Source of the DNA: Clavelina lepadiformis | Taxonomy: Eukaryota > Chordata > Ascidiacea > Aplousobranchia > Clavelinidae | DNA length: 64,000 nt | Assembly (NCBI RefSeq): GCF_947623445.1 | Contig: NC_135245.1 | Span: forward strand, 1,061,501 to 1,125,500 | Direction: 5' to 3' | Part shown: one piece after another, positions 1 through 64,000 of the stretch | How the letters are laid out: every line of letters begins with the position of its first letter | How positions within the stretch are numbered: the first letter of the stretch is position 1 | Translations under genes and position numbers: made by a program | The notes under the pieces: model-generated | Seen by the model: the letters and a program-made list of their open reading frames with translations, nothing else | Database searches by the model: none | Told to the model about the DNA's origin: nothing

Positions 1-261
1 TGACTGGGCCGCCAACGTACCGCCACCTTGCGGAGTAAGTTATAAGCGATGCCAAGCTGATCCGTATCATAGAGGCAGTCACACAATCAAACATTTTTCT
101 TGAACTACAATATGATCTATAACGTAATAATACTGTTTCTTTGCAGACAAAGAAAGATTAAAACGCTACTTCCAGAAGAGAGATCAAAAACGAGAGATGA
201 ATTTTCTGTTAATCTTTTAAACATCGACAATAAAATCACTTTCAATCGAGATTATTGTTAA
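1..261 (+). CDS. Possible C-terminal exons of an upstream gene (partial)
   Basis: Two short stretches could be the end of a gene that begins before the window. The first, 1-34, ends at a good donor (GTAAGT at 35). The second starts at 147 after a pyrimidine-rich acceptor (TTTCTTTGCAG). Joined in phase 2 they read through to a TAA at 259-261, and the second exon encodes a charged segment with Lys/Arg/Glu. I recognise no domain. The reading frame is short and could be open by chance; the support is only the matching donor, acceptor and phase. Confidence 0.35.
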
Positions 262-3200
262 TTACAAGACGAAGCATACTCACACAAATCATACATATTG
301 TTTACCTGAGTCAGTAGGCTAACACAACATTAGCTTGTTAAGAAGTTGGACTTTCAAAATTTCTGTTGTGAAAACAAACTACAGAAAGGAGAAATTAAAC
401 ATATTTTTGTGCATTGTCGCGCTGGCGATTCTTGCGCATGTAACATGAAACTCGAGTTTTGAAACTCGTTACCGAAATTCCTCTACTTGTTCCGCTCTCA
501 ATAGAACTTAGTGGCTCCGATGCCGCCAGGTCGTTTTCTGATTGGTGTAATCACCCGACCGTGTCTCACGTTGAGGCGAAAAGGGAAGAAAAAAGTTAAA
601 ATTTTTAAACTTTTGCACCGAGTGCAGCTTCCGCATTCTTTATAGCGGTCGTCGCTAAACTATTTTAATCATTGACGCTTTCAACGAATATTTGTTATCA
701 CATTAACCCCAACGTGTATGCGGTTGATGTGAGCGAACAATAGTACGTTCATCGAAATCATATTATTCTTCTTATGCCATATCAAAAATGACATCATAAT
801 TCTTTTTGTTTGATATGTGCATTACTTTTCATGGGGCTGTTAAGGTACCGAATATACTATACCAGGTTTTTTCGACCGCCGGCGTTCTACGGGGGTCGCA
901 AGCGGATGCCTCGCTGGTGAGCCGTAGTGTAGCAGTAGAGGAAGACGCGGCGATGCGGGACACATGTTTCTCACGTTTATGTGCTTGTGCTTGCAGGGAA
1001 AAATTAACGGTGTGAAAGCCACCAAATTTCACTGGAAAATCAAATTACTGTAAAAAGCACTGTATAGTCTATGCCTCTATGGCGTATGTTATAGCATACA
1101 CACTGCCTTTTGTGTTGGTGATACTCGGTAGACAGTTTAGTGCTAGTAGTGTTTTGCTTGCCTAGCTTCAGCGGTAGATTGTACAATTTGTGATTTCCCA
1201 AACGAAAGTGTAACTGCGATCGTTACTCCCGGATGATCTGCCTGACTCCAAATGGTGATATCTGACTCCAGATTGGATTCAAGGCTGGTTCGTAGTGGCA
1301 AATGGAGCAGTTGCCACAGGCCTCGCGCAAGTTAATATCAGCTGATTTTTTTCATTTCACGGTGTTGGTTCATTAATGTGAGCTTTTAGTAAATTTTGGG
1401 CAATTATTAGAAATTTTTTTAGGAATTTAGAAACAAATTAGGAAAAGTTTACGTTTACAAGATGACAATAATTGAACCAGTGTTTGTTAATTTTTTAAAA
1501 CAGTTTAAATTACTGTGCAACTTAAAAATGACTAATTACGAGGTTCTCGAGACAAAAATTGCCACAGGCCTGGAGGTTACTTTAATCCGGTGTTTGTTTG
1601 ACGGCGCTTGTTGAAGTTCAAAGATGAGATTATCTGACAGGCTAAATTTGGGTGGTCCGTCTACAATTGTTTCTCATTGCTGGGATTTTTATTCGGTTTT
1701 TCCATCAATCGCAATTCCTTAGACAACGGATCCTGTATTGCCCAGGTACAGAAACTAACAGCCTCAAATTGGCCACGTAGGCGAAACTCATTTCGGAGAA
1801 ACGAACGACCATGTACCGCCTTGCTTAGCAATAACCCTATCACCAGTGATAACAATTTTTACGGTTGTGTAGCAATGAATTGTGGGCGAATTTATAAGCC
1901 CAGTGCACAATAAGTAATGGCACAAACAGAAAAAATGCTACACTACCTATTACAATGGTCCAAAATACTAAATTCGGTTTCGCAAAATGCCTGAAATGAT
2001 TACGTCTCTAACATTCTTTGCAACTAATCTTGACCCATTAAAAGAGTTTATTAAATTGTGGGCCTACGAATGCAATCATTGCAAGGTAGGACATTTGTGG
2101 ACAATATACAACGGTTATATGTAATGTACATAAAAATAACGGCTACGATATACAACGGTTGGTCGGTGTGCCTCACCCTATAGCCCATGCTCACATTCTT
2201 ACAAGATAAAGGAACTAAAACTATACTTGACCTGGCTTCAAGGGCCGAACGAAAACGAATTATTTTGTCACTGTTACACTATGCAGTGAGAAAAAAACCA
2301 GTACATGGTAGATAGTACATTGGAATGTCATTTATTGATTACTTCAAAGCGCTTGCTCTAGCAGTAATTTCGATGTTGAATGGTGACTGGTTTAACTGAA
2401 AATAATGTAGCATAATTGCCATCCCTTTTCCAATGTGTGAGTGTGCGTCGTGTAATAGTCCACGCTGCTAGCAGCAAGCCTTATCGAAACTGCGAAACTC
2501 ACAATGTTGGTTTTAACGAGACTGCGTTAACTTGCGACAATAGAATTGAACCTTACAGTGGAAATCCGGTTGCAGCACAAGGCAAGCCAACACAGAATGA
2601 CGCGTTCCAGGAAACTGAATTTCGAGGAGTTACGTTTATTTCTTATCGGCCCCGCTTTAATCCCATGGCCTAGGCGTTTACTTCACCCAGTCCGGGTAAA
2701 TTTATCACTCTTTTTGACGACTTCCTACATAATTCTATCACAGTCACGTGGACATGATCGAATCACTCGAGCATAAAAAATACAAAGGACTCTATTACGT
2801 CACTCGGTCTCGTGCGCTTCGGGCCAGATCGAACTGTAAGACAAGTAGCCAAGAGAACACTTGGCGCATACGTGGAAGGGCACGCTGATGTGTAGGCTTG
2901 AACCGGTATCTTATGCTGCTGACAGTTATCTAACATGTTTGAGTGCTTCTATAAGGCATTTTTCGGTTGCTTGCTGCAGTGAGCAGTTTTTTAGATTACT
3001 TAGTTGTAAGTTTTGTGGAAAATCTATAGTTCTGCAGTCAGGCTAGGCCGATGTGTTTCTTCAGACAGTGAAATAGCATTTTTTCAACGACTCATCTGAC
3101 AGTTGGCATGTGTTAGATACAGGCACTGAATTATTGATAGGTTTATACCCTAATGGCCAGTTCAAATACTGCTTGACTCTGATTTGTTACGGCAGTAGAC

Positions 3201-5794
3201 ATCATTTGTAGCGCAACTTTAACAACAAAAAGGGTTTAGTAAAAAAATAGTCATCTGTTACGTCACAAACGTCATGTCAGAAACTATAAGCAAGCTGTAA
3301 ACACAGTGCGGTTGTGTCGTGTTAGTGATTTAACAGGCTAAGTTTTAAATGTGAGTAAAATAAGCTGCGATATTTACGTGAAATAATAGTTACTACGTCA
3401 CAATAAACCAATGGTTTCTGCATAATTAATTGCAATTAGATGTATTGCGATATCTGCGAATTTAAATATCTTAATTTTATCCGTGCAATCGTTGTCTTTA
3501 AAACTGTGAGAGAAATGGAACAATTTTCAAGCGTTATATACCTTATTGTGTATAATGAAGTCCGTCTCTGGTTACTTGAGGCGTGTTAGTTAAACAAACT
3601 ATTTGCGTCGTTCTATGTATTCTCTTATGCTGCCTATTTGAACGTTATATACTAAGTCAATAGAGCAGCTATGGGTCGTATTGAAACAGTGGCGGAGAAT
3701 TGGTCGTTACTGTGCTTTCGTCTCCTTGACTTGTGTTCTCCAGTATAAGCAGGAAGGAAAAGTTTGAAGTGGTGTTGAGTTTAATAATTGTTTGTTTTTG
3801 GAATAAAATGTATGTACGCTATTGCAGTCACCATTTTGTGGAGTCACAGACGAGTAATGTAAGCTGGCTTGGAAAACTACGGAATGCACATAGCCTAAGC
3901 CAGATCACAATATGTCTTGCTGGAATAAATCGTCTTTGCTATTTCAGCCCCAAATTTATATGGATCGGTTTTATTCCTTATAATTCCTTAAGTTTCTTAC
4001 AAACATCGCTTTTTATTATTTTCTCGGCTAGTTTGTTCTGATGAAGCAATCTTCTCGAAAAAGTGAAGTTAACCTTTCTAGCGGGGCTTGTGCAGTTTTG
4101 GTTCCGCTTCGTAAAAATTACTCCAGAGAAATATTTGTTGTGGTTAATATTGTTGCAATTTTAGATATTGGTATAGCTCCAACAAATACGGAAATATTTG
4201 TTACCGAGAAAACTTATCGACCAATACTAAATTATTTATTCCCTCTGTTGTGCAGCTTTAAAGTTTAAAGCTCAATTTGGTTCACTCGTGTATGAATTTT
4301 TAAGTCTTTATGATATGGTTGTTGAAGTGTTCGTACAGCCAAAAACGTGCGTTTTATCTTAAAGCGTGTGTTGTTTCATATTCCTCCGCCGCAGTCACGC
4401 ACTGAATATATTAAAATTAGCGCAAGTATCATAAAATTTTCGCCACGTATGAGTCGTTTTCCGCGTATGATTACTCAAGGCGTCTTTGTCAAGCAAGTTG
4501 TTTGCACTGCTGCTTTGTCGGGCTATAACGCCTACTTCTGGATTCTGGTAACGTTATTTCGAACAGCTGAAACGACCTTTCTATTATAGTAGCGACAAAC
4601 TAGGCTTTTTAAAATTTGACCGAGGTGATTTTTAACGTTAACTAGCAAGTGACCACATCTGATAAGCGGTGTGTTGGCCATGCCATGTTCTTCAATGGCA
4701 TTTCGCAATCATTTAAAAAGCAAAAACTCATCTGCGTTCCAAGCTTTCTGCTGTACTCGTGTGCACGTTTGTTTTTTCAGTTTGTTGAAACGGTTTTGAT
4801 GACTCACTTTGTTTATTGTTTCATCATTAAAGGCTTTCTGACGAAACTGCGGTTATTAGTTGATGAAGTGATTGCATTTGAAGGTTCCTTCCTTGGCCAA
4901 TCATAATTTCAAAGGCTTTACGCATAGGAAAGAACACCTTGTACAAATTTGCGTTTGGGGCCCTGTAATTGTTTTATGCGCAACCTTATAGGGAAAAAAT
5001 CGATAAACGTTTTAGTAAGCCATAATTGGTTTCGTTGCACGTAGCAGACATTCTTTTAAGAGCGTTAGTGTCATAGTATTGTAGGTTTAGGTTGTGGTTT
5101 TGCGATTGCATAAACTGGTATAATGGTGCGAACCTCCACGCCAGTTTTTAACCGGTTTTGTAATTCCAATGCAATATTGACCGATAGAGGCAAGACAGAC
5201 ACGAGACAGACAGGATCTGCAGCCGACGTAACTGGTTTAACAAACACAGAAGTTCAGTAAAACTTTTTCTGAAGGCGTGTCCGCCCTACAATGCGATAGC
5301 ATTGCTTTCACAACCAGCCCTAACATCGTAGTCTTCTTGGGCTGCTGCAACAGTTAATACAGACTTGAGCTCATCAACTAACGTCCACCACGGGCTGTTG
5401 CTCTGGTTTAGATTTCTGCTGCTTCTGGAACCGGTTCTACATTGTTGAGGATTATCGACCCTGAGGCAGTTTGACAGGATCAAGCTGAAAGTTGTAGCTG
5501 TTTCTTAGCCAGCTATTTTTAATTATTACACTTAGCAACCCTTTGTCAAATGTGATTCATTGTAAGTTTGATTTTAGCGACTTGGACTTAAAATTCAATC
5601 GAAGTTAGATGCAGATTACAAAGTAAATTTAGGTTTAGAATAAAGCATTTAAATCAGTTTAAGAAGAAATCTTGGAAGTCGTTTCATACATTTGGTTTCT
5701 AAGTAATTTACTGCATACTGATAAACCGGCTTTTTCTTCTAGGATTATACTGGTTAGTTAAGACTTGTAATCGTTAGACTATATTTCGGACATA
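262..5794. other. Intergenic stretch without a supportable gene
   Basis: About 5.5 kb, mostly AT-rich. Open frames occur (for example a run of short ones at 3733-4906) but they lack splice-site logic, recognisable domains or biased composition. Minor internal repeats are visible, such as GTTGCCACAGGCCT near 1310 and 1559 and ATATACAACGGTT twice near 2105-2160. The last part should hold the promoter of the mucin-like gene starting at 5795, but I see no clear TATA box. Confidence 0.5.
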
Positions 5795-7762
5795 ATGTAT
5801 TTACCTGTGCTAAAGATTTTGTTGCTGTTTCTGGTTAGTCTGTCAGCAATTTCAGGTGAGTGTTTTGAAACATTGTTTGGGGCGTTGGGCTCCATTAAGG
5901 GCGGATGAACTTAACATAAAGTAAATGTTTTTTTCATCTGATTACAATTTAATTAACAACTGTCCTCCACACGTCTTTTACCAGATAATGCTGTACTTTG
6001 ATTTAAACTTTGCGGAGTCTACCACTAAACTTGGATTCTGGCGTTGTCAATAAACACGCATTACATACCCTTTATAAAACTGGGCTTTGTACAACATTTT
6101 ATTACATCATACAGGCTCTGTTGGACAATCCACCGCTCTTCCCACCAACGAAAGCGCTTCTGAAAATAACTCTACAGCCACAGTAGGTTCAAATGATGTT
6201 GACTCGAGTTCCACAACGGCAACCGTAATGGAGTCGACCGAAGTAACCCCTACAAACGCACCGGACATAACCCCCGCAACCGCACCGGAAGTAACCCCTC
6301 CAAACGCAACCGAAGCAACTAACGCCGAACAAAATTTGACAACTCAACCTTCGGTTTCTTTAACAACTAACAATGACACAGAAGCAACGGATGCTCCAGA
6401 CGCTTCGACTGCCAGTGGTCTTTCTCACACCAATGCTAGTTCTGCAGATGAGACGGTACCGGCAACGGAAACACCTGCAGGTGCTGACGATACCGACCCG
6501 ACCGAAACTTCCACTGCAAATCCTACTGACGGTTCTGACGTGACAAACATCGCAACAACGAGTGGGGCTGATGGTGGTAAGCTTGGCCTGTTTTGTGACG
6601 TAACTACTGCTTACGTAGCTGACAATAACGACAAATAACGCAACAATTGTTATTTTACTGCAATAGTTTTGTCTTCATGCGCATCTAAATTAAATTTCTT
6701 TCAGGTCCGGTGCCAAAACCGATTCCGAAAAGTGGTTTGCCCGCAGGTTAGTGTCATTGTGAATTACTTATCGCTTTTCTTATTAACTAAATAATTTTTA
6801 ATACCTTGCTCGTAACACGTTCATTTCAACCTAGCTAGATTGCTGGTATACGAGTATATAAAGTTCCGTATACTTCTGAGAAGTAGAATTCAAGATTAAT
6901 ATTTATCGTGTGCATGTAAGATAAGGGTAATTGGCCAATGTATGTTCTTTCGCGTAAGGCATTCGATGTCCTGGAAAGATTTTGATATCTCCAGAGTTTT
7001 CTTTTTTAATCAAAACTCTCATCGACATCTTATTGATTGTTTAGGTGGAATTGCAGCGATTATTGTGCTCGTGGCCATCGTGGCAATAATTGTCGGCGTC
7101 TTGTTGGTCCGAAGCGCCCAAAAAAAGTAAGTGACCGGTAGTTACAGTTGCTCCCATATGCAAGGTTGCCATCGGTTTGGGCTCAAAAATAAGGACGACC
7201 AGTAAACGAAAGAAGAATACTACCTTAAACAGTGCACAACAGAAGGCAATTAATGTTCCTAAAAAATCATGTTCTTAATTTTAGTATCTCTTTGATACAA
7301 AATGATATACTAAAGGTGTCGAAATGCCCAAAATAGGAAACTCTGCCCTAAAAATGAGACAAAAATAAGGACGCAAGTGAAAGTAAGGACGTTTCTTAGA
7401 AAAAAGGATAAAATTATTTTCTAAGACACAGACCTTCAAAATAAGAACGGTATATACGGCAACCCTGTATATGTGGTTATAACGTGGGGTCACCAATTTG
7501 ATTTCATGATGCAAATTGTTGATAGTTACGGTTACATCGGAGCAATTAAAATGGCAGTAAAATGCCCGGTCTGTCTGCAATATATCTTGTTACAAGAAAC
7601 ATTTCATACGAAACTGATTTGACCTTTTTGTCGAAAGACTGAGAAATTTTGTATTCAAAGGTTAATCTAAGTTTAATTAAAAATTTGTTGTAAGATGCAG
7701 ATTTTATATGGGACGTGCGGTAATATTTTTACAGTTATGACACAAAACTGTGCTTTGCTTAA
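5795..7762 (+). CDS. Small acidic mucin-like type I membrane protein
   Basis: Predicted exons: 5795-5855, 6115-6576, 6705-6746, 7045-7126 and a possible last exon 7735-7762 (224 aa). All internal junctions upstream of the membrane exon are phase 1. Exon 1 is a signal peptide (MYLPVLKILLLFLVSLSA). Exon 2 is a Thr/Ser/Pro/Ala-rich ectodomain of about 150 residues with many Asp/Glu and several N-glycosylation sequons (NES, NST, NAT, NLT, NDT, NAS), typical of a mucin-like stalk. Exon 4 is a membrane helix (GGIAAIIVLVAIVAIIVG) followed by basic residues. The frame reaches TAA at 7128-7130, but that stop lies inside a perfect donor (GTAAGT, 7127-7132). Splicing to an acceptor at 7734 would replace the end with NYDTKLCFA and stop at 7760-7762; without it the protein is 216 aa. 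I know of no named orthologue. It is probably an O-glycosylated surface protein. Confidence 0.78.
7161..7467. mobile_element. Probable hAT-like MITE
   Basis: A roughly 307-bp segment is bounded by imperfect inverted termini: CAAGGTTGCCAT at the left, and the reverse complement of CGGCAACCCTG at the right. Motifs of the AAATAAGGACG type occur inside both halves. No convincing 8-bp target duplication was found. It lies in the putative last intron of the small mucin-like gene. A related motif (AAATAAGGGCGACTGG) occurs near 32,865 in an intron of the third kinase gene. Confidence 0.5.
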
Positions 7763-10700
7763 TTTTTTGCTTGTTTACCGAAAATATTACTTGAAAATAG
7801 ATATATAGCTTGATTAAGTTAGTTAAGAGTCATATACATGAGCGATATCAACCAAATCTAAGAAAACACAAGACAAGCATATTTCTGGGCACTTAGCGGG
7901 CTCCATTCCAAATTTCGTAGAAAAATAGTAAAATCCCGATTAGTTTTTCCGAGTTTTAAAATCATCAATTTGTGACGCAGGAAACGGCAACGGGAATACC
8001 AACAGCCCGACGACTTCGGAAATCCAATTTCTTTCCCGTCTTTTAAGTACGATGACGACAACATGTGAAACCGACACACTGGATATAATTTTATAAAGTA
8101 GTTCCTGTTCTTTAGTTCCGTTTTAGCTGTCAGGTGAAATCGTCGGCCTTCGATCCCAGCCTCCATATTTGCTTCGCTTTTCGCAGTCGTTTTTCACTTT
8201 ATATGCAATAGACGCACCCGGTCTGTTCGCTACAATTGGACTTTCGCCTTTAATAATTGTCTTTATTCTGTCACTATGCTTCTATAATAAGCTCTTCTGG
8301 TGAACAATATTTGTGACAATTCCGCTTTTTTGTTCCAATTTCATCCGCTTATTGCTTGGATGGTTGTTGCGTTTGTTCAATTTGTTTTGGGGTAAGTCTC
8401 AAGATTTGACTGATGGTCGAATGACCAGGTTTTATAGGTCAGTACCCACTGGCGTGGTGCTCCGTTCGTTAAACCTCTTTGTCACGCCTTTGCGTTTGAT
8501 CTCTTCAGCGCCAGGCCAGGCCACGTTTTGATCTCACACGCCAGTACTTTTCAAGGACGCGCCAGCAAGCTGTGGAAATTTGGGCAAATTGTTTTAATTT
8601 TCACATTCAATGGCTTCAGACTTTGTTGTTCGTTGCAGCCTTCCAGTATAGAAATTTGTGACATTATTTGATGATGTCCCGACTGTTTCTACCAGCTTTG
8701 CGGTTATTTCGTTGCAGTTAGTTGTGTAATTACGTCATGATTAGCGTAGTTTATTCTGCCAAATTTCGTTTGAATTTTGTGGCGTTTCATTTGTTTATCT
8801 CGATTTCCGGTCGTCATTTTGTTTTACGAAAAATTTAGTAATTATTTGAACGTGAAGAATCGTCCTTCATTGTGACCAAGTTATTCTGGTACGGGGATGC
8901 CCCCGTAGCATTTTAAAAACCGAGCATCGCATGTAATTTACCATGTTTTAATAATGTTGTTGTTTTGTGAAACTTTTTGTTTTTATTTGACACGTTTGTC
9001 GTTGGCTACGAGTCTTGTACATTTGTACGGTTCGAAGTCGCATTTTTCGTCTCCTTTCCGCTACAGTCCACGCGGTAGATTTTCAGAACTTTTTGATTTC
9101 TATGTTCGCTTTTGTGCCGTGACGACTCTTTAGTGTTTGCACGCCCCTGTACTCATTTCGTGCCTGTATTGTTCCGCCCTTCCGTTGATTATATTCTTCG
9201 ACCTGTTAGAATATTAAAACATTTACGTCTACGTCCATCTATGACGTTTATTTTCTTGTCTGAAGAAAGCCTTTGTGACGTCATACAAGCAGTACAAGGG
9301 TTTCGGTTTCAGGTTTTCCCCAAAAAGTTACTTCATTCATCGGTGTCTGTCAGTCCCCGACCACCCGCAAAAATCATGAAGCAAACTCATCTTTGTGGAG
9401 CATTTGGGTTAAAATTTCGCATAACTTTTACGTCCATCTTGACCGGAAGTGAGGTCACAGCGTTCAATGTTTTACACGTCAATTCCGGTCAAGATGGGCG
9501 CACAAGTTATGCTAAGTTGCAAATGGTGCTTGCTCGACGACGACATCTAGTAACTGCTGAGTTTCCTGGCAACGCTGAAACGACTCGAGTTTAAGATCAA
9601 TCGGCCGCGTGTCTTCAACATTTTACTCTTATTATTAAAAGGCGCAGTGTCTTTATATTCATGTTTTATTTTGCAAATTTTTTCAACTCCTGTTTGCGAA
9701 TGAGTGACAACTTGTGCTCAACAACGTAAGCAGAGAAAGATATTCAGGAATTATTCAAAGCGGCCATAACCTCCATCGGCAACATAGTTGCATCTATTTT
9801 AGCCTGTTTTGCTGCTCGTAATAAGTTCCATGTTCTGGGAATAATCCGACTATAACCTTATCTTGAGTAAATGAGATTACTATGAGCTGTAGTTTCGCAT
9901 CTAACATACCTATAACCGATATAATTATGTTACACTAGAATCTAGTGACTAGATGTATCATTTTCAAAACCATTTTTATTACACCAATGACATTGCTTTT
10001 ACGTTATTAATCTGTACGTTAAATTGACATTGTTGGCATTCCGTAGTTGCACATCAGTGCTAGGCGATAAGCATAACGCTGTTGATGTGAACAAGTTGTA
10101 GTTGTTGTCCCCTCTGCTACGAAAGCGAAGTTGAGGATTTATTTTAGCGTTAACAACATCTTTTCACCGGTTCGTTGATTTATTGCAATTGCGCTTTTGC
10201 CGTAAGATTAAGAAATATGTTTACGCAACATAACCGTCTTTAATGAACAAAGTTTTGCCAATTAACTTGATTAAACCTTTAACACGGTTGTTATTTATTT
10301 CGTGCTAACCAGGCAGCAATGTGACATAGAAAACACCTTTGTGACATTTTAGGGTTTAGAAGTTCTAAGACCGACCAAAAAACACTTTCTTAAAAAACCT
10401 CTTTCCTTCTTATGTCAGCTGCTTTTCGCTGAAAACCTTATTTTCAGGCAACAAATCAAACTTGACATTGGAGGTATAACTCTCTGTAGAATATTGAGGA
10501 AACTTCATTTAAGCATTGTCAATACTGTGCACCGCTTATCACAAATTGCATCAGCGAACTCGCAAAAGCGGTTTGGGGGACGGATTTGCGGACAACATGT
10601 CTCGTATGATTAATGTACCCGCTCTCGTCCGCCACCGTTTGGCAGCGTTACAAAATTTGTCGCGAAAACGTGAATTGTATAATAAAACAAAACACGAGAC

Positions 10701-10995
10701 GTGACATAAACAAATGACAAATGGAAATGGATTTCTAGATTATAAAGTTTCCGAGAACGACTTTATATTGTGTCGTCATCGTAGACAATTTGGGGAAATG
10801 AAATCGGATTCCCGAAGTTTTCCGGTTCTTGAAAATGTCGCTTTCTGCGCATAGATAGATGACAATTTATGAACATGTACAGCCAGATAGTCTAAGCTAT
10901 TACTTGGCATTTCTAGTAAAAACAGAACGCCAAGTAATTTGTGGAAAATATAATCACTAAGTAGTGCACATGCGCTACACAGAATGTTCTAAACC
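7763..10995. other. Intergenic stretch between two mucin-like genes
   Basis: About 3.2 kb with no gene I can support. The longest open frame (9112-9594, +) starts from a non-ATG codon in the supplied frame, has no domain or signal peptide, and contains a long imperfect hairpin (9421-9510). The 3' untranslated region of the large minus-strand mucin-like gene, and possibly further tail exons of it, would lie here, but I could not join any in phase. Confidence 0.45.
9421..9510. repeat. Long imperfect inverted repeat (hairpin)
   Basis: Arms of 34 nt at 9421-9454 and 9477-9510 are separated by a 22-nt loop. By eye 29 of 34 positions are complementary, including an unbroken core CATCTTGACCGGAA paired with TTCCGGTCAAGATG. 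The transcript of either strand would fold into a stem of the size of a microRNA precursor. It could equally be a small transposon footprint. Confidence 0.6.
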
Positions 10996-13900
10996 TTAAA
11001 GTATAAGACTGTCCAAGTTATACAATTGAAAGAGCCTCTTGAATGAAACTTGCCTTTTTGTAAGTTTGAAGATAACAGCGATTATGACGCTGAAGAAGAC
11101 AATCGTCACAACCGTGATCCCGATGAGTCCCCCTGTTTCCGTGGAATCGAAAAAAATTAATTCAATTTTATTTTACAGATTTAAAACTTCCATTAACATG
11201 ACGCTATGTTTATTTTTTAGTCTGACCGCTATTGTTGTAAGAAAAATTCCTCACAGACATTTGCAACTAATAGAACGAAAATTCATTGAACAGGAGCCAA
11301 AGTGTCTCATTTCGAATTAATTTGATGACAACATATTACAAGCTAATTGCAAAACTTAAACACAAACCCTATAGCTGCATAGCTGTATGCATATCATGGT
11401 CAAAATTAGAATAACAGGAAACAAAATATGTAAATTATAAAAATTTATTTGGACCGGTCCTAGAGTTTCTTTAATTTCCCGAAAGAAACTTCAAGACTCT
11501 GGAGTCTAGACTTGATTAGGCTATCACTTTTTTGCAGTGTTCCTTATAAAAATGACTTCATACACGTTGTAAAACTCGTCACCAGAAATGAATTGACTGA
11601 CTACTATTTATGACGCAATAATTAAATCACCTTGTGTTAGACCTCGGATTAGAAGCTTCTTACTTGCTACCCCTGTAAAAAGATTTTAATTGTTAACGAA
11701 ACAAAACTCACAAATATTTATTTCTGGCAACAGCGCTTATAATAATTTACAGCCCTACTTACGTATTTTATCGCCGTTTAGCGACGTTGTGGTGACAGAC
11801 GTTAATTTTCCATTTTTGGTGTTTTGACTTGGCGTCGTATTTCCAGCTGGCACTGTCGGTGAACTTGAAACCACAGAGAAGATCGATGATGTTTCTGACG
11901 TAACTGTTGGTCTGTCGGTCGATGTTAGTCGTGTCATGGTTGAAAAATTCGGCGATTTCGGTGTTGACAAAACTTTTATTGACGATGTTTCGTATGTTGT
12001 CTTTGCACTAGTTCCCGGTGTAGCTGTTTCAGTAATTGATGATGATGTTGATGTCTCGCTACTCGTCAAATACCTTGTTGATGGATGGGTTGCTAATATG
12101 GTTGCTTGACTGGTTGTCATAGGAAAGGTCTGCAATGCGGTGGTGTAAAATGGCGTTGTTGCTGATTGAGCCGCCGCATTCTCAGATGTTGATGTGGAAC
12201 TTGCCATTAATATTCTAGCAGGTTGTTGCGTTATCTGCGTAGTTGATTTTTGTAGTGTACTTGTTGAACTTGTTGTTGATAATGTTGGTGAAGTTAATGA
12301 GGTTGAAGATGTTAATAATGGTACCGCTGAAGTTGTCCGGGGTGTTCTAGGTCTTCTGGTCGTCGTAGTTGTTGTACGTGGTGTAACTGGTTTCTTTGTT
12401 GCAGTTGTCCGGGGTGTTCTAGGTCTTCTGGTTGTTGTTGTTGTTGCTGTCGTACGTGGTGCTCTAGATATCCTGGTCGTCGTAGTTGTCGTACGTGGTG
12501 TAACTGGTTTCTTTGTTGCAGTTGTCCGGGGTGTTCTAGGTCTTCTGGTTGTTGTCGTTGTTGCTGTCGTACGTGGTGTTCTAGGTCTTCTGGTTGTTGT
12601 TGTTGTTGCTGTCGTACGTGGTGCTCTAGATATCCTGGTCGTCGTAGTTGTTGTACGTGGTGTAACTGGCTTCTTTGTTGCAGTTGTCCGGGGTGTTCTA
12701 GGTCTCCTGGTTGTTGTAGTTGTTGCTGTCGTACGTGGTGTTCTAGGTCTTCTGGTTGTTGTTGTTGTTGCTGTCGTACGTGGTGCTCTAGATATCCTGG
12801 TCGTCGTAGTTGTCGTACGTGGTGTAACTGGTTTCTTTGTTGCAGTTGTCCGGGGTGTTCTAGGTCTTCTGGTTGTTGTCGTTGTTGCTGTCGTACGTGG
12901 TGTTCTAGGTCTTCTGGTTGTTGTTGTTGTTGCTGTCGTACGTGGTGCTCTAGATATCCTGGTCGTCGTAGTTGTTGTACGTGGTGTAACTGGTTTCTTT
13001 GTTGCAGTTGTCCGGGGTGTTCTAGGTCTTCTGGTTGTTGTCGTTGTTGCTGTCGTACGTGGTGTTCTAGGTCTTCTGGTTGTTGTTGTTGTTGCTGTCG
13101 TACGTGGTGCTCTAGATATCCTGGTCGTCGTAGTTGTCGTACGTGGTGTAACTGGTTTCTTTGTTGCAGTTGTCCGGGGTGTTCTAGGTCTCCTCGTTGT
13201 TGTAGTTGTTGCTGTCGTACGTGGTGTTCTAGGTCTTCTGGTTGTTGTCGTTGTTGCTGTCGTACGTGGTGTTTTAGGTCTTCTGGTTGTTGTTGTTGTT
13301 GTACGTGGTGTTCTAGGTCTTCTGGTTGTTGTTGTTGTTGTACGTGGTGTTCTAGGTCTTCTGGTTGTTGTTGCTGTCGTACGTGGTGTAACTGGTTTCT
13401 TTGTTGCAGTTGTCCGGGGTGTTCTAGGTCTTCTGGTTGTTGTTGTTGTTGTACGTGGTGTAACTGGTTTCTTTGTTGCAGTTGTCCGGGGTGTTCTAGG
13501 TCTTCTGGTTGTTGTTGTTGCTGCTGTCGTACGTGGTGTTCTAGGTCTTCTGGTTGTTGTTGTTGTTGCTGTCGTACGTGGTGCTCTAGATATGCTGGTC
13601 GTCGTAGTTGTTGTACGTGGTGTAACTGGTTTCTTTGTTGCAGTTGTCCGGGGTGTTCTAGGTCTTCTGGTTGTTGTTGTTGTTGCTGTCGTACGTGGTG
13701 CTCTAGATATCCTGGTCGTCGTAGTTGTCGTACGTGGTGTAACTGGTTTCTTTGTTGCAGTTGTCCGGGGTGTTCTAGGTCTCCTCGTTGTTGTAGTTGT
13801 TGCTGTCGTACGTGGTGTTCTAGGTCTTCTGGTTGTTGTCGTTGTTGCTGTCGTACGTGGTGTTTTAGGTCTTCTGGTTGTTGTTGTTGTTGTACGTGGT

Positions 13901-16369
13901 GTTCTAGGTCTTCTGGTTGTTGTTGTTGTTGTACGTGGTGTTCTAGGTCTTCTGGTTGTTGTTGCTGTCGTACGTGGTGTAACTGGTTTCTTTGTTGCAG
14001 TTGTCCGGGGTGTTCTAGGTCTTCTGGTTGTTGTTGTTGTTGTACGTGGTGTAACTGGTTTCTTTGTTGCAGTTGTCCGGGGTGTTCTAGGTCTTCTGGT
14101 TGTTGTTGTTGCTGCTGTCGTACGTGGTGTTCTAGGTCTTCTGGTTGTTGTTGTTGTTGCTGTCGTACGTGGTGCTCTAGATATGCTGGTCGTCGTAGTT
14201 GTTGTACGTGGTGTAACTGGTTTCTTTGTTGCAGTTGTCCGGGGTGTTCTAGGTCTTCTGGTTGTTGTCGTTGTTGCTGTCGTACGTGGTGTTCTAGGTC
14301 TTCTGGTTGTTGTTGTTGTTGCTGTCGTACGTGGTGTTCTAGGTCTTCTGGTTGTTGTTGTTGTTGCTGTCGTACGTGGTGCTCTAGATATGCTGGTCGT
14401 CGTAGTTGTTGTACGTGGTGTAACTGGTTTCTTTGTTGCAGTTGTCCGGGGTGTTCTAGGTCTCCTGGTTGTTGTTGTTGTTGCTGTCGTACGTGGTGTT
14501 TTAGGTCTTCTGGTTGTTGTTGTTGTTGCTGTCGTACGTGGTGCTCTAGATATCCTGGTCGTCGTAGTTGTTGTACGTGGTGTAACTGGTTTCTTTGTTG
14601 CAGTTGTCCGGGGTGTTCTAGGTCTTCTGGTTGTTGTCGTTGTTGCTGTCGTACGTGGTGTTCTAGGTCTTCTGGTTGTTGTTGTTGTTGCTGTCGTACG
14701 TGGTGCTCTAGATATCCTGGTCGTCGTAGTTGTCGTACGTGGTGTAACTGGTTTCTTTGTTGCAGTTGTCCGGGTTGTTCTAGGTCTTCTGGTTGTTGTC
14801 GTTGTTGCTGTCGTACGTGGTGTTCTAGGTCTTCTGGTTGTTGTTGTTGTTGCTGTCGTACGTGGTGCTCTAGATATCCTGGTCGTCGTAGTTGTTGTAC
14901 GTGGTGTAACTGGTTTCTTTGTTGCAGTTGTCCGGGGTGTTCTAGGTCTTCTGGTTGTTGTCGTTGTTGCTGTCGTACGTGGTGTTCTAGGTCTTCTGGT
15001 TGTTGTTGTTGTTGCTGTCGTACGTGGTGCTCTAGATATCCTGGTCGTCGTAGTTGTCGTACGTGGTGTAACTGGTTTCTTTGTTGCAGTTGTCCGGGGT
15101 GTTCTAGGTCTCCTCGTTGTTGTAGTTGTTGCTGTCGTACGTGGTGTTCTAGGTCTTCTGGTTGCTGTTGTTGTTGCTGTCGTACGTGGTGTTCTAGGTC
15201 TTCTGGTTGTTGTTGTTGTTGCTGTCGTACGTGGTGCTCTAGGTATCCTGGTCTTCGTAGTTGTTGTATGTGGTGTAACTGGTTTCTTTGTTGCTGTCGT
15301 ACGTGGTGTTCTAGGTCTTCTGGTTGTTGTCGTTGTTGCTGTCGTACGTGGTGTTCTAGGTCTACTCGTTGTTGTAGTTGTTGCTGTCGTACGTGGTGCT
15401 CTAGGTATCCTGATCGTCGTAGTTGTTGTACGTGGTGTAACTGATTTCTTTGTTGCAGTTGTCCAAGGTGTTTTAGGTCTTCTGGTTGTTGTTGTTGTTG
15501 CTGTCGTACGTGGTGTTCTAGGTCTTCTGGTTGTTGTTGTTGTTGCTGTCGTACGTGGTGCTCTAAGTATCCTGGTCGTCGTAGTTGTTGTACGTGGTGT
15601 AACTGGTTTCTTTGTTGCAGTTGTCCGGGGTGTTCTAGGTCTTCTGGTTGTTGTCGTTGTTGCTGTCGTACGTGGTGCTCTAGGTATCCTGGTCGTCGTA
15701 GTTGTTGTACGTGGTGTAACTGGTTTCTTTGTTGCAGTTGTTCGGGATGTTCTAGGTCTCCTGGTTGTTGTTGTTGTTGCTGTCGTACGTGTTCTTCTAG
15801 GTCTCCTGGTCGTCGAAATTGTTGTACGTGGTGTAACTGGTTCCTTTGTGGCAGTTGTCCGGGTTGTTCTAGGTCTCCTGGTCGTCGTTGTTCTTGTACG
15901 GGGTGTTTTAGGTTTTCTGGTTGTTGTCGTTATGGGAACTTGTGGTCTCGTTGTTGCTGTTGTTTTTTCCAAAATTGGTTTTGCGGTAATATTCCGTCTG
16001 GTCAATCCTAGTTGTCTTGAGGTCTGGTTTAGTGATGACGTTTTTGTAAACATTGACGTCACTGTAAAATATAATTTTAGTCAGAACTTTAACTTGAATA
16101 AGAGTTTGTTTTTGACTTTTCTAGCTATTATCGTGCTGATTATGATTTTGGTTACAGTAGGATTTATGTTAAATATTAAACATGACGTCATACTCCAGAC
16201 ATGGTAGTTTACAGTTATGTCGTTAATGCCTTGGTGCATATGCTCTTGGCTTGACGTACTGTTTTCGCTTTTAGTATTTCTAAACACACTTTTGTACCAC
16301 ATTACATATAACTTATTAACTTAACTCACCGAAGAAAAACAGAAATAAAACTTTTTGAACATGATACAT
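10996..16369 (-). CDS. Giant basic Thr/Arg/Pro-repeat mucin-like type I membrane protein
   Basis: Predicted exons on the minus strand: 16369-16330, 16061-11763 and 11132-10996, all joined in phase 1, giving 1,491 aa. Exon 1 is a signal peptide (MYHVQKVLFLFFF). It ends at a GTGAGT donor, and exon 2 follows a TTATATTTTACAG acceptor. Exon 2 is a single 4.3-kb exon encoding about 1,200 residues of TTTTTRRPRTPRTTA and TATKKPVTPRTT type repeats, then about 210 residues of ordinary Ser/Thr-rich mucin sequence. It ends at a GTAAGT donor that overlaps an in-frame TAG (11757-11755). Exon 3 gives a membrane helix (GLIGITVVTIVFFSVIIAVI) and the stop-transfer FKLTKRQ, then a 17-residue tail to TAA at 10998-10996. 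A GC-type donor (GCAAGT) after KLTK could give another tail. Membrane topology, acceptors and phase all favour this strand. The repeat part is strongly positive, unusual for a mucin. No named orthologue is recognised. Confidence 0.8.
12340..15960. repeat. Nested coding tandem repeats in the mucin-like exon
   Basis: The array is built from 15- to 16-residue subunits grouped into a 162-bp higher-order unit (54 aa). The landmark GCTCTAGATATCCTGG recurs at 12461, 12623, 12785 and 12947, exactly 162 bp apart. A larger block is also duplicated: GTTTTAGG at 13271 and 13862, and GCTCTAGATATGCTGG at 13583 and 14174, both 591 bp apart (197 codons). All periods are multiples of three, so copy-number changes keep the frame. 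The outer copies towards 15,960 are more degenerate. Confidence 0.9.
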
Positions 16370-17886
16370 TTTGCTGAATTAGGAGAGTTAATATTATCGT
16401 TTTGAAAAATGTTTCAAATCTGCAAACAAAAAACGTTTTAAAACAATACAATCTCTTTTTCTATTTCATTTTAACTCTTAGAAATGTATTAATGTAGAGG
16501 ATTCTGGAATAGTTAACTTCGAGCCCTTACTTAGACTGATCAGAAGTTAAATATTTAAGTCCCTGAATAGCTTTTTTGTCGTCTTTTCGAAGTAATTATT
16601 GTTTCAGCGAGGTGGAAGCTTTCGAACTGACTTCATGCTTTTTATTTCATGACAACTGACGTATCGCTTTGTTTCTGCGTAAAATTAAAAACAAGAACGA
16701 AATAAAACAGAGTGTGATAATAAAAGAGATTAATTATTATGAAAGAAAACCGGTTCCTATAGCATTCGACAAATATACAACAATTGATTCGAAATTTTTC
16801 ACATTCGTTGATCAAAGTTTGATTATCCTAGAAAGTTCACTTTACACGTAAACCTGACTCTGTCTGCCGTGTTTCCTCACAAAGTTTAATATAACTCAGC
16901 AGCACTGCAGAATCGGCCAAAGCCATCTGAAAAGTCTGATATTTATCACCGGCAAATTTCTCTCAAACATTAGCGTTGGTTTTCGATCATTGCCGTCCTG
17001 ACATGTCTTATTTCTGTTATGAAATCTTCCTTACACGACTTCATTATCTCGCTTGCAAACCAACGCCGGCCGGATATTGCAGCGCTTTGCCAAACCCATG
17101 CAGCAAAATGCATATTTTTAGTAAATTGCATTTATAGCCGTTTTGCAGAAAATATTTGATTTCGCGCCAGCATATATCATTATGAAGGAATTACTTGAAA
17201 ATGTCGTAATTTTCACAACAAAAATCCCCGAACATTGTGGTGCAATTTGCCTTGCCTTTAAAACCCGTTCGTCGCTTGTAGATTGTTTGCATTTCCGTAT
17301 TAAATCTTGCGCAGTGAAACAACAGATCGAAACAAGGTTTACCAACTACAGTGATTTTCACCAAAGTTTTTTTTTGCGTGCGCTTGTTTTTGATACAAAC
17401 TTTTCGATTTTTCAACAAAATCGAATAGCTGAGTGATGTCGTGTTTATTTGTACATTGCAACATTTTTGTGATTGTCCTGTCTGGTCGCAGCGTTGGTCA
17501 CAAACAAAATGAGCTGGCAAATCCAGAACAAATATTAAACTTTTACTTTTCTACTTAGTAATGGTTGCAGTATCAACTACTAACAAATATGTTTTCGTAT
17601 TTCACTCTTCTTGGTTGTTCTGTCCATATAAGCTATAAACCTTAACATTCATTTAAAGATTACTTCTGAATCACGGAAAACTGTCAAAGGAGCTTTAGTG
17701 TCATCTAGCGACTAGTTAATATTATGTATTTTGCTGAACTATATTCCATAAAGCGACAGTATTCGGGAAGCTTTTTGTTGACTTTGTTCAACAGACAGTT
17801 GTTCACGTGGTCGCAAAAAAAACGAAACAACATCACGAATGCAACAACTTTGAATAAATTAAAGACATCACGACAAAATTTTGAAG
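16370..17886. other. Intergenic stretch, nothing recognised
   Basis: About 1.5 kb of AT-rich sequence. It should contain the promoter of the large mucin-like gene at its left side and the 3' untranslated region of the first kinase gene at its right side. No domain-bearing frame or RNA gene is visible. Confidence 0.5.
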
Positions 17887-20834
17887 TTATTTATATTTGA
17901 GATAATCTTGCAGCATCTTATCCGACCTCTCGCATGCATCCGCCATTCTGCATCGATTAACAGGATCTTCTTCCATCGTGCAATGCATTATCTTCTTAAA
18001 CTCGTTGTAATAACGATCCGGGATGATATTTCGGAAAGGGGCTATCAGCCACCTTCCAACCCCGCATGTGTGCAGCGACGCGTCGTAGCCTCTGGTTTAA
18101 AAGTTACAGCAATTGGTAGGATTTATATATACTGATTCATATACTATACACTTATCAAAGATTATACCAATATTGAGCCTACGGCAGTGATTCTTAACCC
18201 CTGGGTTAAGAATAAATGAGCAATAAATAAATAAATTGGAATAAATTTAGCAAAAGTTTTGATGAAACCAGTTTAGTCGAATTTAATAATTGAGCAATGT
18301 CGTTTGGAGTTGCAATGAATCGATTAAGCTTGAACACCTGGTACCTGCAAGTGTTGTTTTGACAGTAGCCCATAATTTCCTTGCATGTGTAGTAAATCTT
18401 ATGGTTAAGTGCACTTGATCTCCACAGGTTGCCACTTGGACGCGAGCAATCTTCATCCAGCCTACAAGACGACCTGAAGGAAAGACTTGATTTTTATATT
18501 GATTTTACATGTTTGAGTACATGCAGCTTCAAAGGTGGGCTGTACCGCAGTACCATCATAACGAGTTACTGTACCGCGGTATTTTTTCAGTACCGATACC
18601 GTTGGTATATTTTTGTCAACTACTGGTACCGCACTTTCAAAGTGCCGACTGTCCACCTGTGTGCAGATTACGCATTGTTTGATATACGATAAAATAATAA
18701 CAATGACGGACGCTTTAGAACGCAACCATCGTTCAGACAAGTAAACAGTCCTTCAAAGTTTTCAGTCTATTCAAATAAATGACCTGGAGAGAAAGGGGAC
18801 ATCCCCATAGAAGAGAATGGAATCAGCATCGACAACATAGATATCAAGAGAGTCTGGTACAAGAAAGAGATTTGTGCCAGCGATGTCCTCCATGAAAACC
18901 TGATCTTCCTCAAACTGTTTGAAGAAACACGTGACCTGAAATTATTTCAGATTCAAACTAAAAAGGTTGCTGTGTATAGGATAAGCAACAATCAATGTTT
19001 TGTTTTTCAATTGCTGTAAATTAAAGCCGAACAACCTACATTTTACATACACGGCACCTGTGAATAGTTTACGGTAGTTTGAGACAGGGTTGTAACCAAG
19101 TCATTTTTTTCTGACTCGAGTCAAATTAATACGTTTAGTCTAAAAACTATTCTGAAATCATACACTATGCGATGCATTGAATCGATTAGTATAACTTTAT
19201 GGCTGTCTATGAATTAGCCTGGTTGATATTTTTTACAAAGAGTTGTAAAAGCATCCGTTTTTGTTACCTAAAGTTGTTTTTATGCCCTCACAATCAACAT
19301 AACGTCATTAACGTCACTCGAGTCAGGTTGAGTCTTCAAAAAACATGATTCCAGTCGAATCGGGTCAAGTTAATAACTGGAGTCATTACAACACTGCCTT
19401 GAGATATGTTAAACTTTAAAGGGTCATGAATGAAAAGTAATGAAAGTCTAATGGATAAATAAGAATCGCTTTTATGATCTAATGTAATCGCTTATCGTAA
19501 TTGTGAAAGCGTCATCAGCTTTAAGGTATTTGAGCACGGAACCTTCAGCGTTTTATTATTACATCATCATTTGTCCATACCTTTGTGATCCACGTCATCA
19601 CCAAAAGTTCGGGGTTTTCCCTGCCCGTGAGGTAGGATTTGACGTCATGCGCCATGGCGCAACCCTGGTCGACTCCACTCCCCTGACAAAATGGTCTTCC
19701 GGGCACGTGACTGACTACGTAGGTAATCCCACGGGCTCTGACGCATGCTCCGTACAATTCGGGGATTCCCTTCCAACCACGATGACGTAGCTTTCGGAGA
19801 TTGGCGAGCTCTCTTAAAGCGGACGTGTAACTATGACAACACTTCAGTAAGAGTTTGAGTAAAAGCTGATGAGTGTATGAGAATAAAATTAGGCTATTGG
19901 TTAGGCCTAAATTGTAGGCTGTAACCCGCATCCCATGTTGCGTTAGGGAAGTGTATATGATGTCTATTAACTCAAGTTACTTTTCCTTAAATGCTGGGAA
20001 GAGTTATCGGTCATAACGACGCAAATATTTTCTTAGCAAATATAACTCTCACCGGTAGAGTTCGCTTTCACAACTTATGTTTTTTACGGTTGCCATCTTC
20101 AGTACCACCTTCAGGGAATCCCCTCGTTTGCTTCTGATTGACGTCAGATAAATTCCTTTATTGCCTTCTGCATTTTCCTTTCTATCACAGAAAAGTTCCT
20201 TCAACTAAATGGATGTTCCATAAACTTCCAACGATTACAATGACGAGCGTATACCCGTGTCAGCTGATTACGAAAGATATTAAGATTGCCAGATACAAAT
20301 TAATAGAGAAATTCTAGTGATCGTTTGTTTACGATTAACTTATATTACGATGTAGTTATACAGGTATATGCTATACACTGTTTATTTACAGTCGGCCCAA
20401 CAAATAGAAAATCCACAGTCACTCATAGAAAGTCAACGTCGAAGCAGCCCTGCTGTATGTACTTACCGAACCTCAGCCTTTTCGTCAAGGTTGGAAACAA
20501 TTTGTTTGATGTCGTCACAATCAAGCCATTCATTTGGCGTTTTCTTGCTAAAATCGATCAATGAATTGACTTCGCTTTTTTTGAACGAAACCGATTCCGT
20601 TCTCACATTAGGTGCTTCACCTTCCCCTAAGCTGAGTTTAGGATTGTGCGCATCGAATGTTGATTTGGTGTCAGGTTTTCCTTCGTAATTTGGTGAAATT
20701 CTACCAGATTTCGACGCGGCGAGCGATCGCTTGTTATCAGATTTGCAGTCGCTGTCCTGGTTCCAAAATATTAGACCAATCAGAAAGAAGCACGTCACCC
20801 AGAGTACAAATTCCTTTAGACTACGACAACCCAT
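17887..20834 (-). CDS. Divergent secretory-pathway kinase A (PKDCC/POMK/DIPK-like), type II membrane
   Basis: Predicted exons on the minus strand: 20834-20467, 20181-20053, 19830-19602, 18935-18784, 18473-18345 and 18091-17887 (403 aa). Phases 2,2,0,2,2 all match. A short cytosolic end and a signal-anchor (about residues 7-24, EFVLWVTCFFLIGLIFW) precede a stem, then WLDCDDI, comparable to the W-x-x-C start of the POMK kinase domain. Exon 2 has GNKGIYLTS, a glycine-loop candidate, and VVLKMA, the beta-3 lysine. Exon 3 carries GWKGIPELYGACV. Exon 4 has the catalytic-loop equivalent MEDIAGTNLFL, with Asp and Asn spaced as in HRDxxxxN, and VVDADS in place of DFG. Exons 5-6 form a Cys-rich C-lobe (EDCSRP, NNTCR, LHTCGVGRW). 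The catalytic set looks complete. It is probably a Golgi/ER-lumen or secreted kinase; the exact subfamily and substrate are unknown. Confidence 0.82.
18530..18661. mobile_element. Short hAT-type MITE (132 bp) with target duplication
   Basis: Termini CAAAGGTGGGC and the reverse complement of GTCCACCTGTG form inverted repeats. Flanking 8-mers TGCAGCTT and TGCAGATT are a 7/8 target duplication. The interior is rich in GTACCG motifs and looks like a shortened relative of the element at 25611-26116. It sits in the intron between exons 4 and 5 of kinase A. Confidence 0.75.
19085..19396. mobile_element. hAT-type MITE (312 bp)
   Basis: The left terminus CAGGGTTGTAACC and right terminus GGAGTCATTACAACACTG are imperfect inverted repeats. 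The interior repeats ACTCGAGTCA motifs near both ends. Flanking 8-mers GTTTGAGA and CCTTGAGA match at 6 of 8. It lies in the intron between exons 3 and 4 of kinase A. Confidence 0.65.
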
Positions 20835-22224
20835 GATACATCCGACCTTCTTAGTTTTTCAATCAGGTCATTCAAGGTCGCTCACATTCTCTCCCACGTT
20901 TCATTGAACTACACATAAATGTCCTCATTATTCGGTTAAAACTTTGCTTCACACATGATGACATGATGTCTGTTCTTATCATGATCCAGCGATCTGAAAC
21001 AGGCCGATTATCACGTATAACTCTGTGCAATCAATCATCGTAATACTGTCCATGCGTCGACTAAATATATCTGATATCAATCATGCATTTTCTGGCGTGT
21101 TACGCGTCTTTCTTATTATCACTTAATTTCTTCCAATCTACGCTGAATACCACTGCCGAGTCCAGACAAAATTAACTACAGCAGCAGCAAATGATAAATT
21201 AGTTATAGTAAAAACCCTAGTACCGTTTTGCTTTGTGGTCGTCTTGACGACTAGCTTCCAACTTTCTTATAAACGTCGTTAGTTGTCCGAACAAGCAACC
21301 AAGCGCGCAATTCACTCTTTTGCTGCTAGTTAGAAAAATTGTTCAGACAAACATTCGGTGTCGCGTTACCACCAACCGTCAAATAAAAACGCCGTTGGCG
21401 AATAGTTTGCAGCATTTTTGTCGAAGCAGGCGTGGTCACGGTCATCTGAAATTTTACCGAACTAAGGCTTTTACCCCCTAAACGTCAGCTGCGCTAAACA
21501 TAATCAAGGTTTCTTCTAGAACTGATATTTAAAAAAGATCGCGCGCGCCCTATCGCTCAATAACAGGTCGTCGACGTGTTGGTCAACTTTTCCACGAACC
21601 CACCCTTGCTATTATCTTCGTTACTATCTCTTAAATCTGATGTAATTGATTGTCTTGGATGTCTTCGTTCTAATTTGGTCTCGCGAAGCTTAATTATACG
21701 TTATACGTGAAAAGAAATTCTGTCACGATTTGTAGCTGTTTTTCTTATAAGTTTCCCCGCGGTCGTCGGCAGCAGGGTTGTACGTGGGAACAGAAATTGA
21801 TGAGATTCGTTCAATGGACATGAAACGCGTTCTACGACTCATGGATGTTTTTAATACATTGGGGCATATTAAAAAAACGTTATAAAAACTTTGTTATGAT
21901 TTATTTGTGTTTTTCCTTCATCCAAGCGGCAGTATTTAGTCAAATGTCGTGACCACACACGGAAACTGCGTAAATATTACGTCAGAAAGTAAGAATATTT
22001 TGCTATTTGATAATTTCGCGGGCTGAACGTGTAGATGTTGGATTAAGAAACTGAACATAAGGCACAAGGTTATGTACTTTGCATTGTACATGCCTGCACG
22101 GTGTCACGACGTTTATCGTTGAATTGAAGGAAACAATGAAACAACGGAACAAGCTTTAATTGCGATTCTACGTTATTTTGACAAATTTAACCGAAAGCGC
22201 GGTTCCTGGCCGTTTTGTTTAATT
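20835..22224. other. Intergenic stretch between kinase genes A and B
   Basis: About 1.4 kb holding the presumed promoter of kinase A, read leftwards, and the 3' untranslated region of kinase B. No gene, RNA or clear core promoter element was recognised. Confidence 0.5.
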
Positions 22225-25200
22225 TCAAAGAAATTTGCTGACTGTTTCACAAACACTCTTCAACGAACATCTTGCTTCGGGGTTTTCCCTCGTCATACAA
22301 CTGACTACGTCATCGAGAACTCGATACGGATGAGTGGGCGTGTATTGCAGAAGTGACGTCATCAGCCACCTTCCTAACCCGCAGGTGTGAAGTGAGGAAT
22401 CGAAACCCCTAAAAGAAAAACTGAAGTGATTATGTAATCATTATTTATACCGCACTAATCCTATTGTAGCGTGATCAACAGCGTGTTTCGCTACAAACTG
22501 TTCCCAGATAACCAGCTGAGTGTGATTGCTTGGCCTGTGTAGGCTGTGTCTACAAAAAACACGATTGTTCTGCGTGTACAGCGCGTTTGGAAGCGTGCAG
22601 CACAGCCGCCGTTCCAAGTACGTAGTGGACGAAGGGTATGATCTTCATTGTAACTTATTTATAAGCCGCCTGTAATGGCACAGTGAGCATCTGCAATATA
22701 TTTTCTACGACAACGTCACAAACAGCAGACAATGCGTAATCGTCTATGAATTTATTTACAACCCCATTCATCAGTGTTAGTGTCATAATCACGAATGATG
22801 TCATAAAGGTTACCACACTATCAGCATCACAATGTTAATTCTGTTAAACTTTGCTGCACTGTCCGATGTAATTCTACAAACATGAAAAGAAATAATCATG
22901 ACCTCCTTCAAGCTTTTTGTCTCACGCTTGGACAAACCAATTAATTTTTTGCAAGTCTCTGATTAGCGCCGCAGGAAGTATGCTCGTGCTAAAAATCGTC
23001 ATTCAACACCCTATAACCAGCTAGATTTGAACTCTTCCTTGACCTTTGTGTGTGGCATGACTACACAAGATGCCATCTTTGTCCCATCAGCTTTTGCAGC
23101 GAGACACAAAGTCGGTTGATTCTTCTCGTAGCCTGTGGCAGGAAATGTCTGTACGCCTACGTCTCTTCGACTCTTGTTGATGGTGGTGGCACTGTACCTG
23201 CCTGCACAGATTGGCGTTTCATCTATTTTTTCAATTATTGAGGGTTTGAACTCACGCAGGTCGCTCTGCTTTTCATTAAAATCCACAGAGCTATGAAGTT
23301 TTTCTTTGGAGTCAAGCGGCACCAAATGCCCGGCGGTCGTTCGTTCTTTTATTTTCAAATCGAACCGCTTCAAAAAGTTGCACATCCAGCCGCGAGACGC
23401 TGCGAATTGAGTCAAGCCATTCCTGGCAGCCATTGTTTTAGCCCAAACTGCAATTAATTTGGCGGATACGTGACGCTGCTGCTTGCGTTCACTGAAAATT
23501 TTTTCGATCAGCTCATCTTCGATGGAAGACAGCAATGGTTTTCTCCCACAACCTAACTTTGACTTCTTTTTTGACGGCCCCGGCTTCTGATAGGCTTCAT
23601 TCAATCCAGCTTTGTTTTGGACCCATCGTCTCACCATTGACTCGTCCACTTGAAATTGTCGACCGGTTTCTCGATTTGAATGCTTTTCCGCAAATTTAAT
23701 GACCTCAATTTTAAACTCCACAGTGTATGCTCGCCTTTTACCCATTCTTCAGGTTCTGATGTTTTCACAAAAGCGCAGCAGTTTGTAAGCACCGCACTTA
23801 CCTTCGAAATACTACCCTGTGGTATTCGGCAGACGAGCGATCAATAAATAAACCCATCAGCTCATTGTTATTCTTCCAGAGCGGAGTTTTCATTGTCACG
23901 CATCGCACACGCACGTCCTAACCACTTCCAGTTCTTTTACCATGCGTTGGCCAGGCGAGCGCACACGCTCATTCACTACACCGACTACGGCACCGTATTT
24001 GCTCGATTGTAAACCGCGGTTTATTTCTTTTTGAGCTAACAATCGAGGGCGGCCTATTTTTTCATCAAACACAAAACGACAAAACTCTCTTCAAATTCAT
24101 TTTGCCTGTTGTTTGGGATCTCGTCTTAGAGAAAAGTGCAGAGGCTTGTATGCTTATATTCCTTATATATATAATGCCTTATATTCCATTGCTACTTACT
24201 GAACCATAGTTGCTTACGATTAATGGCGCCTGAAACTAAATTTTTAACATCATCACATGAAGTGATGAGTTGCTTACAATGAAGTTAATACGGTATCAAA
24301 CCTCGCTCGAATATATGTAGACTAATTTCGCGAGACAGGCTAAAATGAACTAAATTAAAGCTAAATTTCGTGAGACAGGCTGATGCAGGGAATTAAGAAT
24401 GGAGGGCCAAAAAGAGGCTTTTATCAATTAAATGCGACCAATCAAAAAGCTCCGGATAAAATTTCGGTTTGATAGAAAAATAAAAGCCGCCATAAATCAT
24501 TAAATCGTAAGCCGGCCATGAATATCACCCGCAAAACGATAATTAAAAACTTTTTATACGCCGCGCTTTAAAATCGGATGATTAACGGTATAGTTTGCCA
24601 TTCTCTAGGTCTGTTAAACTTCTTGTACCCATATACTGGCTCCGGTACGCTCTAGCATAGCCAAAAAAGCGGAAAATAAACCGAAACACTTCTTTCCTTC
24701 ATTGTCAGTCTCGCGTGCTTGTCTATTTGGCGTAAGTCTACTGAGTTGTTTTACGATTCTACCTGCAGGAATTGTTCAGACATAGCCCCATGACCTCCTC
24801 GCAACCGTGGTAGATGATTTCGTTCATTTCATTCCCAAACCACAGCTCGCCACCCGGCCTCGAACACTCCGAGTGTCTTCTGCAAGATGATCTGAATAGA
24901 CATCTTATAAGTTAAATTTATTTTGCCATCAAGCGGAATATTTCTTAGAAGTATTGATTTTTCGATGATGACGTGTGCAACTTTGCACAAAATCTCAATA
25001 AAAAAAGGGATTACCTGGAGTACAACTTGACGTCACCGTAGAAAATCAATGAATTAAAATCGACCAGGTAGATGTCGAGCGTTTGCGGCGAAAAGATGAA
25101 GCTTGATCCGTTCATTTCTTCCATAAACACTTTGTGATTCTCAAATTGTTCAAAGTAACAGGCTAACTGCTGACGCAAAGAAAATGGCGTAATACTGTAA

Positions 25201-26608
25201 TTCTGTCCAGAAGTTTTTTTTATACATTCTATCTTTATTTTTTCTTTTCTTTTCTAAAGCAGTTTTGTAAACATTAGCCAAATCGCACTCGAAAGGGGTG
25301 AAAGTATAGACATCTTATAATTACGTTTGACCTTTGACATCCACATTAGACTGGCCTGACTCCGATTTTCCAACTTTTCCACACTCCGCCGCATTTCTTC
25401 GCCGGCGGCGCATTCCAACGAAACTCCGGATCCGTCGCACAAAGGCAGTCCGCGGAGTTTTGACGTCACATACACAGCTAGGCTCTCGGTGACGCACGCT
25501 CCGTATAAAATGGGGATTCCCCTCCAACCAAGCGAGTGGAGTCGCTTCAGGTTTTCGATTTCTTTCACAACTGAATTATATCTGGGAGAAGGCGCATTGT
25601 TACATTTCACCATAGGTACCATAGTACCGGATTACTGTATCGCGGTACTTTTTCAGTACCGGTACCGGTACCGTCAATAGTTTTGAAAAAATGTGCCGAA
25701 TCTCTGAATTGAATTTTTTTTTTTCAGAAATTTTAGTTGGTTCCGGTACTCGGTACTTTCCACGTGATAATTTCAAAATTGTAACGAGTATATTTTGAAA
25801 AATATATGTTAATTAATTCTTAATACCAATTTTAGCGTCTGTTGATCGTTTTTAATCAAGAAATATCAAGTAAAATTGTGAACGAATAACGTCACATATG
25901 TTTTGACCTGAAGTAACCTCTACCGGGAGCATAATAGCGGCAAACATTGCATTTGCAACAGCTTCTTTTACACAAAAAGTACCAATACTGAGTACCAACA
26001 AAGTACTAAACTACCTTTTTAAAATAGTACCGAATACCGGGACCGTCGGTACATTTTTCGCCAAGTACCGCTACCGACGGTACTTTCAAAGTAGGCCTAC
26101 TGGCTGCCTACCTCTGCATTTTACACATCGAGCTATCTAGAACAAAACAACATTATTTTTGAAGAAATCTCCTTGTTAAATGACGTCATCACCTGTACAC
26201 ATCATCTTCTGACGTTACATTGAAGATGGTCGATTGCTTTATGACGAAATTGGCGGCATCTCCGTTCTCATGAAGTGAGTGATTAAAAAATGTGGTATGT
26301 CCGTTGCGCATTTCTTGCAAAAGCTCCTTTATGTCGTCACAAGACATCCAGTCTGATGTTGGTGGAGATGAAGAAAGAATTGGAAGGTAGGAAATGTGTC
26401 CCATAGTAGCTTTTAAATAATCTGAATCCTTCTCGTTTCCGGTGAATCCCCTTCTAAATTCATTTGGGTCGACATACACTGTGTGGATATTCTTCCACTG
26501 ATAGAAGTCTACTGAACACTTCAAGGTGCGGTAGATGATAAGCCATGTTATGATTACCAGCACAACAACAACGGCTCGAAGTTTTGGTTTTGAACAAACT
26601 CGTCGCAT
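22225..26608 (-). CDS. Divergent secretory-pathway kinase B (PKDCC/POMK/DIPK-like), probable pseudokinase
   Basis: Predicted exons on the minus strand: 26608-26193, 25581-25332, 25166-25015, 24879-24763 and 22408-22225 (372 aa; phases 2,0,2,2). It is a tandem paralogue of kinase A; one of its exons (152 nt) has exactly the same length. N-terminal signal-anchor (about residues 11-26, VVVVLVIITWLII), then WMSCDDI, a lysine in FVIKQ, GWRGIPILYGACV and GLPLCDGSGV. The catalytic loop reads MEEMNGSSF where A has MEDIAGTNL, so the catalytic Asp is Glu and the metal-binding Asn is Ser. The DFG-like VDFNS keeps its Asp. This suggests weak or no phosphotransfer. The C-lobe Cys pattern (ECSRPGGELW, NNSCR, LHTCGLGRW) is retained. 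Exon 3 has tandem acceptors (CAGCAG), both in frame. The last intron (22409-24762) carries a pogo transposase relic and an inverted-repeat segment. Confidence 0.78.
23011..23745 (-). mobile_element. Pogo/Tigger-type transposase, truncated relic
   Basis: An open frame of 244 codons begins with a Brinker-type/pogo helix-turn-helix (KRRAYTVEFKIEVIKFAEKH... to about residue 45, with MVRRWVQNK). A CENP-B-like second DNA-binding region follows (residues about 75-140, SAKLIAVWAK, RGWMCNFLKRF), then the start of the DDE domain (IDETPICAGR, TGYEKNQPTLCL, ADGTKMASCVV). It stops soon after, while pogo-family transposases run on for a further 150-250 residues. No intact end of the DDE domain was seen downstream, so it is probably non-functional. 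It lies inside the last intron of kinase B, same strand. The family call is firm; activity is not expected. Confidence 0.8.
23991..24590. repeat. Inverted-repeat segment beside the pogo relic
   Basis: Outer arms 23991-24024 and 24556-24590 share an imperfect inverted pattern (ACCGT..., CGATT-TAAA-CGCGG-TAT). Inner arms 24048-24070 and 24467-24491 share GGCGGC followed by a T-run and ATCAAAC. It resembles a non-autonomous pogo-like element or the displaced ends of the neighbouring transposase element. Borders are uncertain. Confidence 0.4.
25611..26116. mobile_element. hAT-type element rich in GTACCG (506 bp) with target duplication
   Basis: The element runs from CATAGGTACC to GCCTACCTCTG, whose ends are imperfectly inverted. 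It is flanked by CATTTCAC and CATTTTAC, a 7/8 target duplication of 8 bp. Its ends are dense in GTACCG motifs, shared with the 132-bp element at 18530. It sits in intron 1 of kinase B, with its left edge only about 30 bp from the exon 2 acceptor. Confidence 0.75.
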
Positions 26609-28013
26609 GACGTCACTAGTGTGCTTCTGTCACCAAGATAACGTCGCCGTTGCTCTTACGATTTCTCATCTGTCAATTAAAGCATCTAACTTTGCCCTCA
26701 TTAACTCATATATCTCTGTCGTTGACCCTTTTAACGTCTTGTTGGATGACTTCTTCCTCTTCTGCAACTTAGGGGCATGTGTACGAAAGCTACAGTCTTG
26801 ATAAACACAGGCTTGCTCGCAAACTTGTTATAATTTACCGCATGACTTGTGACAGTCGCTTGCCTTAGGCGAAATATCGCAATGAAATGTGACTTAAATG
26901 ATATCAAAGTGGTCGGTCCATTTAAGAGAAGTAACTTATTGTTGAGATTATAAGTTTCAAAGTTCAAAAAATACCTGAATGTTTTCATCTTTTTGCATGG
27001 TCATGATATTTAGTTGACCAAGACGCGCATGCTTTGTTTATCTTTAGTTGAAAATAGAAAGTTGTGACGCGTCGAATTCAATTCTATTTTTGTGGTCAAT
27101 CTATAGTTTAAAAGTTACCTGGCAGGTTTGTTCATTTCAGCATACAGTTGAGTGTAGATTTCAAGCCAAGTTTAATTTTCCTACACAACATAATGCTTAG
27201 GTTCGAAGATTTTTAATGTTTCACTATATTTGCGGTCACGTTGTCTGCCAGTCGTTAAATTCAACTCAGAGTTTATGTTTATGTGATTTCAACACCATTT
27301 TCATCACTGTAATAATCTCCTCATAACCCAATCGAACTCTTCAATCTCTACAGGTAGTACTTGTAACTTACAGAGCATGATTTTGAACTTGCTTTTTACG
27401 TCATGGGTTAACATTGCAAATGACAACGCAAGATTTCACCCAAGAAAGGAGCCGCATTGTGCTGGAAGAAATACCCAGAAGCGAAACCCCCAAAAAATCA
27501 GGGAGTATTTTTCGACCGCTTTTATGTTTGACTGATTTACTGCTTGTCGTGTGGCGTAGCTACTGTATATAGGTTGAATTAGAAGCAGTTTGTACAACTG
27601 CTTGACTTGTGCGGCCTTATACACCGATCTCTTTCAATTTTTCTCATTTACTTAACAATTTAATGAAAAGTTACTTGATTATTTCTATCTGTACATTTTA
27701 GTTGAAGTGCCAAAAAAGTCTTCAAAGCGGATTACTTTTTGTCAATTTTTTGTACAGAACTTTTTAGGGTATAAATGTAACAGTTATAGCCTACGGTAGG
27801 TAACCTACTCCACGAACATATTCACGAAACTAAAAAAAGGTCTTATGTGATTCGAAAATCCTGAAATGAAATTCTCTGAGCATTGCACTGTAAATTAAAT
27901 TAAGGAATGCATGATTCTGTTGAAAAACAGTTATTTTATTCATATCTGTTGATCTGCTTATGAGTATTTATTTATGAAAAGAGTTTAAGTATGCAGGCTT
28001 GTATAGTGTAGAC

Positions 28014-28359
28014 CAGGACTTCTGAAACTGTGGGTTGCGACCCCGTTTGAGGTCACAAAATGTAATTTTGGGGTCGTGAAAAAAACTTAATTTTTATAAA
28101 TTGAATTTTTTTTGTTAATTTTTAATTCGCGTTACTGTTTCCATTACGAGATTCCTTTATTACTGCAGGCTACAGCTACTGTACTTCGGTGGATTGTGTG
28201 CACTTGTATGATTTTGCCAGAGACAAAATACATCTTGAGATTTGTAATTGGACGTTTATAGTTTTAACATCACTAACGTCTAGGTTACCCCTCAAGGGGT
28301 CGCATGGAAATTTCTTTTCAAAAATGGGGTCGCAGAACCAAAAAGTTTGAGAAGTCCTG
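28014..28359. mobile_element. hAT-type MITE (346 bp) with long inverted termini
   Basis: The termini are clear inverted repeats of about 30 bp: the left begins CAGGACTTCTGAAACTGTGG and the right ends TTTGAGAAGTCCTG. Both carry an internal GCGACCCC/GGGGTCGC. Flanking 8-mers (GTGTAGAC, GTAGTGAC) match only in part. The terminal sequence resembles widespread animal hAT elements that begin CAG-GACTTCTCAAACT. Confidence 0.8.
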
Positions 28360-29964
28360 GTAGTGACTGTAGAATATGTCATTCTTACAACGCCAAAAGC
28401 GTTTATATACAGATGTTAGATGATTTATTGACTACAAACAAAGCAAAATTTCTTCAACGGATAATTTTTGCATGATATTTCATTACGTGTGAGACTTTGA
28501 CGTGCTGACGTATGAGGTAATTGCTGCCAACCACTCCGCGCGTGCTGAGAGACAAAGATTCAGTTACTGGAGCCTTTTCATTGTAGCCTATAAGCATTGA
28601 ATATATTTTGAGGCAAATGACGCACTTGCCTAAAATTTTTTGAAATTCCGGTTCATAAATTTCTATGCTATATTTCACAATATATGATTTATCAACAACA
28701 TATTTAACCGGAGACGTACGTGATATATTTGTGTTTGCCTCCGTCAAAATTCATCCAGGCTACGAGCTTGCGTGTCCATACTATGTACTTGTCGCCTGGT
28801 CAACGCGTACCGGCCAATGCGGTCAGAGGTTTCTACTGAGAACCTAGTATAGCCAATTGGCTGACCACTGAAAAGTAATTAAAATTTTACACTAATTTTG
28901 AAAAAACAGACATTTACATTTATCATCGTCAATTTTAAGTATCGAGGTAAATAGTCACCGCTAGCAGTCGCAGTTTACACAAACACAATCGAACAGTTTT
29001 GTAAAACATGTTTTATGAAACGCCCCTATATAAAATCGTTTGCGTTTTGGACGAGCCTTCATCGTGAAATATGAATTTGTTGCTTGTCTGTAGAGTAAAA
29101 GATGTTATTTATTACAACAGTGAGCCGTTTTATGGGCACTCGTCCTATAAAAGCGGTTATTTGAAACGACAACAAAAGAAGACGCGGTGCAATAAAACTC
29201 AGTTAACGGGTTCGGACTTCTTCACCGAGAATTTCCATTCGTCAAACCCGTAATTTTATCGCCGAAAATCGCTTTAAAGGCGCCTATAAGTACGTAATGA
29301 CACACCCCATTTATAGATGCAAGCAACGAAGAGAAACTTTAGTAATAAGCCCTTGGGGCAAATTCATCTTTCAACACTACATTACGACAGAAGAGCCCGG
29401 TGTACTACACATGGTTGTTGGCAAATTAATGAAAGCCAAAATGTGTATCAGTTGTGGCTCGTCGCGTCATAAGTAGCCGGAACAGCAGCTGAATGAAGAC
29501 AAAGTTGAGGTTTTTGCTGAGTTTTGAAGTAGGATTGTAGTGATTATGACGATTATGACGAACTTCAATGCAGTCTATGTGAGTTGTATTTATCCACTGA
29601 ACAGTAGCGAGAATTTTAAACCGAAATTGGTTGCTGAGACTTTTTGAAAACTCGATTTTTTTTGTTTAAAGAACCGCTTTAAAACATTTCAATTTTTTAT
29701 GACCTTTATAGTGGGGGCACTCACCACTTTAAAAGCAGGATGTGGCGTTTCAGTTTCAGTGGTACGATATTGTGACGTCACATTTTAAAACGTATGTTTT
29801 GCAAATCAGTAAATAACAGAATGGTCCACCTTTCTCAGTGAGGTTTCGGTACAGCTTAACCTTTTCCCCTCAAGAACAAACGATTAATAGTTAACGTCAT
29901 AGCTTTAACAATCACTTGTTTTCTTCTAGAATTGAGTCACTAGCAAAATAGTAGTAGACTACAG

Positions 29965-29972
29965 TATATAAG
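29965..29972 (+). promoter_or_regulatory. TATA-like box of kinase C
   Basis: TATATAAG lies about 60 bp before the ATG of kinase C. A start roughly 30 bp downstream would give a 5' leader of about 35-40 nt. No other upstream ATG intervenes in the last 60 bases. Position and sequence are the only support. Confidence 0.45.
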
Positions 29973-30032
29973 GCGAAAGATTTCTCGGAAAGTCTAAAAA
30001 ATTTTTGTTTTTGTAATAACGCAATATTCGTT

Positions 30033-33000
30033 ATGTCTTACAATGAACCAAAGAAACACTTCTACTTTCGGTGTACCGGAAGTGTTATGTCTCCAAGATT
30101 CCTTTTTCTCATTTCCATTACCCTGGGCATCTTCTTCACGTACGAGGCGTTCATGAATGTTAGCCGGGTTTCGCTCTGCGTGGAGCGGACGTTTTACGGA
30201 GTTCGACTCGAACGAAGCCTTGGATCTTTCCGCCCCTTCGAAAACGACGTCGTTTTGGAATATCGCTCATTTGCTCACATTTGCAACAAGACGGGATGGA
30301 AGGCAGAAGATTGTCACAACGGTTCGTGCACTCGGGTTATTGTCGGTGGAGAGATTTATGCAAAACCAGTCGCTAACGCCACAAATAGTAAGTTTTTGAC
30401 CGAGTTTTTATTTTCTTTTGAACAAATCATTCTGTGGCGCTTGCGAAACGATTAATGCCTTATTTTCTTCCAAACACACTTGGGCTTTAGACTTATACTG
30501 TACCACCATCAAATGTTCGCAACTAGGCCAAGTTTTGCCCGTTCAAAATGCACTCGCATTTAGCATGTGCAGTGCTAAGCAAAGCTGGTAACAAAACACC
30601 TTCGGTGGAACCCGGCCGGGTAGAACTGGAGCGTAATATGGAAAAAATTTGACGTCAAGATGGATGCTTATAGCTGTTACCAAGCCCAGAAAAAACTGAA
30701 AACTGAGAGTTTACAGAATTACTACCGCAGCATCAATGCTATTATTCCGATACTCAAACTAATATTAACACCGTTCTACTTCGAGATAACCAATGCTGGT
30801 TTTCTTTCATCTCTCCACTGACAAGTCTTCTTCTGCTAATTTTTCACCTCTGGAAAGCACTTTATTTTTTTCTAATAGAAATATTTTCAAGGTGAAACAG
30901 CACAAATTAATACTTAATCAATTAATCATGTATGTACTTTTTTGAAGAGATTTTGTTGTGAAATTTAATTTGGTCTTAATAAAATGGAGCGTCGTATAAT
31001 GCCGACAGCTGTATTGAAATAAACTTTATTTTTAACAAATAAAATTTTGCTTGTGTTTTCAGGTGCAAGAATAGTCAACGAAACCTTGGACACAACAACC
31101 ACACCGCCTCCAGCTTCACAAAATGTACATGTCATGGCCAAAAGGTATTTTTAGATCCAAACAGGTTTTATTAAAATTTTAGTGTGGCATTTCCTCGGTA
31201 ATTTCAGTACGTTTATTAAAGTGTTATTCACTAAGACTAAATGAACCGATTTTTTACTCCAGTAAGACGAATATTAGTAGCAAAACATTTGAAATGAGAT
31301 CAAAAAAATTCCCAGACAAATGAAAATGAAATGATACAACAGAATTTATTGGACACAATTGATATTTCATAAAACCATTTACAGGATAAATTTATTGGAC
31401 TGCCATGGAATTAATCGACTGATGCGAGAAATAAATGGTTCCGACTTCAAAACACATAAGTATGAGTCGGATGAGACCATTTCAGTAAGGGTTGGAAAAG
31501 CACCATCACATTTAAACACCTCGTCCATGATTGAAATAAAAGAGGTAAGTAAAAAACCTATACGTAAAATTAACAACAACTTCATTAAACAAACTATATC
31601 ATCTATATTTTTACGCAGTTGGATTCACTTTATGTGACATCTGTGGCGACATGTTAATTGCCCTCACCTTATATCATCCCGCACCTAGCGTTAATTACGG
31701 TCTACTAAATTTTTGTGGTTTCGGTCTTGCGGGTTGAGATTACAAGTGTAACCCGACGGGCCGGTCTTAGTGGGAATGTATTAATTTCTTTGCTCTTTGT
31801 ACCTTAAGATAATTCCATTTATGACCCGCTGTTAACCCATTCCATCAATATTCGCCAGGCTGAAGCCCACACAACCGGTTACAAGAAGTTATATGAAGAA
31901 TTTAAAAAGAGAGAAACACTTGGATGGAATTTCATAGGCTTGCCTACTTATTTTGGAGTCTGCACCACTAAAGATCGCATCCGCATTGTGAATGAGCACG
32001 TTTTTGTAAGTTATTGCGTTACAAGCATTAAGCCTTGTTTCGTTCTTTACGAAACTTCAGGTGCCAGTTTGGAAAACTTTCGATGTTTTTTCTCTTTGGT
32101 AACAGGGGATGAGTTTGTGCGACGACGTTTCGAAAGATCACAGCAATTTTAGTCGTGGAAGTTGCTACAAACTCACCAAATTCGGGTATGGGTTTTAAAG
32201 TGCTAAATAAATGCGACGCAATTGTTTGACTTACATGAAATATTTTGAATCCCAACGAACAAAATGGACTAATTTATTCCTGTCGGTTAAATTTTCAGTA
32301 AAACGATTGTGAAAAGTGGAAAGACGAAAGCCAAAACCGACTTGACCGGGGCGACCTTGAAGCTAGTGAGATATTTCATTTGCTTCGTTGCTGAGTTGGA
32401 AGAGAAAAAATTCATTGTCGAAGATTTTCACGGCATGAACTTTATCCTCAAAAGCGATATGTCGGTGAGTTGGAAAATGGAGGCAAAAAGCAAAAATAAG
32501 ATGATCTCGGGTCTAAGAATTATGCTTCCGGTGCGCAGATGATGCTGAAAAACATCGATAACCTGCTTTACTACGGAGGCAGAAATTTGTACGGGAACAG
32601 CGTCTGCATACGAGATAGAGATTGTCCCTATCCTAAAGGCGTCCACTGGTACAACGGGTCCGCCAACCACATCCTGTACAGCAGTTGCAACGACGTCGGT
32701 GAATGTAACAAGGGAAGGTAAACGCCTTTGTGATGTCAAAATGCCGCCTGTTTCCTTTAGTGAGGTAACAATATCCTCTTGTTTATGATAACTTTTAGGT
32801 TCTTACAGATAGGGCCATAGGCACGGCTTCCATTGATCTGAAATCCAAAATAAGGGCGACTGGAAAAAATAAGATTTTTCTACCAAAAAATAAACAAACA
32901 TTTTTTCAACAACAAACAACAAACGTACTCATCACGGAAAACGTTTTTACGTTTGCTTATTTTTAAATTTAGGCTAAAATAAGTTGTTTGTCGAGGAAAT

Positions 33001-33925
33001 ACACAACCTTCACTGCAGTCTGTAGTCTACAGAACTATCCTTCATATCTAACCTATATAGACAGCCTGAAGTGCTAACAATGCTTCATGCTTATCCTACA
33101 CGGCTTGCCACTATGCATTGATACTTGTCCAATAGCCAGTGTAGCGGAATGTTCATTGAGCAAACTCTGTATAATCTCATGGTGCAAATCACACTTTTGC
33201 AACTTTATGAAGCAGTCTATAGCCGGTTTCTAGAGTAAATTCCATTCTTTTACTTCTGTTTCAGCATTTTCTATGCTTATTGTGGCTTTATAGACCGTTT
33301 ATTGCAGGAATCAAAATTCTCCAAAATACCCACCTATACTGTACTTAACTCTAAATATTTCGTCAATCAATATGCAAGCTAAAAGTTCAAATGTATCCTA
33401 ACTCAAAATTTTTTCCCGTCAGGTGCGTCGGCTTCAACGCGTCCATGCATTTGTGTGCAATCTCCAACTGGCTGATAAAGTTCTATCTTCCCTACATATC
33501 TGAAAGCAAAGAACGAGCTAAGATGCTCCATGTGTCTGACATGCTTTCCAATCCCTATGCAGAGGTTCGCACGTCAGGGAAAGCCGCATGCAACGAGGTA
33601 ACTGGATTTACCGGTATGGCAGCAAGTCCTTTGCATAATGTTCAGGCTTTTAGTCTCATACATTAGCATTGGTTAATCGCATAAGTCAGTTAATTAAACG
33701 AAATCGAAGAAAATTTTCAAGAGCCACGTCATCGTAGGTCAGGCGTTGAAAGAAGCCACCTATTTTTGACCTGGCTTTTGTCCAAAAGTAAACAGGAATT
33801 TTTTTGTTTTTTTTCAGGTAACCAATATATGGGTTTCCTATCAATCTGTGATGAAGAAAAGCAAAAATATAAAATCGGGCTTTCACCTGGCGTTACCTGC
33901 GGTTATGCGAAAAAATTCTATCTAG
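30033..33925 (+). CDS. Divergent secretory-pathway kinase C (PKDCC/POMK/DIPK-like), probable pseudokinase
   Basis: Predicted exons: 30033-30387, 31063-31144, 31385-31544, 31859-32005, 32106-32185, 32299-32464, 32539-32717, 33423-33597 and 33818-33925 (483 aa; every phase closes). It is more distant from A and B and has more introns. Signal-anchor at about residues 22-37 (RFLFLISITLGIFFTY), a longer stem with N-glycosylation sequons, then LLDCHGINRLM aligned with WLDCDDIKQIV. N-lobe GWNFIGLPTYFGVC matches GWKGIPELYGACV of A. The catalytic loop VEDFHGMNFIL keeps Asp and Asn. The DFG-like VVDADS of A is LKNIDN here, so the metal-binding Asp is Asn, and the beta-3 Lys position seems to be Arg (ISVRVG). 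C-lobe cysteines are kept (RDRDCPYP, GECNKGRC, MHLCAISNWL). It probably acts in the Golgi/ER lumen; an enzymatic role is doubtful. Confidence 0.8.
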
Positions 33926-36143
33926 ACACTGTTTCGTAAAAGTGATAATATCGCGTTTTGCTATTGTCGCCTAAATTCTTCATTTATTTATGAGGACTTC
34001 ATTTATTTATTCTAGACAACATTTCAACTTTTTCAATAGTTTGAAATTCTTATAAAATTTTGTCTATATTAGTCACTGTGCCGTCACTCCTTAAAAAACG
34101 ATATTATTGCTACGTACGCATTCCATCATTTATTAAACGGAGCAAAGAAAATTCAGATTTTCAGTTTCCTCTATACCACAGCTGTCACATTGCATTGTGT
34201 TGTAACCAGTGATTACAAAGAAACTCTGAGACTCCAGTCATTGGCTTCCTGGCAGAATTATCTGTTCTTTATATCTTTTAAATTAACAACATGATGCAAA
34301 AGCGATACTAAAATACTACAAACAAAAGCAAAACAGGCAGCATACGTTTAATGCTCAGCATACGTTTAACCGGCAAGTAGATCAGCCATCCATTTTTCCG
34401 ATATTTTTTTAATTGATGTCAGGTTGTTTTCCCTCTCAAATCGGTTGTTCTCTGAAACAACGTGTTGGCTGCCATTTTATTAAAAAGCGCTCAGTATGTG
34501 GTGCTAAAGAGTTGTAGTTACACCTTAAAAAACGCTTTGGTCCAGTGGCGATTCCAGGGTTCGAGTTCAGCGTGATTTAAGATTCTACTCTGTGCAGCGG
34601 GTAGAGTAGGTGCGCTGCGCTCAATGACGTACTTTGTATATTTCTTTCAAACGTTTGAGCACAAGTTTTTTACACATATTTCAGTATTTTCTTGAACATA
34701 GTTCTACCGAAATGATTTCTGTGTTCATCGCAGGATTGTTTTCGTTTCACATTATATTTGCAAGAATGACAACGTCTCCAGTGTAACAGGATAAAACGAA
34801 CGGGTCTCTTAGGGGTAAAAAACTAACCGGTATGTGACATCAGACCGTCGACATAAACAAGAGAAATTGAAGACGGAATCACCACAAGCCAGCACAGTCT
34901 GTATTTGGTCAGTGTAATGGCGGATGAAAATCTGCTGCTTTTTTGATCTTAGTCAAAAATTTGTCTTTGCGTTTATAAACCAGTGGTATCAATTACGTCA
35001 CTTGCCTCAACATAAACGTGGACCTCGAAATTTCTGACGAGGTCATGTGAGGCTGATAACATGCATTTGCCTCTGCTGTGATTTCATACTGAAGCGAAAC
35101 GTATAAACACGTCGGCCTGCCAGTATTTGGCCGAATCCCATATCAAAACCAAGACATATTCGCCGTTTGTCATAATAAGTTATCGCATACACTTTATTAC
35201 GCTATAATTAGGCTTACTACTTTTGTTGAGATTGGTTGATGTAGTTGGGCAAGTTTTGAGTCTCAGTTCCAAAGCTCATCTCTGGTGTCAGTAAGCTTTC
35301 GTTGGAGAGAATTTTCAATGATGCGACTCAACGCCTGTGTCCGTAAATTGAGCGTTTAAAATCTCTTATTTCACCATTTGTTGGTGTTTTGTGAAAAAGT
35401 CAGTCACATACGCTTCATACATTGTTCTGTGTAGGGAGAGAGGGTTTTATTCTGTTCAATAAAGTTCGTTAAAGCGATTGATGCAAAACATGACGTAGCC
35501 ATAGTTCGTAAATAATAGTTTGCCATAAATTCTTGTTTTCAAACAAGCAGCGTGTTAGTGCAGTGCAACCGTAGTATAAGCAGTGGGTTAGTTTCATAGT
35601 TTTCAATATTTTTTGTGATTATATCTTTTGTTAAACTGCTAGGCTAAGCTATGAAGTCACACTATGGAAAAGAATTTTGTGTTTTCTGACAACGTTGCCA
35701 GTGGCGAGATAACCGGAAAAAATAGTTTACGCGTGGCTTTGTTAGAGGAGTCGCTATTCTAATCCTGTCCCATGACCATCGTATCGGAATTTGTAACGAT
35801 TGAGAGGTTTTCAAATGGCTCCCGTGAACCCGATCAGGCGAAACAAAACAGGAAAGAAAGCCCCTCGCGAAAATAGAACAAAATTCACGTGATGTGAAAT
35901 GACGTATTTGGACCCAGGGACTTTTCTGGGTGTCAGTTCGTGTTTCAGTGAAAAGTGAACGTCGAGAATCCGACGCAGCAAGTTATTTTCACCCAGAGCA
36001 GAAATACAAGCGACTAATTTTGTTAGAGATGAATGTGGCTACGGTGTAAGTTTGAATTTTTTCTTTTGGATTGCGCTATTTTACGACACAGGTATATAGG
36101 CAACTTGTAAATGCTTTAAATAAGTGTTGATTCGCCGGAGAAC
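33926..36143. other. Intergenic stretch upstream of the EGF/SEA receptor
   Basis: About 2.2 kb separating kinase C from the large receptor gene. A donor-like GTAAGT near 36,046, after a purine-rich segment (35,940-36,045), could mark a 5' untranslated exon of the receptor. No coding sequence or RNA gene is recognised. Confidence 0.45.
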
Positions 36144-38272
36144 ATGCAACACGTCATGTCGCTCTTGCTGCTGTTAGTGACGTCACCGACATCAAGAGCA
36201 TTCTCCAATGGGAATATTCCTCTTTCTGCTTGCGATGATATGACACCCCAGCACCCCGGGACTGGACCCCAACCACTTACAATCAGCCCCTTCTCAATTC
36301 AGTTACCCTACGAGACTTATTACCCTGGAATCTCGATTCCAGGTAAGTACGTAAGCACTGATGTAGAATTTTTACGATACTGTAACACTTTTGCTGGTTA
36401 TACACTAACACTACACAGTATGTGCAGTAGATGTTGGTAATCATAAGTTTGTGTTTTTTAAAAAACAAAATTTTTTATGTAATTTTGTTATTGAAGCAAA
36501 ATTTCTAGGATGTAGGAGCTAAAGTTGGGCATTTTTAGCTGGTGATTTATATTACCTACAGCAAGCAGTTGATGGCACTCCGGTCCTTTTGTCGAGTTTT
36601 CGCTTCGTTGGTCAAGCAGAAATTTTAACGCCTTTTTATAAACAGTCTGTGGTTGCACAAAGTTTTATAGTTGCATTACAGTAGATTTAAAATTAGTTAG
36701 ATGGTTAACTCTAGTCACGAAACGCGTGGTACATGCGTCATAAACTGTTATGTGACGTTTTGATTAATTTACATTTAAATGTAGTTTTCGTTATAACATA
36801 TAACTTACAAAGTTACTTCATAAAAGGAATATGACATTTTTTTCGGCAATATTTGCCACATTTCGCAATGTCAATTTTACCTGAAAATAATGTAATCTAT
36901 TGCCCATAACCTACAAGAATTTTGACTTCGTTAACAGTGAGCTTTTGTGCTTCAAAAGAAGTTAATTTTAAAAAGCTTACAGAAAATTCTGCTTTTGTTA
37001 CCACACAATGGCCAGACAAAGGCGCTTGAGTCACAAGTAATCTTTAAAGTTTCTAAACGCGAAAGTTCACGGCGCAATTTTTTACAGTGACCCTCAACGG
37101 AAATGAGACGGATTTTCAAGGATTCTACGTGCAAGCCCGAACCTTTTTTGACTTCGAGCAATTCGGTTCGTTTGAGGGAACTAATTTGACAAGAACTCAT
37201 TCTTGTGAAACATCTTATGAGGTTACTCGGAATATTTTTACTCAGTTGTGTTTACTGTGGGATTTTGTCGAATCTTGCCATGTTCACGGTTAATTAGATT
37301 TGAATTTTCGCACAACTTGGAAATCTAACTCTAACTGACTGTCGGAAAAGACCCAGTTTGTCTGATCGTCAACACCAACAAATCCGATTTCTATAAGCGT
37401 AATAAATCTACTATAGGTTGAAATGAATAGAATGTATGCTTTGATTTGTGGGGAAGTCACAGAAAGTACATATATAGAATAATGTAGTAGACGTACAAGC
37501 AATTTATTTACCTACACGCCCGATTTACTGGCAACTATATTTTCAACTATACTGTTTTTCACCTCCCCATACATTCGTAATAAGTATTAAAAAAAACTGT
37601 TATAAAAAATAAACAGGGAAAGTCCCCTAAACGTCATTGTAATGTGCAAATTCCTGTTGAAGTGCTTTTTACCTTCTCATAATTATGATATATACTGTAG
37701 TTAGTGTAGTAGGTCAATTTATCTGCTGACATCACGTACCGAGGCACGATCTTAGTTCGGCTAATGCTGTTTGAAAATTAAAAAATCTTTCTTTGACGTT
37801 TGCAAGTAACATTCAAAACTGTTGCCTCTTCCGTTACAGAACAGCGCCATCAGCAACACAGCAAGCCACACGTTTAATTGGCGCAATAATCCCAATTCAA
37901 CTCTCGTTCTGCCCTGGAAACCGCCTGATGATGCTGTTCAAGATATTAGGTTTAGGTAAGCTGAAGTTCCCGGTCTAGTATGCAAGTGCACAACCAGATG
38001 ACGTCACAGTTTGAGTAGCTGAGGTCTAGTATACAAAGACATCCTGTGGTTGTGAACTTGTATACTAGACCCGAATTGTTTAGTTAATCTTAATTCTTCA
38101 TAGTCGAGTTTATATTTCTATATTCTGCTTTTTTATGTTTTGATTCTGGTGAAGTCATTTCAATTCTGTTGTTTGATTTTTGTCAGGGCGACATTTGTCC
38201 AATCTTTCACCGTATTTTGGGTCAATGTTCAGAGTCCAATACTTAGATCTTTGCAAGCTATAAATGCAACCG
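36144..38272 (+). other. Signal peptide and Reeler domain exons of the receptor
   Basis: Exon 1 starts with [19 protein letters not shown], a signal peptide, then [15 protein letters not shown], the hallmark opening of Reeler domains (C-x2-M-x-P-x-HPG). Exon 2 gives [18 protein letters not shown], the VTL-G-x-FxGFxxQAR core. Exons 3-4 give ASHTFNWRN, a Trp-Pro segment and [12 protein letters not shown], the usual end of the domain. Reeler domains occur in reelin, F-spondin and insect immune proteins. The four exons join in phases 1, 0, 2 and end in phase 1. The exon 2 donor (GTTACT) is weak. Confidence 0.8.
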
Positions 38273-41200
38273 GTATGAGATTAATACATGTTTACATTTA
38301 TGCCGTAACTGTTTTACATGAAATTTTTACTTAAACCTAGCTGGAAAGTATGGCAGTTTTCGACAAGAAATTGTGCGTGCAAACACGCAAATTTTAGCGT
38401 GATGGCGTGCACTGAGACCTCAATTCTTTGTTTATTTATTATAAATCGGCGTGGTGAGTAAAATATTCGGCGTGTGCGTTGATGAAAGTCGTGCATGCAG
38501 CTGCCACACTTTCCACTATGGTACTTAAATAGACTATTAATGATTGACATTGGTTCTATGAAGATAAAATTTAATTAGATGTAATACGTAATACTGATAC
38601 GTTTAGGTTTTAAGTTTTAGGTTTATTTCAAATATTTTGTAATTTATCAATGCTTGCGTTATCCCACAAACTGAAACCTTACTTTGTAACAGAATGTTGT
38701 GTTGAAGAGCCTCAGGTGTTTGGGAAAGTCAGGAATTTTTGTGAGGCAACAAACCATAATACTTCAAATTACGATCAATATGTTGGTAGATCAACTGATT
38801 TTGTAAACAGTTTACTTTCATCTTCTCAAAGTAATCCCTTTGGTGCTTTCCTTGCTCTGAGATGCTTGTTCTGTAAGTTTCGGTTAATTTTGATACCTGC
38901 TTTTAGCAAACAAATTCATAGGCTACACTCAACCTTTTTAAACATTCTCAGAAATTTTTATTTTTTATTATTGTTTTTCTAAAAAATAACATCTGTAACA
39001 TAACATAACAACAAAAAATATCTGTTTCACTGACACATTGCTTGACTTACTTGTTTTTTTAATTAATATTGTAACTTTAATTCTAAGGCTTTTAAACAAA
39101 TTTTCTGTTGTAGCTAAAACTGACAGTCTTCGTATAACACTGTCAGCCTAAGCTTTGACTTATAAAATACGGCGTAAAATATTGGCACAAATTGGCCAGC
39201 ATGGTTCTGGCAGAAAATATATTTAACTTATTATTTCTGTCCGAGTGGACAAACCAATTTATTTTTGATGTGCAGTTTTTTCGATCTCAAATAGCTTTAA
39301 TATAATTTATAAACAGTTAAAAAATAAATAAATTTTTTATTTTCAAAAAGGGAGTTCTTCGTCTTCGGAATCGATTCGAGAAAATTTAATAAGTAAGTTT
39401 TTGTTAAAATTTTATAACAAAACAGTTTCAGTCAAAAGAAATCTCCAAGTCAAGTACCTTGCATTTGTTTCATGAAATTTAATTTGTCGTAATTTTTATG
39501 GATGACTATATGATGATGGTGATGAATTTTTATTATTTCATGGATGAAATCTTCTACTCGCATAGATTGTTGCAGCACTGTTGGTGTCTCGTCAACATGC
39601 CAATCATTTTTCTGTCGCCCAGAAATGTTTCTCTCTCCACCCAACATAGACCAAATATTAAATACCGCGTCACAATGTTCTGATGAGCTTTACGAAATAT
39701 CAAGTTGTTACCTGTCACCAGGTAAATACAGGTTTCTGATGATCATTACATGGTATTTTTGATTGTTTTGAGTATTTTTTACTGTTATGCTTCTTCCATG
39801 TGCCAAATCAGTAGTAATTTGTATGATTTGTTGCTTGATATAATATGACGTAACAACTTGACATGTCTCAGAACATATGTCGGTTCCTTTGTGTTAGCTT
39901 GTCTGCATATTGTGTTGTCTATTTTTCGCCATCATCTGTGCGGAGCGAAATTTAGGATGCTAACCGTTGTAGCTACAACACAATGATACACATGCTCACG
40001 AACAATTAACGAGCAGGAATAAGTGGCAAAGCCCAAGGGCTTAAAACATGCGAGGTAACAATAATAGAAATGTGTTATGAGAATTTAGGTTAGCATGGCC
40101 CCCAATCGATTTCATCTTTTACAGTTTGTGGTTATGTTTGGGCTACCAGAAAATTCCATGTTTGTCGTGTTAGGTAGCCCCCCTACCTTTAATATGGCAA
40201 CTAAGCTATTGTGCCACAAAACGGCTACAATTACTTTAAAATAAGTTGCTCTTGTTTAAAGATTATTTATATTCTAGGTTAGACTCTAGCACAGTGGCCC
40301 CAGACTGACTGCACAAAGGGCCACATTAAGTTTGAGGAAATCATTACGGACCGCAAATAGGGAAAACTCAAGTCTATTGTAAGCAAAGGACAGAGTTTAC
40401 TGAACTATGCGACCTAATGTTTTGCCGCATGATTAATGATGCACTTTTTGATTCTGTCTACTTGTTTGCGACTGTGTCTGCAACAAAGAGTAAAAATCAG
40501 CACGTGTGTGTGTCGTAAAAAGCATTGTTACTTCACAGTAATCACCTATTGACTTGCACTTTAATGACGTGCTGTGAGCTAATGTAATCCATTTAAGTAA
40601 AACGCAGTTGTGTTTTACCAACTGCTGATTTTGCAGTGGAAAATATGTTGTACTGCGAGTGTTTGCATGTGACCCTGGTTCGGACCACCCTACTCTAGAA
40701 CATTGTAATGCAACATTGAGCCTGAGAAAAAGTTTTATATGTAAAATATTAAAATTTTTCGTTATGCTTTTGTTACATCAGAATAAGTAGAAATAAACAA
40801 AATCCGGTAACGCGTAAACTAACTGCTCATTGCTTTCAGTGGTGAATATGTGTAGATTTACTCTGTTTGCCAGGCTACAGAAGTTTGTATCTTCAAGCAG
40901 AACTCTAAACAATGTCTAAAGCTGACCGGCTTTTTTGTTTTCTTGCAGTTTTTTGTCATAGCTTGCCCATGCATTTTTATAGGTTTAGGTTCAAATGGTT
41001 GCCCATCTAGCTGTTCAGAATCGTGCCACCCATTTTCATTTTGTACTGGATCATCGGATGATTGTTCGTGCCGATGTCAATTGGGGTTTACTGGAAATGG
41101 CACACACTGTGCAGGTAAAAAATCAAAAGAGGTCGTAAACCTCGTCAGATTTTATGACGTAATTTCTGCTGAACAGTAAATACGGATCAAGGGTTTTGCT

Positions 41201-44200
41201 GCGCTCGTTTCAAAACTACATTCGTGTTTTGGAAGTTAAGCATATACTGGCAGTGTTCATATAAAGAACATTAAGTTTTTTACAAACCACGCTCTTTGTA
41301 TTTCCTCGATCTACTAAACATTGACGAATGCGAGACAAACATGTATCTGGGATAGAAATATTATTTCAACTTTAGATTATGTCATATTGATGTCTGAACT
41401 GACTTACTTTGAATTCTGTTTGTATCGGTATGCAAAGTAGTTGGTATTGGTACCAATGTAGGTGCGTATGACACACGATTTTAATCAATTTGACAATGTT
41501 ACGACAAAAATCAAGTTTTATTATTTCCCAATAAATGACCATAAAGGCTTACGTTTATTTTTCCAGACATCGACGAGTGCGAGACAAATCTCCATATTTG
41601 CCATCAACACGCCTTCTGTTGGAACACTTTAGGAAGCTACTCTTGTTATTGTGATAGTGGGTTTTCTGGTGACGGGATCTTATGTGAAGGTATCTTGGAT
41701 AGAAATTACAATACCAAAAATATAAAATTTTTTATCTGTGGAAACAAACCTATAAGTTTTGAACATTGCGTGACAAATGTCACTTTAAGTGTAACTGTAT
41801 ACGCTTTTGCTGTTGAAGTCTTTGTACTATTTTGAAGCCTGAACAAGTTTTGAGGTTGCTTGGTTTATTGAGGACATAGGTAACTCATAAGAATTCATCA
41901 TTATCTTTGATAAAATCATCTTTGTTAATCGTTATATGCAGTATAATGATGGTAACATACAAACATTGGCAGCTGATTGCTAGGATAAGATCGCTGTTAT
42001 GACATGTGGCACAATATTGAAATATGTTTCTCTTTGAGTTAGCTTTATCTTTGCTAGTTATGCTTTTGGTTTTATTTCATTTGTCAGGCGGAACTAATCT
42101 GGATTTAAGCATGAATCATTTTCTTTGCAAGCTCTTCAATAAGAATTTGTAGAAATTTTGGGTTTTTGTTGACAATTTTTTTGCAGATTTTAATGAATGC
42201 TTGATAAATATTTGTGACAATAATTCTATCTGCACAAACACTTTGGGAAACTTCACCTGCACCTGTACCTCTGGTTTCACCGGCGATGGGTTGGAATGCT
42301 CAGGTAGAAAATTTCATTTTTGTGCACAATCACTTGAAGTGTTTAATCTCACACCCACCACGCATGTAATCAATGTTAAATATAATTATATCAAAATGCT
42401 TGTAAATTCATTGCATTTAAATTGAAAGTGTTCTTTAAATATTATTTTGGCTAAAATTTAATGGATTATTGCAAGTAAATTAGTTGTAAAATATAACTTG
42501 ACATACTTTAAATATAAGCAATGCACAAATTTTGTTCTTGTATGTTTTTTGTAGCATGCTAGTTGTATAATGTTAAAAAATAAGTCACATGGTGGTTTCA
42601 GGTCTCAGTGTATTGATTGAAAAGATTTTAAATTTCATGATATTGTTGTTGCTTTTGTTAAACAAAACTGGGTAGAATCTGGTCATTCCAGACTATCAGA
42701 CTCTGATGCAGACTTCATTTTGTGACAAATGTGTTTGTTGTATCACTTTTTGTACCTTACTTCATATGCTGCTTTCTAATCTCCACATGCATCTAAACTC
42801 TTTCTGAATTCTGTGCACAGTCTTTAAAAAAATGATCGTTGTTCGAATGATAGGTTATTTGTGTTTAGATGTTAATGAAAGTGATGATTTGGTTAATTTG
42901 GTTATCTCTAACAAGACTTGGATTATTTTAATAAATTAAAAAAGAATAATAATGAACATATTATAATTACTATAATATAATATTATAATTTTTAGTCTTA
43001 TTATGCCATGAAATATGTGTAAATATGTCACAGTGATTTTAAAGGAGTCTGGATATAAAATTTATCATTGAATATGTTTTAACAACATTTTTATGATCAA
43101 GATCAAAGGCATATTTAAATCTTTCAATTGTTTTTGAATAATTAGATTGAGATTAAACATAATTTTCCAGATATCAATGAATGCGCTGACAATCTATTAC
43201 ATAATTGTGGTGATAATGCTTTATGCACAAATGTTGTGGGAAGTTTTTCCTGCTCCTGCGATGTTGGTTTCACCGGTGACGGCCTAACGTGTGCAAGTAT
43301 GACTCTGTTATTTAAACCAGCGTGGTCCAACTTCTTTTCATCGCGGGCTAAAATCTGAAAATTTTTTATCTTGCGGGCCAATGTTTTTAAATTAGAACTG
43401 AAGAACAATGTGACATTGATATTAGAACTGAAAAAAGTTCTCTTTTTTATTAAAACTGAAATTAGAATAGTTCAAAATTTAGCTATTAAATGCTGATCAA
43501 TGTGAGATCTGCGGTCGAGGTTCTTCCTCGACAATAGCGACTATCAAAGCTGACTATCAGTTCGCGGGCCAAAAAATCCAAAGTTGGCCCGCGGGCCTGC
43601 AGTTGGACCACGCTGATTTAAACTATACGAACTCTGTGCTTAAGATCTTTTGTAAGACTGTTACGTTAAAACATTATCGAGCACATTATTGTCAAAAATG
43701 CATGTCTGAAGTGGATTATGTATACATAAAAACTTACATACCGTCTTGTCAACAGATATTACATCCCCAACCCCATCACTGCCGCCAAATCTTGTCAGGT
43801 ACACATTAACAGCTTATATATCTACCAATGCTGTGGGTGCCAACTCTGTTCTGATGATTAGAGATCAATTTCTTCAAGATGTACTGGAACCAACTTTGTC
43901 ACAGTTTGATGGCTTTCATTTGGTATGAATTTTGTTGATGTCTTATAATTTCACACGCGATTATAATTGCATCTGTTATTGTGATTTGGCAATGATATCT
44001 TTATTCTTCTTACAAATACATCATTCCTAAGCAAATTTGAGGCAACCACTTTGTTATTGCATAGTGTAAGAAAAGAGTTGCAAAATGTTAAGTTTTCGTT
44101 GACTATAAAGTGGGGGAAATGCCTGTAAATTTTTAAGAAATGCGTTTTTGCCAAAAACATCTTGATTTCTATCATTTACCATGCTGGTTATATACAAGTT

Positions 44201-47200
44201 TAACGATGACACCCTTGTTCATCAGGTACTTTGATTCAGTGCAATGGGCATAGTTAACAAATTCAGATTTGTCCATTCATTTATACTTTATAGTCTTGAA
44301 AATTCAGATTTGGTTTCCTTGGCCTGATGTCCTGATTATGACACAACTTACAGACACGTAATGGTTTTTGATAAACAATTGTAAATGGTGGTAAAATCCA
44401 CCAATTCTGTGTCGTAATTTTCAGATATGATCTCTGTTAAAGGATTTTTAATAATTTGCCTGCATTTATACACAACTCATGATACCACCTTTTGTTTTTA
44501 AGGTCAAGCCTCTTAACGAACAGTTGATTTCTGACGCAACAATAGAGCTCACGTTTGAAGCAGATTTCTTTGCGACTCTGACAACAAGTGGTCTTAAGTT
44601 CCCAACTTTGACGAGCATTCAAGAACAAATTCAGCAACGGTACAATCTTGTCAACTACCAGTTGCAAGGTGGACATGACATCATTCCCACTATGAATGTC
44701 ATCCACACTCGTAAGTGAAATGTTTATTCAATTAACACATTGCTAGTTAAATATCTTAATTACCTTCCATCAGGCATATCGTCAACAGGTTTTTTTTTAA
44801 GGTTTGGTTTGGGTGACCGCTAAGTAGTTTTAAGAGACCAAATTAACAAGACCAGAGTAGCAAGTCCAAATTTTGGGAAACTGCTGGAAAAATTTGGGGG
44901 ACCGTTTCGGTCCCCCAAAACACCTTAAAAAAACACTGCATATCGAAATAAAAATTCTTTGGTGTAAGATTTCTTTTTCTATCAACGTATCGGAAATCCT
45001 TGTGAGTTTGCTTCAAAGATGCAGTGGAAGTTTTCAAGCTAGCGTTGGCGAAAAATAATTTTCATTTTTACGGCAGAAAAGTTCTTTACTCTTTTATATC
45101 TGTAATTATTGAAGTCATACGCTATAACCGCAGAGTATTTAGAATATAAGTTAAGTATATTCTTGAAACAGTTATTGTGCATAAATGAAAGGTAAATGCA
45201 CAAAATTGAGTAATAAAATAGATACGACATTTGAACAAAGTTTGCACCAAAGATACACTTGCAGAACAAAAAATATGGTAAAAACACCTTTTTATTCCCA
45301 GAAATTAATAATGGCTGTGATACCCATGTATGTGTTTCACCACCGAACAATTTCAACCATGTCTGTGTTGCTATCGGCCCCAACACCAGCAAATGTATGT
45401 GTGTTAATGTCATCGCCAACGTGGAAGTTCATTGTGAAGACATGGGTATGTTTTGGTTTAACTAAACCATTTTTTTTTGTATCTGTATATAAATGTGTTA
45501 TTTGCACTGCATTTAAATTAGATTTTAAAATAGAGTTGTGGCTGCCGGTTTTTTGTTACATTTATTTGCTTGAACAAAGGCAATTATTGATTTTCAGCTG
45601 TTTGTTCAAATGATTTTGACTGTCGTCAAAATGCGACATGCTTTGGTACCGGTACTCAGTTGTATAACGGCAGCTGTTCTTGTGATGAAGGTTATATTGG
45701 AAATGGCTTCATCCAGCCTTGCACAGGTGATTTTGTAAACCTATTCTGTTTGTTTTGGTCACAATGTCGGAACAATTTGGATTTGGTGTCCGTGTTAACT
45801 TTTCAATGGCATAGCATGCCACTGCATGAAATCAACACCTTGTACGTTTTAAGTTTTTGGGCTTTGCCGCTTTTTGCTCGCTTGTTGATTGTTTGTGAGC
45901 GTATTTCTTGTTCAGCTACAACGAGTTTAGCACCAATCTTTTCGTTCCCCACAGTCAATGGCAAAAGTAAATAAATAAATCAAACCACATGCAGTAATCT
46001 AAGACCATAACAAACGTAGTAAGTCTGGGCCTGGCAATTTTTTGCTTTTTATTCAGTATTAATTTTAAACTGTCAAATTTATCAAAAAATAATGATACAA
46101 TCAACAGATATTTTTGTGTAGCTTTTCTTTATGCAGTGTGACTGTTTGTTTATGGTTATCTTTCAAATTTTTTTCTCTCAATCATGTCCATGGCTATGGC
46201 TCTAGTAGTACCTTCAGTCATTGAATTTATGTGTAACTTGTAGCCAGTATGCGTTTTAGAGTGTAAGTTAGAACTGTATTCTGTAAAGAAACAAATTTTT
46301 GTGGTTTTATTTCATTCGTCAGGTGGAACTAATCTGGATTTAAGCTTGAATCATTTTATTTGCAAGCTCTTCAATATAAATTTGTAGAAATTTTGGGTTT
46401 TGTTGACCATTTTTTTTGCAGATTTTAATGAATGCTTGGTAAATATTTGTGACAATAATTCTATCTGCACAAACTCCTTGGGAAATTTCACCTGCACCTG
46501 TACCTCTGGTTTCACCGGCGATGGGTTGGAATGCTCAGGTAGAAAATTTCATTTTTGTGCACAATGAATTAAAGTGTTTAATCTCACACCTACCACGCAT
46601 GTAAGCAATGTTAAATATAATTATATCAAAATGCTTGTAAATTCATTGCGTTTTAATTGAAAGTGTTCTTAAAATATTACTTTGGATAAAATTTAATGGA
46701 TTATTGCAAGTAAACTTGTTGTAAAACATAACTTGACGTACTTTGAATTTAAGCAATGCACAAATTTTGTTTTTGTATGTTTTTTGTAGCATTCTAGTTG
46801 TATAATGTTAAAAAATAAGCTACATGGTGATTTTTTGGTCTCAGTGTATTGATTGAAAAGATTTTAAATTTCATGATATTAGTGTTGCCTTTGTTAAACA
46901 AAATTGGGCAGAATCAGATCATTCCGGACTATCAGACTCTGATGCAGACTTCATTTCGTGACAAATGTGTTTGTTGTATCACTTTTTGTACCTTGCCCTT
47001 GTTCATAATGACAATATTCTTTCATGCTTACTGCATCGGCTTAAGACACATATATTTGCACCAAAGAACATGGTTAGTTGTCAAGTGCGCATTTACTTCA
47101 TGTGCTGCTTTCTAATCTCCACATACACCGAAACTCTTTCTGAATTCTGTGCACAGTCTTTAAAAAAATGATCGTTGTTCGAATGATAGGTTATTTGTGT

Positions 47201-50200
47201 TTAGATGTTAATGAAAGTGATGATTTGGTTAATTTGGTTATCTGTAACAAGACTTGGATTATTTTAATAAATTAAAAAAGAATAATAATGAACATATTAT
47301 AATTACTATAATATAATATTACAATTTTTAGTCTTATTATGCCATGAAATATGTGTAAATATATCACAGAGATTTTAAAGAAGTCTGGATATAAAATTTA
47401 TAGTTGCATATGTTTTTAACGACATTTTTTATGATCAAGATCAAAGGCAAGTTTAAATCTTTCAATTGTTTTTGAATAATTAGATTGAGATTAAACATAA
47501 TTTTTCAGATATCAATGAATGCGATGACAATCTATTACATAATTGTGGTGATAATGCTTTATGCACAAATGTTGTGGGAGGTTTTTCCTGCTCCTGCGAT
47601 GTTGGTTTCACCGGTGACGGCATAACGTGTGCAAGTATGACTCTGTTATTTAAACTATATGAACTCTGTGCTTAAGATCTTTTGTAAGACTGTTACGTTA
47701 AAACATTATCGAGCACATTATTGTCAAAAATGCATGTCTGAAGTGGATTATGTATACATAAAAACTTACATACCGTCTTGTCAACAGATATTACATCCCC
47801 AACCCCATCACTGCCGCCAAATCTTGTCAGGTACACGTTAACAGCTTATATATCTACCAATGCTGTGGGTGCCAACTCTGTTCTGATGATTAGAGATCAA
47901 TATCTTCAAGATGTACTGGAACCAACTTTGTCACAGTTTGATGGCTTTCATTTGGTATGAATTTTGTTGATCTCTTGTTTCCTAATTTGACATGCGATTA
48001 TAATTGTATCAGTTATTGTGATTTGGCAATAACATCTTTATTCTTCTTACAAATACATCATTCCTAAGCAAATTTGAGGCAACCACTTTGTTATTGCATA
48101 GTGTAAGAAAAGAGTTGCAAAATGTTAAGTTTTCGTTGACTATAAAGTGGGGGAAATGCCTGTAAATTTTTAAGAAATGCGTTTTAGCCAAAAACATCTT
48201 GATTTCTATCATTTACCATGCTGGTTGTATACAAGTTTAAGGATGACACCTTTGTTCATCAGGTACTTTGATTCAGTGCAATGGGCATAGTTAGCAAATT
48301 CAGATTTGTACTTTATAGTCTTGAAAATTCAGATTTGGTTTCCTTGACCCGATATCTTGATTATGACACAACTTACAGACACGTCATGGTTTTTCATAAA
48401 CAATTGTAAATGGTGGTAAAACCCACCAATTCTGTGTCGTATTTTTCAGATTTGCTCTCTGTTGAAGGATTTTTAATAATTTGCCTGCATTTATACACAA
48501 CTTATGATACCACCTTTTGTTTTTAAGGTCAAGCCTCTTAACGAACAGTTGATTTCTGACGCAACAATAGAGCTCACGTTTGAAGCAGATTTCTTTGCGA
48601 CTCTGACAACAAGTGGTCTTAAGTTCCCAACTTTGACGAGCATTCAAGAACAAATTCAGCAACGGTACAATCTTGTCAACTACCAGTTGCAAGGTGGACA
48701 TGACATCATTCCCACTCTGAATGTCATCCACACCCGTAAGTGAAATGCTTATTTAATTAAAATATTGCTACTTAAATACCTTCCATCAGGCATATCGTCG
48801 ATATCGACATAAAACATTTTTTGCTGTAAGATTTTTTTTCTATCAACGTATCGGAAATCCTTGTGAGTTTGCTTCAAAGATGCGGTGGAAGTTTTCGAGC
48901 TAGCGTTGGCGGAAAATAATTTTCATTTTTACGGCAGAAAAGTTCTTTACTCTTTTATATCTGTAGTTATTGAAGTCATAATAATTGAAGCTATAACCGC
49001 AGATTATTCAGAATGTAAGTTAAGCATATTCTTGAAACAGTTATTGTGCCATTTGTGCATAAATGAAAAGTGAATGCACAACAATGAGTAATAAAATAGA
49101 TACAAAGTTTGCACCAAAGATACACTTAAAGAACAAAAAATACGGTGGTAACACCTTTTTATTCCCAGAAATTAATAATGGCTGTGATACCCATGTATGT
49201 GTTTCACCACCGAGCGGTTTCAACCATGTCTGTGTTGCAATCGGCCCCAACACCAGCAAATGTATGTGTGTTAATGTCATCGCCAACGTGGAAGTTCATT
49301 GTGAAGACATGGGTATGTTTTGGTTTAACTAAACCATTTTTTTGTATCTGTATATAAATGTGTTATTACACTGCATTTAAATTAGATTTTAAAATATAGT
49401 TGTGGCTGCCGGTTTTTTGTTACATTTATTTGCTTGAACAAAGGCAAAAAATGTGTTATTGCTTTTCAGCTGTTTGTTCAAATGATTTCGACTGTCGTCA
49501 AAATGCGATGTGCACTGGTACTGGTGCTCAGTTTTATACCGGCAGCTGTTCTTGTGACGAAGGTTACACTGGAGATGGCTTCATCCAGCCTTGCACAGGT
49601 GATTTTGTAAACCTTTTCTGTTTGTTTTGGTCACAATGTCGGAACAATCTGGATTGTGTGTCCGTGTTAACTTTTCAATGGCATAGCATGCCACTGCATG
49701 AAATCAACACCTTGTACGTTTTAAGTTTTTGGGCTTTGCCGCTTTTTGCTCGCTTGTTGATTGTTTGTGAGCGTATTTCTTGTTCAGCTACAACGAGTTT
49801 AGCACCAATCTTTTCGTTCCCCACAGTCAATGGCAAAAGTAAATAAATAAATCAAACCACATGCAGTAATCTAAGACCATAACAAACGTAGTAAGTCTGG
49901 GCCTGGCAATTTTTTGCTTTTTATTCAGTATTAATTTTAAACTGTCAAATTTATCAAAAAATAATGATACAATCAACAGATATTTTTGTGTAGCTTTTCT
50001 TTATGCAGTGTGACTGTTTGTTTATGGTTATCTTTCAAATTTTTTTCTCTCAATCATGTCCATGGCTATGGCTCTAGTAGTACCTTCAGTCATTGAATTT
50101 ATGTGTAACTTGTAGCCAGTATGCGTTTTAGAGTGTAAGTTAGAACTGTATTCTGTAAAGAAACAAATTTTTGTGGTTTTATTTCATTCGTCAGGTGGAA

Positions 50201-53200
50201 CTAATCTGGATTTAAGCTTGAATCATTTTATTTGCAAGCTCTTCAATATAAATTTGTAGAAATTTTGGGTTTTGTTGACCATTTTTTTTGCAGATTTTAA
50301 TGAATGCTTGGTAAATATTTGTGACAATAATTCTATCTGCACAAACTCCTTGGGAAATTTCACCTGCACCTGTACCTCTGGTTTCACCGGCGATGGGTTG
50401 GAATGCTCAGGTAGAAAATTTCATTTTTGTGCACAATGAATTAAAGTGTTTAATCTCACACCTACCACGCATGTAAGCAATGTTAAATATAATTATATCA
50501 AAATGCTTGTAAATTCATTGCGTTTTAATTGAAAGTGTTCTTAAAATATTACTTTGGATAAAATTTAATGGATTATTGCAAGTAAACTTGTTGTAAAACA
50601 TAACTTGACGTACTTTGAATTTAAGCAATGCACAAATTTTGTTTTTGTATGTTTTTTGTAGCATTCTAGTTGTATAATGTTAAAAAATAAGCTACATGGT
50701 GATTTTTTGGTCTCAGTGTATTGATTGAAAAGATTTTAAATTTCATGATATTAGTGTTGCCTTTGTTAAACAAAATTGGGCAGAATCAGATCATTCCGGA
50801 CTATCAGACTCTGATGCAGACTTCATTTCGTGACAAATGTGTTTGTTGTATCACTTTTTGTACCTTGCCCTTGTTCATAATGACAATATTCTTTCATGCT
50901 TACTGCATCGGCTTAAGACACATATATTTGCACCAAAGAACATGGTTAGTTGTCAAGTGCGCATTTACTTCATGTGCTGCTTTCTAATCTCCACATACAC
51001 CGAAACTCTTTCTGAATTCTGTGCACAGTCTTTAAAAAAATGATCGTTGTTCGAATGATAGGTTATTTGTGTTTAGATGTTAATGAAAGTGATGATTTGG
51101 TTAATTTGGTTATCTGTAACAAGACTTGGATTATTTTAATAAATTAAAAAAGAATAATAATGAACATATTATAATTACTATAATATAATATTACAATTTT
51201 TAGTCTTATTATGCCATGAAATATGTGTAAATATATCACAGAGATTTTAAAGAAGTCTGGATATAAAATTTATAGTTGCATATGTTTTTAACGACATTTT
51301 TTATGATCAAGATCAAAGGCAAGTTTAAATCTTTCAATTGTTTTTGAATAATTAGATTGAGATTAAACATAATTTTTCAGATATCAATGAATGCGATGAC
51401 AATCTATTACATAATTGTGGTGATAATGCTTTATGCACAAATGTTGTGGGAGGTTTTTCCTGCTCCTGCGATGTTGGTTTCACCGGTGACGGCATAACGT
51501 GTGCAAGTATGACTCTGTTATTTAAACTATATGAACTCTGTGCTTAAGATCTTTTGTAAGACTGTTACGTTAAAACATTATCGAGCACATTATTGTCAAA
51601 AATGCATGTCTGAAGTGGATTATGTATACATAAAAACTTACATACCGTCTTGTCAACAGATATTACATCCCCAACCCCATCACTGCCGCCAAATCTTGTC
51701 AGGTACACGTTAACAGCTTATATATCTACCAATGCTGTGGGTGCCAACTCTGTTCTGATGATTAGAGATCAATATCTTCAAGATGTACTGGAACCAACTT
51801 TGTCACAGTTTGATGGCTTTCATTTGGTATGAATTTTGTTGATCTCTTGTTTCCTAATTTGACATGCGATTATAATTGTATCAGTTATTGTGATTTGGCA
51901 ATAACATCTTTATTCTTCTTACAAATACATCATTCCTAAGCAAATTTGAGGCAACCACTTTGTTATTGCATAGTGTAAGAAAAGAGTTGCAAAATGTTAA
52001 GTTTTCGTTGACTATAAAGTGGGGGAAATGCCTGTAAATTTTTAAGAAATGCGTTTTAGCCAAAAACATCTTGATTTCTATCATTTACCATGCTGGTTGT
52101 ATACAAGTTTAAGGATGACACCTTTGTTCATCAGGTACTTTGATTCAGTGCAATGGGCATAGTTAGCAAATTCAGATTTGTACTTTATAGTCTTGAAAAT
52201 TCAGATTTGGTTTCCTTGACCCGATATCTTGATTATGACACAACTTACAGACACGTCATGGTTTTTCATAAACAATTGTAAATGGTGGTAAAACCCACCA
52301 ATTCTGTGTCGTATTTTTCAGATTTGCTCTCTGTTGAAGGATTTTTAATAATTTGCCTGCATTTATACACAACTTATGATACCACCTTTTGTTTTTAAGG
52401 TCAAGCCTCTTAACGAACAGTTGATTTCTGACGCAACAATAGAGCTCACGTTTGAAGCAGATTTCTTTGCGACTCTGACAACAAGTGGTCTTAAGTTCCC
52501 AACTTTGACGAGCATTCAAGAACAAATTCAGCAACGGTACAATCTTGTCAACTACCAGTTGCAAGGTGGACATGACATCATTCCCACTCTGAATGTCATC
52601 CACACCCGTAAGTGAAATGCTTATTTAATTAAAATATTGCTACTTAAATACCTTCCATCAGGCATATCGTCGATATCGACATAAAACATTTTTTGCTGTA
52701 AGATTTTTTTTCTATCAACGTATCGGAAATCCTTGTGAGTTTGCTTCAAAGATGCGGTGGAAGTTTTCGAGCTAGCGTTGGCGGAAAATAATTTTCATTT
52801 TTACGGCAGAAAAGTTCTTTACTCTTTTATATCTGTAGTTATTGAAGTCATAATAATTGAAGCTATAACCGCAGATTATTCAGAATGTAAGTTAAGCATA
52901 TTCTTGAAACAGTTATTGTGCCATTTGTGCATGAATGAAAAGTGAATGCACAACAATGAGTAATAAAATAGATACAAAGTTTGCACCAAAGATACACTTA
53001 AAGAACAAAAAATACGGTGGTAACACCTTTTTATTCCCAGAAATTAATAATGGCTGTGATACCCATGTATGTGTTTCACCACCGAGCGGTTTCAACCATG
53101 TCTGTGTTGCAATCGGCCCCAACACCAGCAAATGTATGTGTGTTAATGTCATCGCCAACGTGGAAGTTCATTGTGAAGACATGGGTATGTTTTGGTTTAA

Positions 53201-56200
53201 CTAAACCATTTTTTTGTATCTGTATATAAATGTGTTATTACACTGCATTTAAATTAGATTTTAAAATATAGTTGTGGCTGCCGGTTTTTTGTTACATTTA
53301 TTTGCTTGAACAAAGGCAAAAAATGTGTTATTGCTTTTCAGCTGTTTGTTCAAATGATTTCGACTGTCGTCAAAATGCGATGTGCACTGGTACTGGTGCT
53401 CAGTTTTATACCGGCAGCTGTTCTTGTGACGAAGGTTACACTGGAGATGGCTTCATCCAGCCTTGCACAGGTGATTTTGTAAACCTTTTCTGTTTGTTTT
53501 GGTCACAATGTCGGAACAATCTGGATTGTGTGTCCGTGTTAACTTTTCAATGGCATAGCGTGCCACTGCATGAAATCAACACCTTGCACGTTTTAAGTTT
53601 TTGGGCTTTTCCGCTTTTTGCTCGTTTGTTGATTATTTGTGAACGTATTTCTTGTTCAGCTACGACGACTTTAGCACCAATCTTTTCGTTCCCCACAGTC
53701 AGTGGCAAAAATAAACAAATCAAACCACATGCTGTAATCTAAGACCATAACAAACGTACTGTGCCTAAGTCTGGCAATTTTTTGCTTTTTATTCAGTATT
53801 AATTTTAAACTGTCAAATTTATCAAAAAATAATGGTACAATCAACAGATAATTACTTTTGTGTAGCTTGTACTTTTCTTTATGCAGTGTGACTGTTTGTT
53901 TATGGTTATCTTTCAAATTTTTTTCTCTCAATCATGTCCATGGCTATGGCTCTAGTAGTACCTTCAGTCATTGAATTTATGTGTAACTTGTAGCCAGTAT
54001 GCGTTTTAGAGTGTAAGTTAGAACTGTATTCTGTAAAGAAACCTATTTTTCTAGAGTTGGATTCTTGTTCAACAAATCCACCAAACTGCGACACGCACGC
54101 AAATTGTGTTGATTCAAATGACGGGCCTTCTTGCGTCTGCAGAATGGGTTTCACTGGAGATGGGATCGATTGTGAAGGCTTGAATTTTAATATTTTGTTT
54201 GTTTTTTAACATTATGATTTTCGCAATTGGCTTGTTGTGGTATGGCAGTAATTTTGTTGTTGACCGATAAATTTTGGTCTGAGTTTTTTGGTGTCCTTAA
54301 TGTGGAGTCCACATTTCTCAGAAGTTTTTTTTAAGAGACATGAAAACTGTTGAAAACTACTGGTCTCGTAATTTCATATAAAGCTTTGTACCGTCAGATT
54401 TCATGTTAGGATAAGTTTCTAACTGTCAACTTGTGTGCTAGATTGCTGTTTCATTGTTGCAGAAATCAATGAATGTGAATCAGGCGCCCACAACTGTCAT
54501 CCGAATGCGTCTTGCCATAACACTGTCGGCAGTTTTCTGTGTTCGTGCCAAGAAGGTTTTGCCGGTGACGGAAGGAATTGCAAAGGTAGATGCAAAGTTC
54601 TTTGCTACTTAATGGCAAAATCAGAATTAAGATCTAGTTGGTTAATTTGTTAATGATTTTGTATCGGTTACTATTAAGGTCAATTATTACGTCACAATTT
54701 AAAAAAGCAACCAAGCAAAATATGAAACACTGCAGTTGTCAATCCAGTTGAAATTTCCTGTTGTGACTTTAGAGTTTTCTCCCACACTAGCTCCGATTGG
54801 TTTAGTCCACGGCTAACGCTGCAACTTCATTTATTTTGACTCATTTTGAGCTTCCCGTGCCTGTGTCGCTTAGAAATGGTTTGCTGCTTAGATTTGCACG
54901 TCGTTGTTTTTCTTTAAAAAATACTGTGTGCTTCATTTTTCAGCGCTTTGAAAGATGCCAATAGTTAGTTCTGAGAGAGGGGTCACCATACTTTATTTGC
55001 TTTTATGCTTATCACGCAACAGTATATTCCATGCATGTAAAAACGTTTCCTCCAACAGAAATATCGATCCCAGTGAGCGTCACAAACAACGATGTCTTGT
55101 ATAGAATAGAGACCACAGTAATGGTAAATCCAACAACCAACTCTCGAAAAACAGAAATCATCGACATGCTGAAGAATAGTCTGCTCATACCGGCCATTTC
55201 TTCACTGTCAGGCTACTCTACGGTACTCTACGGCTTAGTGGTCTGTCTGATCCCGTCATTATTGTTAAAGCGCTCTTTTCTTCGTCACATTGCAAAGTTA
55301 CTCAATATTTTGAATAAAATTTTACTCTTTTTCAATAATCTTTGCTTAGAGTTACTGAAATATTTGGTGATGAAGTTTAATCTATGAACAAGCGAACAAT
55401 TCCTTGATTTCTATGCAGCTGCGAGATATAAACGACAGAATTGGAAGCTTAATTGTGACATCAGAAGCGGTGTTTGAAGCGACGGAAGCAAATGGAGGAT
55501 TCACGTTTCCATCGATCGATGACGTCCGGGATCAACTTGGCAGTCGAGGTCAGGTGTTGAACTTCCAGCTCCCTGACTCCTCCCTGTTTTCGTCCGACTT
55601 CCAAGTTTCAAGAACAAGTAAGTCCTTGAATTACTTAAGCCTCAATATTCCTGGATTATTGTAGATCTCAAACTATCGGTCCAGGTCAAAGGGTCTCCAT
55701 TGGTCCGGCCCCGCTTCACTGTGCCACAAGTGATCTTATTGTAATGTAGCTTATTCACACAAAGCCGGAATTCAGCCCGCAATCGTCAATTCTCATGCTT
55801 TGTGGCCCTTTGTGGAAAAATGTTTGTTGATTAGTGGTTTAGTTGGCGACAGTTAAGTGTAATGAACTAATGATGCTCCATTTGTAAACAATAAATTAAG
55901 ATTTGAATAAGACTCCTCATAACTCAAAAGCAACAAAGACCCAGAACCTCCAAGTTTGTGGAAATTGTGGATAAGAATAGCAGATTAATCAAAAAGGTTG
56001 CTTCCTTATAACTTGTCAATACGATTTCTATGACCAGGTACCCATGGCCACTGCGACTCGAATTCTCCGTGTCCCTCTCCACCTACAGGGTACTCCGGAT
56101 TTTGTGTCGATGTTGGGTCTTCTGATAATTTTGCTTGCATCTGTGTCGATGCTGCTGGCTCTGAAGTAGATTGCTTCTCTGTTATTTCCACAACAGCGGG

Positions 56201-59200
56201 TACGTTGGCATGATAAATGCGGTTTGCGTGTATAGCAGTTATATAGCACTAAGCTATACCGCGTTGTTGCCACTGCACTGTGCCGGCATCCAAACGTACA
56301 TCGACAAGTTAATCTCTTCTATAACTTGTACCTTTTTGCTTTATTTATAGTCATTGTGATGTAACTATGGGTCATTTTCTATTTCAAGAATTTTCATGGC
56401 TTTCAGATACGACACCAGCAACTACTGACGTCCCATTAGGCGCGATTATCGGTGCCGTTGTGGGGGGTGTGGTTGTCGTGGCATTGTTGGTCGCGGTCAT
56501 CGTCGTCTGTTGTCGCCGTCGTTCTGCAGGAAAGAGCAAAACCAAGAGACCGAGTGACGATTACGTCAGCGATTACGTCAGCGCGCAATATCTAAACACC
56601 AATTTCTCAAAAGTGAGTTTGTTGTAGCTGTTGTTGTTAAATGAGTCTTAAGATGGATTTGATTTTTGCCCATGTGTTGTGGCTAGTTGTCCAACCGTCT
56701 TCTTGTTTCCAATTTATGCTCTATGACGTAGCTATGTCCAGCGAAAGTATCTCCCTGGGCAAAATACACCTTCGCTTTCACATGAGGCAGCATGGTGCAC
56801 TCGTGAGCATGATCAAGTTAACGCAGGTTTAATTGGGAAGAGAATCAATAAAAAAATGAAACAACTGCAGAATAAATTCACTGTTCGGTCAACTAGTTTG
56901 TTTCGGTTTGATCTTAGATAAAAAAGATATTATTTTACTGAATTCGTAAACTTCTTCTGCAGTTATTGTCAATTATTCTATGCATCGGATCGTCAACAGA
57001 CAGAAAAGCCCATGACTAAGAAGATTTACTCGCAATACAACAATACATTTGCAAAAAATGAATGCAACATATAAAGCGAAAATCAAAACCATTTCTAGAT
57101 TGCGCAGCCCTTTGTGCGATCATTTAAAAAAATTTTGACCAAGTAGCTCAGCAAATCGTTTTTTGGAGATACCGGTCTGTTGTAGTCCATTCCTTTAGGT
57201 CAGGATTTTTTCACCAACTGTTTGCTTCTTAAAAACTAAGATTATTATCATTAAACCATGGATATGCAACAAGGAAATAATTGACCGGGCCACAAAGTGA
57301 GGATGCCTGGTGTAGCATGACTTTTAGACGTGTTACAGGTCTTCCAAAGCTGTCTTCGAACTTCAAAAGCATTTTGTGGTAAAATGTTGTTTTTAGGAAA
57401 ATCCTGATACAATTTATGCCGAAATTCCAGCGGCACAGGCCATGAATCCCAAGATCTTATCCGACATGACAATGGTAATTTGTATATTTAACCATATACT
57501 ATATTTACACTTAATAAAGGCAGGATACATTTGCAGTTGGAAAAATTTTAATGTCATCATGTCTCACTGACGTTTTTTATTTGAAGGACGACGGTTACTT
57601 AGACCTGATTGGTGCCAAGATGAAACAGAATACCGGTAGCCAGGTGTGTAACACTTTTGAGCTTTTTTCCAACACTTGCCCCTCACTTTGAGATCTTAAT
57701 TAAACCTGGTGACACAACCAAGTAGAAAATCATACCTTTGAAAATCAGAGTCTAACTCACAATATTATAACAACGGCCTAATGGTGATGCGGTAACACCC
57801 GAAGAAACTTGCAAACGCTTGTGATGATGAAATTAACCTTTGGAGTTTTGACTTTTCCTGCTGCTCCCTTCATAACATGCGTGTGGATGTTGTCTCACCA
57901 TCTGCTTTGACCCGTGTTATGTGATCTGGTTCCAATGCTAAGCGTCTCAGTCTCTAGACAATTCGATTTGAACCATTAACATTGAACAATAGCATGACTA
58001 AATGTCACATGATTCCAAATAAAAACTATTTTACAGCCGAGAAAGAGGATTTCCGTAGACAACCAGTATGAGAAGCCCATATCAACAAAGAACCCACCTT
58101 TGCCTCAAAATCACCCGACAGGAAGTCAGAAAGTATGTCAATGACAATTTTCTCTTCAAAGAACTGACATTTAATTGATCACTTATCTGTGTAAGGATTT
58201 TCTGACAATGTCTTTGTTCTTTTCTGTGGACAAACTTGTCAGTGATTCTCAACACAACACGCCTTGCTTAATTCAGTGATGACAGTACACAAAGCTTTCG
58301 AACGCAACTCCGTGTAAAGCCTTAAGCGCTGGTAAGGATTCAAACAAACTGACGGTGGATTTTCTTCGTTTTCCAAAGGTACCAAGCGCACCGACATTTT
58401 CCACGATTGTCGAAAATGAAACTGAAGATGGTTATACGAAGCCTGATCAAGTGTCACTGGAGAAACCACCTCTGCCCCGCAACCACCCTTCACTTGTGAA
58501 ACCGGTATGTGGTTCAGGAGTTTTTATGATTGTCATTTAACTTGCGCTAACACTTAATGTTACATTGGTTTTGCTGATTCCATGGATATATTCGTTTGAA
58601 TAAGTTCTTCATTGATATTTTGCAAACAATTCATAGCGTCCAGTTACATTTCAAAGATCATTTTTAAAGCTGCTTCTAAATTACCAAAAAAAGCAACATT
58701 TGCTGTTTTGGATTCTGGCCGCATATTTCATGACAGAATTATCACATGTTTGATTATTGTTTTACAAAGGAGTCAAATGTTCCAGAAACTTCGCAAATCA
58801 ACATGCAAGAAACTGAGGATGGATATTTGGAGCCTGGCCTGATGTCAACCGGTGAGATTTTAAAGTGATCTTTCATCATTGACCAGATTTGTTAATGATT
58901 TTATTTTCACAACATCTCAGAAAAAGCTGATCCGTCATCGATAAATGAAAAACTCGGAGCCAAAAAGTACAACAAACTTCATGAAGAGATTCTGCCAGCA
59001 ACAGAAAACTACAACCAACTTGAGAAGGAAATACCTATGTTGGACGAAGGTTTGTTCCGAGTTTGGTATATCTCCTTTTGAGTGATGAATTTACCTCAAT
59101 GTGATAAACCAGAAGTCACCAAACTTCGACCGGCGAGATTAGTTTGTCCAGCCTCACTGTGCCACAAATGAACTTATTGTAGCTTATTGACCAAAGCAGT

Positions 59201-60410
59201 ATTCTGGCCTGCAATTGTCAGTTCTCGTGCTTATGTGATCTTTCCTGGAAAAAGTTTGGCGACGTATATTCTAAGCAACAAATTGCAAAGTTCCAACCAA
59301 TTTTTTACTGAAGATAAATTTTAAACGTTCGAATCTCTAGAACCCGGTTATGACGTCACCATACCTGGTCGCAAAATGGCGGGAAATGTTCACGTAACGG
59401 AAGAAATGAAACCAACCATGAAGATATGTCCTGGCGCGGAAGAGGTTTCTGTTTTGTCGGTTTAGTTAAGATTTGAGATTATTGTAGAGAAAATTATCAG
59501 GCACCCTATACTAGTATACTTACTCCAACTTACCGACAAGTTTGGGGTAAAATTTAATTTGTTTTTTCCGACATTTATTTCTGTTCTTTCAGAGCAAAAA
59601 CGAAGGTGCGGAGAAAAGCAATACTGCAGTTTATGACGGTTGGTGCCTAAACCTTTAGTCTTGTCAGCCAGAAATTTTAAAATGTTTATAAAACTATGTC
59701 CATGGTCAACTGCTTAATTTTGTTACAGTCGCTGAATATGAGAGCGGCGAAGTCCTGTCAGGAAATGGTGAGTTGCCTTTAAAAATGATAATTTCAAACT
59801 TTCCAGTAACTTCTGGAAGGATTATTTGCATTTCTTCACTGCTATCTGTCCTATTCAAATTTAGTGCGTTTCGTTTTTTTTTGAATTCTAACGTGAAATT
59901 CACACACGTAGTAGCTTGAAAAACTGTGTAATTTCTTTATCGCAATCAGGGTTATTAGATGTCATTTATATCTAAACCCCTTAGCATTTACCACACAAGA
60001 AATTACGCTCATGGGTGCAATAACGTAGCCACTGTTTCACCCTCATCAGTTAGGTCCAGTCCTCATCAAGCTAAAGGTCTTCTAGTTTTTTTACAAGTCT
60101 CTGTATTAGCTTGTTCCTCACCGCTATTTTCCCATTCTTCCGGTTCATTCCTCTGCGTGATTTGTAGCTTCCTCTATTGTATTTTTGCTACTTAGGTACC
60201 TGGTACTCTTTTTGTCCGTTTTGTCTTTACTTCTCGTGGAATGCCCAGTTTCAAGAATACTGATTTTATTTTCACGTCATTCCAGAAAAAACTGAACCAT
60301 CGTTGTTGGATGGGAAACTGGAAGCCAAAAAGCTCAACCAACTTCATGGAGAATTTCTGTCTAAAACAGAAAACTACAACCAGCTTGAGCAGGAAATACC
60401 CACGGCATGA
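36144..60410 (+). CDS. Large EGF/SEA-like receptor with Reeler domain and tyrosine-motif tail
   Basis: A 46-exon model of about 1,948 aa, or 1,931 if the third linker exon is skipped. Exons: 36144-36342, 37088-37221, 37840-37955, 38187-38272, 38693-38872, 39351-39392, 39566-39721, 40989-41114, 41567-41689, then three seven-exon blocks (listed separately), then 54055-54177, 54463-54585, 55059-55222, 55419-55617, 56038-56199, 56407-56612, 57397-57474, 57587-57643, 58037-58132, 58379-58504, 58770-58851, 58921-59049, 59341-59444, 59593-59638, 59729-59767 and 60286-60410. Order: signal peptide (1-19), Reeler (about 30-178), Cys-rich module, EGFs, three EGF/SEA-like blocks, EGF pair, SEA-like, EGF, membrane helix (about 1598-1622), tail of some 325 residues. 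Nearly all ectodomain exons are phase 1-1, so blocks can be gained or lost in frame. It is probably a cell-surface receptor signalling through phosphotyrosine. An alternative last exon (59950-59975) would end the tail early. Confidence 0.83.
37972..38071. repeat. Intronic inverted repeat with an extra internal copy
   Basis: Arm GGTCTAGTATGCAAGTGCAC (continuing 5 bp) at 37972-37996 is complementary to 38047-38071 with two mismatches. A third copy of GGTCTAGTATACAA lies between them at 38022-38035. It could fold into a hairpin. It is in the intron right after the third Reeler exon. Confidence 0.6.
38693..39721 (+). other. Cys-rich module of uncertain family in the receptor
   Basis: Three phase 1-1 exons (38693-38872, 39351-39392, 39566-39721) encode about 126 residues with ten cysteines, including two CC pairs: [17 protein letters not shown] and [17 protein letters not shown]. 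The second resembles the CC-x-GV-x-C-x-C spacing of the nematode DB module and of ECM1-like proteins. The match is by pattern only and could be wrong. It ends with two spaced cysteines (ASQC, SSC) before the first EGF exon. Confidence 0.5.
40989..41689 (+). other. First two EGF exons of the receptor
   Basis: Exon 40989-41114 (an alternative in-frame acceptor gives 40983) encodes an eight-cysteine EGF-like segment starting [11 protein letters not shown] and ending GFTGNGTHC. Exon 41567-41689 is a calcium-binding EGF: DIDEC at the start, [12 protein letters not shown] matching the Asp/Asn beta-hydroxylation consensus, and GFSGDGILC at the end. Between them, at 41320-41365, lies a decayed copy of the second exon. 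Confidence 0.8.
41320..41365 (+). pseudogene. Decayed, internally deleted EGF exon relic
   Basis: The segment ACATTGACGAATGCGAGAC matches the first bases of the calcium-binding EGF exon at 41567 with two changes. It is followed almost at once by GTATCTGGGATAGAAAT, which matches the start of that exon's downstream intron. About 100 bp of the exon body is therefore missing, and there is no AG acceptor in front. This is a lost EGF exon, not a functional one. Confidence 0.7.
42187..45966 (+). other. EGF/SEA-like block 1 of the receptor
   Basis: Seven exons: 42187-42303 (cb[13 protein letters not shown]), 43171-43296 (cb[11 protein letters not shown]), 43756-43922 and 44503-44710 (together one SEA-like module, split in phase 0), 45302-45445 ([12 protein letters not shown]), 45598-45726 (EGF, CRQNATC) and 45916-45966 (17-residue linker). 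The total is 942 nt, 314 residues, and the block starts and ends in phase 1. The SEA call rests on length, strand-like pattern and similarity to the second SEA-like module at 55059-55617 ([12 protein letters not shown]). The CRQNATC in the last EGF fits the O-fucose consensus C2-x4-S/T-C3. A 298-bp hAT MITE sits in the intron after the second EGF. Confidence 0.78.
43318..43615. mobile_element. hAT-type MITE (298 bp) with perfect 8-bp target duplication
   Basis: Terminal inverted repeats start CAGCGTGGTCCAACTT and end AGTTGGACCACGCTG. It is flanked by identical ATTTAAAC at 43310-43317 and 43616-43623. The same intron in blocks 2 and 3 carries the uninterrupted site (GTTATTTAAACTAT at about 47,646 and 51,518), which serves as empty sites. 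The interior has GCGGGCC-rich inverted motifs. Confidence 0.93.
45800..49671 (+). repeat. 3,872-bp tandem duplication, first copy
   Basis: This copy and the next (49672-53543) align at a constant 3,872-bp offset through exons and introns. Sequence before about 45,787 differs from the second copy (for example ATTTGG against ATTGTG), and the third copy departs at about 53,560. The junction therefore falls within about 30 bp of 45,787-45,816. The break lies in the intron after the CRQNA EGF exon, so the duplicated block is linker, cbEGF, cbEGF, SEA-like, EGF, EGF. Confidence 0.88.
46422..49838 (+). other. EGF/SEA-like block 2 of the receptor
   Basis: Exons 46422-46538, 47509-47634, 47788-47954, 48528-48735, 49169-49312, 49470-49598 and 49788-49838 have the same lengths and phases as block 1. 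Block 2 is closest to block 3 and more distant from block 1 in its first half. Its last EGF reads CRQNAMC, so the Thr of the O-fucose consensus present in block 1 is lost. The intron after the second EGF is free of the MITE. Confidence 0.8.
49672..53543 (+). repeat. 3,872-bp tandem duplication, second copy
   Basis: Near-identical to 45800-49671. By eye I found one substitution (A at about 49,058, G at about 52,930) in the parts compared. Such identity in introns means a very young duplication, recent gene conversion, or a false duplication in the assembly. Confidence 0.88.
50294..53710 (+). other. EGF/SEA-like block 3 of the receptor
   Basis: Exons 50294-50410, 51381-51506, 51660-51826, 52400-52607, 53041-53184, 53342-53470 and 53660-53710. 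The protein sequence is the same as block 2 up to the last EGF. The final linker exon has lost its donor: blocks 1 and 2 read GGCAAAA followed by GTAAAT, whereas here it is ATAAAC. The linker is therefore probably skipped. Skipping keeps the frame because the exon is 51 nt and phase 1-1. Confidence 0.78.
54055..56199 (+). other. Membrane-proximal EGF, cbEGF, SEA-like and EGF exons
   Basis: 54055-54177 encodes an EGF ([17 protein letters not shown]) whose donor is GC, not GT. 54463-54585 is a cbEGF ([12 protein letters not shown]) with CHPNASC, an O-fucose consensus, and [12 protein letters not shown], a beta-hydroxylation consensus. 55059-55222 plus 55419-55617 form a SEA-like module ([27 protein letters not shown]). 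56038-56199 is a last EGF-like segment ([14 protein letters not shown]). SEA modules often sit near the membrane and can self-cleave; no clear GSVVV cleavage site is seen here. Confidence 0.75.
55690..55830. repeat. Dispersed repeat, copy 1 of 2
   Basis: This intronic segment shares CACTGTGCCACAA, CTTATTGTA, GTAGCTTATT and CAATYGTCARTTCTC with 59140-59245 in the same order. It is a diverged interspersed repeat of unknown class, with no clear termini. Confidence 0.55.
56407..60410 (+). other. Transmembrane helix and tyrosine-motif tail of the receptor
   Basis: Exon 56407-56612 gives a 25-residue helix ([20 protein letters not shown] and following) ending CCRRR, then [12 protein letters not shown]. 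The following exons add TIYAEI (57397-57474; fits the ITSM form TxYxxI), GYLDLI (57587-57643), QYEKP with PPLPQNHP (58037-58132), GYTKP with PPLPRNHP (58379-58504) and GYLEP (58770-58851). Then come KYNKL-x10-YNQL (58921-59049; ITAM spacing), GYDVTI (59341-59444), VYDV (59593-59638) and EYESG (59729-59767). The last exon, 60286-60410, is a copy of the ITAM-like exon with LNQL-x10-YNQL and then the stop. That is 13 tyrosines in all. The motifs predict SH2 and SH3 adaptor binding. Exons 56407 to 58504 join in phase 0, later ones mostly in phase 1. Confidence 0.78.
59140..59245. repeat. Dispersed repeat, copy 2 of 2
   Basis: Related to 55690-55830 by ordered blocks (CACTGTGCCACAAATGA, CTTATTGTAGCTTATT, GCAATTGTCAGTTCTC). 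It lies in an intron of the receptor tail. Confidence 0.55.
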
Positions 60411-62318
60411 ATTTACTGACCGTTAAATTGCTGATGCGTTTTCTTCATTCCCAAATTGCTCGTTTGATATAATTGTAAATGGCCGTGTATGAGCAACAAT
60501 GATTCCATGTTGCGTTGTAAACATCTCACTGGTTAAAGTGGTTACGTTTTTTGTTCATACAACCTTAGAATATTTAAGAAAGGGGCAGTATTATTAGAAT
60601 AGACACAGATAGGAGACAACTTACAAGCGCTTTAGAAAATTGCTCATCCAACGAACAAATAACAACGTCATTTTGATGCTGTTGGTGACGCAAGGGTGTG
60701 ACCTGTGGCGGTAGATGCCACACAAACATCCCACACCTAAAATTGTTTGGATGAAGTTGGAGTTTTTAGCTTTAAATTTTACTTACGTTTGAGTGTTCTT
60801 CCAGTAGATTTGATTAAGCCCCATTTCCACGTGCACGTGATGGATTTGGAGTTTTTGATTGGCCAGTCGTTGAAGTTAAGTTGGCGTTTATCCTGTGTGC
60901 TGTCTGGGAAGGAAAAGGGGCCTTCTACAGGAGCGAGAGAGCTTAAATGTGGATGAAATATAAATCCGAATTATATATTATCCATAATTATGGATGAATC
61001 ATGTAATCTAGTATTGCATGTATTCGTATGGTAAAGGTGAAGGAAACAATGCGTATATGCTAACTTGTAACAGAAAATTTCGTCAATAACATAAGTTACT
61101 TCGATGTCATGCGAAAAACAATCATGTCTAGTCCAGCTATATTTTTCCTGTAATTGAAGGCTTTTTCAACAGGATTTTAGAAGTGTCATTTTCAGCCAAA
61201 TTTGAAAATAAATTGCGCCGAAAACCAAATCTAAAAAAACGTTTTTACTCGATTCGGACGAAACTTTGGTGCACCGCTAGTACAGAACCGTTACCACTTA
61301 AAAACAGCAATTATTCTAATTCTGCCACAATTACAGTGGTGTATGCTTTTATATACTGTATTACGTGTATTAAACTAATACAGATAAATAACATTCATGG
61401 GGCAGCGGTTCGCAATAATAATATTATTGCGCCTCTAACGACAATAATCCTTTTCCCCGGTACCTCAACTTCGAAACTGTTACTTAATCGACCGTTGCTA
61501 AGGAATCAAAGTGCACCCCTTGAGCTGTTGTTAGCGACCACTGTTCTATAGTCGGTACAGTTGGAGCCTAAACCAATTTGCTGTTTGCATGCAGACTCAT
61601 TTACCTGACTTTTTCCTCTATTGTGCAATAGACAATGCCGCTAACCAGTGTTTCTATTATAAAAATGGCTCTTTACGAAGTTACAAAGTGGGTTAAATAT
61701 TTAATGAACGTATGATCCAAGGTTGGGAGTCGTCTACTGTTATAAACCCCCTCCAGCTAAAGACAACTTTTCGGCGCTACTGCAGTTACGAAGCTGGGTG
61801 TCATAATTCTCCCAATCATGATTTTCTTCCGTTTGCACAACACACGGCTTCTGTTGCAAATAATATGTGTTTATGGGCATTCGTTGTTTCTCTTCATTCA
61901 AAACTCGCCGGCAATCAGTGACAATTTACGGTTTATATAAACCGTTAAAGATGCCAATTGGCACTGCGTGCAACAGGTTTCAACATCCTGCCTCACCATT
62001 GTATTTAGTAACCGGATTTCAACAACAATTATCAGCTGCAGATGATTCGCATTACGTCCTTTGCTCGCGTATTTTGCTTTGCCGTACGGCAGACTGGATG
62101 CGAAGATATATCAGCGGCAACAAATGCATAATAAGGCAGTAAAATACCCAGATTAGTATAAACTGGTTAATACAACATTAGCAAATAGCATATGCTGTAA
62201 GATTCAAAAAATATGTGTAGGAAAGTAGAAGGTTATTCAGGAAGTAAATTGATTTTTTTTTGTGGAGCACGCATACAAGTCCTAAGGCGAGAATTGTTTC
62301 TTAATTAAGGTCTGCAAG
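60411..62318. other. Intergenic stretch between receptor and fucosyltransferase-like gene
   Basis: About 1.9 kb. The 3' untranslated region of the receptor lies at the left. The open frames seen (for example 61183-61551, +) show no domain, signal peptide or splice logic. No RNA gene is recognised. Confidence 0.5.
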
Positions 62319-64000
62319 ATGTTTCATACTATGGCGTTAAGGTTGAAGTCTGGACAGATGTTTCCATTGTCAAAATTTTGTTGGCGCTACACGGTCGCTT
62401 TTCTCTTCATTGGGGTTGTCTTATTTCCGTTTGTCTACCTCAGTCAACAGTACGAGAAAATTAACTCACGATCTGATCAAACAAACAGGCCACAGCTGAA
62501 TAAGGCTGCGTTCAAACAACCAAACAAACCTGCAGTCGACCCAAAAACGAGCGAAAATATTGTCGAAAAGGCTCGGAACGCTGTTGTTGTCAGCGAAGAC
62601 ATATCGCTGCCAGAAACCGGCGAAGAAGCGATCGTTGATGACAAAAATGCAAAATTGTCCGACAAAAATCTGGATCAGCTTTCAGCGAGATTCACAGAAG
62701 ATGAGGATGAAGAGTTGATTGGCTCAAAGAAGGAGTCGCCCGAGTTACTTAACGATTTGGACAACAGTGTAGAAACCAGGTTAGATGAAAAAAATGTAGA
62801 CAAAGTCGAAACCGTTGCCGAAATACTTGACGAGCCCGTTAGACCTCTTGCTATCGAAGATTGTGATCTGTGGAAAATTGGTGATGATTGGACTCCAAAG
62901 GCTCCGCAAATAAGTCTCGATCCCAACAAATTTCTTTACCCCGGATTATTCGGAGGACCGAATAATCAAATTTATGGGCTAAGGCAAAGCGTTTACCTCG
63001 CTATCCGCCTCAACCGGTAAGTGGCGCTCTCTTAATTCTGGGGCTTAACTTCTCATCAAAAATCGGCCTCAAATTTTGCACAGAAATTTGCATGTTTTCA
63101 TTTTTTGATGTCCTTTTATTTAAAACAGAAAAACATATTTCTATTTCACGTCATCGATTCTAAATTATTGCGCGTCATAAAAGTTGGGTTCATGCGGTGG
63201 AAATGATTAAGCTGCAACCTACATTGCCCTTGTTTACAATTTTCTTCTCAAACCTCACGAACGTAAAAGAAACGTAATCTTCCTGCTCGTCCTTATCTCA
63301 ATGTTCATTAAAAATTCTTGTGTGTGGCAGAGCAATTTTTTCTTTATTTCAGAACTGTCGTGTTGCCTCAATTTTTCGGGCACGTAACAACGGGCCGGGG
63401 AGCGATAAACCCATCTGAACGTATTGATGTGAGGCATCTTTGTCGTTTCGTCTCTTGTATTTCCGTCGCTCAGCAGAAGGAAAAATGCGGAAAAAACTTT
63501 GACGTTGTATTCAAGGTAGTAATAGCAGTTGAAGGTTTAGATGACAACTTTTTCAAAGAAAGATTACCTCAAAGTTTACGTTATAATAAGTTTAAAAAGG
63601 GTCTAGATATCAGTTATACGATTACTTCTATATAACAGGCAATGATTCCAACACCGGTTGTCATAGCAAGAGTCGAAATGGACACGGGACTGATGATCCG
63701 CCATGATCTTGGCAAAAGGAAGCTCATTCCGGGGGCAATCAGCCTGGTCACGGCCAAAGGAAAAGTCATCGAGGACATGCCCTCTCTCCCTGGAAATGAT
63801 TCAATGGTTCGCTACGGAGCTTGGTTAGAATCAGACGGAAGCACCCTGAGAAAAATTTACCACACTTCGGCACCCTGCGCTTTTCATGCTTCGACATTTA
63901 GCTCCATTGCGATAACTTATAAAGATGGGTTGGCTTTACCGTTAAAAGGGTCTTCGATTGACCCAGAAAAGATCCCGGACCAACGGCTTTATTCGGCGGT
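62319..64000 (+). CDS. Type II membrane protein with O-fucosyltransferase-like domain (partial, cut by window end)
   Basis: Exons 62319-63016, 63353-63515 and 63639 to beyond the window; phases 2 and 0 fit. The visible part is about 407 residues. A short cytosolic end and a membrane anchor at about residues 26-43 (YTVAFLFIGVVLFPFVYL) precede an acidic Lys/Glu/Asp-rich stem (about 45-190). A lumenal domain then opens with FLYPGLFGGPNNQIYGLRQS and continues LAIRLNRTVVLPQFF and PSERIDVRHLC. The G-x-x-NQ loop followed by an A-x-LNR-T-VLP strand is the start of GDP-fucose-dependent O-fucosyltransferases (POFUT and related families). The donor-binding C-terminal half lies outside the window, so activity cannot be judged. 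It would act in the ER or Golgi. A different GT-B glycosyltransferase family is the main alternative. Confidence 0.7.

Follow-up and report, generated by a model that had tools for sequence, protein, structure and literature searches.

A candidate phosphotyrosine docking tail on a Reeler/EGF receptor-like protein of the ascidian Clavelina lepadiformis

A receptor-like protein predicted in the genome of the ascidian Clavelina lepadiformis combines Reeler and EGF domains with a tail that may serve as a multi-site phosphotyrosine platform on which proteins of the SYK, Grb2 and CRK types dock; we put the chance of this reading at about even (probability roughly 0.5). Support comes from an open frame across 40 exons, acidic residues ahead of the tail tyrosines, repeated motifs, constraint between this tail and that of a paralogue, and the set of SH2 genes in the same genome. 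From the sequence we infer expression, phosphorylation, every binding partner and a biological role in adhesion, phagocytosis or cell recognition.

A receptor-like gene of 40 exons

The window is the whole 64-kb stretch of DNA analysed (C6:1061501-1125500); feature coordinates below are window positions, and places elsewhere carry the contig name. Its source had been predicted from the letters to be a tunicate, and it is indeed Clavelina lepadiformis. When joined by hand, 40 exons form one open frame with consistent phases, predicted to encode a receptor-like protein that has a single membrane helix in addition to its Reeler and EGF domains. All introns of the model are GT-AG, the sole exception being a GC donor after exon 25; this exon seems to end at that donor (window 54177), and only thus is the frame kept. 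The gene and its main ectodomain features are as follows.

36144..60410, + strand: gene model of 40 exons, 1773 amino acids
36144..38272, + strand: exons 1-4, signal-like start and Reeler domain (Pfam PF02014, E 1.4e-22)
42187-45726, 46422-49598 and 50294-53470, + strand: exons 7-24, an EGF-EGF-(SEA-like)-Cys-EGF module present three times in near-identical form

From the N terminus to the C terminus, the order is a start that reads by eye as signal-like, the Reeler domain, an EGF array, the three module copies, an EGF-EGF-(SEA-like)-Cys module, the transmembrane segment and the tail. The Pfam scan of the protein, from whose query module copies 2 and 3 were omitted, found EGF domains as well as the Reeler domain, and Ig, sushi, EMI and lectin domains are absent from its matches, listed at E up to 0.001. 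The original prediction of an EGF/SEA/Reeler receptor is therefore borne out by Pfam for Reeler and EGF and finds no such backing for SEA: the two SEA-like modules scanned gave no SEA match, and no Pfam match at all, up to E = 10. The last SEA-like/Cys module has no match outside the window in a genome search up to E = 1. The one predicted membrane helix lies in exon 30, where Pfam TM_ErbB1 scores 29.5 bits (cut-off 27.1), a match that we read as a transmembrane segment only.

The module of about 3.87 kb stands in three tandem copies (window 42187-53470). Copies 2 and 3 are identical at 891 of 891 exonic bases and 99.0% identical across 3761 bp, and copy 1 is 96.9% identical in exons; the near-identity of copies 2 and 3 could reflect a very recent duplication or expansion, a conversion or an assembly effect. 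Elsewhere in the window, a 1426-residue open frame on the - strand (11803-16080) contains 630 Thr and 177 Pro, is built of repeats at intervals of mostly 45 and 72 bases, and is mucin-like. The next frames on the + strand (62286-63632) begin with one that has a membrane-anchor-like segment; the two scanned gave no Pfam match over the cut-off.

Tail exons and their motifs

The proposed joined tail at 56407-60410 is upheld in the gene model: its 11 exons (30-40) share one open frame, and all 10 intervening introns have GT-AG borders. The tail runs for 326 residues after VVCC, in line with the predicted length of about 325, and has 14 tyrosines in place of the 13 that had been counted. Its exons, all on the + strand, are listed below; exon 30 is placed by frame, splice sites and the TM_ErbB1 match, exons 31-36 and 40 by the gene model, and exons 37-39, the least certain stretch of that model, by splice sites and frame alone.

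56407..56612, + strand: exon 30, transmembrane helix, basic stop-transfer, then YLN (Grb2-type)
57397..57474, + strand: exon 31, TIYAEI (ITSM-like; also YxxI)
57587..57643, + strand: exon 32, DDGYLDL (hemITAM-type DGYxxL)
58037..58132, + strand: exon 33, NQYEKP and NPPLPQNHP; resembles exon 34
58379..58504, + strand: exon 34, TEDGYTKP and a PPLPxNHP segment
58770..58851, + strand: exon 35, TEDGYLEP
58921..59049, + strand: exon 36, KKYNKL-x10-ENYNQL (ITAM-like, long spacer)
59341-59444, 59593-59638 and 59729-59767, + strand: exons 37-39, EPGYDV and VYDVAEY
60286..60410, + strand: exon 40, KKLNQL...ENYNQL and the stop codon; duplicate of exon 36

The motifs read in the original prediction are all present as given, namely TIYAEI, YNKL-x10-YNQL, YEKP/YTKP/YLEP and two PPLPxNHP segments (exons 33 and 34). 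Exons 33, 34 and 35 appear to be diverged copies of a single exon with a YxxP site; the repeated unit consists of YxxP followed by PPLPxNHP 5-7 residues on. The tail holds three YxxP sites (YEKP, YTKP and YLEP; none is YDxP) and five Yxx[LIV] sites (YAEI, YLDL, YNKL, YNQL and YNQL). Two acids precede DGYxxL (MDDGY), and a triacidic run is absent. Strict ITAMs with a spacer of 6-8 residues, classic ITIMs ([IVLS]xYxx[ILV]) and NPxY motifs for PTB docking each number zero in the tail. A Pfam search of the tail gave nothing above threshold, with a sub-threshold match to ribosomal S25 (E 0.1); the tail is probably disordered. The consensus motifs used here include those for Grb2 (YxN), Nck, WW domains and YxxPhi signals.

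Motifs within and beyond chance expectation

To gauge chance levels, the tail was shuffled 100,000 times with its composition preserved; the motifs counted were picked after the sequence had been seen. An ITSM (TxYxx[VI]) occurs at least once in 7,967 shuffles (8.0%), a loose ITAM with a spacer of 6-12 in 4,442 (4.4%) and three or more YxxP in 11,691 (11.7%), which places each of these motifs near chance level. Five or more Yxx[LIV] sites occur in 4,952 shuffles, and at least one YxN in 65,046, about one being expected by chance. In joint counts that are post hoc, ITSM and loose ITAM coincide in 511 of 100,000 shuffles, and both with three YxxP in 42.

Two features are beyond chance. Three [DE]DGYxx[LP] and two PPLPxNHP each occur in 0 of 100,000 shuffles ([DE]DGYxxL in 48, plain PPLP twice in 8), and their copy number reflects exon duplication, so that the repeats are not independent events in these tests. 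Acidic residues fill 17 of the 56 positions within four residues before the tyrosines, a number reached in 101 of 20,000 shuffles.

A second tail, and constraint between the two

Searches with tail segments across the genome (209 Mb, 95 contigs) find one other such tail, at C6:845957-848085 on the - strand, about 274 kb away. With two loci at E up to 0.001, the window and this paralogue, the idea of a large family of such tails was dropped; raising the limit to E 10 adds four further weak places among the best candidates scored (E 0.33 to 3.3). A DNA pattern for segments of the PPLP/PPFPx[NK]HP type hits six places, three of them in the two tails, and a reversed control hits one.

The paralogue holds counterparts of exons 30, 31, 32, 34 (twice) and 35; a separate counterpart of exon 33 was not seen at this locus. 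An in-frame stop lies within the exon 35 counterpart, ahead of its EDGYLEP motif, and past the stop a short frame weakly matches the beginning of exons 36/40 (E 4.2) and lacks their tyrosines. Among frames of at least 45 residues in the 10 kb upstream, inspected by eye, no EGF or Reeler exons were seen; one frame there resembles uridine phosphorylase. The paralogue may represent a copy that has decayed or else a protein of adaptor-like type; with its stop and no ectodomain seen it may be decaying, in which case the constraint described below may stem from the window copy alone.

The two tails differ in ways that bear on individual motifs. From window to paralogue, exon 30 changes YVSA to YVNP and YLNT to YLNI (DYVNPRYLNI in the paralogue), exon 31 changes TIYAEI to EVYAEI, so that in this one comparison the ITSM threonine is a glutamate, and exon 32 changes DDGYLDL to DAGYLDL, DGYxxL there reading AGYxxL. 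EDGYTKP of exon 34 is EDGYLDP in both copies, one of which carries PPPLPGKHP, and EDGYLEP of exon 35 is unchanged.

Seven of the 14 window tyrosines are alignable with the paralogue, where six are kept (one of them, in EDGYLEP, past the stop) and the seventh is opposite a gap; the motif-setting residue at +2 or +3 is retained at five of the six. Synonymous divergence is 0.84, 0.73, 0.89 and 0.76 in exons 30, 31, 32 and 34, and 0.60 for the second exon-34-like copy. Exon 35 (window 58770-58851 against C6:845957-846038) is near-identical, with dS 0.06 and, flanks included, 78% similarity over 209 columns; set against the 0.73-0.89 of the other four exons, this suggests gene conversion. When exons 30, 31, 32, 34 (first copy) and 35 are taken together, in a comparison with one paralogue of the same genome, dS is 0.64, dN 0.25 and dN/dS 0.38, with chi-square p 1.4e-6 (7e-7 without exon 35), all approximate values from fractional counts.

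These data bear on an alternative in which the tail is mostly unconstrained and disordered, and its motifs are look-alikes produced by duplicated exons and chance. The near-chance rates of the single motifs fit such a tail, as does the comparison of exon 36 with exon 40 (dS 0.51, dN 0.24), in which constraint is not significant (p 0.15). For eight of the 14 tyrosines the paralogue offers no matching tyrosine (seven are in exons not found intact, one in the gap), and its tail is itself shortened by the stop. The dN/dS between the two tails and the retention of six of seven alignable tyrosines argue against this alternative, and we consider it unlikely.

Candidate docking proteins and a possible mechanism

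A family search finds 72 SH2 exon matches in the genome, among which four genes were classified. A kinase region and a pair of SH2 domains share a single frame, for which SYK and ZAP-70 are the best solved relatives. The other genes are best matched by a CRK-like protein (CRK/CRKL-like), SHP2 and SHIP2; the last, at C3:6385319, resembles SAP, yet SHIP2 is its best match and SAP a weaker one. With SYK-, CRK-, SHP2- and SHIP2-like genes, part of the signalling parts list is available. A review of Botryllus, which is reported to lack LAT and SLP-76, describes a fuller set of such parts (PMC12065747).

If the tail is a docking platform, a ligand or cell contact would cluster the receptor, and Src-family kinases would then phosphorylate the tail tyrosines. 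A SYK-family kinase would dock through its SH2 domains on the hemITAM-type DDGYLDL, and perhaps also on YNKL/YNQL; YLN would take adaptors of the Grb2 type and the YxxP sites those of the CRK/Nck type. SH3 or WW proteins would be kept close by the PPLPxNHP segments. The repeated unit of YxxP and PPLPxNHP goes back to exon duplication.

The CRK part of this scheme has an old precedent: binding of the CRK SH2 domain to pYxxP predates animals, and choanoflagellates have transmembrane proteins with cytosolic YxxP repeats (PMC5043372). The preferences given in PMC2689226 are pYDxP for the CRK SH2 domain and PxxPx[KR] for its SH3N domain. That none of the three YxxP sites matches pYDxP counts against CRK docking. 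The CRK SH3 domain was rejected as reader of PPLPxNHP: PPLPRN and PPLPQN misfit the SH3N preference, which PPLPGK of the paralogue alone fits (PMC2689226).

A sorting function would account for some of the same sites. YAEI, YLDL, YNKL, YNQL and YNQL could serve as YxxPhi clathrin-adaptor signals in the endocytic tail of a scavenger or adhesion receptor, phosphotyrosine being secondary. All five fit the YxxPhi consensus, the ectodomain is EGF-rich, and exons 36 and 40 share only the second tyrosine of the pair, the pattern to be expected where YxxL sites work singly. This explanation leaves YxxP, YLN, PPLPxNHP and the acids before the tyrosines unaccounted for, and the copies exceed what sorting should need; we regard it as improbable.

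The original prediction of a tail that uses ITSM and ITAM motifs together, a switch receptor like vertebrate SLAM-type and ITAM receptors, fares worse. The text of TIYAEI does match TxYxx[VI], YNKL-x10-YNQL can be taken as an ITAM with a long spacer, and genes for a kinase of the SYK family and a phosphatase like SHP2 are present in the genome. Use of TIYAEI as an ITSM is not borne out, given its frequency in shuffles and the glutamate of EVYAEI in the paralogue, and the one SAP-resembling SH2 gene among those classified matches SHIP2 better than SAP. Nor is use of an ITAM borne out: the YxxL pair has a spacer of 10 residues, whereas the canonical spacer is 6-8 (PMC3819593), exon 40 has a leucine at the position of the first tyrosine of exon 36, with only the second tyrosine common to both, and the pair was not found at the paralogous locus. 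SLAM and PD-1 have an Ig ectodomain, whereas here no Ig family is among the Pfam matches at E up to 0.001 and a Reeler domain with EGF domains stands instead. We dropped true ITSM and ITAM motifs as the main reading, the shuffles and the paralogue and exon 40 comparisons giving them little weight, and now think them very unlikely.

Relation to known receptors

The closest known systems resemble the window gene; on present comparisons, this amounts to likeness, and membership of the Draper, FcoR, BbLcLRR or choanoflagellate YxxP families is not demonstrated. Draper and MEGF10, engulfment receptors of the CED-1 family, are likewise single-pass with an EGF-like ectodomain and signal from tail tyrosines through Src-family and then SYK-type kinases (PMC4503800, PMC8092387). 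Draper-I has an ITAM and the splice form Draper-II an ITIM, which places activating and inhibitory motifs on separate isoforms (PMC4503800, PMC8092387). The window gene differs from Draper, CED-1 and MEGF10 in its Reeler domain, in having no EMI among its Pfam matches and no NPxY in its tail, and it is related to them by likeness, with homology not established.

The fester co-receptors (FcoR) of Botryllus, also type I receptors of a tunicate, have long tails that bear ITIM, hemITAM and core YxxI/L/V motifs, and some of their sites have an acid before the tyrosine and are likened to those of LAT and SLP-76 (PMC12065747). Their ectodomain is of Ig and sushi domains and they occupy 53 loci, whereas the present one is Reeler/EGF and two such tails were found. 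With these Botryllus receptors and the Draper ITAM/ITIM isoforms in the published record (PMC12065747, PMC4503800, PMC8092387), the earlier statement that the combination would be novel was too strong. A receptor that combines motifs of this kind is nothing new, and the resemblance here to the immune switch and activation motifs of vertebrates is weak.

HemITAM receptors share the DGYxxL core that signals through SYK, here DDGYLDL; theirs are lectin-like, with the motif near the N terminus and a triacidic run (PMC3819593), whereas the window protein has two acids, a C-terminal tail and no lectin domain among its Pfam matches. BCAR1/p130Cas and choanoflagellate YxxP transmembrane proteins likewise carry several YxxP per chain (PMC5043372, PMC2689226). 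Compared with such CRK-docking arrays, the three YxxP sites here (15 in p130Cas) include no YDxP and are intermixed with other motifs. BbLcLRR of amphioxus is, like the window gene, an invertebrate chordate receptor with several tail tyrosines, and it associates with SHIP1 and SHP1/2 in Jurkat cells; it is, however, an LRR receptor with ITIM-type sites, and the sequence that resembles an ITSM is part of its predicted ectodomain (PMC8211107). The literature searched showed no such tail attached to a Reeler/EGF ectodomain, and its partial coverage makes this weak evidence of absence.

Implications for ascidian signalling

A bolder version, which we consider highly doubtful, is that, in a lineage reported to lack LAT and SLP-76 (PMC12065747), the receptor's own tail doubles as a scaffold of the LAT/SLP-76 kind (Grb2-type YLN, SYK-type DGYxxL, YxxP and PPLP), the paralogue being an adaptor-like form of transmembrane segment plus tail. 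Receptor and scaffold would then be one molecule, and the paralogous locus would have hardly any ectodomain. A scaffold role is already proposed for some FcoR tails in the Botryllus review (PMC12065747); the receptor class here would be a different one. If the tail serves as a docking platform that binds SYK-, Grb2- and CRK-type proteins, it would give a testable explanation of how ascidians cope in the absence of LAT and SLP-76, and an ascidian receptor outside the Ig and lectin classes would join the phosphotyrosine machinery of immune receptors.
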